64,000 nucleotides of DNA from Sporolactobacillus laevolacticus DSM 442. GTDB lineage: Bacteria; Bacillota; Bacilli; Bacillales; Sporolactobacillaceae. Shown piece after piece: positions 1 through 64,000 of the stretch (positions are counted from its first letter, which is position 1; every line of letters begins with the position of its first letter). The notes beneath the pieces are model-generated. The model was given only the letters and a program-made list of their open reading frames with translations, made no database searches and was not told the origin of the DNA. Position numbers and translations under genes: made by a program. Location: the NCBI RefSeq assembly GCF_000497245.1, contig NZ_AWTC01000015.1:1-64000 (forward strand). The letters are read 5' to 3'.

Positions 1-94
1 CGATCGTCAAAATACAGACGATCAGCGACCTTTTTTGTGTCAATAGTCTCGACCTACCAAAAAAAACATGAGTTTTTCAGTGGCCTCCCTGCAC

Positions 95-172
95 TCCCGC
101 AGGCGTCTCGCGCTTTCGTGTTTGAATCAGAATTTTTTCCTAGCATTGCGCTGTTGATATGAACTCTGAATT
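95..172. repeat. Diverged interspersed repeat, copy 1
   Basis: About 78 bp that recur in diverged form at 308-384. Both copies share a CCGCAGG(A/C)GTCTCGC core, then TTCGTGTTTGAAT or TTCCGTGTTTGAAT, then a GCATT(G/A)CGC block and a TATGAAC(T/C)CTGAATT end. The core also occurs in the larger structured repeat at 16820-16912. Bases 1-439 otherwise hold no gene that I can support, only a short hairpin at 2-23 without a usable T-run. Confidence 0.6.
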
Positions 173-307
173 AAAAATTTTATATACTTTCTTGCCCTGT
201 AAGGAAAACCAGCCTAATCCTGTTCTTTAGTTATAAAACTGACCGCTGGCTTTTGAACATCACTCTCTGCTCGATTACACTCCAGTTGCTCGTATCAACA
301 AGAACGC

Positions 308-384
308 TCCGCAGGAGTCTCGCACTTCCGTGTTTGAATAAGAGCTATTTCCAGGCATTACGCCGCTTATATGAACCCTGAATT
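308..384. repeat. Diverged interspersed repeat, copy 2
   Basis: Second copy of the 78-bp unit at 95-172, in the same orientation and about 213 bp downstream. The order of conserved blocks is the same, with substitutions and small indels. It ends just before the terminator of the small minus-strand gene. Confidence 0.6.
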
Positions 385-400
385 TATCATGCTTATCTTC

Positions 401-437
401 AAAAAAAATCCATTCCTCACGATTGTGAAAAATGGAT
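401..437 (-). terminator. Rho-independent terminator of the small 440-709 gene
   Basis: Read on the minus strand, arms ATCCATT and AATGGAT (408-414 and 431-437) close a hairpin followed by eight T. It lies directly after the stop codon at 440. Confidence 0.7.
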
Positions 438-439
438 CT

Positions 440-709
440 TTACTCTTCGATTAATTCTCCGTATTTAAGCATCCTGATGTAATAAATAAAATTGCTGGTT
501 TGACCGATAATACTTGTTTTTCGGAATGCCACACGCATATCGTCTTCAGGAAGTTCCTCAGAACGGACAATTTCAAGATTATGACGCAATGAAAAGGCGT
601 TAACTGCGTCACGAATTGAAGCTGCCTCAATGATTTTCTTTGGGAGCTTGATGTCAATCGGCATCCTGCGTTGACCGTTGAACTCTTCATAAATAGCAAA
701 TCGGTTCAT
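440..709 (-). CDS. Small hypothetical protein (89 aa)
   Basis: I do not recognise this family. The start at 709 is chosen over the in-frame ATG 27 bases upstream because GAGGAG sits about 6 bases before it. The product is a soluble, charged 89-residue protein with no signal peptide or membrane segment. It opens MNRFAIYEEFNGQRRMPI, has a helical middle (IIEAASIRDAVNAFSLRHNLEIV) and ends acidic. The alternating strand and helix pattern suggests a compact alpha/beta fold. It is a single-gene unit with its own terminator at 401-437 and is divergent from the flippase gene at 865. The good ribosome site and terminator make it a real gene; its function is unknown. Confidence 0.7.
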   Translation of the reverse strand: MNRFAIYEEFNGQRRMPIDIKLPKKIIEAASIRDAVNAFSLRHNLEIVRSEELPEDDMRVAFRKTSIIGQTSNFIYYIRMLKYGELIEE

Positions 710-864
710 CGTTTCTCCTCCTCTGATGGTCTTCATTATTCCTACTTTTCCCCATTCGTGCCATCCTAATCTTACTGATGGATTGCGCCAACTTTATGAG
801 TATGAAAACAATTGTTTTTCGGCACACTAAAAAGTGAACCTTTGGAAAGGCAAAGTTTCCACTT

Positions 865-2277
865 ATGAACACTTTTATTAAGAAGTTAATCGGTTTTTCA
901 ATCGGTCCGGTCGTCGGCGCGATGATTTCATTTATCACCATTCCTGTGACAACCTATTTTATTAACCCTGCGGAATATGGTAAAGCGAGCATGTTCCTGC
1001 TTTTTCAGACCATTGTCGGTACCTTCCTTTTTCTCGGAATCGATCAGTCCTACACGCGTGAATACCACTCAGCAACCGATAAAACGCGACTTCTGCAAAA
1101 CGCCTTACTGCTTCCAATGGTACTGGCGATTGGCGTTCTGCTGACTGCACTGATCGCTCCGGGCACGTTATCGCGCGCACTTTTTGGGCGCGCGGACTAT
1201 ACACTCCCGACCATTCTTTTTGGTGTGATGACCATTTTCATTGTTCTCGAACGTTTCCTGATGCTCTCCATTCGCATGCGTGAACAAGCATATGAATATT
1301 CATTGCAGGCGATTCTGGTCAAATCTGCTGTGCTGATTCTGACGCTGATCTACATATTTTTTATTCGCCGTGATTTTCTGGCTGTGGTCTATTCCACTGT
1401 GCTCGGACAAATCACCGGGGATCTCTATTTATTCTGGCGCTACCGAAATTTACTTAATCCGAAAGTATTCCGTTTGAATCGTTCCTTATTAAAAGCGTTG
1501 AGCAAGTTCGGCCTACCTATTATGGTTGCCACGTCATTCTCCAGCCTGCTAAATGGCATGGATCGACTCGCACTTCGTTTGTGGAGCGACTTTGATCAAA
1601 TCGGTATCTTTTCCGCCACTTTGAAAATTGCTGCTATTCTCTCTGTCATCCAAACCAGTTTTACGAGCTTTTGGATTCCCACTGCTTACCGTTGGTATTC
1701 AGAAGGTCGTCCAATTGATTATTTTAAGGTTGTCAGTGACGCAATTCTACTTGGCATGTCGCTGCTCGCAGCCGGTATCTTCTTATTTAAAAATGTCATC
1801 ATTTTTATCTTATCTGATCAATACAGTGACGCGCAATATTTGGTGGGGTTTCTTTGCTTGCAGCCCTTAATCTACACCGTCAGCGAAACCACCTGCCTTG
1901 GCATTGTGTTTACGAAAAAAAGCTATTTAAGCATATGGGTCAGCCTGATCGCTCTCATTCCGGCAATACTTCTCGACATCCTGCTTGTCCCGTCCCTTGG
2001 CGCTGCAGGCGCAGCGATTGCCATTGCGGTCGCATATTTCTTCTTTTTTACGGCAAGAACCTACTTTTCCGGTAAGTATTGGATAAAACTGCCGGTAACT
2101 AAGCACTATGTCGTCTTTCTTTTCTTACTGGCCGGTGCTTTTCTGAATCTCTTCCACTTTCCAGGCATGTTGTTCATTAACTGCGTCTGGCTGCTTTTAA
2201 CACTTGCCTTGCAGCAGAGCACCGTTCGTCAGCTTTGGAGATTCTGGAGGCAGCAAACATCTCAAAAAAAGAAATGA
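865..2277 (+). CDS. Polysaccharide flippase-like membrane protein (MOP superfamily)
   Basis: A 470-residue, highly hydrophobic protein with about 12-14 membrane segments. It opens with a helix pair (GFSIGPVVGAMISFITIPVT) typical of the Wzx/PST branch of the MOP exporters, which flip lipid-linked oligosaccharides across the membrane. Length matches the family. The next gene, a GT4 glycosyltransferase, starts 14 bp after the stop, so the two are probably one transcript making or exporting a surface glycan. The ribosome site is weak: GGAAAGG lies about 14 bases upstream, in the loop of an imperfect stem formed by 831-843 and 852-864. That might damp translation, which is my inference. The substrate cannot be told from sequence. 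Confidence 0.85.
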   Translation: MNTFIKKLIGFSIGPVVGAMISFITIPVTTYFINPAEYGKASMFLLFQTIVGTFLFLGIDQSYTREYHSATDKTRLLQNALLLPMVLAIGVLLTALIAPGTLSRALFGRADYTLPTILFGVMTIFIVLERFLMLSIRMREQAYEYSLQAILVKSAVLILTLIYIFFIRRDFLAVVYSTVLGQITGDLYLFWRYRNLLNPKVFRLNRSLLKALSKFGLPIMVATSFSSLLNGMDRLALRLWSDFDQIGIFSATLKIAAILSVIQTSFTSFWIPTAYRWYSEGRPIDYFKVVSDAILLGMSLLAAGIFLFKNVIIFILSDQYSDAQYLVGFLCLQPLIYTVSETTCLGIVFTKKSYLSIWVSLIALIPAILLDILLVPSLGAAGAAIAIAVAYFFFFTARTYFSGKYWIKLPVTKHYVVFLFLLAGAFLNLFHFPGMLFINCVWLLLTLALQQSTVRQLWRFWRQQTSQKKK

Positions 2278-2291
2278 ATGGAGAAGGATAA

Positions 2292-3476
2292 ATGAAATTG
2301 GCAATCATCGGCACAGAAAAACTACCGGTGCCTGCTGTCCGAGGCGGCGCCGTTGAAACGTTAATCGACATGTTTATACAAAATAACGAGCGGCACCCAC
2401 TGCTCGAACTCGATGTATATTCGATTGAAGACAATAAAGCTGAGCGTACAAGCAGGCGTTTTCATCATACACGGTTCATTTATATTAATTCGGCTAATCC
2501 TTTGAATCCATTTTACAGCTTCACAAACCGACTGTGTCTTAAATGTCACGTTCCTTTTTATAAGAATATCTTTCTAATGCGGACCATTCGTGAACTGAAA
2601 AAGCGGGATTACGACTGGATTGTTGTTGAAAATCGTCCACTTTTTATTAAACCATTGCGCCGGCAGCTTGGCAGTAAAGTATCGATCGCATTGCATCTGC
2701 ACAATGATACCCTCAATCCAGATCGTTTCTATGCTCAATCAGTGATTCATCAATGCGACCGTATTGTGTCCGTCAGCCATTTTATCAATGAGCGAGTGAA
2801 AGCAGCAGCCGATGAACATGATGTACAAAAAATGCGGGTACTCTACAACAGGATCGACACTAGTCTGTTCCAACCATCGCTGGACGCCGGCTTGTCTCGC
2901 AGAATCCGTGAGCAATGCGCCATACCGGAAGATCGCCAGGTTGTTCTCTATTACGGCCGGTTGAACGTTGGAAAAGGCGTGCTCAAACTCATTCAATCCT
3001 TTGATCGGGCCGTGCAACAAAACAAAGCACTTTACCTAGTCCTTTGCGGCAGTTTTCCTAATAAAAAGGAATATCAAAGAATTCATCCGGCACTCGAACG
3101 ACTCCCAAGCAATGCATATTGCGTGCTGAATTACATTACCCACGAAGAATTGCCCGCCTATCTTTCTGTGGCAGACATGATCGTGCTACCTTCACTATGG
3201 AATGAAGCTTTTGGTCTCACCATCGCTGAATCCATGGCACTCGGAAAAGCGATCATCACAACGAACGCCGGCGCCATTCCTGAGCTGATTGGTAACGGCA
3301 GCGGATTAATCATTAAAGCAGATAATCAGATCAGCGACCGTTTATCCGCCGCTATTGTTCGCTTGGCTGCCCATCCCGATCTTCGAAAAGTACTTGGCGA
3401 AAAAGCAAGAAGAAGTGCCATGCTGCGTTTTCATCAAGAAGGTTATCTTGATGAATTGCTTGAGAAGCTAAACTAA
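2292..3476 (+). CDS. Glycosyltransferase family 4
   Basis: A 394-residue GT-B fold enzyme that would transfer a sugar from a nucleotide donor to a growing glycan on the inner membrane face. The N-terminal acceptor domain has the glycine-rich RGGAVETLI motif. The C-terminal donor domain has YYGRLNVGKGV and the EX7E-type motif EAFGLTIAE, followed by GKAIITTNAGAIPELI, all typical of GT4. The start has GGAGAAGG just upstream. It follows the flippase by 14 bp and ends before a strong bidirectional terminator, so the pair looks like a complete two-gene unit. Donor and acceptor are unknown. Confidence 0.88.
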   Translation: MKLAIIGTEKLPVPAVRGGAVETLIDMFIQNNERHPLLELDVYSIEDNKAERTSRRFHHTRFIYINSANPLNPFYSFTNRLCLKCHVPFYKNIFLMRTIRELKKRDYDWIVVENRPLFIKPLRRQLGSKVSIALHLHNDTLNPDRFYAQSVIHQCDRIVSVSHFINERVKAAADEHDVQKMRVLYNRIDTSLFQPSLDAGLSRRIREQCAIPEDRQVVLYYGRLNVGKGVLKLIQSFDRAVQQNKALYLVLCGSFPNKKEYQRIHPALERLPSNAYCVLNYITHEELPAYLSVADMIVLPSLWNEAFGLTIAESMALGKAIITTNAGAIPELIGNGSGLIIKADNQISDRLSAAIVRLAAHPDLRKVLGEKARRSAMLRFHQEGYLDELLEKLN

Positions 3477-3497
3477 TCATCATAAGATGTGTACGTG

Positions 3498-3537
3498 AAA
3501 AATCCTCGAACTTAGGAAACAAAGTTCGAGGATTTTT
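3498..3537 (+). terminator. Bidirectional terminator between GT4 and gabD
   Basis: A perfect 16-bp inverted repeat (3498-3513 and 3522-3537), AAAAATCCTCGAACTT and its complement, with an 8-base loop. The A-run and T-run flanks let it serve both convergent genes. Confidence 0.85.
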
Positions 3538-3564
3538 AAGCACCACAAGTGAATGCGTATGGTT

Positions 3565-5037
3565 TCAAATTCCGTAATTCAAATTAATAAACTTCACATT
3601 AACGTAATCATCGATGCCTTGATGGCCGTTTTCCCTGCCAAAGCCGGAGTGCTTCACACCACCAAACGGGGTTTGAGTGAACGCAACCGTGTTGCTGTTG
3701 ACACCAACCATCCCATATTGCAAGCCTTGGCTGACCTTAGCAATACGTTTCAAATCCAAGGTATAAAAATAGCTCGCAAGTCCGTAGTTGGTATCATTGG
3801 CCATGCGGATCACTTCGTCCGTATCAGTGAAGGAAATCACAGGGAGAACCGGTCCGAATGTTTCCTGATAGAAAATATCCATTTTGTTCGTCACACCAGT
3901 AAGAACAGTCGGCGCAAAGAAGTAACCGTTCGCGTATTCACCGTCAGTTATACGATCGCCACCGGTCACCACTGTTGCACCTTTAGCCACACTGTCCGTT
4001 ATCTGACGTTTGATTTTGCCAATCGCGTCTTCACGGATCAGCGGACCTGCATCAACACCTTCATCTAAGCCGTTTCCAACCTTGACCTGCTTTACAGCAG
4101 CCACCAGTTTTTCTGTAAATTCGTCGATGATTGATTCATGGACAAAAATTCGGTTCGGTGATGTGCAGACTTGCCCGTTATTGCGGAATTTAGAAGTGAC
4201 CAGATCGTTTACCACTTGATCAACCGGAGCGTCATCAAATACGATAAACGGTGCGTGCCCGCCAAGCTCTAGCGATACTTTTTTCACCGTGTCGGCGGAC
4301 TGACCGAACAGCATCTTACCGACGCCAGTAGAGCCCGTAAAAGTGATCTTGCGCACGACGTTACTGGAAGTCAAGACTTTGCCAATTGCCGGTGCATCGC
4401 CCATGACCAGATTTACCGTTCCATCAGGCAGTCCCGCTTCTTGAAAAATCTTCATCAATGAAGTCGCTGAAAGCGGCGTTTCAGGCGATGGCTTGAGCAC
4501 AATTGTATTCCCGCCGGCAAGCGCCGGAGAAATTTTCCGTGTAATCATCGATGATGGAAAATTCCATGGGGTAATCGCGCCGACCACACCGAGCGGCTCC
4601 TTCTGAACGAGGAATAAATGACCGTTTGGTCCGGGAATCGTTTCTCCGTAAATCCGGCGCATTTCTTCTGCGTGCCAGCGTACACTTTCTGCGCCGCCCA
4701 GCACTTCGCCTTTTGCCTGGGCAAGCGGTTTTCCTTGTTCGATCGTCATAATTGCTGCCAATTCGTCTGCTTTATCTACAATCAGATCAGCAATTTTGCG
4801 CAGGATTTTCGCACGAGTGTCTACATCCATTGTAGACCATACCGGAAATGCCTTCTGAGCTGCTTCAATCGCTTTTTCAGCATCCAGCGCGCCACCGCGA
4901 GCAACACGTGCGATCACTTCACCAGTTGCAGGATTGACCACGTCATCAAGCTCGCCACTATCTGCATCAAGCCATTCGCCCCCGATAAAGAGCTGTTTCG
5001 GCGCCTTTTCTACATACGAATCTATTTCTGTCATCAT
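3565..5037 (-). CDS. gabD: Succinate-semialdehyde dehydrogenase family protein
   Basis: A 490-residue NAD(P)-dependent aldehyde dehydrogenase; GabD oxidises succinate semialdehyde to succinate in the cytosol. Visible motifs are PWNFP (157-161) in the cofactor domain, FTGSTGVGK (233-241) in the Rossmann fold, the general base Glu257 in LELGG, and the catalytic Cys291 in NNGQVCTSPNR. The C-terminal FGGVKHSGFGRE block is typical of the SSADH/GabD branch. Length is normal. The start is preceded by GAGGTGA. It stands alone, with no GABA transaminase or permease beside it, so another medium-chain semialdehyde could be the real substrate. The aldehyde dehydrogenase family is certain; the substrate is likely but not proven. 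Confidence 0.82.
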   Translation of the reverse strand: MMTEIDSYVEKAPKQLFIGGEWLDADSGELDDVVNPATGEVIARVARGGALDAEKAIEAAQKAFPVWSTMDVDTRAKILRKIADLIVDKADELAAIMTIEQGKPLAQAKGEVLGGAESVRWHAEEMRRIYGETIPGPNGHLFLVQKEPLGVVGAITPWNFPSSMITRKISPALAGGNTIVLKPSPETPLSATSLMKIFQEAGLPDGTVNLVMGDAPAIGKVLTSSNVVRKITFTGSTGVGKMLFGQSADTVKKVSLELGGHAPFIVFDDAPVDQVVNDLVTSKFRNNGQVCTSPNRIFVHESIIDEFTEKLVAAVKQVKVGNGLDEGVDAGPLIREDAIGKIKRQITDSVAKGATVVTGGDRITDGEYANGYFFAPTVLTGVTNKMDIFYQETFGPVLPVISFTDTDEVIRMANDTNYGLASYFYTLDLKRIAKVSQGLQYGMVGVNSNTVAFTQTPFGGVKHSGFGRENGHQGIDDYVNVKFINLNYGI

Positions 5038-5325
5038 GTGTTCACCTCGTTAGTAATAATGAATCTATGCAAACTTCCAAACTTTCAAATCTATACCAAG
5101 CATACCCGATCTCATCCACACTTTCCACAAAAAATCCTGTTTGCGAGATTCCATAAAAAATGTATCTGTCTTAGCAGTTTTTTTCAATAGCTATCTATTC
5201 AACATATAATAGTAGAATCAATAATGACTAAACGCTAGTTGCTCTTACAATTAGTTAGATTGGCCAAGTTGAGCCGGTCGAATTCATCTCTCTTTTTTGT
5301 GCCTGTACAAACTTGAAGGTAGTTC

Positions 5326-5386
5326 GATCTAACTTTTTGAGAGGATGGTCTAACTTTTACCCGGTTCGGTCTAACTTCTATTTTTC
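5326..5386. repeat. 21-bp-period degenerate tandem array A
   Basis: Three units begin at 5326, 5347 and 5368, exactly 21 bases apart, each built on (G)GTCTAACTTTT or GATCTAACTTT. On the minus strand the consensus is AAAAGTTAGAYCG. The same period and a related minus-strand consensus recur at 56699-56815. Confidence 0.7.
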
Positions 5387-5423
5387 GAACATTATTCTTC
5401 TGAATCTCTATTTTTCTTGTTTG

Positions 5424-5460
5424 AGAAAAAAGGGCTGCTCCATGTTTCAGGAGCGGCCCT
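5424..5460 (-). terminator. Terminator of the amidase gene
   Basis: Minus-strand hairpin AGGGCCGCTCC / GGAGCAGCCCT (5431-5441 and 5450-5460) followed by a run of six T. It lies 20 bases after the amidase stop. Confidence 0.8.
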
Positions 5461-5480
5461 AAATTTTCTTTTTGATCATT

Positions 5481-7409
5481 TTATTGGAAAGGATGTTTTA
5501 CGACAGTCGCATCGCTCTTCTTTACAAAGGCAATCCGATGATTATAAGAAACTTGGTAGTATTCATCATTGCCACTGACAACATGGTAGGTTTCGGGAGC
5601 GTTAAAGAGCTTCGCATAGTAATAATCCGATTGTACCGGTTTTTCAGCGACATAGTACTGACCGGCTGGCATTGTGTAGATCGGTGCCATGCCGACTGCC
5701 GGGATCCCAAACGGCGTATACGCGGCTGCTTCTGGATAAGCGGATCCATAAACAGGAATTGAATCCACACCTTTTTTCGGTGTAATCAGCGTGCCGCTTC
5801 CTTTAACGGTGTTTGCGTCTTTCGGATTGTAAAACCATGCCTTCTGTCCGCCAAAATCAATGGCCGTCCAATCCTTCGTCTGATCCACCTTGTAATAAGA
5901 TCGGCCCGCAACGGCTTTGTCTCCCCAGTCGTTGATCGCTGTCGTCCCGGTTCCGTTCGGATGAAGAAGCGGATCGCTGAGCAGTGGCGCACTGAAACTA
6001 GGCGCCGTATACAAATAAACAAAATTAGAAGGTTTTGCTTCAAGTGGTGCGTTATTATAGGTTACATCAGGCTTATTCGTTTGATAATCCGGATTGATCG
6101 TTACAATATTGTTGCTCTTACCGAAGCCTATTTTATGTTTGCCGGATGAGAACGGCGCGCCGAGCAATTTAAAGTAGTGCGCCCAATCCCAATATGCGGC
6201 CGGATCCCAGTGCATGCCAACTTGGCGTGCCGGAGTCAATCCAGGCACTTCCTCATGCCCGAGAATATGCTCGCGGTCCAGCGGTATATCGTATTTTTTC
6301 GCTAAGTATTTAACAAGCTTTGCTGATGCACGGTACATCGGTTCACTGTACCAGGTTGATCCTTCAACGGCATACCCTTCATGCTCTATGCCAATAGAAT
6401 GGCTGTTGATGTACCAGTTGCCTGCGTGCCATGCAACGTCTTTCGGATCTACCATTTTGGTAATCTGCCCGTCAGATGACCGAATCACATAATGTGAACT
6501 CACATAAGTTTGCTGTAAAAAGGTATTGATGGTACCTTCATAGCTGACTTCAGAATCATGGATGATAATATAACGAATCTGCTGTCCATCATACGGACGA
6601 TTGGCAAGATCATAATTACCGTAGTCGCCAGGAGTGTCTGAAAATGCCTTGTATAAAGCCGGAACGTTTTGCATGTCGACCCCTTGCAATTCATCTCCTT
6701 GACTCTTTTTTAATTTATGAAGATGGAGCGCAGCCAAGCCCTGTTTATTAGGCTTTATTGATTCGGATGCAAGTTGAACAGTGCCGGATACGGAAAAGTG
6801 TCCTGATGCTCCTTGCTGGATCGTGGTGTACACTTGATCCGCAAAGTCGGAAGCCGTGTCATAATCAGTGGATCCGCTGTATTTTGCGACCGCACTGTAC
6901 CAATCCGCAGGATCACTTGAAAGTTTTCCAGTGATCTTTTTCTGATAATCGGCAAGAAGTGCAGCTCCGCCTAGAATATTTTTTTCCGTGTCGGTCTTCA
7001 ATGTTTCAGCGGGAACACCAATCAATTTTGCCGCTTCATCTAATGTATGTGTGCTTTCTTCAGGTGGTGTTGCGCTTGAACGCTTATTGATTTTGTCACC
7101 CTTAGCCGAGAGGTCCTCTAAATTGTCGAGTTGAGTCAGATGCATTACACCGTAGCCTCCGGAAGTGCTCGGCTGACCATGATGACTCTCCCATCGTGTC
7201 TCATTGTAAGAAACGGACATCAAGACGTTAAGCGGTACATGATATGCTGCCGCGGCTTTTTGGAATTCGGATTGAAGGCTTGTCTTTCCGGCATTTTGCG
7301 ATTCAGCATAAGCGGGTCCACTTACCGTAAAGATGAGCAAAAATAAAAGAAACAGCCATGAAACAATGCTGTATCGATTCAACAAATTAACACTGTTTTT
7401 CTCGGTCAT
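5481..7409 (-). CDS. Secreted N-acetylmuramoyl-L-alanine amidase with N-terminal lysozyme-like domain
   Basis: A 642-residue secreted wall hydrolase. Residues 12-35 form a signal peptide ending APAYA-like. Residues 45-200 resemble a lysozyme/lytic transglycosylase fold: SVSYNETRWESHHGQPSTSGGYGVMHLTQ carries a Glu (70) followed by the GYGVMHL core. Residues 270-410 are an Amidase_2 (T7 lysozyme/PGRP) domain with IIIHDSE (His284), NSHSIGIEHEG, GHEEVPG (His385) and HWDPAAYWDW (Asp402), the likely zinc site cleaving the MurNAc-L-Ala bond. The remaining C-terminus is beta-rich and SH3-like, probably wall binding. The start has GAGGGGTGA just upstream. Monocistronic. Possible bifunctionality is inference. 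Confidence 0.85.
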   Translation of the reverse strand: MTEKNSVNLLNRYSIVSWLFLLFLLIFTVSGPAYAESQNAGKTSLQSEFQKAAAAYHVPLNVLMSVSYNETRWESHHGQPSTSGGYGVMHLTQLDNLEDLSAKGDKINKRSSATPPEESTHTLDEAAKLIGVPAETLKTDTEKNILGGAALLADYQKKITGKLSSDPADWYSAVAKYSGSTDYDTASDFADQVYTTIQQGASGHFSVSGTVQLASESIKPNKQGLAALHLHKLKKSQGDELQGVDMQNVPALYKAFSDTPGDYGNYDLANRPYDGQQIRYIIIHDSEVSYEGTINTFLQQTYVSSHYVIRSSDGQITKMVDPKDVAWHAGNWYINSHSIGIEHEGYAVEGSTWYSEPMYRASAKLVKYLAKKYDIPLDREHILGHEEVPGLTPARQVGMHWDPAAYWDWAHYFKLLGAPFSSGKHKIGFGKSNNIVTINPDYQTNKPDVTYNNAPLEAKPSNFVYLYTAPSFSAPLLSDPLLHPNGTGTTAINDWGDKAVAGRSYYKVDQTKDWTAIDFGGQKAWFYNPKDANTVKGSGTLITPKKGVDSIPVYGSAYPEAAAYTPFGIPAVGMAPIYTMPAGQYYVAEKPVQSDYYYAKLFNAPETYHVVSGNDEYYQVSYNHRIAFVKKSDATVVKHPFQ

Positions 7410-7582
7410 GCGTTCACCCCTCGTTTATTTTGGCTTACCTTTCACAGGCAGAAGGCAGATAGATAGAAATAGATCCCTCGAAAAGACATCACCTCCAGAG
7501 CAACAAAGTTAGATTGGAAATTTTGCCGTTGATCTTCCTATTAAAAATGGGACTGACGACCAATTCAGCACTGAAAAAAGCG

Positions 7583-7618
7583 AAAAACCAGCCCAGAATC
7601 TTGCGCAGGCTGGTTTTT
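7583..7618 (-). terminator. Terminator downstream of the 54-residue ORF
   Basis: Arms AAAAACCAGCC and GGCTGGTTTTT (7583-7593 and 7608-7618) are perfect; the minus strand continues with CGCTTTTTT. It fits as the end of the small minus-strand ORF at 7675-7839. Confidence 0.7.
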
Positions 7619-7674
7619 GTCTAGGTTTATGTAGACAAAGCAGACGATGTCAGTACGTTCAATATCCTTTGGAC

Positions 7675-7839
7675 TTACGTGCGTACCGAAAAAATCAGCA
7701 CACCTTTTCCATGAATTTCAGATGATTCAAGCGGCCAACAATGGGTAATTGCGGAATCTCGAAACGTGAAATCCTTTGGAATAAATTCAGTATAGAATCG
7801 GTCTGTATAATTGTCAATATTATAAATATTTAGCTTCAT
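7675..7839 (-). CDS. Possible small protein (54 aa), unknown
   Basis: A short minus-strand ORF that opens MKLNIYNIDNYTDRFYTEF and ends GVLIFSVRT. An in-frame stop lies two codons upstream, so it cannot be the tail of a longer frame in this reading. There is no clear ribosome site. Supporting it, a strong terminator sits 57 bases beyond the stop in the right orientation and no other gene would use it. The residue mix looks protein-like (alternating strands, aromatic-rich) but I do not recognise it. It may be a decayed gene tail. The rest of 7410-8057 shows nothing else. Confidence 0.35.
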   Translation of the reverse strand: MKLNIYNIDNYTDRFYTEFIPKDFTFRDSAITHCWPLESSEIHGKGVLIFSVRT

Positions 7840-8057
7840 CGGAATTTACAGATACTTTAGTCCCGGGACAATCCACTTACCCAATGTAAATGGAGACAGA
7901 GGTCCCAGCCTATACGATTACGTGATGCTTTTAAAGTCACCGAAAATCATAATGGTAAAATAATCCAAGTGTCCTTTTTCCTAAATCTCATCAATTTTTT
8001 CAAAATTTACGTTTTAAAAATTTTATCTTAGAATGATCGCATTTTTTCGTCTAGCTC

Positions 8058-9029
8058 TTATCTATCTGTCTTGCTGACCGCCGTCTGATTCACCACAAAC
8101 TCCGGTTTTTCATGGTGCATGAATTTACGAATGTTTTCAACAGTCACATCCGCCACACGCGAAATGCTTTCCTGTGTTGTTCCGCCAATATGCGGCGAAA
8201 CAATCAGATTGTCCAGATCCGGCAGTGATTTCGGAGGTTCTGTTTCAAACACATCAAGCGCTGCCCCGGCAATCTGTTTCTGGCGCAATGCTTCAAGAAG
8301 AACCGGCTCGTCAATCAATGCGCCTCTAGAGATATTTACAAGGAATGCCGTTGACTTCATCAAAGCAATGGCTTGTTTGTCGATCAAATGATAGTTTGAC
8401 TGGTTAAGTGCAGTACTGATCACGATGTAATCTGCCTCACGGAGCAGCTGATCAAGCTCGACGAATGTCGTGTTCAGGCGCTGAGCCGCATCGGTATCCT
8501 GATAATTTCCATAGGCGATCACACGCATCGTGAACGCACCGGCGTATCGAGCAATCTTTTGTCCAATCGATCCAAAGCCGATAACACCAACGGTTTTGCC
8601 GGCCAGCTCATAGCTGTCACCGCTCGGCCATTCCCCTTTTTTGGTTTTCCGGTCCAACATAGGAATCATTCGTGACAAGCTGATCATCTGCCCAAAGGCT
8701 AGTTCAGCAACTGAAATCGCATTTTCGCCCGGCGCATTGCTGACCAGAATGCCTTTTTCCGTTGCGTAATCCAGATCAACATTGTCCAATCCCGTCCCAG
8801 TCTTTAACACATATTTTAATTGAGGAGCAGAATCAATCACCTCGCGATCGCAGGCCGAGATCGCTGTGATATACACCTGCACATCTTGAATCGATTTTTT
8901 GATCAATGCTTTATCCCATGCCTGATCATACATCAGGCAGCTGACACGCGCACCCATCGCTTCCAATTGATTCACCATCTGGCGGTAGATCGGAATATAG
9001 GATTTTCCAACACAAAAAAGGATGTGCAT
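8058..9029 (-). CDS. D-2-hydroxyacid dehydrogenase
   Basis: A 323-residue NAD-dependent oxidoreductase of the SerA/D-lactate dehydrogenase superfamily, interconverting a 2-hydroxyacid and a 2-ketoacid in the cytosol. The Rossmann motif VIGFGSIGQKIA is in the middle. The catalytic triad is visible as Arg in NISRGALID, Glu in DVFETEPP and His in SPHIGGTT. Length fits the short forms without an ACT domain. The start has GGGGAGG 8 bases upstream. It is divergent from two M20 amidohydrolase genes, so a shared role in breaking down acylated or D-amino-acid-derived compounds is possible. The substrate (glycerate, lactate, 2-ketoisocaproate or other) cannot be read. Confidence 0.85.
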   Translation of the reverse strand: MHILFCVGKSYIPIYRQMVNQLEAMGARVSCLMYDQAWDKALIKKSIQDVQVYITAISACDREVIDSAPQLKYVLKTGTGLDNVDLDYATEKGILVSNAPGENAISVAELAFGQMISLSRMIPMLDRKTKKGEWPSGDSYELAGKTVGVIGFGSIGQKIARYAGAFTMRVIAYGNYQDTDAAQRLNTTFVELDQLLREADYIVISTALNQSNYHLIDKQAIALMKSTAFLVNISRGALIDEPVLLEALRQKQIAGAALDVFETEPPKSLPDLDNLIVSPHIGGTTQESISRVADVTVENIRKFMHHEKPEFVVNQTAVSKTDR

Positions 9030-9276
9030 GATTAACGCCTCCCCAAATTTTCATCAAACGTTCTGAATACTTCCGGTACGTTTCTTGCATTCGTTATTAA
9101 TATACCAAAAACATGGATTTGTTCCTAAACAAATGTACCGGATAGCATCAAAAATAAAGAAATTGATAACTTATGGACTTCAATGAACATGTCGATCGGT
9201 TGAAAAGCAGTAGTCATCATGCTAAATTATGAACAATGACTAGAATGAGAAAATTTAGAAAGTAGGGATGAGGCAG

Positions 9277-10425
9277 ATGGAAATTAGTGATTCGATACAA
9301 TCGAAAGTGATGTCACTATTCAACTATTTACATACGCACGCAGAGATCAGCATGAAGGAAATTGCGACAACAGCGTTTATCAAAGAACAACTGGATGAAC
9401 TTGGCTACCGTACGAAAACATTCGATGACTGCCCGGGTGTGATCGGTGAAATCGGCAGCGGAAAACCTGTGGTCGCTTTACGTGCGGATATGGATGCACT
9501 CTGGCAGGAAGTCAACGGAAAATTACAGGCGAACCACTCCTGTGGCCATGACGCGCATATGTCAATGGTGCTTGGTGCCGCCATGCTGCTTAAAGAAAAA
9601 ATTGGCCAGTTAAACGGTACAATCCGGCTTGTCTTTCAGCCCGCCGAAGAAATCGGTAAAGGTGCATTGGAACTGAGTAAGCGTAGAGTCCTGGATGACG
9701 CAGACTACTTCTTCGGAGTTCATCTGCGCCCGATTGAAGAAACAAAAGATGGCCGTGCGCGTCCGGCTATTCTGCACGGCGCTTGTGCGACGATCCGTGG
9801 CGTGATTGACGGTGAAGATGCGCACGGTGCACGCCCGCACCTCGGTACCAATGCAATTGAAGTTGCCTCTTCAATCGTGAATGAGCTCGGTCATCTCCAT
9901 GTGAATCCGATGATCCCAAGCTCGGTGAAAATGACAACCCTGCATGCAGGCTCAGCAACGAACATCATTCCCGGCCATGCAGAATTCAACTTGGATGTGC
10001 GCGCGCAGTCAAATGAAGTCATGGCTAAGCTTAAAGAAAAAATACAGCAAGTTGTTAAAGGTGTTGCTGAAAGTTATGGAGTGAACATCACTCTGGATGC
10101 CTCACACGGAAGTCCGGCAGCAGTCTCGGATCCGGAAGCCATTGACATCATGGGCGAAGCAATCAAGGATGTTTTGGGCGAGGATCATTTCGATCCGGCC
10201 GGACTTTCCAGTGGCGGTGATGACTTCCACCAATATGCAATTCGAACACCTAAGTTGAAGTCGACGATGCTCGGACTTGGCTGCGACCTGAAGCCGGGAT
10301 TACATCATCCTTATATGACGTTCAATCACGATGCGATGTTCGACGGTGTGCTGATTTTGTCAACTGCCGTACTTAAGACATTTGAAAAAGTGAACGGTTT
10401 GACGGTCGCTTCAGCAAAGGAGTGA
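9277..10425 (+). CDS. M20 family amidohydrolase (AmhX-like)
   Basis: A 382-residue metal-dependent amidohydrolase of the M20D group, expected to cleave N-acyl or amide bonds of small substrates. Metal-site motifs are present: NHSCGHDAHM, FQPAEE, GVHLRP and the C-terminal HHPYMTFNHDAMFDG. Overall layout recalls Bacillus AmhX. The dimerisation-domain segment reads GEDAHGARPH, where most relatives have GKGGHAAxPH, so the substrate pocket may be unusual. ATG at 9277 is chosen because GTAGGG is 9 bases upstream; the ATG at 9268 abuts that site. A second M20 gene begins 5 bases after the stop, so they are cotranscribed. Confidence 0.83.
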   Translation: MEISDSIQSKVMSLFNYLHTHAEISMKEIATTAFIKEQLDELGYRTKTFDDCPGVIGEIGSGKPVVALRADMDALWQEVNGKLQANHSCGHDAHMSMVLGAAMLLKEKIGQLNGTIRLVFQPAEEIGKGALELSKRRVLDDADYFFGVHLRPIEETKDGRARPAILHGACATIRGVIDGEDAHGARPHLGTNAIEVASSIVNELGHLHVNPMIPSSVKMTTLHAGSATNIIPGHAEFNLDVRAQSNEVMAKLKEKIQQVVKGVAESYGVNITLDASHGSPAAVSDPEAIDIMGEAIKDVLGEDHFDPAGLSSGGDDFHQYAIRTPKLKSTMLGLGCDLKPGLHHPYMTFNHDAMFDGVLILSTAVLKTFEKVNGLTVASAKE

Positions 10426-10430
10426 GTTGA

Positions 10431-11621
10431 GTGGATACGCATGAATCCGAGTTGCTTCAAAAAGCGCAACTGCTTAAGCCTCAATTAATCAAATGGCGGC
10501 GTGATTTCCACAAGCACCCTGAACTTGCTTTTGAAGAGGTTCGGACATCTGAAATGGTCGCTGGTTTCCTCAAATCACTGAATTTTGATGTAAAGCAGCA
10601 TGTTGGCGGCACTGGAATTGTTGCTTTTCTCAGAGGAGACAAGCCTGGTAAAACGATCGGGCTCCGTGCGGATATGGACGCGTTGCCTATCCAAGAACAA
10701 AATACATTTGATTTTCATTCGATTAACTCTGGAAAAAGTCATGCTTGCGGACATGATGCACATACGGCCATGCTTATGGGGGCTGCTCAGTTGTTGAGCA
10801 CTCATCGGCCGAAGCAAGGCAATATTGCCTTCCTCTTTCAGCCGGCGGAAGAAATTAGTGAAGGAGCGAAAGCAATGATTGAAGCCGGCGCCCTGAATGG
10901 CATCGATGTTATGGCCGGACTCCATATCAACGCGGGCGTTGATCTTGGAAAAGTCGCTTTTGCCGGAAAAGTGGGCTGCGGTTCCACCGATTTCTTCTCA
11001 CTCACCGTTATTGGAAAAGGCGGTCATGCAGCACATCCTGATCTAACAGTGGATTCAATCGCGGTTACAGGGCAATTGATCACTGCACTCCAACAGTTCG
11101 CGAGTCGCCAGATGGACCCGGTAGAACCATTCGTGTTGACGATTGCGACAATCCAAGGCGGATCCGCCAATAATGCAATTGCTCCCGAAGTCAAAATGAC
11201 CGGAACGGTACGGACCCTGAATCCTGAGTTGCGCGAAACTGCGCCGCAACGCATTGAAAAAATCATTCAGGGGGTAACCTTGGCTTTTGGTGCGGACTAC
11301 GATTTCCAATATACCTTTAGTGCCCCATCTATTATCAATGATGCGCAAATGACTGAACTAGCTGAACGAACAGTTGACATTACGATGGGAACAGGGCACC
11401 GCATCAAAAGTAAGCCAAGCCTTGGCGGTGAAGACTTCTCCTTTTATACAGAGCATCTGCCGTCGGTTTTCTTTGTACTCGGCGCCGGCAGCGACTCCAT
11501 TGCAAGGCACCCGAACCATCATCCAAAATTTACCGTGGATGAAGATGCACTTCCTTATGGATCAGCATTGCTCGCAGCAATTGCGCTGAACTACCTTGAT
11601 ACAGAAACGTCATCCCTGTAA
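10431..11621 (+). CDS. M20 family amidohydrolase (hippurate hydrolase-like)
   Basis: A 396-residue M20D metallo-amidohydrolase, start GTG with AAAGGAG about 9 bases upstream inside the end of the preceding gene. It has the canonical motifs HACGHDAHTAML, FQPAEEISEGA, GLHINAG, GKGGHAAHPDLTVD in the dimerisation domain and ARHPNHHPKF near the end. Members cleave N-acyl amino acids such as hippurate, IAA-amino acids or N-acetyl-diaminopimelate. It is a paralogue, not a duplicate copy, of the gene before it: motifs agree but the sequence differs through most of its length. The transcript ends at 11644-11675. Confidence 0.87.
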   Translation: MDTHESELLQKAQLLKPQLIKWRRDFHKHPELAFEEVRTSEMVAGFLKSLNFDVKQHVGGTGIVAFLRGDKPGKTIGLRADMDALPIQEQNTFDFHSINSGKSHACGHDAHTAMLMGAAQLLSTHRPKQGNIAFLFQPAEEISEGAKAMIEAGALNGIDVMAGLHINAGVDLGKVAFAGKVGCGSTDFFSLTVIGKGGHAAHPDLTVDSIAVTGQLITALQQFASRQMDPVEPFVLTIATIQGGSANNAIAPEVKMTGTVRTLNPELRETAPQRIEKIIQGVTLAFGADYDFQYTFSAPSIINDAQMTELAERTVDITMGTGHRIKSKPSLGGEDFSFYTEHLPSVFFVLGAGSDSIARHPNHHPKFTVDEDALPYGSALLAAIALNYLDTETSSL

Positions 11622-11643
11622 AAATAGCTTAACAACAAGTTGG

Positions 11644-11675
11644 AAGGACTGGGCAAAAAATACCCAGTTCTTTTT
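11644..11675 (+). terminator. Terminator of the M20 gene pair
   Basis: AAGGACTGGG / CCCAGTTCTT (11644-11653 and 11663-11672, one G-U pair) followed by a T-run. Confidence 0.75.
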
Positions 11676-11810
11676 GATTTTGTCTGGCCATATTCGATCC
11701 AAACGTTTGCGAATGCATCTTGCTGTTTGAATCATCGATATTCGACAAACGAATCGAGATATATCCGCAGCTCAGAACCGTTCATCGCTGAATTGTTTTC
11801 TTAAAGAACA

Positions 11811-11848
11811 AGAAAAGAACCTTCGCCAATGGAAGATTCCTTTTTCTT
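11811..11848 (-). terminator. Probable terminator of the PuuD-like gene
   Basis: An imperfect inverted repeat, AGAAAAGAACCTTC against GGAAGATTCCTTTTTCT, 20 bases after the stop at 11868. Minus-strand reading ends in TTCTTTTCT. Confidence 0.5.
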
Positions 11849-11867
11849 AACTATGAAGTTTGATCTC

Positions 11868-12611
11868 TTAAACTTCCGAATTCGCTTGTTTCATTTCTTT
11901 ACAGGTGTCGACAAAATGCTTGAAAAGATCGAGCATTAATTCACTTCCGCCTGCCGTCATGGACTCCGGATGCCACTGAACGCCCATCAACAAGCCGTTA
12001 TCCGTCATGTCAATGGCTTCAATAATGCCATCGGATGAGAACGCGGCAGTTCGTAATCCATCCCCCAGCCGGTCAATCGATTGATGGTGAAGGCTGTTCA
12101 CGACAATGGACTCTTGTTCTTTCAAAACCTTATACAACTGTGTCTCTTTTTCAAGACTTACGCGATGACTTCCTTGTCTGCGCGGCACTTTTTGCTCATG
12201 CTGAATCGGATGATCCAATTCACTCGGAATATCTTGGATCAGCGTGCCGCCCAGTGCGACATTCATGACTTGCAGTCCGCGGCAAATGCCGAAAACGGGT
12301 TTGCTTTTTTTGATTGCCAGGCGAACCAATTGAAATTCCGCCTCGTCACGTTCCGTATCGAACACACCGCAACCCGGACTCGGATCTTCCCCGAAATATT
12401 GTGGATTTACATCACAGCCGCCGCTGAGCAAAAAACCATCGCATAATTCAGCGTACTGGTCAACACATGGACCTGGAGCGATCGGTAGGATCAAAGGCAC
12501 TGCCCCGGCTTTGATCAGTGAAGTAATATAGTCCTGATGCGCATAATCGCCTTCTGAAAAATTGCTGAGTTTCACAAATCCGCTGGTGATCCCAATTATA
12601 GGTTTAGTCAC
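11868..12611 (-). CDS. Gamma-glutamyl-gamma-aminobutyrate hydrolase family (class I glutamine amidotransferase-like)
   Basis: A 247-residue class I amidotransferase-fold hydrolase like PuuD, which releases GABA from gamma-glutamyl-GABA. The nucleophile elbow is PVFGICRGLQVMNVALGG (Cys), preceded by the oxyanion-site LLSGGCDVNP, and the His-Glu pair is in GVQWHPE. Length fits PuuD. GTG start with GAGGAG 7 bases upstream. It lies upstream of gene 12734 in map terms but on the same strand, and is convergent with the M20 pair. Paired with gabD at 3.5 kb it could feed GABA-type catabolism, but other gamma-glutamyl amides are equally possible. Confidence 0.84.
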   Translation of the reverse strand: MTKPIIGITSGFVKLSNFSEGDYAHQDYITSLIKAGAVPLILPIAPGPCVDQYAELCDGFLLSGGCDVNPQYFGEDPSPGCGVFDTERDEAEFQLVRLAIKKSKPVFGICRGLQVMNVALGGTLIQDIPSELDHPIQHEQKVPRRQGSHRVSLEKETQLYKVLKEQESIVVNSLHHQSIDRLGDGLRTAAFSSDGIIEAIDMTDNGLLMGVQWHPESMTAGGSELMLDLFKHFVDTCKEMKQANSEV

Positions 12612-12733
12612 TGCTTAGCTCCTCTCTACCGTTCTCCTTTATTTAAAAACAAATATAGTGAACTTTCATGCAGGCGTCAACGATTTCTTACTAAATTCCG
12701 ATATGAAAACGATTGATTTTATGAACGCCTATT

Positions 12734-13354
12734 TTAGGTTGCGTCAAAACTGATGTTAAGTTCATTTTTCTTCATTTTGCTCAAATAACGGTAAATCGTT
12801 GCTTCCGAAGTCTTAAGCTCCTTCGCCACGATACCGACAATACCCTTAAGCAGGAAAATGCCATTGTCATTCAGCTTATTCACAACATCTAGCTTTTCCT
12901 GCTGTGACATACGTTCTGAAGGAACGTTCATGCTTGAGACAATATCTTTAATACTGCTGATGGCAATATCTTCAATAGATGGACTAAGATGATCGATATT
13001 TGATTCTTCTTTTCCATCTGATCTCAAATCAACTCCGACAAAGTCGCTTAAGTACCGGATCGCTTCTTCCATCTTTTTAAAATTAATGTTGATGCATAAC
13101 ATGCCGATAATTTCATCGTTCTCGTCTCGAATAAAATATGTTGAAGATCTGAGGACGGTTCCGTCTTGGGCTTCTCCCTCAAAATTGGTGATAAATGATT
13201 TATTTGATTTCTTTCCTTCGATAAGCATTTTTAAGATCAAATTGGTCACCGGAGAACCGATTTTGCGACCACTCAAATTGGTTTCACTCACCGCAATCAC
13301 CGAATTCTCCAAATCCCGGACATCATGAAGGATGATCTCAGCATCCTCGCCCAT
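12734..13354 (-). CDS. YheO/DauR-type transcriptional regulator, 5' end probably disrupted
   Basis: A cytosolic regulator with an N-terminal YheO PAS-like domain (GEDAEIILHDV, SGRKIGSPVTNLILKML) and a C-terminal helix-turn-helix (ELKTSEATIYRYLSKMK). DauR-type members control D-amino acid or amidohydrolase genes, which fits its neighbours. The ATG at 13354 begins inside the domain: relatives carry about 15 more residues (a ...YKxLVxFLG helix). Upstream, a strong AAGGAGGGG (13417-13425) sits 6 bases before an ATT codon whose frame reads KDKLHRYKK and then fails. A 2-base shift in AAGAAGAG (13379-13386) would join it to LVSFLGDV. So this may be a frameshifted gene or a sequencing error. A weak AGGGG precedes the ATG. 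Confidence 0.75.
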   Translation of the reverse strand: MGEDAEIILHDVRDLENSVIAVSETNLSGRKIGSPVTNLILKMLIEGKKSNKSFITNFEGEAQDGTVLRSSTYFIRDENDEIIGMLCININFKKMEEAIRYLSDFVGVDLRSDGKEESNIDHLSPSIEDIAISSIKDIVSSMNVPSERMSQQEKLDVVNKLNDNGIFLLKGIVGIVAKELKTSEATIYRYLSKMKKNELNISFDAT

Positions 13355-13729
13355 GACATCCCCTAAGAAAGAGACCAGCTTCTTGTATCGATGCAGTTTA
13401 TCTTTAATGTTTGTCCCCTCCTTATATCACTGGTTTCAGGCAACCTTTTCATCCATTAATTGCTCGTTTCATCAACCATAAAAATCTGCTATGTAGTCCG
13501 TTAAATCATAAGATAATTTGTTATTACAATAATAATTTATTTGATGTTTTTATTTTCTTTCTTTTATGAAAATAAGTCAATAACTTTTGTCCCTTTTGCA
13601 AAACTTAGCATGAAAAAATTTCCAAATAAAAAACCCCTATTTACTGGGGTTTAATAGTTTTATCTTCTATATTTCTTGAAGGATTTTGTTGATCATAATC
13701 TTCTGTGAAAGAAATTCCCTAGACATCGG
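13355..13729. other. Intergenic region between regulator and rpe
   Basis: AT-rich. It holds the strong ribosome site and residual 5' codons of the YheO-type gene at the left, the rpe terminator at 13631-13652 and no other gene. Confidence 0.5.
13631..13652 (-). terminator. Terminator of rpe
   Basis: AAACCCC / GGGGTTT hairpin (13631-13637, 13646-13652); the minus strand continues with TTTTTTATTT. Confidence 0.75.
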
Positions 13730-14383
13730 TTATTTTCCTTTACCGCTTTGAATCAGGTCCTCAATCGCCTTGTGCCGATCTCTACTGTTGAATACTGCCG
13801 AACCTGCAACAAATAGAGACGCGCCGGCCTGCAGGCAAAGGGGCAGTGTTTCAGAATTAATACCTCCGTCAACCTCGATTTCCACCGGCAGATTCAAAAA
13901 CGTAATCATTTCATGCACTGCTTGGATTTTCTCAACCATGGAATGAATAAAGCGCTGACCCCCGAACCCAGGGTCTACGGTCATAATCAAGACATAATCT
14001 ACATCTTTAATGATGGATGTCAGCGAAGATGCAGGCGTCGAAGGATTCAGAACAACTCCCGCTTTCGCTCCGCCGTCTTTAATGATTTGAATCGCACGAT
14101 GCAAATGTTTGCAGGCTTCGATGTGGACAGAAATCATGTCTGCACCTGCCTCTAAAAAGGACGGCAAGAGGTTGACGGGTTCCTCAACCATGAGATGTAC
14201 ATCCTGAGCAACCTTTGTTTCGCGTTTCAAAGCCTGAACGACATTGGCACCCATCGTTATATTGGGTACAAAATGACCATCCATTACATCGACATGAATG
14301 AGATCAACATCGTTTTCTATATCTCGGACATCCTCGGCTAAAGCCGCAAAATTAGCAGATAGAATTGACGGCAAAATTTTCAT
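13730..14383 (-). CDS. rpe: Ribulose-phosphate 3-epimerase family protein
   Basis: A 217-residue TIM barrel that epimerises ribulose-5-phosphate and xylulose-5-phosphate, or in the AlsE branch allulose-6-phosphate and fructose-6-phosphate. Metal and catalytic motifs are HVDVMDGHFVPN, DVHLMVEEP, TVDPGFGGQ and VEIEVDGGI. The start at 14383 is chosen over the longer frame because GAGGAGG lies 8 bases upstream and MKILPSILSANF is the normal family N-terminus. A TTGACA-17-TAAAAT promoter and a cre lie directly upstream, with a sorR-like motif beyond. That points to carbon-source control and links this copy to the neighbouring sorbose locus; it may be a specialised paralogue. Confidence 0.85.
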   Translation of the reverse strand: MKILPSILSANFAALAEDVRDIENDVDLIHVDVMDGHFVPNITMGANVVQALKRETKVAQDVHLMVEEPVNLLPSFLEAGADMISVHIEACKHLHRAIQIIKDGGAKAGVVLNPSTPASSLTSIIKDVDYVLIMTVDPGFGGQRFIHSMVEKIQAVHEMITFLNLPVEIEVDGGINSETLPLCLQAGASLFVAGSAVFNSRDRHKAIEDLIQSGKGK

Positions 14384-14403
14384 CGCGCAGTTCCTCCTCT
14401 TTG

Positions 14404-14417
14404 TGCAAACGTTTTCC
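14404..14417. promoter_or_regulatory. Probable cre (CcpA site) at the rpe promoter
   Basis: TGCAAACGTTTTCC matches the catabolite-response consensus TGWAANCGNTNWCA at all but two positions. It lies just downstream of the predicted rpe transcription start, a repressing position. Confidence 0.55.
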
Positions 14418-14425
14418 AATCAGTC

Positions 14426-14454
14426 ATTTTACGACTTCAAGTCAGTAATGTCAA
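14426..14454 (-). promoter_or_regulatory. SigA-type promoter of rpe
   Basis: Minus strand: TTGACA (14449-14454), 17-base spacer, TAAAAT (14426-14431). Confidence 0.65.
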
Positions 14455-14469
14455 AGTCATTAAAATGAA

Positions 14470-14480
14470 CATTTGTGCAC
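14470..14480. promoter_or_regulatory. SorR-like motif between rpe and the phosphatase gene
   Basis: CATTTGTGCAC repeats the core of the motif TTGATCATTTGTG found twice beside sorR (20467 and 20630). It lies upstream of both divergent promoters. Confidence 0.4.
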
Positions 14481-14494
14481 ATAATTAACATTTT

Positions 14495-14523
14495 TTGCAT
14501 ATTGATACCGTTTCCTTTATTCT
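14495..14523 (+). promoter_or_regulatory. SigA-type promoter of the histidine phosphatase gene
   Basis: TTGCAT (14495-14500), 17-base spacer, TATTCT (14518-14523), about 68 bases before the start codon. Confidence 0.55.
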
Positions 14524-14590
14524 AATGGAGTAATAAGCTCTTTCGCAATGAATTCGTTATCTTATCATTGTTTTTCAAGGAGGAAATAGA

Positions 14591-15241
14591 ATGAAAACCA
14601 TCTATTTTATCAGGCATGGGCAAACACTCTTTAATAAGCTAGGCAGAGTTCAGGGTATTTCTGATTCTCCTTTGACACAGTTGGGTGAAACTGCCGCCGA
14701 TAAATTAGGAACTCTATTTAAGAAACAAGATATTCATTTTGACGTCGCTTATACCAGTGACCTCGGACGTGCGCGGCAAACAACAAAACGGATTGTCAGT
14801 CACTCAAATAATCCCGACACCCCAATTCTCGAATTAACTGACCTGCGAGAAGTATCGTTCGGGGCGTTTGAAGGCGGCCTAAGCGAAACCATGTGGGAGG
14901 AAGCAAGTAAATTTTCTGATGGCTTGGTAGTTCGCGATTCATCGTCCGATGAAGATAAAATGAAAATACTTACATCAATCAAAGCTATTGACACTGTCGA
15001 TCTTGCAGAAAGTTTTGAGGATGTCGCAGAACGCGTCAATCGAGTGCTGGATTTAATTCGTACATCAGACGCTTCAAATCTATTGTTGGTCAGCCATTGC
15101 CTTTATATTGATTGTGTCCTTTACGTACTGTCTAATCAAACCTATCACGCTACATACATTCCAAACACCAGCGTCACAAAAATCGTTTATGATCAAGGCG
15201 ACTTTACAGTTAAATACATTGGCGAAGTTGAACATTTTTAA
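14591..15241 (+). CDS. Histidine phosphatase family protein (phosphoglycerate mutase-like)
   Basis: A 216-residue cytosolic enzyme of the histidine phosphatase superfamily. The phosphohistidine motif is IRHGQTLFN at residues 7-15; the partner signature is YTSDLGRARQTT and LREVSFGAFEG, and the second catalytic His is in LLVSHCLYID. These are the hallmarks of broad phosphatases and cofactor-dependent mutases; the sequence is closer to phosphatases than to a glycolytic mutase because of its length. A perfect AAGGAGG precedes the start. It is divergent from rpe across a 207-bp region with two promoters and a sorR-like motif, suggesting a role in sugar phosphate balance during sorbose use (inference). 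Confidence 0.83.
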   Translation: MKTIYFIRHGQTLFNKLGRVQGISDSPLTQLGETAADKLGTLFKKQDIHFDVAYTSDLGRARQTTKRIVSHSNNPDTPILELTDLREVSFGAFEGGLSETMWEEASKFSDGLVVRDSSSDEDKMKILTSIKAIDTVDLAESFEDVAERVNRVLDLIRTSDASNLLLVSHCLYIDCVLYVLSNQTYHATYIPNTSVTKIVYDQGDFTVKYIGEVEHF

Positions 15242-15413
15242 CAATCCACATTCTAACCGAGCGTTTATTGTAGATAAGTGCTGAATCTGCTGTCTTTCGA
15301 TAAGTTGTGCCTTCTTTGTTTCGTCACATTTTACCTTTGATTCGTTTATTATCAAAAGGTTCCCCTTATCACACGCACTCCACTGCTTCATCATAAAATG
15401 CTAACTGAAATAG

Positions 15414-15453
15414 AGAACCGCGGTCTGCTGCAATGACAGCGAACCGCGGTTCT
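15414..15453 (-). terminator. Probable terminator of the sor operon
   Basis: GC-rich perfect arms AGAACCGCGG / CCGCGGTTCT (15414-15423, 15444-15453), 22 bases after the sorE stop. The minus-strand T-run is weak (CTATTT). Confidence 0.55.
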
Positions 15454-15474
15454 TCACAAATGAATGATCTTTTA

Positions 15475-16737
15475 TTAAATGGTTTCTGCATGTTCAAGAA
15501 CATATTCTTCAGCAGCTTTTGACCAAAGACCGTGATTCTGAACAAGGACATCCTTCAATCCTGCATAGAATGGATCGGAATAATCACCGGCAACGATTTC
15601 TTCCAAGGATTTCCGCGGCAGATTTTTGTGCGTATAGATTAATTTTTTTCCTCCGGGAATTGACGGCAGATTCAGCGTCGTATCGGCTACAGCATTCAAA
15701 CCAAGAAGATGCGACACGACTTTTTCAACGTTCACTTTCCGTTCTTCGACGAGCTTGATTGCCGCCCGCATATCATCCGTATTCCCACCTGAAGTTCCAA
15801 CATAGTGTGTAAAATTATAGTGCACATCGTATAGATTGATCTCAGCCGAGAAATGCTTATCCCGTGGACCGGCGAAGAAATTCAGGCAGCCGTCTTTCGC
15901 AAGCAACGTAGATGCCTGTGTAATCACCGGTTTTACAGGAACAAGTGCAAAGATGTCATCATAGGACTCATCATTAACCAGTGACTGCAAGTAAGCGACT
16001 TGATCCTCATATTTGCTGACATTTACATAGTAGAGATTAATTCCGTCCTTCTTAGCATCTTCAGGTGAATACAGCTTTGCTGCCGCCTCAATTTTTTCAT
16101 CAGAGAGATCTGTTACAACCAGGTTCTTCGGATTAATTGGTCCATGAAGGGCGTAATCGATCTGCAGGAGCCCCATAGGTCCTGTTCCACCCATGATCAG
16201 CAGATTGCCGCCTTCTTTAATGCCCATCTTGTGCTCGTAAGTGCCTTCAATGAGATGATAATTGGCATTAAATCCACCGATTACACAAGATAGCGGTTCC
16301 AACAGTGACCCCTCAAAATAGGTTTCTCCGTTATATTCCAGCAAGCAATCATGTTCCATAACTTCACGCGGAATAACGACATAAGTTGCATCTCCGCCAA
16401 TATAAGGGAACGAGTAACCTGGGCAATCTGGACGGTCTGGCAGCTGCAGGTTCGGCTGAATAGCGAATTTGCTGCCTTCATGAAATTTATCTTTCCATTT
16501 GTCGCCGACCTTTACAATTCTTCCACAGAATTCATGGCCGACAATAATTGGATTTTCAGCGATATCATTGGGTACTTTTTTATGATCCGCACCGATTTTC
16601 GCTTCTTTCCAGGAAGACATACAGATACTATCGGTCACAACCTCAGCAAGAATTTCATCACTTTTAATTTCAGGAAGTTCAAATTTCTCAAGTCTCAAGT
16701 CTTCTTTTCCATAAAGTCTAAGTGCAGTCGTTTCCAT
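15475..16737 (-). CDS. sorE: L-sorbose-1-phosphate reductase
   Basis: A 420-residue zinc-type medium-chain dehydrogenase. In Klebsiella and Lactobacillus casei SorE reduces L-sorbose-1-phosphate to D-glucitol-6-phosphate. Visible are the GHEFCGRIVKVGD zinc-domain motif, LLEPLSCVIGGFNANYH, and the nucleotide-binding LLIMGGTGPMGLLQ. The length exceeds simple sorbitol dehydrogenases and fits SorE. The start has GGGAGAA upstream. It is last in the operon, after a 237-bp gap from sorD that holds a structured repeat, so its expression may be tuned separately. The identification rests on the family plus the complete sor context around it. Confidence 0.85.
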   Translation of the reverse strand: METTALRLYGKEDLRLEKFELPEIKSDEILAEVVTDSICMSSWKEAKIGADHKKVPNDIAENPIIVGHEFCGRIVKVGDKWKDKFHEGSKFAIQPNLQLPDRPDCPGYSFPYIGGDATYVVIPREVMEHDCLLEYNGETYFEGSLLEPLSCVIGGFNANYHLIEGTYEHKMGIKEGGNLLIMGGTGPMGLLQIDYALHGPINPKNLVVTDLSDEKIEAAAKLYSPEDAKKDGINLYYVNVSKYEDQVAYLQSLVNDESYDDIFALVPVKPVITQASTLLAKDGCLNFFAGPRDKHFSAEINLYDVHYNFTHYVGTSGGNTDDMRAAIKLVEERKVNVEKVVSHLLGLNAVADTTLNLPSIPGGKKLIYTHKNLPRKSLEEIVAGDYSDPFYAGLKDVLVQNHGLWSKAAEEYVLEHAETI

Positions 16738-16819
16738 TTCTCATTCTCCCTTTATTTTTTTATATTTAGTCAATTTTTATTTACCTGCTGATTTTCGCTC
16801 CATGCGCTCGCATCAACAG

Positions 16820-16912
16820 GTACGGCCGCGGGCGATCCGCGAGCCTCCTCGCTCGGGTACCTCACTGCGGGGTCTCGCCTGGCTCGCTGGTCCCGCAGGA
16901 GTCTCGCACCTT
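16820..16912. repeat. Structured interspersed repeat (Bacillaceae-type, CCCGCAGGAGTCTCGC family)
   Basis: A GC-rich block in an AT-rich gap. It contains CCGCGGGCGATCCGCGAG, a small GCGAG-CCTC-CTCGC hairpin, and CTGCGGG ... CCCGCAG closing a second hairpin, ending GGAGTCTCGC. From memory this composition belongs to a repeat family scattered through Bacillaceae intergenic regions. Shorter relatives are at 95-172 and 308-384. Here it separates sorD from sorE. Confidence 0.7.
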
Positions 16913-16974
16913 ACACTCCATTCAGCAGAATACAAAATCAACACTGAGATTAAACATAGCCAATATCTATTAGA

Positions 16975-17805
16975 TTATTTAAGAATACCTAACCAGTAGC
17001 CAAGAATCCCTACACCAAACAGGGCAAAGATTAGCAAAATCGGGCTTGCCTTCTTCTTCAGCAAATACATCATCAAGAGTGTCAACCCAAGGGCAAGAAG
17101 TCCGGGACAAAGTTGGTCGAGTATTCCCTGGACGGTCATCGTCGATTTTACGCCAGCTTGATTTGTTGTCTGCGAGATGACAATCGGTACATTGATTTTC
17201 GTCCATTTCGTCACGAGCACGCCCATAACAAAGAGTCCGAGAATACTTGCGCCTTCTGTTAATCTCGTTAGCGTGTTCGTAGCCATGTCCTTTACAATGC
17301 CCATTCCCGCTCTGTATCCATAAGTAAGTCCATACCACTTAAGTGCCAAGCGAACGGCATTAAAGCTGAAAAAGAACAACAATGGTCCTAAGATGTTTCC
17401 ATTTAGTGCGAAGGAAGCACCAAGTGCTGCGGTTATCGGCCGGAGTGTTCCCCAGATCAGCGGATCACCAACACCTGCGAGCGGTCCCATCAGTCCGACC
17501 TTCAAACTGTTAATTGCGCCATCGTCAATCGCTTCTCCATCTGATCTCGCTTCTTCCATTGCTGCCGTCACACCGACAACAGGTCCGCAAACGGCAGGTG
17601 TTGTGTTGAAGAAGGCCAAATGACGTTTTAACGCAAGCTTTCGTTCTTCTTCCGTTTTATAGAACTTTTTAATTGCCGGAATCATGTCGAAGCAAAAGCC
17701 TAGCGCATGAATACGTTCATAGTTAAAGGATGCCTGCTGAAAATTTGAACGGACGAACATATTAAACAGATCTTTTTTGCTTAATTTTTTTAGTGTTTCG
17801 CTCAT
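16975..17805 (-). CDS. sorD: Sorbose PTS component IID (mannose family)
   Basis: A 276-residue membrane subunit of a mannose-family PTS permease; IID and IIC together form the translocating channel. The N-terminus (LSKKDLFNMFVRSNFQQASFNYERIHALGFCFDMIP) and GLMGPLAGVGDPLIWGTLRPI are diagnostic of IID, followed by C-terminal membrane helices. Length fits. It starts 12 bases after the IIC stop with AGGGGGAG upstream. The name follows Lactobacillus casei usage (sorA-D for IIA-IID); in Klebsiella the letters differ. Sugar specificity comes from the surrounding sor genes, not from this protein alone. Confidence 0.87.
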   Translation of the reverse strand: MSETLKKLSKKDLFNMFVRSNFQQASFNYERIHALGFCFDMIPAIKKFYKTEEERKLALKRHLAFFNTTPAVCGPVVGVTAAMEEARSDGEAIDDGAINSLKVGLMGPLAGVGDPLIWGTLRPITAALGASFALNGNILGPLLFFFSFNAVRLALKWYGLTYGYRAGMGIVKDMATNTLTRLTEGASILGLFVMGVLVTKWTKINVPIVISQTTNQAGVKSTMTVQGILDQLCPGLLALGLTLLMMYLLKKKASPILLIFALFGVGILGYWLGILK

Positions 17806-17817
17806 CGCCTTCTCCCC

Positions 17818-18624
17818 CTAATCCTCTAACATGTCATCAGCAAGCGGTGCTGAAGGTCCTGCTGTCGTTACTGATTGGTTTTTCTCGTGATATTTCGGAT
17901 TGAGCTGTAAGTAGACAAAAGCGATGATCAAACCCACAGCGCCAAAGCTTAGCAAGCTTAAATTTAAGTAGGATGCCAAAATAAATCCAAGGAAGAAGAA
18001 AGGCATCAAATATTTTGCGCCCATCATGTTGAGCACCATCGCATAACCAACAGCCACGATAAATCCGCCGGCCACATTCAGCCCTCCGGTAACTACACTA
18101 GGAATCGAGTTAAGCAGATGCTGTACACTTCCGGCATTCATAAATACAGATACAAGCAATGCCGGAATGGCTACGCGTAATGCTTGAACAACGAGTGCGG
18201 AAAGGTGCAAAAAATCAAGTAATCTAAAATTCACCTTCTCTGCGGCGCGGTCAGCAGCATGCTGAAAGAACACGGTGATTGTCCGAGCAAACACAGTCAA
18301 TACTTGCCCCGCTGCCGCTACCGGAAGAGCAATCGCAATGCCCGCTTGAATACTTTGGTGACCGACGATGACAAGAATCGCCGATATAATGCTTGCTAAA
18401 GCCGAGTCCGGTGATTGAGCAGCTCCAATATTCATCCATCCAAGCGCAATGAGCTCCAACGTTCCGCCAAGGATAATTCCCGTCTGAATATCGCCAAGGA
18501 TTAAGCCGATAACCGTACAAGCAATCAACGGCCGATGTGTTTGAAACTCATCCAGCACGCTGCCCATACCAGCAATACAGGAGAAAATAAAGATGAGTAT
18601 GACTTGATAGAATTGAATTTCCAT
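17818..18624 (-). CDS. sorC: Sorbose PTS component IIC (mannose family)
   Basis: A 268-residue hydrophobic permease subunit with about seven membrane segments. It opens MEIQFYQVILIFIFSCIAGMGSVLDEFQ and has the family motif GGTLELIALGWMNIGAAQSPDSALASIISAILV, the substrate-handling core of mannose-class IIC. It lies between IIB and IID with 14- and 12-base gaps and a good AGGGGGCGAG ribosome site, so it is translated as part of one operon. It would import L-sorbose with phosphorylation at C1 together with IIA, IIB and IID. Confidence 0.87.
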   Translation of the reverse strand: MEIQFYQVILIFIFSCIAGMGSVLDEFQTHRPLIACTVIGLILGDIQTGIILGGTLELIALGWMNIGAAQSPDSALASIISAILVIVGHQSIQAGIAIALPVAAAGQVLTVFARTITVFFQHAADRAAEKVNFRLLDFLHLSALVVQALRVAIPALLVSVFMNAGSVQHLLNSIPSVVTGGLNVAGGFIVAVGYAMVLNMMGAKYLMPFFFLGFILASYLNLSLLSFGAVGLIIAFVYLQLNPKYHEKNQSVTTAGPSAPLADDMLED

Positions 18625-18638
18625 AGTCTCGCCCCCTT

Positions 18639-19133
18639 TTATTGTGCTGAAGATAATCCTTCAATCTTTTTCATGATGTCCACAGGTGTGTCACTATCAA
18701 CAACACGTAATTCAAGTTTGACGCCGTGTTCATTCAGTTTTCGAAAAGCTTCAATATCTTCCGGACCCACTGATACCGCCTTCGTAATTTGTGTCTTGCC
18801 TTCTCGATACGCCATGCCCCCAATGTTCAACGTTTTAATCGGGACATTCTGTTCGACCATTCTCAGCACATCTGTGGGATTCACAAATAAATAGAAAACG
18901 GTTTCATTTTCGTATACAGGATTAAAATAAACTTTGACTGCTTTATCAACCTCACATATGTTCACCTTAGTTCCAGGTGGTGCGGCTTGTTTCAGCAGCG
19001 TTTTGCGAATCTCATCATGTGCGACTTCATCGCTACAGATGATAATTCTTTTTGCGTTCGCTTTTTTCACCCATACTGTGGTTACCTGGCCATGGATTAA
19101 ACGATCGTCAATTCTTGCAAAGTTTATGATCAT
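18639..19133 (-). CDS. sorB: Sorbose PTS component IIB (mannose family)
   Basis: A 164-residue cytosolic phosphotransfer domain. The phosphorylated residue is His14 in the hallmark RIDDRLIHGQV motif; length and the C-terminal helix match stand-alone mannose-class IIB. It passes phosphate from IIA to the incoming sugar. The start ATG overlaps the IIA stop in ATGA, a translational coupling arrangement, and GGGGGAG lies just upstream. Confidence 0.9.
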   Translation of the reverse strand: MIINFARIDDRLIHGQVTTVWVKKANAKRIIICSDEVAHDEIRKTLLKQAAPPGTKVNICEVDKAVKVYFNPVYENETVFYLFVNPTDVLRMVEQNVPIKTLNIGGMAYREGKTQITKAVSVGPEDIEAFRKLNEHGVKLELRVVDSDTPVDIMKKIEGLSSAQ

Positions 19134-19549
19134 AGCTGCTCCCCCTCTTCCTGATTAGTTAAAACATCTTTGAGCACTTTGAATGTATCCGGAGCAACGC
19201 TTCTGAGCCAGTCAATGATTTCATCCAGTGTTTTGATTTGTTGATTTGAAACTGCCTCAAGACATAATGGAAGATTTACTCCACTAATCACTTCAATACC
19301 AGGATTAGTCATTGCGTAGGCGGCAGATGCATTGTAAGGGCTTCCACAAAAGATATCTGTAAAAATAAGTACATCTTTTAAATGATTGCCTTCAATGGTA
19401 TCTGTTAATTTCTTTTTAATATCTTCCACATTCTCTCCTTGAACAAATCGGACGGGATAGAATGCTTTTGCTTCTCCAAAAATCATTTCTACCGACCTTT
19501 TTAATGATTCCGCTAAGTCTCCATGAGCACATACGACAATTGAAAACAT
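19130..19549 (-). CDS. sorA: Sorbose PTS component IIA (mannose family)
   Basis: A 139-residue cytosolic phosphocarrier. The start at 19549 (MFSIVVCAHGDLAESL) is chosen over a frame that runs 32 codons further, because it places the phosphorylated His9 at the usual distance from the N-terminus and has GAGGAAGTG upstream. Mannose-class IIA features include FTDIFCGSPYNASA, matching the region that contacts IIB. It follows sorF by 37 bases and overlaps sorB by 4. Confidence 0.87.
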   Translation of the reverse strand: MFSIVVCAHGDLAESLKRSVEMIFGEAKAFYPVRFVQGENVEDIKKKLTDTIEGNHLKDVLIFTDIFCGSPYNASAAYAMTNPGIEVISGVNLPLCLEAVSNQQIKTLDEIIDWLRSVAPDTFKVLKDVLTNQEEGEQL

Positions 19550-19586
19550 TGCAATCACTTCCTCTTTTTGTTTCAGAATTAGCGCG

Positions 19587-20402
19587 TTACCCTCTTGTTT
19601 TTCCGCCGGCAATATTATAAGTCGTCCCGGTAATGTAGCTTGCACGATCTGAACTCAGAAACACAACAAGATCGGCAACTTCAGATAATTTTCCATCTCT
19701 CTTGAGCGGAATGGATTTATTCGTATAGCCTTGGCGAAGCTGTTGAACGGTTATACCGCGTGTATACGCCAATGCTTCTTCATAAGCCGGTGTGCGAAGA
19801 CCTGTTTTTTCAAGAATACCCGGCGCTAATCCCACTACTCGGACATTATATTTGCCCAGCTCTTTCGCCCATGAACGTGTAAAGCTATAAATAGCAGCTT
19901 TTGTCGCCGCATAAGCGCTTTGACCTTCCGAGCCCTCTAAACCGCTTTCAGAAACCATGTTGACAATAACACCTTTCCCAGCTTTGACCATCTCCCTGCC
20001 TGCCGCTTGTGAGCAGAGAAAGACACCTTTTTGGTTAATGTTAACCATTTTTTCAAAGATCGCATCGTTCAATTCAAATTGACTCTCATCTTGTTTTGGG
20101 TCAACCAATAACCGCGGTATATTAATTCCGGCGTTATTGACAAGGACATCAATTTTGCCGTACTTCTTTTTTGCTTCATTTACAATATTTTCAACACTCG
20201 ACCGTTCAGTAACATTAGTTCGTACAAACAGCAGTTGATCATCATTAGCTTTGTCATACAATTCCTGCTGCGGTTCCTGCAAATCTGCGAGTACTACATT
20301 GGCGTTGTTTTCTAGCAATGCTTCGACCACCGCTTTTCCGATCCCTGAAGAACCCCCCGTTACAATAACTGTTCGACCTTCAAGCTCAAGCCATTCACTC
20401 AT
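19587..20402 (-). CDS. sorF: Sorbitol-6-phosphate 2-dehydrogenase (SDR)
   Basis: A 271-residue short-chain dehydrogenase. It would oxidise D-glucitol-6-phosphate made by SorE to D-fructose-6-phosphate with NAD. The cofactor motif is TGGSSGIGKA near residue 16, the NNAGIN motif is mid-protein, and the catalytic Ser-Tyr-Lys appear as MVSESGLEG and SAYAATKAA. The active-site insert LEGSEGQSAYA is typical of this sorbitol-6-phosphate group. AGGAGG precedes the start. It is the first gene of the operon behind a TTGACA-16-TATACT promoter. The symbol follows Lactobacillus casei; the Klebsiella equivalent is named sorD. Confidence 0.86.
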   Translation of the reverse strand: MSEWLELEGRTVIVTGGSSGIGKAVVEALLENNANVVLADLQEPQQELYDKANDDQLLFVRTNVTERSSVENIVNEAKKKYGKIDVLVNNAGINIPRLLVDPKQDESQFELNDAIFEKMVNINQKGVFLCSQAAGREMVKAGKGVIVNMVSESGLEGSEGQSAYAATKAAIYSFTRSWAKELGKYNVRVVGLAPGILEKTGLRTPAYEEALAYTRGITVQQLRQGYTNKSIPLKRDGKLSEVADLVVFLSSDRASYITGTTYNIAGGKTRG

Positions 20403-20452
20403 GTTTAAAACCTCCTGTAAATAATTCGTTTAGAAAGAGAAGATGAATTGCA

Positions 20453-20484
20453 CATTTGTGATTACATTGATCATTTGTGATTAC
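20453..20484. promoter_or_regulatory. Direct-repeat operator, probable SorR site, downstream of the sor promoter
   Basis: CATTTGTGATTAC occurs at 20453-20465 and 20472-20484, 19 bases apart. It includes the 13-mer TTGATCATTTGTG (20467-20479) that recurs at 20630-20642 before sorR. The site covers the predicted start of transcription and early leader of sorF. Confidence 0.55.
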
Positions 20485-20490
20485 GTTTTC

Positions 20491-20518
20491 AGTATAAAAT
20501 AGATTTTTCCATTGTCAA
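20491..20518 (-). promoter_or_regulatory. SigA-type promoter of the sorFABCDE operon
   Basis: Minus strand: consensus TTGACA (20513-20518), 16-base spacer, TATACT (20491-20496), 89 bases from the sorF start. Confidence 0.75.
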
Positions 20519-20547
20519 TCAATAAAATGTGACAAAACAGTTAATGC

Positions 20548-20561
20548 GTTAAGCGCTTTCA
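20548..20561. promoter_or_regulatory. cre (CcpA site) between sorF and sorR
   Basis: GTTAAGCGCTTTCA, reverse complement TGAAAGCGCTTAAC, matches the cre consensus at 13 of 14 positions. It sits upstream of the sor -35 and just upstream of the sorR -35. Confidence 0.7.
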
Positions 20562-20568
20562 TATAAAT

Positions 20569-20597
20569 TTTACAAAATATTGAAAAAGGCATATAAT
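20569..20597 (+). promoter_or_regulatory. SigA-type promoter of sorR
   Basis: TTTACA (20569-20574), 17-base spacer, perfect TATAAT (20592-20597). Confidence 0.75.
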
Positions 20598-20610
20598 AAA
20601 CAAATGAAAG

Positions 20611-20645
20611 TTGCACATTATTTATCCTATTGATCATTTGTGCAA
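20611..20645. promoter_or_regulatory. Inverted-repeat operator before sorR, probable autoregulation site
   Basis: TTGCACA (20611-20617) and TGTGCAA (20639-20645) face each other across 21 bases, and the right half overlaps the shared 13-mer TTGATCATTTGTG. Position is just after the sorR -10. Confidence 0.5.
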
Positions 20646-20661
20646 AACATGAGGTGTTTCT

Positions 20662-21621
20662 ATGAACAATCAAGAGTTAAAGAAAAAATACATTCAAATT
20701 GCTCAATTGTACTATGAGCAAAACATGACTCAAAATGAAATTGCCCAGAAGACCGGCATTAATCGAACATCGATCAGCCGTATCCTTAAGAAAATTCGTG
20801 AAGACGGCATTGTCAAAATCACGATTAACTATGATCTGAAGGATCTTTCACTTGCTGAACAATTAGAGAAACGTTTTCATTTAAAAAAAGCAATTGTTGT
20901 TCCTGTTGAACAAGAACAGCCGGCACAGGTAAAACTAACGGCAATCGGCCAAGCTGCAGCACAATTTTTAAATACGATTCTTGAGGACAATGATGTGATT
21001 GGCTTCTCGTGGGGAAGCAGCCTGGAGTCGGTTGTTGAAGCACTTGAACCGACAGCGATCCGCAAAAATATATTTTGTGTGCCAATGGTCGGTGGACCGG
21101 CAGGGAAACTTGAGAGCCGTTACCATGTGAATACCATCTGTTTCCAGGCGGCCGAAAAACTTAAAGGAAGATCATTAATGATTGACGTGCCTGCCATTGT
21201 TGAAAAACCGTCAATGAAAGAGGATTTTACTCATACGTCGTACTTCAAAGAAATCGCAAATATGTGGAAGCACATTAGTGTTGCATTGTTTGGTATTGGC
21301 TCGATCAATAGTACCGGCCAGTCTACTTGGCATGCATTCTACAGCGAAAGTGCCGTTGAAAAATTTAAGGATGAAAAGGTTGCAGGGGATATTTGCTCTC
21401 GATTCTACGACATTAATGGCCAAACGGTCCGAACGCATCTAACCGACCGAACGCTCTCGGTACCGCTTGAACTTCTCAAAACAGCCCGTTATTCAATAGG
21501 CGTCGCAGAATCAAAAGAAAAATTACCAGGCATCCTTGGGGCATTAAATGGCGGTCATCTCAATACACTGATCACTACCGATGAAACCGCACTTGGTTTA
21601 TTAGCTACTGATCAAAGCTGA
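20662..21621 (+). CDS. sorR: Sorbose operon regulator, SorC/DeoR-like family
   Basis: A 319-residue transcription factor. The N-terminal helix-turn-helix is MTQNEIAQKTGINRTSISRILKKI (residues 24-47); the rest is the sugar-isomerase-like effector domain of the SorC family, with GFSWGSSLESV and VPMVGGPAGK forming the sugar-phosphate pocket. It is divergent from sorF across 259 bases that carry both promoters, a cre and repeated motifs. The L. casei homologue is reported as an activator; the operator position here would also suit repression. Its own strong terminator follows at 21641-21680. Confidence 0.87.
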   Translation: MNNQELKKKYIQIAQLYYEQNMTQNEIAQKTGINRTSISRILKKIREDGIVKITINYDLKDLSLAEQLEKRFHLKKAIVVPVEQEQPAQVKLTAIGQAAAQFLNTILEDNDVIGFSWGSSLESVVEALEPTAIRKNIFCVPMVGGPAGKLESRYHVNTICFQAAEKLKGRSLMIDVPAIVEKPSMKEDFTHTSYFKEIANMWKHISVALFGIGSINSTGQSTWHAFYSESAVEKFKDEKVAGDICSRFYDINGQTVRTHLTDRTLSVPLELLKTARYSIGVAESKEKLPGILGALNGGHLNTLITTDETALGLLATDQS

Positions 21622-21640
21622 GTATGCTTGCTTTTATCAA

Positions 21641-21680
21641 AAATACTGTGGTGACGCAATTGTCACCACAGTATTTTTTA
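21641..21680 (+). terminator. Terminator of sorR
   Basis: Perfect 15-bp arms AAATACTGTGGTGAC (21641-21655) and complement (21662-21676) with a short loop and T-run. Confidence 0.88.
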
Positions 21681-21886
21681 ATTACTTCCATGAACTTGTA
21701 CCAAAGTGGATAAGTGTTCACAAAATTGCCAGAAGTAAAGACTGATTTTTTTAAATCATTTTACCATTTTGTTAACTTATCCTGTATAGTAGGTATTAGA
21801 TACTATTTCATGTTTCCTATGCTCACTCATTCCAAGATAATGCCTCCAAGACTTTTACCTCAAACCAATCGAAAGGATGCTTTTCT

Positions 21887-22438
21887 ATGACTTATTCCCA
21901 GCACATGAAACCCGGCTTTCCAAATCAAGAGTTTGCTTTTGAACAATTACTGAAAAGATGTCAGCCGCTGATCCATTCATCTGTACAAAAATACATGATC
22001 GTGTTTCAGGAGCGGGTGACACAAGAACTGGTTCATGAATGCCGGAAGGCAATCTGGCTGGCGGATCAATCCTTTGACCCTGACGATGTATCGCCAGGCA
22101 AGAATCCTGATGACCTTTTTAATGCCTCTCTCCGTACTGCAATAAAAAAGCAGCTTGATCAATACGTCAAGAAAAAATCAGTTAAGCATTATCAACTAGT
22201 ACAAGAAACAAACCACGACTATAAGCTTCGCCAAGAACGAATTCCCCAAAAAGAACCTCTATTTCAACTATCATTTCCATCATTTACAGAAACTGAGTAC
22301 AATTTCTACCGAATGTATATGATTCATGGCTATTCGATCAGTCAAATTGCACGCAAGCATCGAGTAACCGCCCACACCGTGCACAACTGGAGAAGACAAA
22401 CCATGAAGACCTTAAGAAACCATTTTAGACAAAACTAG
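21887..22438 (+). CDS. Sigma-70-like RNA polymerase sigma factor (short, orphan)
   Basis: A 183-residue protein with the layout of a small sigma-70 relative. The N-terminal region-2-like part (FEQLLKRCQPLIHSSVQKYM ... LVHECRKAIWLA) has the acidic-aromatic pattern of polymerase-binding helices. The C-terminus carries a region-4-type helix-turn-helix (GYSISQIARKHRVTAHTVHNWRRQTMKTL). Length and form recall ComX/SigO-like or phage late factors rather than classic ECF. There is no anti-sigma gene beside it; neighbours are sorR and a chemoreceptor. The ribosome site GAAAGG is about 10 bases upstream. The targets are unknown. Confidence 0.65.
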   Translation: MTYSQHMKPGFPNQEFAFEQLLKRCQPLIHSSVQKYMIVFQERVTQELVHECRKAIWLADQSFDPDDVSPGKNPDDLFNASLRTAIKKQLDQYVKKKSVKHYQLVQETNHDYKLRQERIPQKEPLFQLSFPSFTETEYNFYRMYMIHGYSISQIARKHRVTAHTVHNWRRQTMKTLRNHFRQN

Positions 22439-22540
22439 TATTGGCCCTTATCTCCGATTAACTGGGTGTCTATTTCATAAATCCAAAACATCTTTATTTC
22501 CCCGGAAATCGTCATTTATCTACATGGAAAAGTATGAAAG

Positions 22541-22571
22541 AAAAAAAGCAGTCCCTAATAAAAGAGACTGC
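22541..22571 (-). terminator. Terminator of the chemoreceptor gene
   Basis: GCAGTC / GACTGC (22548-22553, 22566-22571) followed on the minus strand by TTTTTTTCTTT. Confidence 0.7.
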
Positions 22572-22591
22572 GTGTTCCGATCCTGTACTGA

Positions 22592-24601
22592 TTATTTTTT
22601 GTTGAGTGAAAAACGTGCTACAATCTGTCGGAGCTCATCTGCCAGTGTTGAGAGATTCGTCGCGTTATTTGCGATCTCTTCCATAGATGCCGATTGCTCT
22701 TCTGCTGCAGCAGAAACATTTTCCGTCAGTCCACTCGCATCCTCAGAAAGTTGGGCAATGTCGGCAATTCGTTTCACGATTTCTCCAGTCTCTCCGGATA
22801 TCGCCTCTACAGAACGTGTCACGTCATCGGTAGCATTTGAGACAGAAGCGACGGTATCTTCGATGTTATTAAAGGACTGTGTCGCTTCATCTGCAACCGC
22901 AATGCCTTTTTCCACCTGCTCTGCTCCGCTTTGCATCGATTGAACAAGTTCCTGGACTTTTTCTGAGATCGATTGTTCCACTTCAGAAATTTTTTTCGTA
23001 GACTCAGAGGACTGATTCGCCAATTTCTGTATCTCTTCTGCAACAACACTAAATCCTTTGCCATGTTCGCCGGCTCGAGCAGCCTCAATAGCAGCGTTCA
23101 GAGACAAAAGGTGCGTCTGAGAAGCAATGTCGTTGATCAGATTGTTGGTGTAATCAATCAATTTCATCTTCTCAATTAAATCATTAAGCGCAGTCATGAC
23201 GTTATTATTTGTCGAACGGATGATTTTAATCTGTTCAGCAACCTGGGTGAGCGATTGCTTGCCGCTATTAACTGTGCCTGTTGCTGCAATGGATTTATCA
23301 TGCAAGGTTGAAGCCTTTGTTGAGATGTTCTCAATTTCTTGGTAAATGGCGTCAACATTCTTCTTAGAAGCATCAACCTTCTGATTTTGATCTTGCGCAC
23401 CTGACGCAATTTCTTGAATAGAATGCGCCACTTCATCGGATGTTGCCTTATTTTCCTCAGTTGAAGCTGTCAATTCCTCGGATGAAGATGCAAGAGCCGT
23501 GGCTTTATCATCAACCTGATTGAGCACTTCACTTAATGAATCGATCATTTGATTAAACCCTTGTCCCAAATGCTTGAACTCTTCAAATCCATCTGTATGG
23601 GCGTATTCCGTTAAATTTTTCTCCGCAACTTTTCTAGCTACACTAATCAGATTCTTTATTGGACGGACAATCAGTACCACTGCAAATAGTGAAACGATGA
23701 CGGCAATTAAAGCGGTAATCCCACCAACTAAAAGGGAGCGAAACAGGATGCTGTTCGTGTTTGAAGAAACTTCATCTTTCATCAGGGAACCGATGATGAT
23801 CCAGCCGGTATCTTTATTTGTCATATAAATATCCCGCTTCGCATCCCCTTTATAAACGGTGTCAAAGGCACCTTGTCCACTTTTTCTCGTAACTTTAAAA
23901 AGCTTCGCATCAGGCACCATGGTACCTGGCTTCAGCTTTGGATGGGCAACAATGTAACCGTCTCTACTCAGAATAAAGGAATACCCTTTTTCACCGACTT
24001 TAACACCGTTCGAAATGGATTGAATGTCATCCAATTTCAAATCCATACCGACAACACCTTGCCCATCAGTTGTCGTTTCTGAAATGGATACCACATAGTC
24101 CTTAACTAACTCTGAACTATAGGGCTCATTCACAACAATATGATCGCGATTTGCCATTGCTGCTTTAAACCACGGCCGCTTAGAAGGGTTGTAACCCGCC
24201 GGTTTAATCAACGATTGCGGCGTATACACATAATACCCCTTCTTGTTTCCCACATAAACCTGTGCCAACCCATCATCCGATTGCTGCTGGGATAACAATG
24301 TATTTAAGATCTCGCGATTTTCACCGTTAGTCATATTTTCAGCCGATATATGGCTAGCCAAATAGTCCAATCGTGTTTTTTCTTTTGCAATAACCTGTGT
24401 TATGTTTTGGTTGAGTAATGTCACGCTCGTTTTCGCACTATTTTCCATCTGATCAGTGACCGCTTGTTTTGCGTTAAAAAATGAAGACACGCCAACAATA
24501 GCCGCCGGAAGAAGTGTGAAAAGCACAGCAGCGATAATCAACGATCTCTTTAAAGTTAGTTTAAAAAAATTAATCCGATAAGAAGCCTTCTTTTCTGACA
24601 T
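22592..24601 (-). CDS. Methyl-accepting chemotaxis protein (dCache sensor)
   Basis: A 669-residue membrane chemoreceptor. A transmembrane helix (about 15-40) is followed by an extracellular Cache domain (about 50-285; [12 protein letters not shown] and [18 protein letters not shown] match the ligand pocket of amino-acid-sensing Cache proteins), a second membrane helix, a HAMP segment and a long cytoplasmic coiled coil. The signalling tip [35 protein letters not shown] is intact for CheA/CheW contact. ATG at 24601 is used; an upstream TTG at 24613 is also possible because AGAAGGG lies between optimal positions for both. No other chemotaxis gene is nearby. Confidence 0.9.
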
Positions 24602-24732
24602 TTTTCTACACAAATCCCTTCTTTTCTCTGTTATTTTTTATATCGGAAAAAAATAGAAAATTGTAAGCAAATTGCAAAAACAAACTGTGATCTATTTAAC
24701 ATTCACTATTTAATATTTCCAGCAAAGCATAG

Positions 24733-26514
24733 TTACTTCAACTGTTCCATAAAGAAACGAATCGCCTCTCCGCGCATTGTAATATGATTATTCAACTTCT
24801 CAGTTTGGTGACCTTCATCCTCAAACAAGGTTAACTGCACACTCTTTCCATACTTCTTCATTTCTTTTTCCAAATTTATGGATTCACTTACGGGAACCCG
24901 TGAATCATTCAGGCCATGAAAAATGAGGAGTGGTGATTTTATCTTGGTAACATGATTAATCGGCGCAACCTCTTCAAAAAAATCTTGGTCCGATTCCAGA
25001 TGACCATATTCGCAGGAGCGTTGTGCCCGTCGCCATTCGCCTGTCTGTGAGAGCATAGATGTGAAATGCGTGATCCCGACAACATCGACCGCTGCTGCCC
25101 ATAATTCGGGATACTCCGTGATCGCCGACATCACCATAAATCCCCCATAGCTGCGGCCGATAATGCCGATACGTTTTGGATCCACTTGATGATTTTTGAT
25201 TAAATCCTTTACCAGCCAGGCCAGATCTCTAACAGAATCCATTCGCTTCCGCTGATCGTCTAATTCTAAATACGCGCGTCCGTAACCATTGCTTCCTCGA
25301 ACATTTGGCGCTGCGACCGCGAATCCTTGTTTCGCCAAGTATTGAATCATTGGATGGTAATCCGGCTTATATTGACTTTCCGGACCGCCATGCACATAGA
25401 TGACTGCCGGCTTTTGTGCAGATGGCTGCTGTTCATAGTAAAAATAGGGGATGGGCAGGTGATCAAATGATTGATAATGATTAAGTTCGGGTTCGATTAA
25501 AAATGAGCCGATGGTTGAAGACTGACTGATCGAAGTCAGCCTTGTCGCTTTTCGGTCAGATAGGTCATATCTCCAAATGTCACCAGCAATAGTGGCACTT
25601 TTTAATCCGAGAATCAGTGCCTCTTGATCCAGCCATGCCAATGAATCAATAATACCTTCAGGCATGCCAGTGACGAGCCGACTTTTAGCCGTACTCAAAT
25701 CGTGTAAACCAAGCAGTGACCGCCCATCCTCATTAACTGTAAATGCAATCTGCTTCCCGTCAGGAGAGCATGTGATTTTTTCAAGATCCCATTTGCCCCA
25801 GTTGTATATCGTTTGCAACTGTTCCGGATGCGAAGCATCAAATCTGCAAAGGCGCAGATTATCTGCTCCAGCATCAGTAAGTACATAGCCAACGTTATGA
25901 TCGGGATGGAAAATCACTGATTGATAGCGAGCGGATACGTTTCCAATTCGCCTTTTTTCTTTTGTGTTGATATTGAGTAAATAAAAAGCGACATTCAGGT
26001 TGGTCTCATCAATACGGATTAGTATTTGGTTCTCGTCATACCAGCTAACTGGTACGCAAAATTGATCTGAATTGTAAATCGTTTGTAATGTTCCAGTGTC
26101 TGTGTGGAGCATAAAAAGATCAAAGCTGCCCGGATGGCGTCGATTGCTACTGAAACAGATCGATCTTCCATCCGGCGACCAGCCGCCTATATAATGAAAG
26201 GAATCCGGAGAAACCGCCAGCGGTTTAGCCTCGGCGTCCCCTGCATGGTACAAGTAGATTTGCTGTTTTTCATTTCCTTTGTGATCCATGCCGATCACAG
26301 TCCGGTCTCCAAGCGGAGAGTGTGCATAGTAAAGGACGCGGTCAATTGTTTCCACATAGGGAACAGGCTGCCTTCGTTCATTCAATGTCCATAGCTGTGG
26401 GAGGCCAGTAATTTTTGTAAGAAATGTCAACTGTGTCTTCCCTGGAATCCGCTTCGGTGAATAAGCTGCGGTTACCGTCAGATAGTGCATATAATCCTGA
26501 TAATCTGGGCGCAT
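24733..26514 (-). CDS. S9 family prolyl oligopeptidase / acylaminoacyl peptidase-like
   Basis: A 593-residue cytosolic serine peptidase with an N-terminal beta-propeller (WSPDGRSICFSSNRR and SPDGKQIAFTVNEDG are WD/PD40-like blades) and a C-terminal alpha/beta hydrolase. The catalytic triad can be placed at Ser455 (GRSYGGF), Asp537 (GLNDSRVP) and His569 (DEGHQTEK). The oxyanion region is YVHGGPESQYKP. This fits the S9C group, which trims small peptides or removes acylated N-terminal residues. No signal peptide. Monocistronic. Confidence 0.88.
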   Translation of the reverse strand: MRPDYQDYMHYLTVTAAYSPKRIPGKTQLTFLTKITGLPQLWTLNERRQPVPYVETIDRVLYYAHSPLGDRTVIGMDHKGNEKQQIYLYHAGDAEAKPLAVSPDSFHYIGGWSPDGRSICFSSNRRHPGSFDLFMLHTDTGTLQTIYNSDQFCVPVSWYDENQILIRIDETNLNVAFYLLNINTKEKRRIGNVSARYQSVIFHPDHNVGYVLTDAGADNLRLCRFDASHPEQLQTIYNWGKWDLEKITCSPDGKQIAFTVNEDGRSLLGLHDLSTAKSRLVTGMPEGIIDSLAWLDQEALILGLKSATIAGDIWRYDLSDRKATRLTSISQSSTIGSFLIEPELNHYQSFDHLPIPYFYYEQQPSAQKPAVIYVHGGPESQYKPDYHPMIQYLAKQGFAVAAPNVRGSNGYGRAYLELDDQRKRMDSVRDLAWLVKDLIKNHQVDPKRIGIIGRSYGGFMVMSAITEYPELWAAAVDVVGITHFTSMLSQTGEWRRAQRSCEYGHLESDQDFFEEVAPINHVTKIKSPLLIFHGLNDSRVPVSESINLEKEMKKYGKSVQLTLFEDEGHQTEKLNNHITMRGEAIRFFMEQLK

Positions 26515-26605
26515 GTTTTACCAGCCTTTCATACTTTTTTCTATGTCACTGTTTCCTTATTATTTTAACTTATTGGAATGGTGCTCCCAACCCCGCACTT
26601 TTTAT

Positions 26606-26636
26606 TCAAAAAAAATACGCTCATTTCTTGTGAGCG
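26606..26636 (-). terminator. Terminator of the OsmC gene
   Basis: CGCTCA / TGAGCG (26618-26623, 26631-26636), then ATTTTTTTT on the minus strand. Confidence 0.7.
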
Positions 26637-26675
26637 AATGCATTCTCCATTAAAATTGACTTTCTTCCGGATTCT

Positions 26676-27050
26676 TCAGATAAAAACAATAAACGCATTG
26701 GTTTTGATGCGCGGATGAAGAGACTGAATCACAGGGCAATTTTCCGCAATCTGAAAAAAAACCTGTTTAATCTCTTCGCAATCACGATCTCTTGTTTTCA
26801 AATAAAAGCGCACATCAATTTGTGACACAGGATTAGGATAGTACACATCTAATTGATACTCGAAAAGAACTTTTTTCATTTCGTACGGTATGCCACGATC
26901 ATCGAGTAGTTTTTCAAATACATAGGTGCTGCACGATGCCGCCGAGGCTGCAACAAGCTGGACCGGTGAAAACCCGGACTCACGGTCCAGCAACCAATTC
27001 CCATTCGCGTGAACAAGTTCAAGCGCCTCTGATGGCTGAATCAATTCCAT
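26676..27050 (-). CDS. OsmC family peroxide-resistance-like protein
   Basis: A 124-residue OsmC-fold protein. Members reduce organic hydroperoxides with two cysteines. The first is in SPVQLVAASAASCSTYVFEKLL, the typical helix motif, and the second in IAENCPV. The start at 27050 is chosen because GGAGG sits 8 bases upstream; the ATG two codons earlier is too close to that site and the longest frame lacks one. At 124 residues it matches short OsmC/YhfA-like forms. Monocistronic with its own terminator. Confidence 0.84.
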   Translation of the reverse strand: MELIQPSEALELVHANGNWLLDRESGFSPVQLVAASAASCSTYVFEKLLDDRGIPYEMKKVLFEYQLDVYYPNPVSQIDVRFYLKTRDRDCEEIKQVFFQIAENCPVIQSLHPRIKTNAFIVFI

Positions 27051-27466
27051 GGACATCACCTCCAAATTGCGGCTCCAGATTGGAGAAAATACTGGCGTTC
27101 GAAATAATTTCAAAAAAAATCTTCTAAACACTATATGACACCTATATGATCCTTATGTTCCTACGAATAATTAGCTAGGTTCAGGCAGGACGGTTCACTT
27201 TGGTCGGCAATCCATTCCCTTAATCCACCTTTTTGTACAGATTCTGCTTGTGCGTGAAAGCAAATCCGCAAAAAAGTGGGACTTTTATCCATCATATAAT
27301 GAAAATAAAGTCGAATTTTTGCTATACTAGTTGAATGGAATCGAAAATAATGGACGATCTGAACGACGCCCTGCGCACCATAACCAGCTTCCAAGTGAAT
27401 TGATATGCGTGAACAGGGAATGCTCGCGTCATATAAAGTCATTCTGCCAGCTAAAAGGAGAAAAAA
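27051..27466. other. Intergenic region between osmC-like and LCP genes
   Basis: Divergent promoter region. Apart from the candidate extended -10 at 27320 I see nothing. A 93-codon minus-strand frame here lacks a ribosome site and is not counted as a gene. Confidence 0.5.
27320..27328 (+). promoter_or_regulatory. Candidate extended -10 promoter of the LCP gene
   Basis: TGCTATACT fits the extended -10 pattern TGNTATAAT with one mismatch. No good -35 is visible. It is about 140 bases before the start codon. Confidence 0.35.
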
Positions 27467-28495
27467 ATGGTTAAGAAAAATGAATCCTCTAATTCAAGAA
27501 GTGATTTCAGAAAATCGAGAAAACGGCATAGAGTCCTTCGATATGTTCTGTTAACGCTCGCCTTTCTGCTTGTCGCCGGAACTGCTTTCGGTTTTTATGA
27601 ATATCATCGGCTCAAGCCAGAAAATCACTTCAGTAATTTGAAAACGATTGGTTCAGCAGCAAATAACACTAATTTGAAAAATTACAAAGAGAAGGCCGGC
27701 GTATTCAATGTCCTGCTGATCGGCTCGGATGCACGAAAAGGCAATACGGTAAGCCACACGGACTCTATGGTCCTGATTCACGCCGATATGAATAATCATA
27801 CGTATAACATGCTAAGCATTCCGCGTGATACGCGTGTGTATATGCAAGGCTACGGCTACACAAAACTCACAAGTGTTCAGTACATTTCACAAGTGAAACA
27901 CGGTACAAAACAAGGAATTGTTGACGCGGTTACCGCAGTGTCCAACCTCACTGGAGTGCCGATTCATTACTATGCAGAAACCAACTATTGGGGCCTTCAA
28001 TATATGGTTGATGCCATCGGTGGTATTCAGATGAACCTTCCGTTCAAAGTCACGTTAACTCATGCTTGGTATCAGAGGAATAATGGCAAAACATTTGCTC
28101 CTGGTGTCCATAACTTGAACGGCGAAATGGTTGCCGAGCTTACCCATGAACGCTACTCGCTTCCGGGTACGGACTATGGCCGTCAGCAACTGCAGCAAGC
28201 TGCGCTGATCGGTATCGCCAAGAAAATGATGCAGCCTTCAAATGTCACTCGCTTGCCGGCATTGTCCCGTTCACTTTCAAAATTCTTGGTCGCGACAAAT
28301 ATGTCCACTGAAGATATGGTCAGCATGGGCTTAGGCGTCAAAGGTGACTTCCATCCGGAACAACAGATTAAATACCGGCAAGTTAAAGGCCGCAGCGCCA
28401 CAATGTACGATGACCTGCTGAAAGCAAACAACAGTCAAGTCATTCTTGATAAAACCGAACTTCAGGCAACAATCAAAAAATACTTTTCGAATTAA
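27467..28495 (+). CDS. LytR-CpsA-Psr family cell wall polymer ligase
   Basis: A 342-residue single-pass membrane protein. A basic cytoplasmic N-terminus precedes the membrane helix at about 25-45 (VLRYVLLTLAFLLVAGTAFGFYEY). The extracellular LCP domain contains VLLIGSDARKGNTVSHTDSMVLIH and MLSIPRDTRVYM, where Asp and Arg residues bind pyrophosphate lipids, and LTHERY near the end. LCP enzymes attach teichoic acid or capsular polymers to peptidoglycan outside the membrane. Ribosome site AAAAGGAG precedes the start. Monocistronic, closed by the terminator at 28531. Confidence 0.9.
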   Translation: MVKKNESSNSRSDFRKSRKRHRVLRYVLLTLAFLLVAGTAFGFYEYHRLKPENHFSNLKTIGSAANNTNLKNYKEKAGVFNVLLIGSDARKGNTVSHTDSMVLIHADMNNHTYNMLSIPRDTRVYMQGYGYTKLTSVQYISQVKHGTKQGIVDAVTAVSNLTGVPIHYYAETNYWGLQYMVDAIGGIQMNLPFKVTLTHAWYQRNNGKTFAPGVHNLNGEMVAELTHERYSLPGTDYGRQQLQQAALIGIAKKMMQPSNVTRLPALSRSLSKFLVATNMSTEDMVSMGLGVKGDFHPEQQIKYRQVKGRSATMYDDLLKANNSQVILDKTELQATIKKYFSN

Positions 28496-28530
28496 TGAGC
28501 ATAGAATCTTTCTGCTCTATATAGAAAATA

Positions 28531-28567
28531 AACCAGACCTTTTTATTCGTGGTCTGGTTTGTTTTTA
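28531..28567 (+). terminator. Terminator of the LCP gene
   Basis: AACCAGACC / GGTCTGGTT (28531-28539, 28551-28559) followed by TGTTTTT. Confidence 0.82.
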
Positions 28568-28626
28568 CCCATCAAATTACTGGTTTTGCTAACGTTCCGT
28601 GTATAAACCAGCTCTAAAAAATGACA

Positions 28627-28656
28627 ATAAACCGAGCAGCTATGTGCTCGGCTTAT
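28627..28656 (-). terminator. Terminator of the Fe-alcohol dehydrogenase gene
   Basis: AATAAACCGAGCA and near-complementary TGCTCGGCTTATT form a stem of about 13 bp; the minus-strand tail is TTTATTGTCATTTTT. Confidence 0.65.
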
Positions 28657-28685
28657 TTCATTGCCTATATTTTTAAAGGAGGAAA

Positions 28686-29843
28686 TTAACTCTGCAACTC
28701 TGAGTGCTTTGCATCTGCTGATAGATCGTGATAGATCGCTTTCAGTCGTTCTTCTGTGATCTTAACCGGATTATTGTTCATATTCGGTGCAAAGCTTTTG
28801 CTAACCAATTGATCCAGCTCATCTGCGTGGATGCCGGCTTCTTCCAATGTGGAACGGAGCTGCATCACCCTTTTCATTTGATCAATGCGATCTGCAAGAG
28901 CGAACGCATCATTAAAGCCAAGACGTTTACTGAACGCTTGCAGTCTTTCAGCTTCCGGTCCCTCTGTGCTGTTGATTCGCCAGAAGGATGGAAGTGTAAA
29001 AGCACACGCCTCGCCATGCGGTATGCCATAGTCCTGAGTCAGCGGATAGGAGCATGCGTGAGCAGCCGCGGTTTGTGTCAGATTGAATGCCAACCCCGCG
29101 GTGACAGATGCCTCACTCATTTTTGATCGTGCTTCTTTGTTATCCGGTTCCTGATAAGCAATCAGCAGATAACGAAAGACGAGAGATGCCGCCCGTTCTG
29201 CGGCGAGATCGGTTAACGGCTGATGCTTTTTCCCATAGAACGCCTCAAGTGAATGAGCAAGCACATCAAGACCGCTCGCCGCCGTCACCTGCGCGGGACA
29301 ACTCATTGTCAGTTCAGGATCAACAAGCGCGTACACCGGATATAAATAATCACTGGCAAGCAAGGCTTTTACATCTCGATCCGTATCCGTTAAAACAGAC
29401 GCTGTCGTTACTTCGCTCGCTGTTCCAGAAGTGGTCGGCACAGCGATCAGCGGAATGCCGGGCTTATCGATCTGCCGTTCCCCAGAAAGAAACACTGACG
29501 CGCTGTAAGGCGTTCCGGCAACAAAACAGGCTGCTTTCGCACAATCCATGACACTGCCCCCGCCAAGCGCGATCGCGAACTCGCATGCGTTGTCCCGAAG
29601 CAGTGCTGCACAGGCATCAGTATTCGCAACTGTTGGATTGGGTTGAATATCAGAGAAAATTCCTATAATCCGTCCTTCCGACTGCTCAACTACTTCCTGC
29701 GCGATCCCAGCACGAACCATTGACGGTGCGCTGATTAATAGTCCGCGATTAACATTCATTTGTTTCATGATCTCAGGCAACCGCCTCAATTTTCCATATC
29801 CGAAATCAATCGGAACCGGTTGCTTATAGAAAAATTGCTCCAT
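28686..29843 (-). CDS. Iron-containing alcohol dehydrogenase
   Basis: A 385-residue group III alcohol dehydrogenase. The nucleotide motif is ALGGGSVMDCAKA; metal ligands are expected in SGLDVLAHSLEAF and DYGIPHGEACAFTLP, with VPTTSGTASEVT between. It would reduce an aldehyde or oxidise an alcohol with NAD(P) in the cytosol. The ATG at 29843 is used because AGAGGGG lies 8 bases upstream; a GTG three codons earlier touches that site. The protein resembles phosphonoacetaldehyde/lactaldehyde reductase-type members, but the substrate cannot be assigned. No neighbours suggest a pathway. Confidence 0.86.
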   Translation of the reverse strand: MEQFFYKQPVPIDFGYGKLRRLPEIMKQMNVNRGLLISAPSMVRAGIAQEVVEQSEGRIIGIFSDIQPNPTVANTDACAALLRDNACEFAIALGGGSVMDCAKAACFVAGTPYSASVFLSGERQIDKPGIPLIAVPTTSGTASEVTTASVLTDTDRDVKALLASDYLYPVYALVDPELTMSCPAQVTAASGLDVLAHSLEAFYGKKHQPLTDLAAERAASLVFRYLLIAYQEPDNKEARSKMSEASVTAGLAFNLTQTAAAHACSYPLTQDYGIPHGEACAFTLPSFWRINSTEGPEAERLQAFSKRLGFNDAFALADRIDQMKRVMQLRSTLEEAGIHADELDQLVSKSFAPNMNNNPVKITEERLKAIYHDLSADAKHSELQS

Positions 29844-30081
29844 ATGCTCCACCCCTCTTGTTACCTAATTTATTATTTTTGCTTGCCTCATCCTATAAAA
29901 ATGATTATTTCTTTTTATTACTTTGAGTTGAGCACCTTTGCTCAGTTTTCCAAAAGCGGTCTGTGAATGTTTGGTTCGAATTATTCTTATCATAAAACAT
30001 CATGAATGAGAAACAAGGCCACTGCGAACGAAAATGATTATGCAGATGCACAAACATTAACGCTGAACGTATGTATAGCGA

Positions 30082-30717
30082 TTAATGGGCCAGCGCTTGA
30101 GCAATATGAACGACATCTTCCGGACGTTCAGCTATGTAATCCGGTTTCGCGTTTCGTACATTTTCGATACTGTCAAATCCCCATTTTGCCCAGATAACCT
30201 TAATGCCGCATTTCTTACTCGCCACAATATCCCGCTCTTCGTCACCCACATACAGCACTTCTGATACATCGAAATTGTTGTGCTTCACATATTTACGCAT
30301 TAACCGATCTTTGGCAAATAGCTTTTTCGAGCACAAAATCGTAGAGAAATAGTTAAGCTCATGAATCTGTAGAAATGTGCGTATATTTTTTTCTTCGTTT
30401 GATGAAATGATCGCAAGCGCATAGCCCAATTCACTGAGTTCACGCAGCATGTCGACAGCGCCTTCCATCATCTGAATGTATTTCAGTGATTGTTTGTACT
30501 GTTTTGAAAGTTCACCGATCAAAAAAGGAATTTTGTGTAAGGGAATGCCTAGCATCGAACATCGCTCTTTAATGGAGAGTTTCTTTAACTCATCAAACAA
30601 AGCCCAAGTCATCGCTGGATAACCATGCCTTTCAGCAATCTGATTATAGGCGGAGAGAAATGCTTCTTTGGAATCCGCCAGTGTTCCGTCAAAATCAAAA
30701 ACAATCGTTTTAAGCAT
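30082..30717 (-). CDS. HAD superfamily phosphatase
   Basis: A 211-residue haloacid-dehalogenase-type hydrolase. Motif I is VFDFDGTLADS at the N-terminus (nucleophile and acid Asp), motif II is AIISSNEEK, motif III Lys is in FAKDRLMRK and motif IV is YVGDEERDI. A helical cap lies between motifs I and II, as in phosphoglycolate phosphatase-like subfamily I members. Start at 30717 is supported by AGGT 8 bases upstream and by the motif I position; two in-frame ATGs upstream are less well placed. The substrate is a small phosphate ester, identity unknown. Confidence 0.85.
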   Translation of the reverse strand: MLKTIVFDFDGTLADSKEAFLSAYNQIAERHGYPAMTWALFDELKKLSIKERCSMLGIPLHKIPFLIGELSKQYKQSLKYIQMMEGAVDMLRELSELGYALAIISSNEEKNIRTFLQIHELNYFSTILCSKKLFAKDRLMRKYVKHNNFDVSEVLYVGDEERDIVASKKCGIKVIWAKWGFDSIENVRNAKPDYIAERPEDVVHIAQALAH

Positions 30718-30919
30718 GTACATTGACCTCATTATTCCATTATTTGTCACCTAATAATGATAACTCATAGGACCTTAGATTGCCTTTCTATTCGAAAAGA
30801 CCCATGACAATTCTTCTGATTTGATCAAATTTAACAGAATAGACATATCTTACATTACTTTTTCATCAGGAAATTTTATCCATTACTTTGGGATAATAAA
30901 CTTAGAGGAGATGATGATT

Positions 30920-31150
30920 ATGGCACGCCAATTACGTCCATCGAACGAACTCATTCTGGATATCGTCACTTTGCTAAAAAAAGAAAAGCAACCAATATAT
31001 TCTTATGAGATTGCCCGTAAATTAAACAAAGACGTTCAAGATATCCTTCTAATTTTGTTTAATCAAGCTTATCAAAAACTCATTGAAATTGTCATCAATA
31101 AAGACGATACAAATAAAATCTGCCAGCCCTCCTATAAGATTCGAGAATGA
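30920..31150 (+). CDS. Small hypothetical protein, possible winged-helix (76 aa)
   Basis: Not a family I can name. The start at 30920 follows GAGGAG by 9 bases. Sequence ELILDIVTLLKKEKQPIYSYEIARKLNKDVQDILLILFNQAYQKLIEIV reads as helix-helix-recognition-helix-strand, like a compact winged-helix DNA-binding domain, with a short polar tail. It stands alone between a divergent HAD gene and a convergent AEC transporter, without a visible terminator. DNA binding is inference from the pattern only. Confidence 0.6.
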   Translation: MARQLRPSNELILDIVTLLKKEKQPIYSYEIARKLNKDVQDILLILFNQAYQKLIEIVINKDDTNKICQPSYKIRE

Positions 31151-31257
31151 AGACCGCAAGAGGTATGTTGTTTGGATAAAGCTCATTTTATAATTCAAGA
31201 CATTATTTTTAGTAAGCATCTCGATAACAAATCATAGATTCGCTTGCCTTTCCCAAC

Positions 31258-32151
31258 CTAAAAAAAGTTTAATAGAACATCCAGCGAAAACGCACTGATC
31301 ACGGTTGTAATTAAGGTGCAGCTGGAAACAAACTGGGGTTTAGCATTGAACTGAATCGCATACAATGTCGTATTCGCGGCACTCGGCATCGCCGCCATGA
31401 CAATGATGACATTCCTCAACAAAGGGTCCACAGGAAACAAGAGACAAACAAAATAAGCGATGACCGGGGAAATAATGAGGCGAATAAACGTCGCCAGACT
31501 GATTCGTCCCCAATTCATGTTTCGGATCTTTACATTGGCAAGCTGCATTCCCAAAATGATCATGATAATCGGAATGGATGTTCCACTGACCAATTCAATG
31601 CTTTTCAAGAAGTTCCCAGGAATATGGATCTGGAATTTCTGCAAGATCATTGCCGGAATGATCACGTAATTCATCGGCTGCCTGAGAACGGTTTTAATCG
31701 CCATTTTTGTGCTGCCTTGTCCATTTGCGGCAATATAGATCCCTACAAACCCCATCAGAATCGCGTGAAAAACCATCAGGGGCATTGCAAAGGCCACACC
31801 CTGTTTTCCAAAAGCAAAGAGAATGATCGGAACGCCATAGTTGCCGCTATTCGGAAAAATCGTGGACAACAGGAATGCATTCATCTCACTTTTGCTGTAG
31901 TGAAGGCATTTGCACACAATCACGCCAATCACTATTAAAGTGATCATGATAATCGTCGAAGTGATTACAATATAAAAGAAACTAAGATTCATAGGTGTGG
32001 AATAAAAAGTAGTAAAGACTAGAAAAGGTAATAATAGATAGACGGCAAGTGTCGAAATCGGTTTAATATCCAACCTGAATATCTTCTGCAAAATAAAGCC
32101 ACACATAAAAATGAAAAAAACAGGTAAAATGACATCAATAAAAATAAGAAT
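31258..32151 (-). CDS. AEC (auxin efflux carrier) family transporter, probable ATT start
   Basis: A 297-residue permease with about ten membrane segments, of the family containing malate permeases and auxin carriers. Typical blocks are the N-terminal KPISTLAVYLLLPFLVFTTFY, the PNSGNYGVPIILFAFG crossover and the terminal GVMPSAANTT-like MAAMPSAANTTLYAIQF. The first in-frame ATG (32106) lies inside the first membrane helix and has no ribosome site. Fifteen codons earlier, an ATT codon at 32151 has AGAAGGG 6 bases upstream and adds ILIFIDVILPVFFIF, which completes the usual first helix. I therefore extend to 32151. The substrate is probably an organic acid or related anion. Confidence 0.78.
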   Translation of the reverse strand: MLIFIDVILPVFFIFMCGFILQKIFRLDIKPISTLAVYLLLPFLVFTTFYSTPMNLSFFYIVITSTIIMITLIVIGVIVCKCLHYSKSEMNAFLLSTIFPNSGNYGVPIILFAFGKQGVAFAMPLMVFHAILMGFVGIYIAANGQGSTKMAIKTVLRQPMNYVIIPAMILQKFQIHIPGNFLKSIELVSGTSIPIIMIILGMQLANVKIRNMNWGRISLATFIRLIISPVIAYFVCLLFPVDPLLRNVIIVMAAMPSAANTTLYAIQFNAKPQFVSSCTLITTVISAFSLDVLLNFF

Positions 32152-32313
32152 GAATAACCCTTCTCCCCCATATGTACGTTCTCGTCGATTTATGTATCTA
32201 AACGCTCTTACTCACATTGATTTAGCCAACAATAAATAGCTGGCAGAATTATCGTCAGTCACCCACTTATTTTACTGTGTCACTTCATTAAAGATCAAGA
32301 TGCTCGTGTTGCA

Positions 32314-32366
32314 TAGAAAAAATAAAGCAGGAGAAACCGAACTGATCCGGTTTCCTCTGCTTATTT
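32314..32366 (-). terminator. Terminator of the ketopantoate-reductase-like gene
   Basis: AATAAAGCAGGAGAAACCG and a near-perfect complement (32321-32339, 32348-32366); the minus strand continues TTTATTTTTTCT. Confidence 0.82.
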
Positions 32367-32448
32367 AGAACTTTTGCATGCTGTACAACAAAAAAAGAAA
32401 TGAACGATCTTTTTCAGATCTAATACAGTTTTTTAAATTTTTCTTGAA

Positions 32449-33414
32449 TCAATCTGCCGCGTCCGTCGATTTCAACTGCTGAACCTGTTCTGCTAAATGG
32501 AGCAGATCAACAAGCATTTCGTGACTTTTCGCCTCTAATCCGTGCTTCTTCGCAGCTTTGACAATATAGCCGTTAATATAGTCCACCTCGGTCGGGCGGC
32601 CGTTCACCATATCCTGATACATAGACGGACGATGAAGCGGATTGACCTTTGAGCTCTCATGCTCAATGATTTTCGCCATTTCTTCACGGCTCTGCATGAA
32701 CTGAACGCCGTCTGCCCGTCCTGCTTCGTATCCTTCTTCAATCAGACGGCGCGTTAGTGCATGCGCTCCTGAATAAGCAACATACTCGCCCATTGTGATG
32801 TCCATCAAGGTACACAGTGTATTAATGACTGAGTTCATCAGGAGCTTGGACCACAGAGTGCCCTTGTAATTGGTCTGCAGTGTTGGATTCATTCCTGCTT
32901 TTTCAAATTCCTGAACGACCTTCAATGTGAAGGCATCCGGTTTTTCAGTCACATTGACCAACTGGGTATGTGCCGCGCCTTTAGCACCCATGAAGTCAAC
33001 TTTTCCCGGTGCGTCAAGTACAGTAGCAATCAAAGCGATGCCGGCGATAATTCGTTCATCAGGCACAAACTTCCTGATCACATCAACGGATCCGATTCCG
33101 TTCTGATTGGTCAATACATAAGTGTGCTCGCCAATAAAATGGCTGCAGGCGTGCATGGCTTCATCCGACTGCATCTGCTTCGTAAATAAAATCACAAGTT
33201 CCGGATTCTGATCATATTCCGACGGTAAGTATACATCAACCGGTACTAGGTGCTGATTCTGATGATCACGTGAGACATAGACCCCTCCTTGTTTGCGGAT
33301 CGCTCGATAACTCGGTTCCCACGGTTCAACAAAATCAACATCATTTCCCACTTCCTGAAGCAACACACCATAACGTAATCCCATCGCTCCTGCACCAATA
33401 ACAGCAATTTTCAT
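32449..33414 (-). CDS. 2-dehydropantoate 2-reductase family protein
   Basis: A 321-residue NADPH-dependent oxidoreductase of the ApbA/PanE family. PanE reduces ketopantoate to pantoate in coenzyme A synthesis. The N-terminal Rossmann motif IAVIGAGAMGLRYG starts at residue 3; the catalytic Lys is expected in NYKGTLWSKLLMNSVINTLCTLMD and the C-terminal domain has RPSMYQDMVNGRPTEVDYINGYI, a strong family signature. The start at 33414 follows GGAGTGAT; the longer frame is less likely. Many genomes hold several paralogues with other 2-ketoacid substrates, and no pan genes are nearby, so panE is not assigned. Confidence 0.85.
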   Translation of the reverse strand: MKIAVIGAGAMGLRYGVLLQEVGNDVDFVEPWEPSYRAIRKQGGVYVSRDHQNQHLVPVDVYLPSEYDQNPELVILFTKQMQSDEAMHACSHFIGEHTYVLTNQNGIGSVDVIRKFVPDERIIAGIALIATVLDAPGKVDFMGAKGAAHTQLVNVTEKPDAFTLKVVQEFEKAGMNPTLQTNYKGTLWSKLLMNSVINTLCTLMDITMGEYVAYSGAHALTRRLIEEGYEAGRADGVQFMQSREEMAKIIEHESSKVNPLHRPSMYQDMVNGRPTEVDYINGYIVKAAKKHGLEAKSHEMLVDLLHLAEQVQQLKSTDAAD

Positions 33415-33533
33415 CTTGTGATCACTCCATTCCAATTATGTATGGGCCAGTCCGGCAAACAAGCCTTCTCTTAAACTCATCATACACCATTGTCGTGGAG
33501 TCAGAAATACAAGAAGCAAAGCGATTAGATTAG

Positions 33534-33731
33534 TTACCCAATCTCAATTTCATCACCGAATATCCCTTTTAAATGGTCATCAAAATGTTCGTGGACCTTC
33601 TTAAATTTTTCATCAAATTCATTCTGTGAGATGATCCCCTTTTCCATTAATAAATAAAACAATGCTGTAATCCGCTCGTAATTAAGAACCGCCTCTGAAC
33701 CAAGTTCAGTCAATATTTCATCATTGGTCAT
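33534..33731 (-). CDS. Small hypothetical protein (65 aa), SHOCT-like pattern
   Basis: A 65-residue acidic, helical protein. The middle reads ALFYLLMEKGIISQNEFDEKFKKVHEHF, a pattern seen in short two-helix modules where a Gly-Ile-Ile turn links helices. The start at 33731 has GGGAG 9 bases upstream; an ATG three codons earlier touches that site. It follows no operon partner: upstream is the terminator of the wall glucosaminidase gene. Function unknown. Confidence 0.6.
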   Translation of the reverse strand: MTNDEILTELGSEAVLNYERITALFYLLMEKGIISQNEFDEKFKKVHEHFDDHLKGIFGDEIEIG

Positions 33732-33806
33732 TGAACGCATCTCCCATGGAAAAATTATGTACGTACTCTTGTCTTATCATGAGCCGAGGAACATGTTCTT
33801 ATCCAT

Positions 33807-33846
33807 GAAAAAAAGCTGAGCAAGAAAACAAATGTTCTCGCTCAGC
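33807..33846 (-). terminator. Terminator of the secreted glucosaminidase gene
   Basis: GCTGAGCAAGAA / TTCTCGCTCAGC (33815-33826, 33835-33846, one G-U pair), minus-strand tail TTTTTTT. Confidence 0.82.
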
Positions 33847-33894
33847 GTCAGGTTAGTTATCTTTAGAGACCAAGACCAACCTTATTGCAAATCT

Positions 33895-35490
33895 TTAATT
33901 ATATCTCGGCACATCAAATTTTAATGTGTAAGTGGAAAGGAGACCATATAAACCTTTGATAATGGTTGCTTGTTTGATCGCCCAGCCAATATCGGAGGCA
34001 TACTGGTGCGTCGCGGGACCAAGCTTTGCCGGATTCCAACGCATTTTATAGAGTGTGTCCTGATGGTACACAGTACTGTTGATGTAATTACTTCCGATAA
34101 ATTGGGCGCCGCCGATAATCGCAGCCTCCGGTGTGAACCAGCCCTGTTGATAGGCAAATTCAGCACCTTTGGTATTCGGATCGGAATCCACAGCTCCTAT
34201 GCCGAACATATTGTATACAGTTTTTGATTCAACCGGCTGTCCGTTTATACTTGAGACCTGAATTCCATTTGCGAGTGGTGACGATCCGTTTCCTGTTTCG
34301 AGCAGCGCATGCGCAATCAGATAAATCTCATTGATGTGCTGTTCATTTGCCGCTTGAATGAAGGCTGCCGCTTTACCGGCCAAAATGCCTCTGCCATTTA
34401 AAATTTTATTATTCACTTCGTCCGCATTAACGGCAGTTGGTGCCGAGAGATTCAAAAATTGAAACGCTCCATCGGTACCGTTCGGAAAGTTATTAGGATC
34501 AAGATTATATTGCACATCGGAAGGCGACGCGTTTACCCATCCTGTGTTGAATTTCACTTGGTACCAGTCATTGTTATCAAACTGCAACACTTGAACTGGT
34601 TTCCCCTGCGCCAGTTGTGTAACTACCCATGCATTATTATCGGCACCGCCTCGAACACCCGTATCAGCTGTTGTTAACCACTGGCTTCCATCAAAGAAAA
34701 GATTACTTTTTGGAACAAACAGACTGTACTTTGCATCCGTCTGTGGAGACGTGCTCATTTGCTTATTAACCGCGTCGCTAAGTGTGTACGGATACTGGGT
34801 CGTCACATAACCAAGATCCGGAGGAGGTGTCGAGCCAAGATAATTCGCCTGAACATAACCGGTCGTCCCATCAACCTGAACCAGAGCATACTTATTTCCT
34901 TTTCCGATAACCGTCACCTGATCCCTGATTTGCATCGTCCGCAGCACCTGATATTTTGTACTAGCATGATCGCGAATTTTTAGTGTTGGCGAGAGTACGT
35001 AAGCTGTATAGGGAGAAAAAGGAGTCGTCGTTAGGTACTTATTCTGCACATAACCTTTTGTTCCGCCCGCACTAATAAGTGCGTACTTATTCCCTTTGCC
35101 TACAACCGTAACTTGGTTACCTAAGGTCAGTGTTTGTCTAACCGCATAGTGGACACTTGCATTGCTGCGGACCTTTAACGTGTAAACCGTCACATAAGCA
35201 TTATATGCTTTATACTTTTGCCTGCTTAGACTACTCGTCTGTACATAACCCGTGGTTTTGCCATAGCTGATCTTGGAATAGGCACCTCTTATTCCAGTCA
35301 CCTTTACTTTGTTTCCCATAGTTAATGTGCGCAGTGTCCGGTAATGCGTGCTTGACTGACTTCGAACCTTCAGCGTATACGATTTGACATAAGCACTGTA
35401 TAAAGTACGCGCATACGCGTGATTTTCAATTGGCAAAAAAGCGGCAAACACGAACACAAGGACCAGCATACCTGTAATAAATTTACGCAT
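33895..35490 (-). CDS. Secreted SH3-domain N-acetylglucosaminidase (LytD/GH73-like)
   Basis: A 531-residue exported wall hydrolase. Signal peptide 1-27 ends NHAYA. Three bacterial SH3 (SH3_3) repeats follow at about 32-88, 98-153 and 163-219, each with TLKVRS/TLKIRD and TTGYVQ-type ends, for wall binding. A linker module (about 225-335) precedes the catalytic domain with IAHALLETGNGSSPLA (Glu398, likely acid) and NMFGIGAVDSDP, typical of beta-N-acetylglucosaminidases that cut GlcNAc-MurNAc bonds. The ribosome site GGAAGGAG is about 14 bases from the ATG. Monocistronic with its own terminator. Confidence 0.87.
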   Translation of the reverse strand: MRKFITGMLVLVFVFAAFLPIENHAYARTLYSAYVKSYTLKVRSQSSTHYRTLRTLTMGNKVKVTGIRGAYSKISYGKTTGYVQTSSLSRQKYKAYNAYVTVYTLKVRSNASVHYAVRQTLTLGNQVTVVGKGNKYALISAGGTKGYVQNKYLTTTPFSPYTAYVLSPTLKIRDHASTKYQVLRTMQIRDQVTVIGKGNKYALVQVDGTTGYVQANYLGSTPPPDLGYVTTQYPYTLSDAVNKQMSTSPQTDAKYSLFVPKSNLFFDGSQWLTTADTGVRGGADNNAWVVTQLAQGKPVQVLQFDNNDWYQVKFNTGWVNASPSDVQYNLDPNNFPNGTDGAFQFLNLSAPTAVNADEVNNKILNGRGILAGKAAAFIQAANEQHINEIYLIAHALLETGNGSSPLANGIQVSSINGQPVESKTVYNMFGIGAVDSDPNTKGAEFAYQQGWFTPEAAIIGGAQFIGSNYINSTVYHQDTLYKMRWNPAKLGPATHQYASDIGWAIKQATIIKGLYGLLSTYTLKFDVPRYN

Positions 35491-35802
35491 ATGTAATTTT
35501 CAAGCTCCTTCCTTTCGTGATCTACCTTATATGTAGAAAAAAACGATTAATAGGTTTATAGATTGCTAAGAGTTGTTTAAAGATTGATGCGATATCAAAA
35601 GCCGCATGAACCGAGGCTAAAGCTATGAGGCCGTATTTCACGTGGATCATTACCCAATAGGCTATTTTAATTTTCTCACATTTTATGGAAATCGTCCATG
35701 CAATTCTATCCCGGCCATTAAGCTCACTCTGATCATATACAGAATAAAACCCTAGTAAACGCACTGAAGTTTACTAGGGGTACAGTTCATCTTTTCAATT
35801 GC
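35491..35802. other. Intergenic region, no gene supported
   Basis: Contains the promoter side of the glucosaminidase gene and the terminator of the C69 gene. An 80-codon minus-strand frame starts inside that terminator and has no ribosome site. Confidence 0.5.
35742..35779 (-). terminator. Terminator of the C69 dipeptidase gene
   Basis: Perfect CCCTAGTAAAC / GTTTACTAGGG (35750-35760, 35769-35779), minus-strand tail TTTTATTC. Confidence 0.78.
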
Positions 35803-37230
35803 TCACAAGTTCTTATCCATACTAAAGGTCAGTTTCGACAGCGACATAGACGCTGTCGTTAATTCCTGCAAAAGTTCGCGCGTCTTACGCAGTGCCAACT
35901 CAGCATTCTGATTGCTGGCATCCGTCAGAATACCGGTGATTTTTTCTTGGTCCGCGTTTTCCGCCTCTTTGTCTGCCTGTGCGATCTTACCCAGAAATTG
36001 GCTATGCAAATGATCTTTGTAATCGAGCACCTGCTTCAAAAACGCTGTATAATGCGGTTCGACGATTACAGGAATCGTTTTATAGAGCCAATAGGCTGAT
36101 GAAAGTGATAATTTCATCGGTGTGACCGCATAAGCTTCAGGCACCGATGTGATGTTTGTATAAAACGGAACATAAGGGCTGAAGGTGCCGGCGAGCGATA
36201 CCCATTGAATACCCGCGAGTTCATCAGGAACATTCGGACGAATCTGCAAAATATGCGAGTCCTGTGTCCGATTCAGTGAAATGGCGCGGAAAGTCGTTCG
36301 TTCTGCTTCACTCCCGCTACCAAGCGGATCATAGGGTGTCTCCTGGTAATGCGAGTCCAGAATATAGGCAATGTCTTCCACACCAATTTTACGATTTGCT
36401 TTACGCAGAAACGGCAGGTCATTAGACATCGGATCCTGCTCACATTCCGGATTCAAGTATTTCTGCCCGTACCAGACACGCGGTGTATTGTAGTGATGAT
36501 CAAAGAGCGTTTGTGTGCCGAAAATGTTTCTGAAGTTGATCGTATCAAAGCCGGTATTCAAGTGGTACTTATCGATAAATTCTATCAAATGTGAGGCCAA
36601 CATGAAATTATCTTTGTCATCCGGATCGATTTCTTGAATCGCTGTCTGATTTGCAACGACCGCATAGGAATCATCGGGAATACGCTGCGCCACCCATTGA
36701 TGCCCCGTAGCGATTTCCATGTACCAAACTTCATCTTTATCTGAGAATAATACACCGTTAGATTCTGCTGCACCATAAGTCTCGACAATTTCACCAAGCC
36801 TACGCACACCATCACGTGCCGATGTAACGTACGGAAGCACAACTGTCACCATACAATCTTCAGCAATACCGTTTTCGACAAGCGGATCATACCCCAACAC
36901 ACGGGGATTACCATAGATGCTTTCTGTCGCACTCATGCCGACATTTTTTTCATTAATGCCCGCGTCTTCGAACGTCACATAGCGATCCTCTCGATCCGGA
37001 ATCCCAGTGTATCGGTAACGTTCTTTTGGAAGCGTGATTGTAAATCGATTGCCTGGCGACACATAGACTTCATCTTTTTCCAAGACTTGGTGCGGATGTA
37101 CCGTTACCCTTTTCGGAACGAGTACTTCATAGCTGTCCCCGTTCCGCGCAATCATCGTTGAGCCGTCAAGTGTCGCACCTTTGCCGACAAGAACTGTCGT
37201 GCAAGCCGCATGTGAATTCTTTTGCTGCAT
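35803..37230 (-). CDS. C69 family dipeptidase (PepD-like)
   Basis: A 475-residue Ntn-hydrolase of peptidase family C69. Start 37230 is supported by AAAGGGA 7 bases upstream, while the longer frame has no ribosome site. The expected nucleophile is Cys10 in HAACTTVLVGKGATLDGSTMIARNGD, exposed after removal of a short propeptide, as in lactobacillar PepD. Other family blocks are MSATESIYGNPRVLGYDP and WYMEIATGHQWVAQRIPDD. It would cleave a range of dipeptides in the cytosol or at the surface; no clear signal peptide is present. Monocistronic. Confidence 0.87.
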   Translation of the reverse strand: MQQKNSHAACTTVLVGKGATLDGSTMIARNGDSYEVLVPKRVTVHPHQVLEKDEVYVSPGNRFTITLPKERYRYTGIPDREDRYVTFEDAGINEKNVGMSATESIYGNPRVLGYDPLVENGIAEDCMVTVVLPYVTSARDGVRRLGEIVETYGAAESNGVLFSDKDEVWYMEIATGHQWVAQRIPDDSYAVVANQTAIQEIDPDDKDNFMLASHLIEFIDKYHLNTGFDTINFRNIFGTQTLFDHHYNTPRVWYGQKYLNPECEQDPMSNDLPFLRKANRKIGVEDIAYILDSHYQETPYDPLGSGSEAERTTFRAISLNRTQDSHILQIRPNVPDELAGIQWVSLAGTFSPYVPFYTNITSVPEAYAVTPMKLSLSSAYWLYKTIPVIVEPHYTAFLKQVLDYKDHLHSQFLGKIAQADKEAENADQEKITGILTDASNQNAELALRKTRELLQELTTASMSLSKLTFSMDKNL

Positions 37231-37380
37231 CGTGCCATCCCTTTGTCCATGTGATTTAGTCATTCAACTGTTCATTAATCTTTACCTTTTATTCTAGTAC
37301 ATCGTCACTCAACTTTGTAGCATGAAAATCCCAGGTAGATCATAAACAGACCTTCTGTTTATTGTTAAAATCCTCTATCC

Positions 37381-38979
37381 TCAATCTTGTATTTGATTAA
37401 ACGTACTCAGTCTCAGATTTGTTAATTTAACAGTGGAAGCATCAGAAAATAAAGTGATTAAATCATCGTTCAGTTCTGAATTGATAACATCACTCATCAC
37501 ATACTTTCCATTATCGATAAACACTTCGACTGTTGTTTTATCTACGAACAACTGGACATGATGTACCTGTTGGTCATTCTTGGTCGCCCATTGATCATTT
37601 AGAACGGTTGTGCGTTCAAATCGCTTGAGATACTGATCAGGATTAGGGGTAGAAGATCGATCCAAATAAATCTCTTTACCATCGAATCCAAGCTCAACAA
37701 AACGTGTTCCGTCAGCCGATTGCCTGAAACGGATCCCTGCATGATTCGTATTTTTCGTTTGTAGGTTAAATGAAAGCTCATAGGAAACGCCCGTACCGAT
37801 TACTCTTGTCTTTTCCTTTGTTCCATTCACCGACTGATTAGGAAGCGTTTTTTCTGTTTTCGTGTACGCTTCAAGATTAGGGTTCGGCGCGGAGTATAAA
37901 TGATAACCTGTTCCTTCCTTTTTCAAATTGATCACGCGAACAAGAGAATCCGTTCCATTGAATCCTTCTTTTTCCCAGGTTACTGTGTTCGTGACATAAT
38001 CCCAGTTATTCATCCATCCGATTGCATAGCGATTGGTTAGTGGATCATTATCTTTACTGTAATTTTCCCATGTCACGCCCGCGTACCAGTCCCATCCTTG
38101 ATCAAGCCATTGCTCCTTCTCATTTATCGGACGAAAGGTTTTGCCATCGAAATTGCCGACCCAATAGGCATATGTGTTGGGCTCGCCGATGCTTTTACCA
38201 TTAGCACCTGTACCAAGGATCCAATGAATTGAACCATCATCCGCTTTCATTTGAAAAAGGTCAGGGCATTCAAATACACCAAGATTATCTTTCGAAAATG
38301 TTCCGGTCTTCTCCCAGTGAACCAGATTCTTAGATTGATAGAATCCGAGTTGATTACCTTCTGCTAACACCATGACCCATCGATTGTTTTCAGGATCCCA
38401 TACAACTTTCGGGTCTCTGAAATCTGTTTTCCCCGGATTGGCAAGAACGGGCTGCTGGCCGTAGGCCTTAAAATGTTCCCCGCCATCGATAGAGTAATAC
38501 AAAAACTGTGCCTGTGGGCGGTCCGGTTTTGTGGCATCTAGAGCGGTCACAATGCTGACCACCGCATTTTTTCCGAATCCAGCCGTATTTCTTTCATCAA
38601 CAACCGTTGATCCGCTCCAGATACTCTTTCCATCCGGAGCAAGCGCTTTTGGAATCGCATCCCCCTTATCTTGAAACGAGACAAGATCATTTGATTGAGC
38701 CAAGTGATAAGAAGTCCCAATGATATTTTTTGAATAATCTCCGTTGTACAGATAGTAAAAGTTGTAATGTCCATTCACATATACCGGACGCTGCGGATCA
38801 TTCATCCATTCACTAGGAACGGTAAAATGATAGGTTGGTCGATAATTGAGTTCAGCAGTGGAAGTGTTGGGATCGATATTTTGTTTGGCAACAGCGAGGT
38901 CAGGATGAGAAATTGTAAGGGACAACAGCAACACAGCTAAAATAATCGATATATGTTTAACCATATTCATGTGACTCAT
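37381..38979 (-). CDS. levB: Secreted endolevanase, GH32 (LevB-like)
   Basis: A 532-residue secreted GH32 enzyme with a signal peptide (about 1-31). Catalytic residues can be placed at Asp61 (EWMNDPQRPVYVNGHYNFYYLYN), Asp189 (FRDPKV) and Glu237 (ECPDLF). The sequence after the nucleophile, with YFYYLYNxDY-like and NDWDYVTN/WMNNWDY blocks, follows remembered Bacillus subtilis LevB closely; LevB cuts beta-2,6-levan to levanbiose outside the cell. The C-terminal beta-sandwich (from about 380) is complete. GAGGAGAG precedes the ATG. A cre lies 19 bases further upstream, after the terminator of the second GH32 gene, so it is probably separately transcribed and glucose-repressed. Confidence 0.86.
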   Translation of the reverse strand: MSHMNMVKHISIILAVLLLSLTISHPDLAVAKQNIDPNTSTAELNYRPTYHFTVPSEWMNDPQRPVYVNGHYNFYYLYNGDYSKNIIGTSYHLAQSNDLVSFQDKGDAIPKALAPDGKSIWSGSTVVDERNTAGFGKNAVVSIVTALDATKPDRPQAQFLYYSIDGGEHFKAYGQQPVLANPGKTDFRDPKVVWDPENNRWVMVLAEGNQLGFYQSKNLVHWEKTGTFSKDNLGVFECPDLFQMKADDGSIHWILGTGANGKSIGEPNTYAYWVGNFDGKTFRPINEKEQWLDQGWDWYAGVTWENYSKDNDPLTNRYAIGWMNNWDYVTNTVTWEKEGFNGTDSLVRVINLKKEGTGYHLYSAPNPNLEAYTKTEKTLPNQSVNGTKEKTRVIGTGVSYELSFNLQTKNTNHAGIRFRQSADGTRFVELGFDGKEIYLDRSSTPNPDQYLKRFERTTVLNDQWATKNDQQVHHVQLFVDKTTVEVFIDNGKYVMSDVINSELNDDLITLFSDASTVKLTNLRLSTFNQIQD

Positions 38980-38997
38980 TCCGTTCTCTCCTCTTCT

Positions 38998-39011
38998 GAA
39001 AACGTTTTTAT
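38998..39011. promoter_or_regulatory. cre (CcpA site) upstream of levB
   Basis: TGAAAACGTTTTTA matches the cre consensus except at one base. It is about 20 bases upstream of the levB start, downstream of any promoter, where CcpA would block elongation. Confidence 0.6.
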
Positions 39012-39032
39012 TTTATTTCCTCACAACAAAAA

Positions 39033-39065
39033 GAGGCCAGCAGCTCTAAAGCTCAGCGGCCTCTC
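39033..39065 (-). terminator. Terminator between the two GH32 genes
   Basis: AGAGGCC / GGCCTCT (39033-39039, 39059-39065) with an inner AGCT pairing and minus-strand TTTTTG tail. It lies between the GH32 stop at 39201 and the levB cre. Confidence 0.7.
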
Positions 39066-39200
39066 CAAGACGTTGTCATACCGTTCTTTTCTTCTTTGCC
39101 CCACCCGATTAAACCCGTTATTTCCTTCGGATATAGTTCCATCTAACGCGTGTCAAAGGTTGCTCATTTGTTGTATTGCTTCAGATCAGACTTTGACGGA

Positions 39201-40946
39201 TCATTTCTCCCAGATGCTTTTGAAATGTGAAGCGATCGCATGAGTGATCGCGACTTTTCCATTGCTAGCAAAGAAAGACAACTTCTTCGAATCAAGCGGA
39301 TGATCAGGATTTGGGTAGACAACTTGTGTCAGGACTTTTTCACCATCGTTTACAAACACTTCGATTGAAGACGTATCCACATAAACGGTTAGCTTCACGT
39401 TCGTTGGATCTCCCTCTAATTTCACTTTGCTATTTGACCGGCTGATATTTTCTCCATCGGTTGTTCGATCGATATATACCAACTGACTGCGTGGATCATA
39501 GCCAACCGTAATATACTTTGAACCATCCTCCGATTCTCTGAGATTGAATCCGAAACGATTCGGTTTCTTTTTATCCTTCCATGAAAAATCAGCGCTCACT
39601 TTATACTGTGTGCCCGAGAAATTGTTAATTTGAGACGTCTTATATATTTTTGAGGTGGCGTTTATTTTTCTGTCACCTAAAGAAATCGTCCCCTGACTAA
39701 GAGTGTCATCCACTTCACCAACAGGCTGCTGTTTCAGTACATAGCTGTCTCCTTGTTTTTCCAATGAAAGTTCTCTAGGCAGAGTCATTTCACCATGCCA
39801 TGGCGATGTCTTTTGTTCACCAACATAGGACCAGTTCGACATCCATCCCAGCATAATCGTGCGACCAGGCGTATTGCCAAAAGTGACTCCGGCATAGAAA
39901 TCTTCACCATAGTCCAGCCATTGTGGATTCTTCATTGTATCCTTTGTTTCAGGAATGAACGTCTTTCCATCAAAATTGCCGATAAAATACTGCATGCCTG
40001 AACCGCCGGCAGGTGCACCCTGTTGAACACTGATCGATAACACCCACTTCGTTTGGTTCGTTCCCTTAACCTTCATGGGGATCAAATCAGGACACTCCCA
40101 AACTCCGTTTCCAACATCATGTTCCCGTTTGATCGCCGATTGATATGTCCAATCCTTTAGGTTAGTTGAAGTAAAGATATCGACCTCCTGTCCGGATACA
40201 AGCGGCATCACCCACTGCTTGTTTGCTTCGTCATAAACTACTTTCGGATCACGGAAGTTGCCGGCATCGCTTGTCGGCACTTGAGTCACCGGGATCACCG
40301 GATTTTGATGGTTATATTTTGTAAAGGTTTTGCCTCCGTCCGTACTATAAGCCATATTTTGTTCCTGTACTTCTCGGACACCCAAATAATTACCCCATGA
40401 ATCTTTACTATAATCATCATCTCTAACAGCGACCTGGTAAGTACTTGTATAGTAAGCAATCAGTGTATTCTTGCCGAATCCCGCAACATTATCTTTATCC
40501 AAAATGACAGATCCGCTGAATATATACCGCTTCCCGTTTGGATTTCCAGCGTCCCAGTTTGTCGTCGGGCGCCCAATATAATGAACGGGTTTCGCGTCAT
40601 CCTTCGTCTTCATCCAGAAATCGACCCATGCATTGTCATCACTTTCCGGAATAGCTACAGGTTGTTCCTTCCAGTGAACAAGATCCGTACTTGTCGCATG
40701 CCCCCAGGTCATGTTGCCCCATTGATTGCCATACGGATTATACTGATAGAACATATGATAAACACCGTCATATTTGATCAATCCGTTCGGATCATTCAGC
40801 CAATTTTGTTGTGCCGAGTAATGGTATTGATCACGGTAGGGTTCTTGATAATAAGCATCTTCCGCCTTTGCCTTGGTAGATAGAACCGGCAAAGTAATGC
40901 CAAGAATTAAAAGCAGCGCGATCCATACCTTCACTATTTTCCTCAC
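39201..40946 (-). CDS. Secreted GH32 fructanase (levanase/inulinase/invertase type)
   Basis: A 581-residue secreted GH32 enzyme. Signal peptide ends at about residue 28 (TKAKA). Catalytic Asp52 is in NWLNDPNGLIKYDGVYHMFYQYNP, the transition-state Asp233 in FRDPKV and the acid Glu284 in WECPDL. A C-terminal beta-sandwich is present. The WLNDPNG form is that of exo-acting fructanases and invertases (SacC-like), in contrast with the WMNDPQ of the neighbouring endolevanase, so the pair may act in sequence: endo cutting, then exo release of fructose. It ends in SIWEK with no wall anchor. A strong cre overlaps the upstream region. Confidence 0.87.
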   Translation of the reverse strand: MRKIVKVWIALLLILGITLPVLSTKAKAEDAYYQEPYRDQYHYSAQQNWLNDPNGLIKYDGVYHMFYQYNPYGNQWGNMTWGHATSTDLVHWKEQPVAIPESDDNAWVDFWMKTKDDAKPVHYIGRPTTNWDAGNPNGKRYIFSGSVILDKDNVAGFGKNTLIAYYTSTYQVAVRDDDYSKDSWGNYLGVREVQEQNMAYSTDGGKTFTKYNHQNPVIPVTQVPTSDAGNFRDPKVVYDEANKQWVMPLVSGQEVDIFTSTNLKDWTYQSAIKREHDVGNGVWECPDLIPMKVKGTNQTKWVLSISVQQGAPAGGSGMQYFIGNFDGKTFIPETKDTMKNPQWLDYGEDFYAGVTFGNTPGRTIMLGWMSNWSYVGEQKTSPWHGEMTLPRELSLEKQGDSYVLKQQPVGEVDDTLSQGTISLGDRKINATSKIYKTSQINNFSGTQYKVSADFSWKDKKKPNRFGFNLRESEDGSKYITVGYDPRSQLVYIDRTTDGENISRSNSKVKLEGDPTNVKLTVYVDTSSIEVFVNDGEKVLTQVVYPNPDHPLDSKKLSFFASNGKVAITHAIASHFKSIWEK

Positions 40947-40962
40947 GTTAACTCCTCCTTGG

Positions 40963-40976
40963 TTTAAGCGCTTTCA
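40963..40976. promoter_or_regulatory. cre (CcpA site) upstream of the second GH32 gene
   Basis: TTTAAGCGCTTTCA, reverse complement TGAAAGCGCTTAAA, matches cre at nearly every position. It is 17 bases from the start codon, next to the AAGGAGGAG ribosome site. Confidence 0.72.
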
Positions 40977-41397
40977 TTTTCATCACCGCTTATGCAACAT
41001 GATCCGTCAATCAAAAAATGATTTGCCCATCTCGTACTAAGCTCGAATAGCCCAGACTTCAGTCAACAGGCAGCTTACGTTTTCTCTGTGCGGACTATCC
41101 ATTTGATTTGTAGCAATTTTCGTTCCAGTTTGTGTGTCGTTTTCATATCGTTTGGTATCCGGCAGTAGCAATCCTGGTCCAAAGGGAAAAAGGAGCGGGA
41201 ATGGATTTCAGTATGGACAACCTTTTGGTCACTAAATCAAAAATACAAAACACTTAGCTTGTAAAATAGCACACTAACCGCCGAAATAAAGCGTTTTCAA
41301 AACACTGCCAGCTTCTAATAAAACACATTTTTGGTGGCTTTTAAGAAATTTCATATCTTTTCAGATCAGAATTTCACATCTGCAATAAAAAATCGAA

Positions 41398-41424
41398 TAA
41401 CCGCCTGCAAAGCGCAGGCGGTTA
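41398..41424 (-). terminator. Terminator of the GH26 gene
   Basis: Perfect TAACCGCCTGC / GCAGGCGGTTA (41398-41408, 41414-41424), minus-strand tail TTCGATTTTTTA. Confidence 0.75.
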
Positions 41425-41485
41425 CAAACTTAGCTATAATGCGGAATAGTGATCCGTGATATGAGGGACGACGTTACAAATTCTG

Positions 41486-42724
41486 TTATTTTTGCTGTGC
41501 GCGAAATTCTTTCGCAAAGAGTAAGTATTTATTCTTTCCATTTTTAAGATGTAAGTCATGAACAAAAGCGGATTGTATTTTTTTATTTCCCGTTATTCTC
41601 CAATCAACACGATTTCCTTTGGCTTCCATCTCTTTTTTCTTGATATCAAACCAATTGATCATCTTGATCTTAGGAAAGTGAACCGATAGGTCCAAGGCTT
41701 GTTTTGTATCACCGAAAGTATTAAAAACCTGATTCCACCAAGCACGCTTAATCGCAAGTTCACTTGCTCCTTTTTGCTTCGTGTTATAAAATGCAGCCGT
41801 TTCAGTGATCGCCATTGGTTTTTTATGGGTGCCGTCACTACAAAACAAAGCGTAAAAATCGGGTACCGCACTCATGTAGCCACCTAAGCCGTTATAATTA
41901 CCGGTGATATAATCGGTAAAACTTCTAGCCTCGGGCAATTCATTCTCGAGCCACGGATATTTATTACCCCAGTGATAGACGGACATTCCGACCCAATCAA
42001 CTGCATCATCCCCTGGATAATAGGGCGTGTACATATCGTCATGCATCGTTAATTTACCATTCTTGTCCGTATCGAGCACTGAAAAATCATTAGTGCCGCG
42101 TTTTGCTTCGTAAGGTCCTCCGGAAAATGGGTAACCACCGCCACTGTTTGGTGCCCAAAGCATGGCTGTATTTTGGGTTTTGGCGTGGATATATTTTGCC
42201 AGCGAACGAAATTTTTCCTTGTATAAGGTTGGTTGCTGACTCCAAGGATACCAAGAACCATTCATTTCATGAGCAAAACGCACCATAACACCAAGTCCGT
42301 GTTTTTCAATTTTCGCACAGAGCGCAGCAAAGTCACGATCGTCCTTCTTACTTATAGCTTTAAGTCCGTCTAAAGGTTCCAATGTAATTAATAAAATACC
42401 GCCTGTTGGGGCAATTTCTTTGGTTAAAGCATTTAACTTATCAATATCCTGCTGTCTCATTGGGAATTTAACAAAAGTCACATAAGAAGCCGGGGTAATG
42501 CCTATTTTTGCATCATAGCTGTGAATACTTTTCCTCGTGATATCATCTCTAACGATTCCAAAATAGATACCACGCTGAGGCTCGAGCGGTGCATACCCAT
42601 CTTTAATTTTTGTCATCTTTTTCGAAGATACTGACTGATCATCACTAGTGGTCTTTGGGTTTGAACATGCTGTGATGACAAAAGATAATAAAAGCACCAT
42701 GAAAAGTAAAATGGTTTTCTTCAC
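41486..42724 (-). CDS. GH26 family lipoprotein (beta-mannanase-like)
   Basis: A 412-residue lipoprotein. The signal peptide ends in the lipobox FVITAC (Cys20), so it is anchored on the outer membrane-facing surface. The GH26 core has the acid/base Glu153 in RFAHEMNGSWYPW and the nucleophile Glu308 in PMAITETAAF. Residues 218-229 (DTDKNGKLTMHD) fit an EF-hand-type calcium loop, placed inside the catalytic domain. Members cleave beta-1,4-mannan or related beta-glucans. It lies 147 bases downstream of a GT2-PilZ synthase on the same strand, with a terminator between them, suggesting a synthase plus hydrolase pairing as in cellulose operons (inference). Confidence 0.87.
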   Translation of the reverse strand: MKKTILLFMVLLLSFVITACSNPKTTSDDQSVSSKKMTKIKDGYAPLEPQRGIYFGIVRDDITRKSIHSYDAKIGITPASYVTFVKFPMRQQDIDKLNALTKEIAPTGGILLITLEPLDGLKAISKKDDRDFAALCAKIEKHGLGVMVRFAHEMNGSWYPWSQQPTLYKEKFRSLAKYIHAKTQNTAMLWAPNSGGGYPFSGGPYEAKRGTNDFSVLDTDKNGKLTMHDDMYTPYYPGDDAVDWVGMSVYHWGNKYPWLENELPEARSFTDYITGNYNGLGGYMSAVPDFYALFCSDGTHKKPMAITETAAFYNTKQKGASELAIKRAWWNQVFNTFGDTKQALDLSVHFPKIKMINWFDIKKKEMEAKGNRVDWRITGNKKIQSAFVHDLHLKNGKNKYLLFAKEFRAQQK

Positions 42725-42792
42725 ACTGATTCACCTCTACTGATTTGTATTTACTATTGGCCAACTCCGTATTCCTACACATTTACACGGTA

Positions 42793-42835
42793 ATAAACCG
42801 GGGAGAAAGAGGACATGTTTTTCTCTCCGGTTATT
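42793..42835 (-). terminator. Terminator between the GT2-PilZ and GH26 genes
   Basis: ATAAACCGGGGAGAAA and TTTCTCTCCGGTTAT (about 42794-42808, 42820-42834, one bulge) form a long stem. The minus-strand tail is TTACCG, not a T-run, so termination may be partial. Confidence 0.5.
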
Positions 42836-42871
42836 GGTTCTAAATAAAATTCAGATAAGCCTTGATTCAAT

Positions 42872-44719
42872 TTATTTCCCCGTGAAGGACAATGCTTCCG
42901 AATAGATAGGATTTGGAACTGTTCCAGCTTCAATCTCTTTCACTCTTGGAACATGAATATACAAGTATTCAACTAATGCATGGCGTGCGGATTGAGACAT
43001 CGATGAGATCTCAGATCCAACCATTTTGTTTCCCTGTTTTAAATGAGAAACGTGAAGAACATTAATGTTAAGAGTTACAGGACGATTCAAGTTTAGTTTT
43101 AAGGTAACCTGATCGGGCAAGTTGTATTCTGCAGGGATAACAAAGCCTGCACCATTCATCGACAAATTGGTTACTTGCACCGGTAGCGCATGTTTATTCC
43201 CCATTTTTATTGTCCCTCGTAATTCAAGAGGAAAACGATAGTCATTTCTCATATATTTACGGTTCAATACCGATAATATGGTAAATCCATACAACCCAGT
43301 ATTTAATAACACCCAAAATACTGCAGCCAGTGTATCTAGATCAGATAAATTAAATGCAAATGAGATTGATCCGTAAATAATGGACAGAGCACAAAAGAGA
43401 AAGCATACAAATAGCGGATTGAGCCGTATCATATCCTGCTTTTTCACTGAGACTTCCACAGTTTTCGGAGTGACTTTGAACTTCAGCTGTTTTTGTAATC
43501 CAGCGAAGAGTGTGGCACGAATAAATAAAAACATTTTTAGAATATTAAACCGTTCGACAGCGAAATACCTGAAGTATCCTCTTCCCGATGCAACATTGGC
43601 AATCATCCCAAGGACGAAATAAGGCAACCAGTAGTATAAAAATGTAATCGGGCTTACAGACATTGGCAATTGCCCGGACAACAAACACCAGGATGGAATA
43701 ATCAGGAATATAAGCTTTTGATATGAATCAAAATAGGTCCACATTGAAGCAAAATGGCTCAATCTCTGCTTCCAGGAAAGTCCAGGTAAAATCAAAGGAT
43801 TTTCTTTGCTGAAGAAAATCTTCATGCCTCCCTGAGCCCAGCGCAATCGCTGTACACTGAAAGCTGTTAAGGTCTGCGGCGCAATGCCATAGGCTAAGAC
43901 TTCATGATGATATTTTATTTTCCAGCCTTTCGCGTTTAGCCTTAATGACGTCTGAAGATCTTCAGTAACCGACTCAGTGGCCACCCCGCCAACATCCTCA
44001 AGTGCAGTTCTCCTCACAAGTGAAGGGCTTCCGCACCAGAATGGAGCACCGAGATTATTCTTTCCAGGCTGAATCACGCGATAAAACAGCTGCTGTTCAT
44101 GCCATGAAAAACGACTTGCAATATGTTGAACTGAATCAAGATTATAAAATTCTTGAGGAAGTTGAACGACAGAAACCTTTTCATCTTTAAAATAACCTAA
44201 TGTTTTATCAAAAAAATCAGGTTGCGGGACAGTGTCTGCATCGAATATTGCAATAATCTCTCCGTCCGTTTGTAATAAAGCGTGATTAATATTCCCCGCC
44301 TTTGCATGATCGTTATTTGGTCGGGTAATATATGCACAGCCCAAAGATTCAGCTAGCTTTCGTACTTCCGAACGTTTTCCATCATCAAGTACAAAAGTTT
44401 GATGGGGATAGGACATATTTTTACATCCGATTAACGTAGCTTCTAGTATTTCAATACTTTCGTTATAAGTGGGCACAAACACATCGACCTTAACAGGAGC
44501 ACTTGGCGGCAAGGGCTGTTCTTCTTTCAAACGCCATGTCATAAAAGAAAATAATAGAAAGTTCATGATTCCATGAGCTTCAGCTGCAAAAAAAACAATG
44601 GAAAAGATCATCGCAGCTGGATTGAAAGTTCCCAACCTCCACCAAAGATAATAGATGAGATAGATTCCCGTACACACCGTGATCGTGTGAATCCATAATT
44701 CTCGTTTCAAACGAATCAA
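42872..44719 (-). CDS. Membrane GT2 polysaccharide synthase with PilZ domain (cellulose synthase-like)
   Basis: A 615-residue processive family 2 glycosyltransferase. Membrane helices occur at about 11-60 and, after the catalytic domain, four to six more at about 330-480. The catalytic motifs are DDG (112-114), DAD (160-162), TED (252-254) and QRLRW (290-294), all intact, as in cellulose, curdlan and mannan synthases. The C-terminus (about 490-600) is PilZ-like with RNDYRFPLELRG and NLSMNGAG, the c-di-GMP-binding RxxxR and N/DxSxxG pattern. TTG at 44719 is the likely start, behind AGGAAAGG. It would extrude a beta-glycan under c-di-GMP control. No diguanylate cyclase is in the window. Confidence 0.87.
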   Translation of the reverse strand: MIRLKRELWIHTITVCTGIYLIYYLWWRLGTFNPAAMIFSIVFFAAEAHGIMNFLLFSFMTWRLKEEQPLPPSAPVKVDVFVPTYNESIEILEATLIGCKNMSYPHQTFVLDDGKRSEVRKLAESLGCAYITRPNNDHAKAGNINHALLQTDGEIIAIFDADTVPQPDFFDKTLGYFKDEKVSVVQLPQEFYNLDSVQHIASRFSWHEQQLFYRVIQPGKNNLGAPFWCGSPSLVRRTALEDVGGVATESVTEDLQTSLRLNAKGWKIKYHHEVLAYGIAPQTLTAFSVQRLRWAQGGMKIFFSKENPLILPGLSWKQRLSHFASMWTYFDSYQKLIFLIIPSWCLLSGQLPMSVSPITFLYYWLPYFVLGMIANVASGRGYFRYFAVERFNILKMFLFIRATLFAGLQKQLKFKVTPKTVEVSVKKQDMIRLNPLFVCFLFCALSIIYGSISFAFNLSDLDTLAAVFWVLLNTGLYGFTILSVLNRKYMRNDYRFPLELRGTIKMGNKHALPVQVTNLSMNGAGFVIPAEYNLPDQVTLKLNLNRPVTLNINVLHVSHLKQGNKMVGSEISSMSQSARHALVEYLYIHVPRVKEIEAGTVPNPIYSEALSFTGK

Positions 44720-45123
44720 ATTCCTTTCCTAATTAGACTTCAGCGCCATCCGACCTTCCAATATTCATGTTTTTATTTCACGCAATATACATTCCGAATA
44801 ACGTTCGTATAGGGACACCTCAGCGAACCGATAAAACACATGTAAAAGCAAAGACCGTTACTTTATAAATTGAGATGGAAAACATCTCAAGAATTCTCCT
44901 ACTAGTCTCCAAAGCTGCTATTTTCAAATTGTACAATAAAGAGATTACGAGATACAGATGATTCCAGAACTTTCCATAATTTCAGATAATATATACCGGT
45001 TCTTAGGTCATATATTGATTGAATATCTAAAGCTAGAAAAAACCCGATCAGCCGCGTACTGATTGGCTAATCGGTTTCAATTTTCACCCTATGCTTTTTT
45101 ACTTTATAAATCATAGATCCTGA
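44720..45123. other. Intergenic region upstream of the GT2-PilZ gene
   Basis: Promoter region of the synthase and terminator of the GH31 gene (45035-45076). No ORF or repeat seen. Confidence 0.5.
45035..45076 (-). terminator. Terminator of the GH15-GH31 unit
   Basis: AACCCGATCAGCC / GGCTAATCGGTT (45041-45053, 45065-45076), minus-strand tail TTTTTTCT. Confidence 0.78.
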
Positions 45124-48100
45124 TTATTTCTTCACATCTTTGCCCCAGACATAACCTATTTTCCCACTATAGACCACTTTATAATAGTATTTGCCCTTCG
45201 TCAGTACGATGATCTTGGTATTCTTTTTCAAATTCCTAATGACATGTGATTTCTTTGAAGCTGCTGAGTACAAGGTATGTTTTTTCGTAAGCTTTCCTGT
45301 AAACAAGGACTTGTTGATCGTTTTGCCCCAGACATAGCATTTCGCACCTTTATAACTGATCTTTATCCAGGAACCACTTTTCTGTCCTTTGACGGCCGTA
45401 CCTTTCGGAAGAGTGGCAACCTTCCGTGCTTTTGTCGAGGCCCCGACACGCACCGCCTGCTTTTGTGTGAGATAACCGGTGAAGGACGTCGCTTTGTCGT
45501 GCTTCACCTTCTTGTCGATCGTCAGCTGTACCATACTCAGATGCCAGAGTAGTTCAGTCTTGAGACTCCCGGAAGGTAGCTGATTGACCAGTGTCTGCGC
45601 AGCATCAACATCTTTCTGTGACTTACTCGATTCTGCCTTTTCAACTGCAGTCGTCGCAGCAATAAATCGATCTTTGGCTTGTTTGTTTATGAGCTGCTGA
45701 ACAGTATCTAATCGATCCGACAAACTATTTTTCACGCTGCCGTTTGCTAATTTATCAACTAAAGCTCGGGCATCGTTCAAATCACTCTGAAGTCTACTCG
45801 ATTCCGCTTTTACAACAGCGCTTGTTGCCGTACCTTCAGCGATCAATTCTTGAACCGCATCCAGACGCTTGAGCAGATTCGTCTTTACATCACCTGCTGC
45901 GAGTTTCTCAACAAGCGTATTGGCCGCGTCAACATCTGGTTGAGATTTGCTCGCTTCTGCTTTCTCAACAACTGCCGTCGCCGCTTGTTCAGCTTTAGCT
46001 GTATCAATAGCCTGCTGAACTGCCTTGAGTTTGCTGCTTAGATCCGCTTTTACCTGCGCATCGGCGAGTCGCTCAACCAGAGTTTGTGCCGCATCGACAT
46101 CACTTTGGGATTTGCTCGCTTCTACTTTGGCAACCGCAGCTTTGGCTTCTTCAACGGACGACGCAATGACGATTTGCACGTTATGTTCCTCTGATGCCGG
46201 AATACGTACATAGAGCGTACTCGAATCTGAGTCAAAATAATATCCTCTCTGATCCTGGTCGAGATCGTTCGCGTTCTTCTCTTTCGTAAAGCTCGCGCCG
46301 CCGGCTGTGATTGAATACGGTTCAGTTGTGCCATGTAGCTTGAGTGTATAGGACTTGATTTTTGAATCATAACCTTGCTTTGTTTTATTTTGTGCAAAAG
46401 AAATTATGTCTCCGTTTTTCTTCAGATCAAACTGTGTGGTATTGTACGCACCCTTTTGATAATTAAATGTTTCGCCGTCATCTTCGTAGAAGGCGCTCTG
46501 TGCCCCACTCGAAAGATACGTATCCAGAATCAGGTTTGTCAAAGGTTTTTCTTCGGTACTTTGTTGAACATCACGTGTCGGAATGATCGAGTCATCCTTT
46601 ACATAGATCGGCATAGTCCCCAAATCAGCATCACGTGTAATCGTCTGTCCCCCGTTATAGAACTTGCCGGTCCAGTAATCAATCCAGTTTGCCCCTTCAG
46701 GGAGATACACTTTTCGGCTCGTTTTTCCCTCTGAAACCACAGGCGCAACCATGATGCTATTGCCAAGCATGAACTGATCATTGATGTTGTACGTGTTTCC
46801 ATCATTCTGGAATTGATAGACCAGCGGCTGCTGAACAGGTGCACCTGTTTCAGAAGCAGTAATAAAAGCGTTATAGAGATACGGAAGCAGCTGGTAACGC
46901 AGGCTAATGTATTTGCGGGTGATGTCCTCAACTTGCTTGCCAAACTGCCATGGTTCCTGATCTTTCTTGTCAATCGAATAATGGTCACGTGCGAATGGTA
47001 CAAGCGAACCAACTTCAATCCAGCGGGCAAACAAATCAGGCGTTGCGCGCGGGCCGGCAAAACCGCCGATATCATTTCCTACAAATGGCTGCCCGGAAAG
47101 GCCGATGTTCCCGTTCATCGGAATACTCATGGCCAAGTGCTCCCAATCGCTCTGATTGTCTCCGGTCCAAATCGCAGCGTAGCGCTGAGTGCCGGCATAC
47201 ATGTCACGAGTAAGTATAAATGGCCGCTGATTCGGTTTCAGTCGCAGGTATCCGTCATAGGCGGCATGATTCTCTTCATGGGCAAAAATATTATGGAATT
47301 CGGCTGAGGTTTGATAGCCAAACACAACATCAAGCGGAGCCGTACCTCCAGGACCATTAAAAATCGACGGCTCATTCATATCATTCCAAATTCCGTCAAC
47401 ACCGGCGTTAAGAAGCGCCGACTGGTTATTGCCCCACCAGTTTCGAACCTCTTCTCTTGAAAAATCAGGGAATACGGAATCCCCTGGCCAGACGGTACCA
47501 TGAAAAACGGAACCATCCGGGTTTTTGGCAAAATAATTATTTTTAATGCCATCATAATAGACGGAGTAATTATTATCCGCTTTGACACCAGGATCAACGA
47601 TGGTCACGGCACGGAACCCTTCGTCCTTCAACGTTCTCAATACCTTCTTATACTGAGTATCCCAGGTGAATACACGGTATCCATTCATATAATTAATATC
47701 AAATACCATCGTATCTAACGGTATATTTTTGTCGCGATAAGTCTGAGCAACATTCAATAATTCTTCAGGTGTATAACCGTATTTGCTCTGTTGGAATCCG
47801 AGCGACCAGAGCGGTGGCTTGTTCATTTTACCCGTAAGATCGGTGTAGGTATTGAGCACATCCTGGATTTTCGGGCCATAGATAAAATAGTACGTCAGCT
47901 TGCCGCCATCCGCATAGAAATAGTAATAGCCATTGTTTTCACGAGCCATATCAAAATGCGACTTGTACGTATTGTCAAAGAAAATACCGTAGGCTTTCTG
48001 ATCTTTGAGTCCGATGAAAAACGGAATGGACGTATACAAACTGTCCGTGTTGTTGTCGTACCCATACGCATCGGTATTCCAAAGGGTCATTTTTTCTCCG

Positions 48101-48657
48101 TACTTATTCAGATTGCCTGCGCGTTCCCCAAATCCATAAAAACTTTCCCGATCACTTGGGTTCAGTTTCTTATAGACATAGGGCTTACCGTTATTGTCAT
48201 AACCGCTTCCTTTATCCATGAAATCTTCATTAATTACATTTCCTTGTTTATCCGTGTATTTCACACCAAAAGGCTTTTTGTTGATATAGATATTGATTTT
48301 ATCGGTAGCGAGCAAATAGGCGTCATCGCTCTCGCTGACCGTAAAATTCGGCGCGTTCCAATCTTTCTTCGCAATGCCCGGAGAAATATATTCTGATTCG
48401 CCTTTTTTTAAAACAGACACTTTGGACATCGTTGGTGTAAGCAAGCGAATGTATCCGTCATAGTTACTCCCGAGATCAAGCTTGATTCCGTCATTTTCTT
48501 TAGTGTACCCGCTGACGATTAATGGCGTTCGGCCATCTAAAGACAAGCCATCAGCGGAATCTGCATGTACACTGATCGGGCTGAGCAGCATTGGCAGCAG
48601 GAGCACTACGCTCAAAATCAGAGAAAGCATACTTTTGAACAGCTTTTTCTCAAACAT
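45124..48657 (-). CDS. Secreted GH31 alpha-glucosidase with helical repeats and SH3 tail
   Basis: A 1177-residue exported enzyme. The start at 48657 follows AAAGGGG by 7 bases; the longer frame has no site. Signal peptide about 1-33. Residues about 35-700 are GH31: nucleophile Asp426 in GIWNDMNEPS and acid/base Asp500 in IWTGDNQSDWEHL, so it should release glucose from alpha-glucans outside the cell. About 835-1048 hold four roughly 51-57-residue helical repeats (VEKAEASKSQxDVDAAxTLV ... VKTxLxxRLDxVQ). The last 129 residues are two SH3-type domains (GYVWGK ends) likely binding the wall. The same tail is on the neighbouring GH15 enzyme 78 bases upstream, and the two are probably cotranscribed. 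Confidence 0.88.
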   Translation of the reverse strand: MFEKKLFKSMLSLILSVVLLLPMLLSPISVHADSADGLSLDGRTPLIVSGYTKENDGIKLDLGSNYDGYIRLLTPTMSKVSVLKKGESEYISPGIAKKDWNAPNFTVSESDDAYLLATDKINIYINKKPFGVKYTDKQGNVINEDFMDKGSGYDNNGKPYVYKKLNPSDRESFYGFGERAGNLNKYGEKMTLWNTDAYGYDNNTDSLYTSIPFFIGLKDQKAYGIFFDNTYKSHFDMARENNGYYYFYADGGKLTYYFIYGPKIQDVLNTYTDLTGKMNKPPLWSLGFQQSKYGYTPEELLNVAQTYRDKNIPLDTMVFDINYMNGYRVFTWDTQYKKVLRTLKDEGFRAVTIVDPGVKADNNYSVYYDGIKNNYFAKNPDGSVFHGTVWPGDSVFPDFSREEVRNWWGNNQSALLNAGVDGIWNDMNEPSIFNGPGGTAPLDVVFGYQTSAEFHNIFAHEENHAAYDGYLRLKPNQRPFILTRDMYAGTQRYAAIWTGDNQSDWEHLAMSIPMNGNIGLSGQPFVGNDIGGFAGPRATPDLFARWIEVGSLVPFARDHYSIDKKDQEPWQFGKQVEDITRKYISLRYQLLPYLYNAFITASETGAPVQQPLVYQFQNDGNTYNINDQFMLGNSIMVAPVVSEGKTSRKVYLPEGANWIDYWTGKFYNGGQTITRDADLGTMPIYVKDDSIIPTRDVQQSTEEKPLTNLILDTYLSSGAQSAFYEDDGETFNYQKGAYNTTQFDLKKNGDIISFAQNKTKQGYDSKIKSYTLKLHGTTEPYSITAGGASFTKEKNANDLDQDQRGYYFDSDSSTLYVRIPASEEHNVQIVIASSVEEAKAAVAKVEASKSQSDVDAAQTLVERLADAQVKADLSSKLKAVQQAIDTAKAEQAATAVVEKAEASKSQPDVDAANTLVEKLAAGDVKTNLLKRLDAVQELIAEGTATSAVVKAESSRLQSDLNDARALVDKLANGSVKNSLSDRLDTVQQLINKQAKDRFIAATTAVEKAESSKSQKDVDAAQTLVNQLPSGSLKTELLWHLSMVQLTIDKKVKHDKATSFTGYLTQKQAVRVGASTKARKVATLPKGTAVKGQKSGSWIKISYKGAKCYVWGKTINKSLFTGKLTKKHTLYSAASKKSHVIRNLKKNTKIIVLTKGKYYYKVVYSGKIGYVWGKDVKK
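45514..46155 (-). repeat. Tandem repeats coding four helical modules in the GH31 enzyme
   Basis: Four units of about 153-171 bp in frame. Each encodes a two- or three-helix module with E-KAE-SK-Q--DV and VKT-L--RL---Q conserved. Related to the five units in the GH15 gene at 49106-49934. Confidence 0.75.
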
Positions 48658-48734
48658 AACGTAACCCCTTTCATTATTAAAAATGTTCATTATCTCAATA
48701 AGTCACTCATCAGCAGCTCAAACTTCAACGCGTA

Positions 48735-51700
48735 TTATTTTTGCTTAATATCTTTGCTCCAAACATAACCAACTTTTCCACTATAAACGACCTTATCCCA
48801 ATGCTTGCCCTTAGCCAGAACGTTGACGGATGTCTTCTTTTTTAAATTCTTGATCACGTGGGCACTCGATGAAGTTCCCGACCGAAAGGCATGTTTTTTC
48901 ACCAATAGTCCGGTAAACAAGCGTTTTTTGACATCGCTGCCCCAAACATAGCGTTTCTTGCCTTGATCGCTGATCGTTATCCATTTACCTGTTTTGAGGA
49001 CCTTTACCGCCGTTCCCGCTGGAAGCGTTTTGACAACCTTTGCGTGAATCGATGCCCCAGTGCGTACCGCGTGCTTTTTAATCAAATAGGCTGTGAAAAA
49101 TTTAAATGCTTTCTGTTCCGGTTTGATCGTTGCCTGAATCACAGCCAGATGCACAAGCAGTTCAGTTTTGAGACTTCCTGCAGGCAGCAGGTTAACACGC
49201 TTACGGGCAGTATCCACATTTTCGCGGGATTTGATTGATTCTGCTTTCTGAACGGCATCAACCGCTTCGGACACTGCCTTACGAAGATCAATCGCATGTT
49301 GAAGCTGATCTAATCGGTTTGTGAGCTTCGTTTTCACATCACCTGATGTTAGTTTCTCCACCAAAGTTCTTGCATGGTCAACATCTGTTTGGGATTTGCT
49401 CGCTTCTGCTTTCTCTACCGCACTCGTCGCCGCGCGTTCCGCATTATCCTTATCAATGGCGTTCTGGACCGCATCCAAGCGTTTGGTCAGATCCGTTTTT
49501 ACAGCACTATCCGCTAAGTTCTGAACAAGCGTTTCGGCTGCATCAATATCCTCCTGAGCTTTGCTCGCTTCTGCCTTCTCCACCGCTAGTGTTGCGACAT
49601 GTTCCGTTTTATTCTTATCAATGATGTTCTGGACCGCGTCTAATCGTTTGGTCAGATCCATTTTTACCAAACCATCTGCTAACTTCTGAACAAGCGTTTC
49701 GGCTGCATCGATATCTTCTTGAGTTTTACTTGCTTCTGCCTTTTCCGTGGCTTGCGTTGCTGCACGTTCAGCTTTATCTGTATCAATCGCATGTTGAACG
49801 GCATTTAGCCGATTGGTCAGATCTGTTTTCACCGCACCGTCTGCGAGTTCCTGAACAAGCGTTCGAGCCGTATCGACGTCATCCTGAGCCTTGCTAGCCT
49901 CCGCTTTTTCCACGGCTTGCGTTGCTGCAAGTTCTGCTTTGCTTGCCTGCTGATTGTAGTAGTCGTTAATGCCAAGGATGTACGACCCGGAGCCAAAACC
50001 GGCCATTGGCACAGAACCGGCGTAATCTTGCGTATTCCAGTCAAGCAGTTCCGGAATCAGATCATAATTCGCCGTAGCCTGGCTGGTCATCCAATCCAGC
50101 AAAGTCTTGCTTTGACTGTTGTTTCCCATTCTGGCAAGTGCGCCGGCGATTCTCAGATCAATAAATCCCCACTCTCGGGAATCATAGGTATCCCCGTCTT
50201 GATCGCGTTTGTATCCCGGGGTGCTGCCCGTAGTAATTCTCAGGTTGTTATCAAAGGCATTGATCATGCCCTTTGCCAGATCACTCGAAGGATCCACAAG
50301 GCCGAAGTTGATCGCTTCAACCGTTGAACCATCGTTAAATTTCAACGGATCACTTTTTCTCTCCAAAGAGGAAGCGATTGTCTGGGCACCATTCGTATCC
50401 ACAACAAAATGGTCCAAAATCGCTTTTTGCAGATTCACTGCATCTTGAGTATACTTAGCTGCGGATTCCGTATCACCTGCTAAACTGGCTAGATGTGCCG
50501 CAGACTTAAACCCTTGATAGGTCGTAATATTCGTATAAGCAAAATGCTGCCGAGCAGGTGCGTTTCCGATATTTTCAAATGGTTTCCAATGCTCTTCCCA
50601 AATTGAAGAATCCGGCTGCATCAATCCAGTATCTTTATCAATTAATTCTTCAAGCAGATCGGCGTCACGTGTTTTCAGCTTATGCCAGTAAGTGTTCAGG
50701 AAAGATGTGTCCCCGGTTGCTTTGACATATTGATCTGCGCCCCACAGAGCAAGACCCCATCCATCAAATTCAATATTTGGTCCGTTATTATTCCAGTCGG
50801 ATTCTTCAGTGCCGTTTCCGAAAAAGCGGCAAACAGAGATCAGATAATTATTGGAGAGATTCACGCCAAGACCATACGTTGGATCCGATTTATCCGTACT
50901 CTCGATAAATTTTTGCTGATAGTAATTCTCTCCGGACCCGTCATCCGCTTTTCTCATGTCGGCATTGAACATGAACTTAAGACCGTCCCGAGCCTCATCA
51001 TAATGTCCTGAATCGATAAGTGCTTGGATCGAGTAGATACCGTCTCGCGCCCAAGCAATACTCCATTCCCCAGGAATTAAGCTCGCCAGAATCTGCCCGT
51101 CGCTATCGCCCGTTTCTCTGGATTGTGCCATTTTTAGAACAGTCGTTGATTGTTTGTAGACGTGTTGCTCTTGATCGGACAAACCGGCAGGCATTGTTTC
51201 CTTGCTGTGCCAATCTGCCCACCAGTTCTCTTCTTGTGTCAACAGTGCCTCAGGACTGCTCCCGAGTGCGGGCTCTGCCAGCGACATAACATCGTTACTC
51301 AGATGATCTTCGTTGCCGTCTTCGGTCAGGCCAATAATCACGCCATACCATTTCGATTGACCGGTAGACAGGTTGTTTGCCCGGTTTTCATAGCCAACAG
51401 AAATGTCATTGGCTTTGTCAACAACATGATCGTCCAAGCGTCCTTTATATTTGGCATCAAACCAAGGATTACCATTCGTTCCGTCTCCAGAAGCCCCTGT
51501 TTCATGATGCTCTCCGGACAAATTAAGATTCTTGTAAATTGCTAAATGGCCGTTACTGCCGTTATATTCCTTTAAATAATCTTTACTTGAGTTATAAGAA
51601 GATTGTTCATTGTCCGTGTTGCCATCGGTGCCTAAATGCATGTTCTGCGTGGAAAAAATCGAAACCTCTTTATCTGTGTCGCTCGTATTCGTCACTTTCA

Positions 51701-52178
51701 TCAGCATCACGAGCATGTTCGACTGATATTTATTGTCTCCCGAAAAAGGTGTGAAGTAGTAGCTGCTAAATTCCAAGCCATTGTCTTTCTGAACGGCATT
51801 AATAATGTTGGTACCGTTTACATATTTGGCAGAATCAACATTCACATCGCTCAACCATGTCCCATTTCCACCATTCACACCATATCCAAAGTAGGAATCC
51901 CACATATAATTCTTTGTCGTTGTATTTTCGTCATAGTGGCTATAGATATGGGGTTGGTAGCGAATCAATTTCTTCTGATCCGCGGAGTAGATCGCAGCCG
52001 CAAGACCGTTTGAAGTAGTCAGCTGGTTCCATGATTTATGCCCACTATAATTCGGTGTTGCATTACTTGTTCCGTCCGCCTTAACCGTTGGCAGCCGGAT
52101 CGCCGACATCGATACAAAAACCGCAAGCGACAATAAAGCAATGAATAATTTCTTCGATATTTTGACGAATCGATTCAT
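48735..52178 (-). CDS. Secreted GH15 glucoamylase-like enzyme with helical repeats and SH3 tail
   Basis: A 1147-residue exported enzyme. Signal peptide about 1-34. Residues about 35-330 are the beta-sandwich N domain and about 340-745 the (alpha/alpha)6 barrel typical of bacterial GH15. The likely catalytic acids are Glu528/Glu529 in DSSIWEEHWKP and Glu710 in LIPELLDW. It should release beta-glucose from starch, dextran or related alpha-glucans. Five helical repeats of about 55 residues follow (749-1025), then two SH3-type domains (1027-1147, ending GYVWSKDIK). GGGAGGAT precedes the ATG. First gene of a pair with the GH31 gene; LacI-type operator candidates lie upstream. Confidence 0.86.
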   Translation of the reverse strand: MNRFVKISKKLFIALLSLAVFVSMSAIRLPTVKADGTSNATPNYSGHKSWNQLTTSNGLAAAIYSADQKKLIRYQPHIYSHYDENTTTKNYMWDSYFGYGVNGGNGTWLSDVNVDSAKYVNGTNIINAVQKDNGLEFSSYYFTPFSGDNKYQSNMLVMLMKVTNTSDTDKEVSIFSTQNMHLGTDGNTDNEQSSYNSSKDYLKEYNGSNGHLAIYKNLNLSGEHHETGASGDGTNGNPWFDAKYKGRLDDHVVDKANDISVGYENRANNLSTGQSKWYGVIIGLTEDGNEDHLSNDVMSLAEPALGSSPEALLTQEENWWADWHSKETMPAGLSDQEQHVYKQSTTVLKMAQSRETGDSDGQILASLIPGEWSIAWARDGIYSIQALIDSGHYDEARDGLKFMFNADMRKADDGSGENYYQQKFIESTDKSDPTYGLGVNLSNNYLISVCRFFGNGTEESDWNNNGPNIEFDGWGLALWGADQYVKATGDTSFLNTYWHKLKTRDADLLEELIDKDTGLMQPDSSIWEEHWKPFENIGNAPARQHFAYTNITTYQGFKSAAHLASLAGDTESAAKYTQDAVNLQKAILDHFVVDTNGAQTIASSLERKSDPLKFNDGSTVEAINFGLVDPSSDLAKGMINAFDNNLRITTGSTPGYKRDQDGDTYDSREWGFIDLRIAGALARMGNNSQSKTLLDWMTSQATANYDLIPELLDWNTQDYAGSVPMAGFGSGSYILGINDYYNQQASKAELAATQAVEKAEASKAQDDVDTARTLVQELADGAVKTDLTNRLNAVQHAIDTDKAERAATQATEKAEASKTQEDIDAAETLVQKLADGLVKMDLTKRLDAVQNIIDKNKTEHVATLAVEKAEASKAQEDIDAAETLVQNLADSAVKTDLTKRLDAVQNAIDKDNAERAATSAVEKAEASKSQTDVDHARTLVEKLTSGDVKTKLTNRLDQLQHAIDLRKAVSEAVDAVQKAESIKSRENVDTARKRVNLLPAGSLKTELLVHLAVIQATIKPEQKAFKFFTAYLIKKHAVRTGASIHAKVVKTLPAGTAVKVLKTGKWITISDQGKKRYVWGSDVKKRLFTGLLVKKHAFRSGTSSSAHVIKNLKKKTSVNVLAKGKHWDKVVYSGKVGYVWSKDIKQK
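49106..49934 (-). repeat. Tandem repeats coding five helical modules in the GH15 enzyme
   Basis: Five in-frame units with spacing close to 168, 168, 165 and 162 bp, judged by the recurring GCTTCTGCCTTCTC-type block at about 49899, 49731, 49563, 49398 and 49236. The three central units are very similar at DNA level, so unit gain or loss by recombination is plausible. Confidence 0.8.
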
Positions 52179-52240
52179 GAATAATCCTCCCTCTTTTCTT
52201 GTTACTCATGATTAACATTGCAAGTCTTGTGCCATGTATT

Positions 52241-52260
52241 TGCACAGTTGCTTTTGCACA
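52241..52260. promoter_or_regulatory. Direct TGTGCAAA motifs in the GH15 leader
   Basis: On the minus strand TGTGCAAAAGC and TGTGCAAATAC follow each other 14 bases apart, about 70 bases before the GH15 start. They match half of the inverted repeat at 52400. Confidence 0.4.
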
Positions 52261-52399
52261 CATACACGTGCTTTTCTATTAAATTTCCAACCTCCGATCT
52301 ATGAAAAAAGTTTCTGATTCTATCAATTTTTGCTGATCTTCTTCGAAAAAATGGTAGTGAGCAGCTGATTCCTCGCACAGATGCGCACACATGCTGATC

Positions 52400-52419
52400 T
52401 GTGCAAAAACGGTTGCACA
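52400..52419. promoter_or_regulatory. LacI-family-type operator (TGTGCAA-N6-TTGCACA)
   Basis: A perfect 7-bp inverted repeat with a 6-base AAACGG centre, the form of LacI/MalR-family sites. It lies 222 bases upstream of the GH15 gene and 24 bases before a small plus-strand ORF. Confidence 0.5.
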
Positions 52420-52442
52420 CCTTCATCTACGAGGAACACAAT

Positions 52443-52538
52443 ATGGAGAAAAACGAGCAAATGCCGAAGAGAAACTCTATCATTATTGGTCCGATTGACA
52501 GAACGACCAACTCATTCTCTCCTAATAAGAATCCTTAG
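52443..52538 (+). CDS. Possible small ORF (31 aa)
   Basis: ATG with GAGGA 7 bases upstream. The product opens MEKNEQMPKRNSIIIGP and ends SPNKNP; polar, no membrane segment. It lies between an operator-like palindrome and a 21-bp array. No recognised family; could be chance. Confidence 0.28.
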   Translation: MEKNEQMPKRNSIIIGPIDRTTNSFSPNKNP

Positions 52539-52560
52539 CTTAGATGATGGTACCGAAAAA

Positions 52561-52623
52561 GTTGCTCACCTGTTGAATAAACCGCTCACCTTGTGAATCC
52601 GAGCAGCTATTTGCTGAATTCCG
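52561..52623. repeat. 21-bp-period degenerate tandem array C
   Basis: Three consecutive 21-base units start at 52561, 52582 and 52603. They share a GCTCAC-CTT--TGAAT pattern, most clearly in the first two, with the third more diverged (GCAGCTATTTGCTGAATTCCG). Same period as arrays A and B but a different sequence. Confidence 0.6.
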
Positions 52624-52645
52624 GATGGATTCCTAACATCAACAC

Positions 52646-52698
52646 AGATAAAAGAAGGCCCAAAAATTCACTTTCAGAATTTTTGAGCCTTCTTTTTG
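52646..52698 (-). terminator. Terminator of the pyrimidine/hydantoin operon
   Basis: AAAAGAAGGCCCAAAAATTC and near-complement (52650-52669, 52678-52697); T-runs on both sides. Lies about 75 bases after the hyuB stop. Confidence 0.8.
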
Positions 52699-52772
52699 AA
52701 TAAAACTATTAAAGTTCTTTGAAATGGCTTAACATGCGACCGTTGGCAAAATGACTCATTGTCACCCACAAC

Positions 52773-54542
52773 TTATTCGTGCATGCTGCGCAGCAGTTCG
52801 GTTTCTTCCCATAGAATTTTATTGTCTTCAATGACGACTCCGAATTCGGTCTTTGCACGATCCAATGAAATGTATTCATCGAGAACATCTGCGAGGACGG
52901 TCTCCGGATCGCGGGTGTATGGATCTCCATATCCGCCGCCGCAAGGACCAACAATCTCAAGTGTTTCGCCGGCATGTGTTTTTTTATACGGAACTTTCGA
53001 AGGCAGTGACGTTTCATTTCCCTCACTATCCCGAAAAATTAATTTGCTTGGCGTTCCATCATAGCCGCCGTCAAATCCCCACGGCGCATACTTTTGCCCT
53101 TCACCTTCTACAGAGAAGCCGCCTTCATCGGTAAATTCAATATCTCGGATCGGGCCGACACCTCCTCGGTATTTTCCTGATGCCGCGGCGTTATCTGGAA
53201 ACTCATATCTCGTCACACTGAGCGGATGGTGCGATTCAATATCTTCAATCGGGTTATTTCGTGTATTGGCGTAGAGTACATCAATGGCATCCATGCCGTC
53301 CCTTCCATAGCGTCCCCCGGAACTACCGGCCATGATATCCATATACACCCAATACTTTTTGTCAATCATGCCACTATAGGCGACCATGTATAGGTTACCG
53401 ATACCGGCACAAATTTGGTCGGGAACCGCCTGCCCTAAAGCACGCATGATCGTGTCCGCGAGTGCGTTCCCTGGGCAGAAGCGGGAAATGGTCGGTGCTG
53501 GATACGTCGGATTAACCAGTGTGCCTTCCGGAGCGATAATTTTGATTGGTTTAACGAGTCCGGCATTCTGGGGGATATAGCCGAACTTTTGTGAATCGAG
53601 CAAAATGGTCCGGATCGTTAAATATACGGCCATATCTGTAGTACCTGGAAAAGGCATGTTGATCGGACGATCATCGACTTGATCGGAAGTGCCGGTCAAG
53701 TCAACGATCATGTCATCCCCTTTAACGGTGAGATTGACGTTAAATTTCAAATCCTTACGTTTTGGATCCTGGCTGTCCAGATAGCCATCAATATACCCTT
53801 CCGAATGATAGGTGCCATCTGGAATTTTCGAGATTTCATGACGCAAGACGCGTTCAGAGTAATCAATCATATAATCCCGGGCCGCACGCACCGTTTCCAA
53901 TCCAAATTTTTCAACAAGTTCCAGATAGCGCTGCGCGCCGATTCGGCACGTCGCAATTTGTGCTTCCATATCTCCGACAACCATATCGGTTGCCCGCACG
54001 TTGTCCCGAATTAGTCGCCAAACCATATCCACCGGTTTTCCTTCCTCATACACCTTGATTGCTTTAAACTGCAAACCTTCAGCGAAGCAATCCACCGCAT
54101 CAATAATACCGATTGAACCTGGTGACAGAGCACCCAAATCCAGCTGATGCGCTGTCGAGCATGAAAAACCAACCAATTCATCCTTATAATAGACTGGTAC
54201 GAAAAATCCACAGTCGGGTTGATGCGTTGCACCGTAAAAGGAAGAGTTATGAAGAATCACATCACCCGGTTTGAAATCATAGCCTCTTTCTGCCATTATT
54301 TTGCGGATCCCTTGAAGATAGCCAGGAATCGGACCGGACTGCAGTGGCGTGCTATTCACCGATTCGCATAGCTGCTGTCCATGTTCGTCAAGCAGCGCAC
54401 AACCAAAATCATTCGATTCGCGGATGATACTTGAGTAGGACATCCGTGCCAGCTTGTGACCCATTTCGATCGCTATATTTTTCAGCGCTCCACTGAGTAC
54501 CTGGGCAGTGATTGGATCGATCGCTCTCTTCGTATCTACCAT
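52773..54542 (-). CDS. hyuB: Hydantoinase B / oxoprolinase family subunit
   Basis: A 589-residue subunit of an ATP-dependent ring-opening amidase (N-methylhydantoinase or acetophenone carboxylase-like). The family block ITAQVLSGALKNIAIEMGHKLARMSYSSIIRESNDFGCALLD is at the N-terminus, then HNSSFYGATHQPDC, and PTISRFCPGNALADTIMRALGQAVPD in the core. The ATG overlaps the hyuA stop as TAATG, so the two are translationally coupled. HyuB supplies the hydrolase half and HyuA the ATP-binding half. The native substrate may be a hydantoin, oxoproline-like lactam or, in this operon, a dihydropyrimidine (inference). Confidence 0.88.
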   Translation of the reverse strand: MVDTKRAIDPITAQVLSGALKNIAIEMGHKLARMSYSSIIRESNDFGCALLDEHGQQLCESVNSTPLQSGPIPGYLQGIRKIMAERGYDFKPGDVILHNSSFYGATHQPDCGFFVPVYYKDELVGFSCSTAHQLDLGALSPGSIGIIDAVDCFAEGLQFKAIKVYEEGKPVDMVWRLIRDNVRATDMVVGDMEAQIATCRIGAQRYLELVEKFGLETVRAARDYMIDYSERVLRHEISKIPDGTYHSEGYIDGYLDSQDPKRKDLKFNVNLTVKGDDMIVDLTGTSDQVDDRPINMPFPGTTDMAVYLTIRTILLDSQKFGYIPQNAGLVKPIKIIAPEGTLVNPTYPAPTISRFCPGNALADTIMRALGQAVPDQICAGIGNLYMVAYSGMIDKKYWVYMDIMAGSSGGRYGRDGMDAIDVLYANTRNNPIEDIESHHPLSVTRYEFPDNAAASGKYRGGVGPIRDIEFTDEGGFSVEGEGQKYAPWGFDGGYDGTPSKLIFRDSEGNETSLPSKVPYKKTHAGETLEIVGPCGGGYGDPYTRDPETVLADVLDEYISLDRAKTEFGVVIEDNKILWEETELLRSMHE

Positions 54543-56629
54543 TACGCCTCGCCCCCTATTTTTACGATAATGCTTCCGTTCGATAACATGGTTGCGATGC
54601 AATCAGGAGGGATCACCGAGGTTGTATCTTTCTGAAGGATGACGCACGGACCTGCAATCTCCTCATTGATCGGCAGATTACTTTTCGTATAGTGCGGCGT
54701 ATCGAACGACTTCAGCTCACCATCTGCTCGGAACCAAGCGGGCGCCACTTTTACTAATGCTTCATCAAGAGAATGGCTGCCACCAGCAAAATTGGGATCA
54801 CCGATTTTCGGCATTTCGCCAATACCCGTCACGCGCATGTTCACAATTTCAATCGGTGCATTAAAGAATGAGTGGCCATATTCACGTTTATGAACGGTAT
54901 GGAAAGTATTCCAAATGTCCGCCACGTTGGTTTCGTCAATTACACCGGAATCGACAGAAATGCGCAATTCATAGCCCTGCCCAACATAGCGGCAGTCAAA
55001 GAAACGTAAAAGTGAGATCTGTTCAGATTCAAAGCCGGCTTCTTTCAATTGAGCTGTAATATCTTCTTCAAGATCCGTAAACCGCTGATTCAGATAGTCC
55101 AGATCAACCTTGTCACTGGACATAAAAATCGTCTGGACAGCATCATACTTAAGATCCGTTGTCAAAAGACCGGTTGCAGAAGTGATGCCTGGATACGGAG
55201 GAATGATGACTTCAGGGATATCAAGAATTTTGGCGACTTCAATGGAACACATCGGTCCGCCTCCGCCCAAGGCAGCTAAACTGAAGCCGCGCGGATCAAA
55301 GCCTTTCTGGATCGTTCGCGAACGAATCGCATTCGCCATATTATTGTTCACAATCGTCAAGATGCCTTCAGCCGTTTCATATAAACCGAGCCCGAGTTCC
55401 GATGCAAGGTTTTGAACCGCCTGAACGGCTTTTTCAGGATAGATTTCCATTTCGCCGTCAAGAAAATGATCGGGATCAAGTCGCCCAAGCACTAAAGTAG
55501 CGTCAGTTACAGTTGGCAGTTCTCCGCCGCGTCCATAACATGCAGGACCTGGATAAGATCCGGCACTTTGCGGACCAACCTGAAATGCACCGCCGGCGTC
55601 AACATAAGCAATGCTTCCACCTCCAGCGCCAATGGTATAAATGTCGATCATCGGCACCTGCACAGGATAGCCGGCAATTTGAGTATCACCTGCTGAGGAT
55701 TCAGAAAAACCGAGTTCCGTTACAATGCCGATATCCGCACTCGTACCACCAACATCAAACGTGATTAGCCGCTGATGTTGAGACAATTTACCTGCCCATT
55801 GTCCGCCCAGCACGCCGGCCGCAGGTCCTGATAATAGCGTCATGACTGGTTTTTCCGATATCGTCTTGGAATTTGCGACACCGCCGTTTGATGTCATGAT
55901 CAAGAGATCACATTCCACCCCGGCATCGCGAAGACGCGACTCCAGACTTTCAATATAGCCCTTCATTTTTGGACCGACAAACCCATTCATGCTCGCCGTC
56001 GCAAACCGTTCAAATTCTCGGAACTGCGGCGAAATGTTGGCGGATGTTGTCACATAGAAATTCGGAAACTTTTCGTTGATGATTTCTTTTACACGCTCCT
56101 CATGTTCCGAATCTAAATACGAGAAAAGAAATCCGACAACGACGGACTCAACGCCTTCTTCCTTAAACTCATCCAATATTCTAATAACCGCATCCTCATC
56201 CAAAGGAACTTTTTCATACGCTTTACCATCTAGAACGCTGATGCGCTCGGAAACCGTTTTCCGGTAGCGACGTTCAACCATCGTTCTGTCCTGCCACGGT
56301 ATTTCCTGAGCAATTGAATAGTTCTCCGGCCGCTGATGCCGACCAATCTGCAAAATATCCCGATAACCTTCTGTAGTGATCAGACCAGTTTTGGCTCCTT
56401 TGTGTTCAAGTGCGGCATTGGTCGCGATCGTTGTCCCATGAAACACGTGATCAACGCTTTGTCTATCAATGCCATAGCGGCTGCACAGTTCTGTGATTCC
56501 ATTGACCATTCCAACGGACGGGTCTTGTGTGGTAGTCGGCGTCTTATGAATGCGTGAAACACCGGTATCTGTATCCGTATAAATCACATCTGTAAACGTA
56601 CCGCCAATGTCTACTCCAATAAGTTTCAT
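54542..56629 (-). CDS. hyuA: Hydantoinase A / oxoprolinase family subunit
   Basis: A 695-residue ASKHA-fold ATP-binding subunit. Motifs are [16 protein letters not shown] at residue 4, [27 protein letters not shown] and [12 protein letters not shown], the phosphate-binding loops of the family, plus [11 protein letters not shown]. It pairs with HyuB for ATP-driven amide hydrolysis. Start 56629 gives the normal family N-terminus; GGAGG is about 11 bases upstream. A 21-bp-period array fills the gap to the preceding small gene, and the longer in-frame ATG would begin inside that flank. Confidence 0.88.
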
Positions 56630-56698
56630 ACCGTCCCATGCCTCCATCCACAATTAAAGGTTATTCTGATCCGCGGTCCACAAAAATTTACTAGACTT

Positions 56699-56815
56699 GG
56701 CATCTACTTTCTTTCGTTCGGTTCTACTTTTACTCCATTCGGTTCCACTTTTCCCGTATTAGGTTCTACTTTTGTTCGATTCGATTCTACTTTCTTCTTT
56801 TTAGGTTCTACTCTC
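56699..56815. repeat. 21-bp-period degenerate tandem array B
   Basis: Six units with ACT cores at 56706, 56726, 56747, 56768, 56789 and 56810, spaced 20 then 21 each. The plus consensus is GGTTCTACTTTT; the minus consensus is AAAAGTAGAACC, related to array A. Plus-strand translation gives heptads of the form GSTFxxx and minus gives KVEPNxx, but no start codon serves either frame. Confidence 0.8.
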
Positions 56816-56856
56816 GGGAAGCCTTAGTTGCGATTTACTCACTCTTAAATAGATCG

Positions 56857-57090
56857 TTATGTCCTTGATTCTTCCATTTTCTTTGTGCTTAACTGATTCG
56901 TTAAATATATTCTGGCATCCGGAGTGAGCAGGTGTAGGGTGGTGATACGCTCTTCATCTGTCTGATCTGCCAATTGAAAACTGACAAAGGCGCCGCTTAG
57001 ATTCTCTTTTACGCTCACAATCTTGCAATCATTCTGCAGCAGCATGTCAATTTCTTCTTTTTCTTTTAAAAAGAGCTCGTGTTCATGCAT
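56857..57090 (-). CDS. Small unknown protein in the pyrimidine operon (77 aa)
   Basis: A 77-residue cytosolic protein with no family that I recognise. GGGGG lies 7 bases before the ATG, inside the end of preA; the preA stop and this ATG are 3 bases apart, so it is translated with preA. Sequence: an acidic helix (ELFLKEKEEIDMLLQ) then alternating strands (CKIVSVKENLSGAFVSFQLA, EERITTLHLLTPDARIYL). This looks like a small alpha/beta fold. Its position between the ferredoxin-type subunit PreA and HyuA suggests an accessory or assembly role, which is inference only. Confidence 0.75.
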   Translation of the reverse strand: MHEHELFLKEKEEIDMLLQNDCKIVSVKENLSGAFVSFQLADQTDEERITTLHLLTPDARIYLTNQLSTKKMEESRT

Positions 57091-57093
57091 CGT

Positions 57094-58356
57094 TTAACCC
57101 CCAAACGTATGAAGCAGCCGCTGTCGTTCATTCCAGGTCATCGAGATGTCGCTCGGCTTGTCAATCATGTCGATCGCGCCTTCTGCCGGACAGACAATAG
57201 AGCAAAGATTGCAGCCGACACAATCCTCTTCGCGAACTTTTAGTGAACGCCGGCCATTTGCATCCGTGAAAAATTCAATGCATTGATGTGCAGTATCTTC
57301 GCAGGCAATATGACACTTGTTGCAATGGATACAATAATCCTGATTAATAAGGGCAACTACTTTATGGTTAAGATCGAGATCGCCCCAGCTCATGTATTTA
57401 GAAACGGACTGTCCGACTAAATCCATGACCGAGTCTAGCCCTTTTTCATCAAGATAATTCGTTAACCCATCGATCATATCTTCGACGATACGAAAACCGT
57501 GGTGCATCGCCGCTGTACAGACTTGAACACCGGTCGCACCCATGAGCATAAATTCGGCCGCGTCCCTCCAATTCTCGATTCCACCAATGCCTGAGATTGG
57601 CAGGTTAATATCCGGCTGCTTGGCACATTCGCCAACCATGCTGAGCGCAATTGGCTTTACTGCCGGACCGCAATACCCGCCGTGGGTGCCCTTGCCCGCA
57701 ACATTCGGAATGGTGTGCCACGTATCAAGGTCGACACCCATCAGACTGTTGATCGTGTTGATCAGGCTAATGGCATCTGCCCCTCCTTGGGACGCCGCAT
57801 AAGCCGTCGCCGTAATATCCGTAATGTTCGGCGTCAACTTCACAATCACCGGCGTTTCGGCTGCTTCTTTTACCCAATAGGTTTGCTTTTCAACTAACTC
57901 CGGGACCTGACCGGATGCCGATCCCATACCGCGTTCGGCCATGCCATGCGGACACCCGAAATTGAGTTCCAGACCGTCGACACCGACATCCTCGACCCTT
58001 TTCACAATTTCATGCCATTTTTCTTGTTTCGGTTCAACCATAAGTGAAGCAATAATCACATGATCTGGAAACTTCTTTTTTGTTTCATTGATCTCCCGCA
58101 AGTTCACTTCCAGCGGCCGATCCGTAATCAGCTCAATATTGTTAAACCCGGCCACACGTTGACCGCCATAATTTAACCCTGAGAAGCGTGATGTGACATT
58201 TATAACCGGATCTCCGAGTGTCTTCCACACGGCCCCGCCCCAGCCTGCTTCAAAAGCACGTTGTACCTGGTAGCCCGTGTTGGTTGGCGGACCGGAAGCC
58301 AGCCAAAATGGATTTTTAGACTTAATGCCTGCAAAATCGATCTGCAAATTAGCCAA
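57094..58356 (-). CDS. preA: NAD-dependent dihydropyrimidine dehydrogenase, subunit PreA
   Basis: A 420-residue flavin and iron-sulfur subunit that reduces uracil and thymine to dihydro forms. The N-terminal TIM barrel is dihydroorotate dehydrogenase-like (PFWLASGPPTNTGYQ, LNFGCPHGMAERGMG, with SGIGGIENWRDAAEFMLMGATGVQV binding FMN). The C-terminus has two 4Fe-4S motifs, CIHCNKCHIAC and CVGCNLCSIVCP. Start is TTG with GAGGGGGGAT upstream. It follows preT by 17 bases; together they form the heterodimer. Match to E. coli PreA is strong in both domains. Confidence 0.92.
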   Translation of the reverse strand: MANLQIDFAGIKSKNPFWLASGPPTNTGYQVQRAFEAGWGGAVWKTLGDPVINVTSRFSGLNYGGQRVAGFNNIELITDRPLEVNLREINETKKKFPDHVIIASLMVEPKQEKWHEIVKRVEDVGVDGLELNFGCPHGMAERGMGSASGQVPELVEKQTYWVKEAAETPVIVKLTPNITDITATAYAASQGGADAISLINTINSLMGVDLDTWHTIPNVAGKGTHGGYCGPAVKPIALSMVGECAKQPDINLPISGIGGIENWRDAAEFMLMGATGVQVCTAAMHHGFRIVEDMIDGLTNYLDEKGLDSVMDLVGQSVSKYMSWGDLDLNHKVVALINQDYCIHCNKCHIACEDTAHQCIEFFTDANGRRSLKVREEDCVGCNLCSIVCPAEGAIDMIDKPSDISMTWNERQRLLHTFGG

Positions 58357-58373
58357 GGAGATCCCCCCTCATT

Positions 58374-59720
58374 TTAAATTTTGCTTAGCATGTAATCATG
58401 TATAGCATAGGCAGCTCTTTTTCCTTGTTCGGCAGCAGCGACAACCATTGCTTCACCGATTCCATTGCCAAAGATTACATCACCAGCCGCATAGACTTTT
58501 GGATTTGAGGTTTGATACGTTTCAGCGTCGACCTTGACGATTCCCTGCTCATGCTCAAGCCCAAGGGCTTCGATGAACGATGTATACCGCGATTGGCCAA
58601 TTGCCTTAACCACAACATCGGCTTTGATCATGAAATCCGAATTTTCAATCTCTATTGGCCGGCGACGCCCGCTTGCATCCATTGCCCCAAGCTCCATACT
58701 CACACATTCCAATTTAGCGACATGATTCTGACCATCGTCGATGATCCTTTTTGGCTGCGCGAGCCAGTTGAATTCGATTCCGTCCTGCTTAGCGAAGCTG
58801 AATTCAAATGGGTAAGCCGTCATCTCTGCCTCCGAGCGGCGGTAGATCATTTTGACACTTGCAGCCCCTAATCGTTTCAGGCAGGTCGCAGCATCGATCG
58901 CCGTATTTCCAGCCCCAATCACTACTGCCTTTTTACCTTTAAAATGATTAGGTACCCTGCCATCTTTAACGTTCTCAATAAGCTGAATCGCATCATAGAC
59001 GCCATCCAGATCTTCGCCCGGAATACTGAGCGGCGGAACATTTGCCATGCCGATCGCGAGAATGACTGCATCAAAATCATTCAAAACCGTTGCTATCGGA
59101 ATATCTTTGCCAACCTCTGTATTCGTTTGAATCGTGACGCCTAATTTTTCAATCTGGCTGACTTCCCAAAGCGAAATTTCCTGCGGCAGTCGGAAAGGGA
59201 CAATCCCGTACGTATCTAGGCCACCGGCTTTCTCATTTTTTTCATAAACGGTCACCTTGTAACCGAGGCGTGCCAGTTCTCTAGCTGATGACAAACCTGC
59301 TGGTCCTCCTCCGATAATGGCGACTGTTTTTCCGTTGGCCTCCCCTGCTTCAAATAGCTGTTGTTGATTTTTCATCGCCCAGTTCGTGGCATGTCTTTGC
59401 AGATCACCGATCATGATCGGCAGAGACGCATCATTTAAAACGCAGGCACCTTCGCACAGCTCCTCTGTCGGGCAGACTCTTGCACACGTCGCCCCCATCG
59501 GATTCGCATCCATAATGACACGCGCGGAACCTTTCATGTTTCCTGTCGTTATTTTTTTTATAAACAAAGGAATATCGATTCCCGTTGGACACGCTTTCGC
59601 ACATGGCGCGTCAAAACAGAACAAACAGCGATTGGCTTCCTCCATGACCTCTTTTGGTTTTAAATCAGGCTTTAGTTCATCAAAAATTTTCCACTGATGA
59701 TTGGCAGTAGGCGAATCCAT
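58374..59720 (-). CDS. preT: NAD-dependent dihydropyrimidine dehydrogenase, subunit PreT
   Basis: A 448-residue FAD/NAD subunit. The N-terminal Fe-S segment CLFCFDAPCAKACPTGIDIPLF and GATCARVCPTEELCEGAC resembles GltD-type flavoproteins. The FAD motif is IIGGGPAGLSSARELARLG and the NAD motif VVIGAGNTAIDAA; KVYAAGDVIFG is the FAD C-terminal motif. It passes electrons from NADH to PreA. GGAGGTGAT precedes the ATG. Located in the operon directly before preA, as in E. coli, where the genes are also adjacent. Confidence 0.92.
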   Translation of the reverse strand: MDSPTANHQWKIFDELKPDLKPKEVMEEANRCLFCFDAPCAKACPTGIDIPLFIKKITTGNMKGSARVIMDANPMGATCARVCPTEELCEGACVLNDASLPIMIGDLQRHATNWAMKNQQQLFEAGEANGKTVAIIGGGPAGLSSARELARLGYKVTVYEKNEKAGGLDTYGIVPFRLPQEISLWEVSQIEKLGVTIQTNTEVGKDIPIATVLNDFDAVILAIGMANVPPLSIPGEDLDGVYDAIQLIENVKDGRVPNHFKGKKAVVIGAGNTAIDAATCLKRLGAASVKMIYRRSEAEMTAYPFEFSFAKQDGIEFNWLAQPKRIIDDGQNHVAKLECVSMELGAMDASGRRRPIEIENSDFMIKADVVVKAIGQSRYTSFIEALGLEHEQGIVKVDAETYQTSNPKVYAAGDVIFGNGIGEAMVVAAAEQGKRAAYAIHDYMLSKI

Positions 59721-59766
59721 ACGAAAATCACCTCCATAATTCCGTATTCGTCATTTCATAAGACGT

Positions 59767-61308
59767 TTAGACGTTTTCCGGTCCATGGTTGACAACTTGC
59801 GCCGCCGCCACATCTTTTGCCGAATTCGACGAATTCATGATCACTGTCATTGATTCATATTCGCCTTCAGCAAGACGGCTTGGATCTTGTCTCATTAAGT
59901 AGCCGTAGACGCATCCCGAAATGATTAGCCCAATCGTCCAGGCATTATCCCATAAGAATCGTAATCCCGGAACGAAAAGTCCGAGGAGCGGAATGATGAT
60001 ACCGATAATCAAGGCATAGATGCTCTTCATGTTAAATCCGGAAGCATAACTGTAGCGTCCCGTGCTTGAATACAATTCGGTTAATACTAACTTACGCTGC
60101 CGAACAAGCCAATAATCGGCAATCGCGATACCGTCAATAGGACCGAGGAGTGCGCCGTAACCGCCAAGAAATACAAAGATATAATTTGAAATATCGCCAA
60201 CCAAATACCAAGGTTGCATAAGAAGAGACAGTAATCCGGTCAAGATTGCGCCGACACCGAACGTAATTTTTCGCGGCCACAGGTTTTCAGCAGCACGTGC
60301 CGGGGCAACAACATTGGCAGCAACATTCGTGGTTAATGCAGCTAAGATAATACCCAATGTGCCGATTAAGATAACAAAAGGAGGGAAGTGAGACATCAGA
60401 GCGGCGGGATCCCAGATCGCCTGGCCAAAGATAACGACCGTCGCAGAGGTGACGGCGACACCGATGAACGCGAAGAGCCCCATAGTACCTGGAAGTGCAA
60501 TTGATTGACCAATAATCTGCGCTTTCTGGCTCTTCGCGTACCGGCCAAAATCAGGAATGTTGAGTGCGAGTGTCGCCCAGAAGGCTATAGTACCTGTTAA
60601 TGCAGGGAAGAAGATTGCAAAAAATTGACCTGCTGATTGGAACTTAGATGGCGCGGACAACATCGGCCCCATACCTCCGGCAGCTGTAATCGCCCAGATC
60701 AACAGTGCCAGTCCAAGAACGATCAGTACAGGGGCTGCCCAAAATTCCATTTTACGAATGGCTTCCGGGCCGCGGTAGGCAATAATCACATTGAGTGCCC
60801 AAAATGCAAAGAATGCGATGAAGAGATGTCCGCCGACATGTTCCCATCCGGTCATTGAAGCGAGTAATGTGTCGATGGCAGCACCGCCATACCAGCAGTT
60901 GATACCGAACCAGGCTGCCGCAACAATTGCCCGAGCAATAGCAGGGATATGCGCCCCTTTTGATCCGAACCATAGTCGTGCGAACACCGGATAAGGAATG
61001 CCGAATTTCGTCCCTGCATGTGTATTTAGAAGGATTGGTACAAGGACAACCAGGTTTCCGAGGATGATGGTCACAATGGCTTGCCACCAGTTCATACCGA
61101 GTGCGATTAGCCCGGAAGCCATTGTATAGGTCGGGATACAGATACACATACCGATCCAAAGACTAGAAAAATTGTAAGCCGTCCAATGATGTTCTTCTCT
61201 AGTTGTCGGGCGTAAATCTTCATTTAACATATGACTGTCTTTCAGGCTTTCTGCGGCTTCACTGGTCAGCGTGACAATTCCGTCTTGTTCTACTTGCGTT
61301 TTCATCAT
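59767..61308 (-). CDS. NCS1 family nucleobase/hydantoin permease
   Basis: A 513-residue, 12-helix permease of the nucleobase:cation symporter-1 family, whose members import uracil, cytosine, allantoin or hydantoins (PucI, Mhp1). N-terminal WTAYNFSSLWIGMCICIPTYTMASGLIALGM, then FGIPYPVFARLWFG and GINCWYGG are family signatures; PDFGRYAK and LGPIDGIAIADYWLVR are others. AAGGAGG precedes the start. It is 46 bases before preT, so the cargo is most likely uracil/thymine or a hydantoin. Confidence 0.9.
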   Translation of the reverse strand: MMKTQVEQDGIVTLTSEAAESLKDSHMLNEDLRPTTREEHHWTAYNFSSLWIGMCICIPTYTMASGLIALGMNWWQAIVTIILGNLVVLVPILLNTHAGTKFGIPYPVFARLWFGSKGAHIPAIARAIVAAAWFGINCWYGGAAIDTLLASMTGWEHVGGHLFIAFFAFWALNVIIAYRGPEAIRKMEFWAAPVLIVLGLALLIWAITAAGGMGPMLSAPSKFQSAGQFFAIFFPALTGTIAFWATLALNIPDFGRYAKSQKAQIIGQSIALPGTMGLFAFIGVAVTSATVVIFGQAIWDPAALMSHFPPFVILIGTLGIILAALTTNVAANVVAPARAAENLWPRKITFGVGAILTGLLSLLMQPWYLVGDISNYIFVFLGGYGALLGPIDGIAIADYWLVRQRKLVLTELYSSTGRYSYASGFNMKSIYALIIGIIIPLLGLFVPGLRFLWDNAWTIGLIISGCVYGYLMRQDPSRLAEGEYESMTVIMNSSNSAKDVAAAQVVNHGPENV

Positions 61309-61437
61309 GCGAATTCCTCCTTAATTTGAGTGGAGTTGCAGATCAGCCATCAAAAAACTCGTCATGTTTATCTAATCATCTCTGTCAGAGCAAGCTTTTT
61401 TTAATATAAAATACGAAAGAAAAAAATCATTGCCAAA

Positions 61438-62667
61438 TCACTGTTCAGACAGAATGGCCAGTACCGTATCTAAAGCCACATTCACCCCCTTTGCGCATGC
61501 TTCATACGGTGTCATTTCCTCTTCACAATGACTTTTCCCCTTCACACTCGGCACAAAAATCATGGCGGTGGGAATGTAATCCGCAATATACTGCGCATCA
61601 TGACCCGCGCCGCTATACATCTTTTTGTACGAATAGCCCAGTTCCTTCGTCGATTTCTCCAGTTGGCAGCAGATCGCGCTGTTAAACGCAACCGTATCCC
61701 GCCCCCATAACTTCTTTGTTTTGATCGAGCAGCCTTCAAGCAAATCAGGAAGGGCTTGGATGGTTTGGACGACTTGTTCCACAACCTCCGGATCCTTATG
61801 ACGCGCTTCCAATGTAAAAACAACCCGATCCGGAATCACCGTGTGAATATTGGGCGTGACGATTAATCGGCCCATAGTGTAGACCAGATCCTCGGCCAAG
61901 CTGCTTAACTTCTTTCGCAACTCAGCGATAACATCCGTTGCTGCGAACAGTGCATCTTTTCGCATGCGCATTGGTGTTGTTCCCGCATGATCGGATTCGC
62001 CGGTGACTTCGATCTCATAATTCACCATACCGACAACACCTTCGACAATACCGATACCTAGATTTTCACTTTCCAGCACTGGCCCCTGCTCAATATGCAT
62101 TTCCAGATAAGCCGTTGCTTCTTCCAAACGATTGACTGCATCGCCTTCATACCCACTCGCAGCTAATGCCTGACCAAACGGTACACCGTCAGGATCCATG
62201 CTTTTGAGCATTTCCGACTTGGCAAATTTTCCGGATATAATCCCTGAACACATCATCGCCGGATCAAACCGTGCGCCTTCTTCATTTGTAAAATCTACGA
62301 GGGTAAACGGAATTTTGGGCTTAATATGGTGATCATGAAGGGTTCGTGCAACCTCCAAAGCTGCAATTACACCCAAAACACCATCGAACCGCCCGCCCTT
62401 TTTCACAGAATCTAGATGTGAACCCATCACAAGCGGCGGTTTGTCTACAATGCCTTCCATCGTCGCGTAAATATTGGCCACATCATCGACCTTGACACTC
62501 ATGCCCAATTCTTTGCAGCAATCCACTAGATAATTTCTAGCAGCAACATCTTCTTTGGAAAGCGACAAACGAGTTACACCATTGTTCGCCGTGCGCCCGA
62601 AATCCGCGAATTTTTCAATAGTTTCCTTCAGCCGCTTACTGTTGATCAGTAGTTTCTGTTCCTGCAC
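61438..62667 (-). CDS. N-carbamoyl amino acid amidohydrolase / beta-ureidopropionase (M20 family)
   Basis: A 409-residue M20-type metallo-hydrolase. Motifs are GSHLDSVKKGGRFDGVLG (metal His and Asp), DFTNEEGARF, YLEMHIEQGPVLE and YSGAGHDAQ, matching N-carbamoyl-L-amino acid hydrolase, beta-ureidopropionase and allantoate amidohydrolase. In this operon the likely step is hydrolysis of N-carbamoyl-beta-alanine (or the beta-aminoisobutyrate analogue) to the beta-amino acid, ammonia and CO2. GTG start with AGGAG about 10 bases upstream. It is unrelated in detail to the two M20D genes at 9-11 kb. Confidence 0.88.
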   Translation of the reverse strand: MQEQKLLINSKRLKETIEKFADFGRTANNGVTRLSLSKEDVAARNYLVDCCKELGMSVKVDDVANIYATMEGIVDKPPLVMGSHLDSVKKGGRFDGVLGVIAALEVARTLHDHHIKPKIPFTLVDFTNEEGARFDPAMMCSGIISGKFAKSEMLKSMDPDGVPFGQALAASGYEGDAVNRLEEATAYLEMHIEQGPVLESENLGIGIVEGVVGMVNYEIEVTGESDHAGTTPMRMRKDALFAATDVIAELRKKLSSLAEDLVYTMGRLIVTPNIHTVIPDRVVFTLEARHKDPEVVEQVVQTIQALPDLLEGCSIKTKKLWGRDTVAFNSAICCQLEKSTKELGYSYKKMYSGAGHDAQYIADYIPTAMIFVPSVKGKSHCEEEMTPYEACAKGVNVALDTVLAILSEQ

Positions 62668-62818
62668 GTGCGATCATCTCCTGCAAAATCAAGTCCATCC
62701 AAACCCCGCATCTAAGACTCTTGCAAAGCGTAAATTAAATTTTTTTCACTCTCTGTTTCGCCTTTTTAAAGGAAATATCTTTCATTGCAGGTCAAAGATT
62801 CCCGTTAACCCTGCATAT

Positions 62819-64000
62819 TTATTTGGCCATTAGCGGCTGATCCGCAAAGAGATCTTCCCTTTCGAATTTCATCAACGCATGCTCGAATAGATCCATTGCC
62901 TCATTGATTTGCTGTTCGGTAATGATCAGCGGAGGGGCAACCATCACACTTGATTCATGTGAATAAGTATAGAAGCCTTGTTCCATAAGTAGACCAACAA
63001 ATTTTTTCATTAAGCCGACTGCATCCTTCCCGTAGTCCATCCCGTAAGAAATAATTGGCTCCTTCGTCTGCTTATTCTTGACGAGCTCTACTGCGGCAAA
63101 CAACCCGATATGACGAACATCGCCAACTGAGGCAAATTCACGGAGCTGTTCCAACCTTGCCGCCAGTACCTTGCCCATCTCAGCCGCATGCTCAATTAGG
63201 TCCTCATCTTTATAAATATCAAGTGTAGCACAGCCGATCTGGGTCGATACTGTATGGCCGCTATAAGTCAGACCGGTCATCAAGACATGATCATCGAAAT
63301 ATTTGGCAACCTCTTCACTGACAATCACACCCCCAAGCGGACTATATCCGCAAGTCACGCCCTTGGCGAACGTCATGATATCCGGTTCAAGATCAAAGTG
63401 ATCAACCGCAAACATTTTTCCTGTCCGCCCGAATCCCGACATGACCTCGTCGCAGATCATCAGAATCCCGTATTTCGTACAGAGTTCACGGACACCTTCC
63501 ATGTAGCCCTTCGGTGGAATCAAGACACCGTTGCTTCCCGGAATGGTCTCCATGAAGATTGCTGCAATAGAATCCGGCCCTTCATACAAGATTTGGCTAT
63601 TCAACCGATCCAAATAAAAAGCTGCCGCAGCTTCCTCATTTTCAAATTTAACCTTTTCACGATACAAGTAAGGCGTCTCAAATTTGATAAATCCTGGGAG
63701 TCCGGGTTCAACCGTAAATCGACGGTTTTCACCGGAAAGATTACCGGCTCCGAACGTGGCTCCGTGATAAGAACGATAGCGTGAAAAAATTTTATAACGA
63801 CCGGTGACCATGCGCGCAATTTTCACGGCGTGATCGTTTGAATCTGCACCCCCGTTAGCGAAAAATACTTTCGCCATATTCTTGGGAGCAACCTCGATGA
63901 TCTTGCGCGCTAATTCCGCTTTCGAGGCGGTAGCAAATCCTGGGGAAGCGAGTGGAATCTCTCCGATATGCCTGAATTCTTCCATTAGTTTCGGATGATT
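62819..64000 (-). CDS. Class III aminotransferase, partial (5' end beyond the window)
   Basis: At least 393 codons; the frame is open to the last base of the window, so the N-terminus is missing. PLP-enzyme features include MICDEVMSGFGRTGK (Asp for the pyridine nitrogen), TFAKGVTCGYSPLGG (Lys forms the Schiff base), and GADSNDHAVKIARMVTGRYKI near the start. This is the omega-amino acid:pyruvate type. In the operon it would transaminate beta-alanine to malonic semialdehyde, the last step of reductive pyrimidine breakdown. Specificity is inferred from context. Confidence 0.86.
   Translation of the reverse strand, partial: NHPKLMEEFRHIGEIPLASPGFATASKAELARKIIEVAPKNMAKVFFANGGADSNDHAVKIARMVTGRYKIFSRYRSYHGATFGAGNLSGENRRFTVEPGLPGFIKFETPYLYREKVKFENEEAAAAFYLDRLNSQILYEGPDSIAAIFMETIPGSNGVLIPPKGYMEGVRELCTKYGILMICDEVMSGFGRTGKMFAVDHFDLEPDIMTFAKGVTCGYSPLGGVIVSEEVAKYFDDHVLMTGLTYSGHTVSTQIGCATLDIYKDEDLIEHAAEMGKVLAARLEQLREFASVGDVRHIGLFAAVELVKNKQTKEPIISYGMDYGKDAVGLMKKFVGLLMEQGFYTYSHESSVMVAPPLIITEQQINEAMDLFEHALMKFEREDLFADQPLMAK

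Follow-up and report, generated by a model that had tools for sequence, protein, structure and literature searches.

A cellulose synthase-like GT2-PilZ gene beside a lichenase-like GH26 lipoprotein gene in Sporolactobacillus laevolacticus: a candidate two-gene beta-glucan exopolysaccharide module

Introduction

The locus described here raises the question of which polymer could be made by a BcsA-like GT2 synthase whose gene is followed by that of a GH26 lipoprotein in Sporolactobacillus laevolacticus DSM 442. Both genes lie in the window, i.e., the whole 64,000-nucleotide stretch of DNA that was analysed. Bacterial cellulose synthase BcsA has BcsB and the GH8 hydrolase BcsZ as its partners. 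Among the papers listed by our literature search, none pairs GH26 with a PilZ or cellulose-type synthase, and those on mixed-linkage glucan were known ones. The first-pass annotation proposed a candidate c-di-GMP-controlled exopolysaccharide module, possibly of beta-mannan type; the comparisons presented below lean, by a modest measure, towards a two-gene synthase-dependent exopolysaccharide module in which a beta-glucan, perhaps of mixed linkage, would be made and trimmed.

Results

Both reading frames are present at exactly the coordinates assigned to them before (Table 1), with the GH26 gene located downstream of the synthase gene on the same (-) strand, after a gap of 147 bp. The fold of this gap is mildly more stable than that of shuffled sequences (z -2.09; 8 of 200 shuffles as stable), and its hairpin is terminator-like on the opposite (+) strand only and not in the sense direction; a stem of 13 pairs with a T-run lies downstream of the GH26 gene. 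Read-through of the pair, suggested earlier from the missing T-run, is thus plausible. In the window, the pair is neighboured by GH32 and GH31 genes, nutritional-looking by Pfam; within this locus, no BcsB-like gene adjoins the synthase, and no CcsB- or acetyltransferase-like gene was seen next to the pair.

Table 1. Features of the synthase-GH26 locus (positions in the window)
Feature	Position	Strand	Detail or basis
GT2 beta-glycan synthase, BcsA-like, C-terminal PilZ, upstream gene	42872..44719	-	615 aa, TTG start
GH26 lipoprotein, lichenase-like group, downstream gene	41486..42724	-	412 aa, GTG start
PilZ domain, synthase residues 491-587	42959..43249	-	Pfam PF07238, E 2.3e-9; coordinates computed from ORF
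RxxxR motif R491-R495, putative c-di-GMP arginines	43235..43249	-	synthase sequence
NxSxxG motif, synthase residues 518-523	43151..43168	-	synthase sequence
Synthase Gln282, at position of CsBcsA Glu371 (autoinhibitory salt link)	43874..43876	-	alignment; Glu371 role from accessible text of PMC10374906, PMC5567048
Intergenic region, 147 bp, hairpin 42796-42832 without sense-strand T-run	42725..42871	-	sequence and folding
Predicted lipoprotein signal to lipobox cysteine C20	42665..42724	-	read from GH26 sequence
GH26 Glu153, predicted acid/base of HEMNG	42266..42268	-	aligns with CtLic26A HEANG; invariant in alignment A4
GH26 Glu308, predicted nucleophile	41801..41803	-	invariant in alignment A4; role inferred
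EF-hand-type loop, GH26 residues 218-229	42038..42073	-	alignment A4 and loop pattern
Intrinsic-terminator-like stem 3' of GH26 gene	41397..41425	-	terminator scan

The synthase contains all the GT2 motifs (DDG, DAD, TED, QRLRW and FKVTPK), corresponding to the BcsA/CelA set of D, D, D, Q(Q/R)xRW and FxVTxK, and together with the Pfam match these confirm its description as a processive GT2 with a C-terminal PilZ. The structure nearest to its model is E. coli BcsA (Z 39.0), with which it also has the CGS motif in common. Its score against the curated CelA profile TIGR03030 is 397.5 bits, under the cut-off of 699.1, and another BcsA-like synthase is encoded elsewhere in the same genome. Identity with BgsA of Sinorhizobium meliloti (L152) amounts to 36.3% over residues 65-419. 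In regard to residues that could predict the product, Gln210 occupies the RsBcsA Glu299 position, so that the Arg named there for CrdS, BgsA and CslF6 (accessible text of PMC6821405) is absent; the five rows of the PilZ branch have Q, S, R, S and S at this place. Gly219 is kept, where BgsA has Ser. On alignment, the two residues speak against a BgsA-like product; as product predictors they are at best neutral and at worst unfavourable for mixed linkage.

The synthase tree took in 16 of the 22 synthases found at GH26 loci (see below). One clade (100/99) unites the window synthase with those of L044, L048, L068 and L024 and with 12 actinobacterial synthases, L045 falling outside it. GH26-linked synthases of Chloroflexota, Myxococcota, Pseudomonadota and Actinomycetota thus cluster with that of the window, apart from BcsA and BgsA, while a verrucomicrobial one groups with BgsA. 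Forcing the PilZ set together with the BgsA kin was rejected (p-AU 0.0009), as was forcing it with BcsA of E. coli and Cereibacter (p-AU 0.0056), the sets having been named after the tree was seen.

The downstream protein matches PF02156 at 34.6 bits (cut-off 20.2; E 1.8e-8), holds the HE acid/base motif as HEMNG and, as read from its sequence, has a putative lipobox signal (FVITAC) at its start, in agreement with its annotation as a lipid-anchored GH26 partner. By sequence, profile and Foldseek its best match is the lichenase CtLic26A, at 17-25% identity, and the ten nearest solved chains in the VIA fold ranking are those of a beta-1,3-xylanase, a mixed-linkage xylanase and CtLic26A (tied); the nearest GH26 structure is named endoglucanase H in the PDB. 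Further lichenase features are the WYPW motif, shared with CtLic26A, and the T-x-E-P strand end. Among 79 GH26 relatives taken from the best 80 matches, HE.NG.WY.W occurs in 77, while WY.W occurs in none of the 29 other GH26 matches listed, which derive from 12 genomes and mostly from one family. By these sequence comparisons, the GH26 sits with the lichenase and the beta-1,3/mixed-linkage xylanases, and cleavage of (1,3;1,4)-beta-glucan is predicted.

The EF-hand-type loop DTDKNGKLTMHD at residues 218-229, noted before as a possible calcium link, is real and conserved in relatives. Its strict pattern is found in 69 of the same 79 relatives from the best 80 matches vs none of the 29 others listed, and neither D218 nor D229 varies across the 37 sequences, window included, that make up alignment A4. 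To judge from these alignments, the loop is a conserved mark of this GH26 group. CtLic26A, a cellulosomal enzyme not known to be a synthase partner, is without the insert in the aligned stretch.

These results bear on the mannan proposal. According to the accessible text of PMC6556568, all characterised beta-mannanases fill two large branches of the published GH26 tree, so mannanase is the usual activity of the family, which favours that proposal. However, the lichenase and the beta-1,3/mixed-linkage xylanases rank first by sequence, profile and fold, the protein carries WYxW and not the mannanase-type W[FY]WW, the synthase is of cellulose-synthase type, and beta-glucan genes adjoin some relatives. 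A mannan product is highly improbable, because the GH26 groups with CtLic26A and these xylanases by sequence, fold and motif. A beta-mannanase identity was rejected, mannanases being nearest neither by profile nor by fold and a WFWW-type motif being absent. What stands of the first-pass annotation is a module of synthase and surface-anchored hydrolase, its conserved linkage in relatives, an intact-looking PilZ and the calcium-type loop of the GH26.

It is possible, though rather doubtful, that the same module makes plain beta-1,4-glucan (cellulose or acylated cellulose), with the GH26 as an endo-glucanase replacing BcsZ/CcsZ. The BcsA-like fold and CGS motif would fit such a product, as would Gly219 and the missing Arg at 210, which suit cellulose synthases better than BgsA, and the PDB name of the nearest GH26 structure. 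It is opposed by the separation of the synthase clade from proteobacterial BcsA, the CelA score under the cut-off, the other BcsA-like synthase already held by the genome, and the xylanase and lichenase chains heading the VIA ranking.

In regard to linkage, a BcsA-like GT2 gene was found in the fetched flank of 22 of the 79 GH26 loci, a set drawn from the best 80 matches of the genome scan that is mostly Actinomycetota and no census. The GT2 gene is most often upstream and in the same direction, and GT2 is the sole large phylum-crossing family among the 25 neighbour families listed. Adjacency extends to MAGs of other phyla (L044, L045, L048 and L068), with the two genes divergent, not co-directional, in L068. 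The other 57 loci have no GT2 in the fetched flank; 50 of them belong to 49 genomes, 45 with a GT2 match somewhere (clade not assigned) and four without. A sample not drawn by GH26 comprised 196 genomes from the class of G805 (Actinomycetes), with thresholds of E <= 1e-40 for GH26 and E <= 1e-60 for GT2. GH26 was present in four and GT2 in eight; all four GH26 genomes carry GT2 (Fisher p 1.2e-6, kinship ignored), upstream on the same strand and with the matched parts 0.8-1.0 kb apart, and four of the eight GT2 genomes are without GH26 at E <= 1e-40. The reverse linkage test rests on this sample, since plasmids searched with two synthases of the clade (L068 and L084; E <= 1e-70) gave two ordinary BcsA (31%) and nothing else.

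The beta-glucan genes beside relatives include GH16 (by Pfam in L084, with its neighbour family present in eight loci) and a GH26-like/OpgC fusion that adjoins GT2 in L081 by Pfam and in L082 and L109 by similarity. A few small neighbour families (3-4 loci) of generic regulators or dehydrogenases are likewise found in more than one phylum. One neighbour family of 22 loci looks like reading frames antisense to GH26 genes, in GC-rich DNA.

Among the matches listed, the closest GH26 relative is L043 (65%). Its fetched locus reaches the contig start after 702 bp on the upstream side and contains no GT2, nor did its draft genome, G804, yield a GT2 match. Orphan GH26 relatives, with no paired synthase, also occur on Arthrobacter plasmids. 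Such orphans, and the adjoining GH32 and GH31 genes, would suit a nutritional GH26 for plant mixed-linkage glucan, with an unrelated synthase nearby by chance in a saccharolytic cluster. We consider this unlikely, as order and strand are kept in every GH26-bearing genome of the independent sample, the adjacency recurs in the MAGs, and most genomes lacking a flanking GT2 match one elsewhere. Comparison of the predicted proteins shows that, in bacteria only distantly related to each other, synthases of one distinct GT2 clade are repeatedly encoded next to a membrane-anchored GH26.

Conserved linkage was thus found in other phyla, while the same pair was not found in near relatives of the family and class. 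In its own family, GH26 is present in 1 of 26 genomes (E <= 0.001), and no GT2 of the window kind was detected in the other family genomes at E <= 1e-30, six congeners having BcsA-like copies at 30-42%. Among 398 genomes of the class, the only GT2 match at E <= 1e-90 is the window's own, and two other GH26 matches are partial (31-32%); among 398 of the phylum, two other GT2 appear at 36% and 29% (E <= 1e-70). Viral contigs scanned with the single GT2 protein gave no match. As the pair is missing from 14 congeners, it was probably acquired.

The PilZ motifs of the synthase are intact (R491-NDY-R495 and N518LSMNG), and the genome has seven GGDEF places. CsBcsA Glu371 forms the autoinhibitory salt link that locks the BcsA gate (accessible text of PMC10374906 and PMC5567048); this Glu371-Arg580 link is lost in the window synthase, which has Gln282 at the Glu position. 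The equivalent residue is Glu in 27 of 37 aligned rows, Asp, Tyr or Ile in five further rows, and Glu in none of the five rows of the PilZ subclade. With the gate-locking Glu replaced throughout this branch, c-di-GMP control may differ from that of BcsA. Moreover, RiGT2, a comparable Gram-positive synthase, is described as showing no c-di-GMP binding or activation (accessible text of PMC10374906). The c-di-GMP control put forward at the outset is therefore backed by the PilZ motifs and weakened by the Gln and by this precedent; it is plausible, judging from the residues.

Discussion

The polymer of this pair is most likely a beta-glucan, perhaps mixed-linkage. In the mechanism we propose, the synthase would polymerise UDP-glucose at the inner face, and linear beta-glucan would be extruded through its own channel, without BcsB. 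Outside, the lipid-anchored GH26 would cut the chain as it emerges, probably next to the 1,3 links of (1,3;1,4)-beta-glucan, which could set chain length or release the chain, analogous to the presumed role of BcsZ or CcsZ in cellulose synthesis. The GH26 cleft is probably kept in shape by the conserved calcium-type loop. PilZ would sense c-di-GMP, and, with a gate devoid of the classical Arg-Glu lock, the signal may have a weaker or different effect from that in BcsA.

Several known systems resemble the pair in part. By description, the synthase is like the (1,3;1,4)-beta-glucan synthases Romboutsia ilealis RiGT2/Cgs, being a single GT2-PilZ protein (637 aa in RiGT2) of a Gram-positive bacterium with no BcsB adjoining; RiGT2 and the window synthase both have QRxRW, FxVTxK, RxxxR and NxSxxG, and both have replaced the Glu371 equivalent, by Thr and Gln, respectively. 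The product of RiGT2 is established and no GH26 is named in the main text, while the window has a GH26 partner and a predicted product (accessible text of PMC10374906). BgsA is likewise a BcsA-like GT2, known as a mixed-linkage glucan synthase of a c-di-GMP-controlled EPS (accessible text of PMC5567048). Unlike the window synthase, it has no PilZ, belongs to a separate clade and carries Arg210 and Ser219 instead of Gln and Gly. BcsA shares fold, PilZ and catalytic motifs, yet the window system differs from that of BcsA in its place below the CelA cut-off, the lack of an adjoining BcsB-like gene, a GH26 in place of GH8 and the loss of Glu371. The clostridial Ccs system also joins GT2-PilZ to a cognate hydrolase in Gram-positives, but its CcsZ is a GH5, whose activity on mixed-linkage glucan was five times that on CMC (accessible text of PMC7710045). 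By description, WpsE of Actinoplanes is a GH26 within an exopolysaccharide cluster as well, although that cluster is of the Wzx/Wzy type, a different assembly pathway from the synthase-dependent one of the window (accessible text of PMC13390465).

More tentatively, and with somewhat less than even confidence, the pair could represent a family of synthase-dependent exopolysaccharide systems that spans several phyla and has no name yet, combining the distinct GT2 clade with a calcium-loop, membrane-anchored GH26 of lichenase type and both making and trimming a beta-glucan that is mixed-linkage or new in some other way (possibly acylated). Its PilZ branch, without the autoinhibitory Glu, would respond to c-di-GMP by another route, and its Actinomycetota branch would be without PilZ.

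If the beta-glucan reading of the pair holds, a widespread exopolysaccharide system, equipped with a hydrolase family of its own, would be added in bacteria about whose matrix sugars little is known (Arthrobacter and kin, some Bacillota, Chloroflexota). The synthase and its GH26 offer a defined pair for testing how a cognate hydrolase matches its polymer. Furthermore, they provide a set of PilZ synthases that naturally lack the classical gate lock, so the question raised by RiGT2, where PilZ is needed and c-di-GMP is not, would become testable in a second lineage.

Conservation of the synthase-hydrolase pair

The GH26-synthase pair is conserved across relatives, as its first-pass annotation as a joint module would have it. 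Genome contigs were searched with the window's GH26 and the best 80 matches kept, giving 79 loci, mostly from Actinomycetota, plus a few MAGs (Eubacteriales, Sulfuricaulis, Steroidobacteraceae, Verrucomicrobia, Deltaproteobacteria, Chloroflexi or Dehalococcoidia), and 22 of the 79 hold a BcsA-like GT2 (tblastn, E <= 1e-10). The two genes adjoin in L044, L045, L048 and L068, being divergent in L068 and having a BcsS gene between them in L044. In L051, about 8.6 kb separates the synthase from the GH26. GT2 (19 loci) was the only large phylum-crossing family among 25 neighbour families listed. Of the 57 loci without a flanking GT2, 50 were checked (49 genomes), and a GT2 match was found somewhere in 45 of these genomes and in none of the other four. 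In order to avoid selection by GH26, both genes were sought separately in 197 genomes of Actinomycetes (the class of G805, the centre, which was left out). Among the remaining 196, GH26 occurred in four and GT2 in eight, including all four with GH26 (Fisher p 1.2e-6, kinship ignored). In G878, G930, G1008 and G1018, GT2 lies upstream of GH26 on the same strand, with the matched parts 0.8-1.0 kb apart, which may leave room for a small gene.

Coordinates of the paired genes in the window
Feature	Position	Strand	Remarks
GH26 hydrolase, 412 aa	41486-42724	-	ORF as first annotated; starts 147 bp downstream of synthase
GT2-PilZ synthase, 615 aa	42872-44719	-	ORF as first annotated; GT2 and PilZ domains

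The hairpin between the genes, first described as lacking a clear T-run, has none on the sense strand, and a terminator-like stem with a T-run follows the GH26 gene. The pair sits amid secreted glycan enzymes (37381-38979, 39201-40946, 45124-48690 and 48735-52178), namely two GH32, one GH31 that carries repeats and SH3 domains, and a protein of 1147 aa whose repeat and SH3 tail resembles that of the GH31 protein. The adjacent ORFs at 52773-62667, named by eye from their sequence, look like a cluster for breaking down hydantoins or pyrimidines (hydantoinase A/B, PreA/PreT-like, NCS1 transporter, amidohydrolase).

A hydrolase of lichenase type

The beta-mannan polymer proposed at first does not agree with the hydrolase, which by sequence, profile, fold and motif is nearest to lichenase and xylanases, not mannanases. 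All ten PDB matches were endoglucanase H (the lichenase CtLic26A) or constructs containing it, and a 37-sequence GH26 profile gave 2.6e-12 for lichenase and 6.8e-8, over a shorter stretch, for the first mannanase. With the predicted model (pLDDT 87.3), the closest Foldseek matches were lichenase (4.4e-15) and mixed-linkage xylanase (2.8e-14), with mannanases from 4.9e-12, and VIA gave 26.3 for both beta-1,3-xylanase and mixed-linkage xylanase, 25.4 for lichenase and 22.8 for the best mannanase. The motif HE.NG.WY.W is present in 77 of the 79 relatives; among 29 other GH26 matches listed (from 12 of 151 genomes of the window's class), none has WY.W and 27 have W[FY]WW. In a published GH26 tree, too, neither of the two mannanase branches includes the lichenases and xylanases (PMC6556568).

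The EF-hand-type loop noted in the GH26 domain was borne out, its strict pattern occurring in 69/79 relatives and 0/29 other GH26; in the remaining ten relatives a comparable stretch is retained, in most cases with Thr at position 3.

Orphan GH26 genes without synthase (L031, L032, L034 and L035; 48-49% identical) are found on Arthrobacter/Paenarthrobacter conjugative plasmids, including pAO1. The annotation of AP018698 (L033) splits the gene into two ORFs, and L114, titled Vibrio cholerae strain 35D, is probably mistitled, its GH26 resembling those of Arthrobacter agilis.

The synthase, its clade and gating

The processive GT2 motifs (DDG, DAD, TED, QRLRW, FKVTPK) and the C-terminal PilZ domain were all recovered as annotated, and R491NDYR495 and N518LSMNG are intact. 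Against the CelA model the synthase reaches 397.5 bits, under the cut-off of 699.1. The AlphaFold2 model (mean pLDDT 81.1; weak at 194-206, 420-423, 490-492 and the tail) best matches E. coli BcsA (9b8v, Z 39.0; c-di-GMP-bound 9fmz, 38.9), followed by plant CesA (26.4) and barley CslF6 (22.6). A second, different BcsA-like PilZ synthase (805 aa; L009, G000:C4:242577-244235) occurs in the same genome, its nearest tree row being L018 from a congener.

In a tree of 37 synthases (350 columns; 16 of 22 GH26-locus synthases, the six omitted all being from Arthrobacter kin), the window's protein clusters with L068, L048 and L024 (support 99/98), L044 joins these (84/71), and 12 actinobacterial GH26-locus synthases follow (100/99). 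These PilZ-group and actinobacterial synthases form one clade, apart from BgsA, from the BcsA of E. coli and of Cereibacter, and from the BcsA-like copies of the congeners. Uniting the PilZ set with BgsA kin (p-AU 0.0009) or with BcsA (p-AU 0.0056) was rejected, the sets having been named after seeing the tree. L152 was taken as Sinorhizobium meliloti BgsA because all nine position groups checked match PMC5567048, using one of two possible starts. The BgsA group also has a GH26 link, since the Verrucomicrobial L045 synthase belongs to it. The L024 synthase stops near its contig end, with the downstream neighbour out of view. By Pfam, L044 and L048 have PilZ. L045 and the five scanned proteins from Actinobacteria gave no PilZ match, nor did L068, in which the motifs are present.

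In Cereibacter BcsA, Glu371 locks the gate via Arg580 (PMC10374906, PMC5567048). This position holds Glu in 27/37 tree rows, Gln, Gln, Asn, Ala and His in the five PilZ-subclade rows, and Asp, Tyr or Ile in five further rows. Glu371 is likewise replaced in RiGT2, there by Thr, and that enzyme's activity is described as unresponsive to c-di-GMP, yet requiring PilZ (PMC10374906). As for the proposed c-di-GMP control, with seven GGDEF places in its genome the host likely makes c-di-GMP.

The product of the synthase

We rank mixed-linkage beta-glucan as the leading candidate product, plain beta-1,4-glucan second and mannan last. The lichenase type of the GH26 and the CGS motif and BcsA fold of the synthase point to a beta-glucan, as does a GH16 gene beside the pair (family in 8 loci, Pfam-checked in L084). 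In L081, L082 and L109, GT2 has as its neighbour a fusion of a GH26-like domain with an OpgC domain, which points the same way; OpgC is a modifier of periplasmic glucans. Against a BgsA-like product, however, the synthase has Gln210 and Gly219 where BgsA has Arg and Ser, the Gly219 position being our own mapping from PMC6821405.

The GH16 family accompanies the synthase in seven loci of Arthrobacter kin, counting L084, and one of Oerskovia (L117); the L084 enzyme (5984-7312, opposite strand to the synthase) carries a ricin-B lectin domain (Pfam, L084 only). The fusions with the OpgC-type acyltransferase are from Microbacteriaceae (L081:4597-7197, L082, L109:12561-14918), and that of L081 has an altered acid/base motif (RFAPDMNSTW) with the EF-hand loop kept.

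Origin of the pair

Hydrolase-plus-synthase systems are already known (Bcs, Ccs), and our literature searches found none with GH26 as the hydrolase. The authors of a 2026 paper state that they knew of no earlier characterisation of a Wzx/Wzy cluster with GH26 (PMC13390465), a pathway different from the pair described here.

The linkage does not extend to close relatives: neither gene occurs in the other 25 family genomes, 14 of them congeneric, six carrying only BcsA-like GT2 copies (30-42%). Among the matches listed, 13 congeners gave no DNA match between 40981 and 46087, and G+C is 0.38-0.40 across 41-45 kb, against 0.439 for the window. The nearest GH26 among the matches listed (65%) is that of L043, a Eubacteriales MAG with no GT2 upstream of it or in the draft genome. 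Given its absence from congeners, the synthase-GH26 pair was probably acquired.
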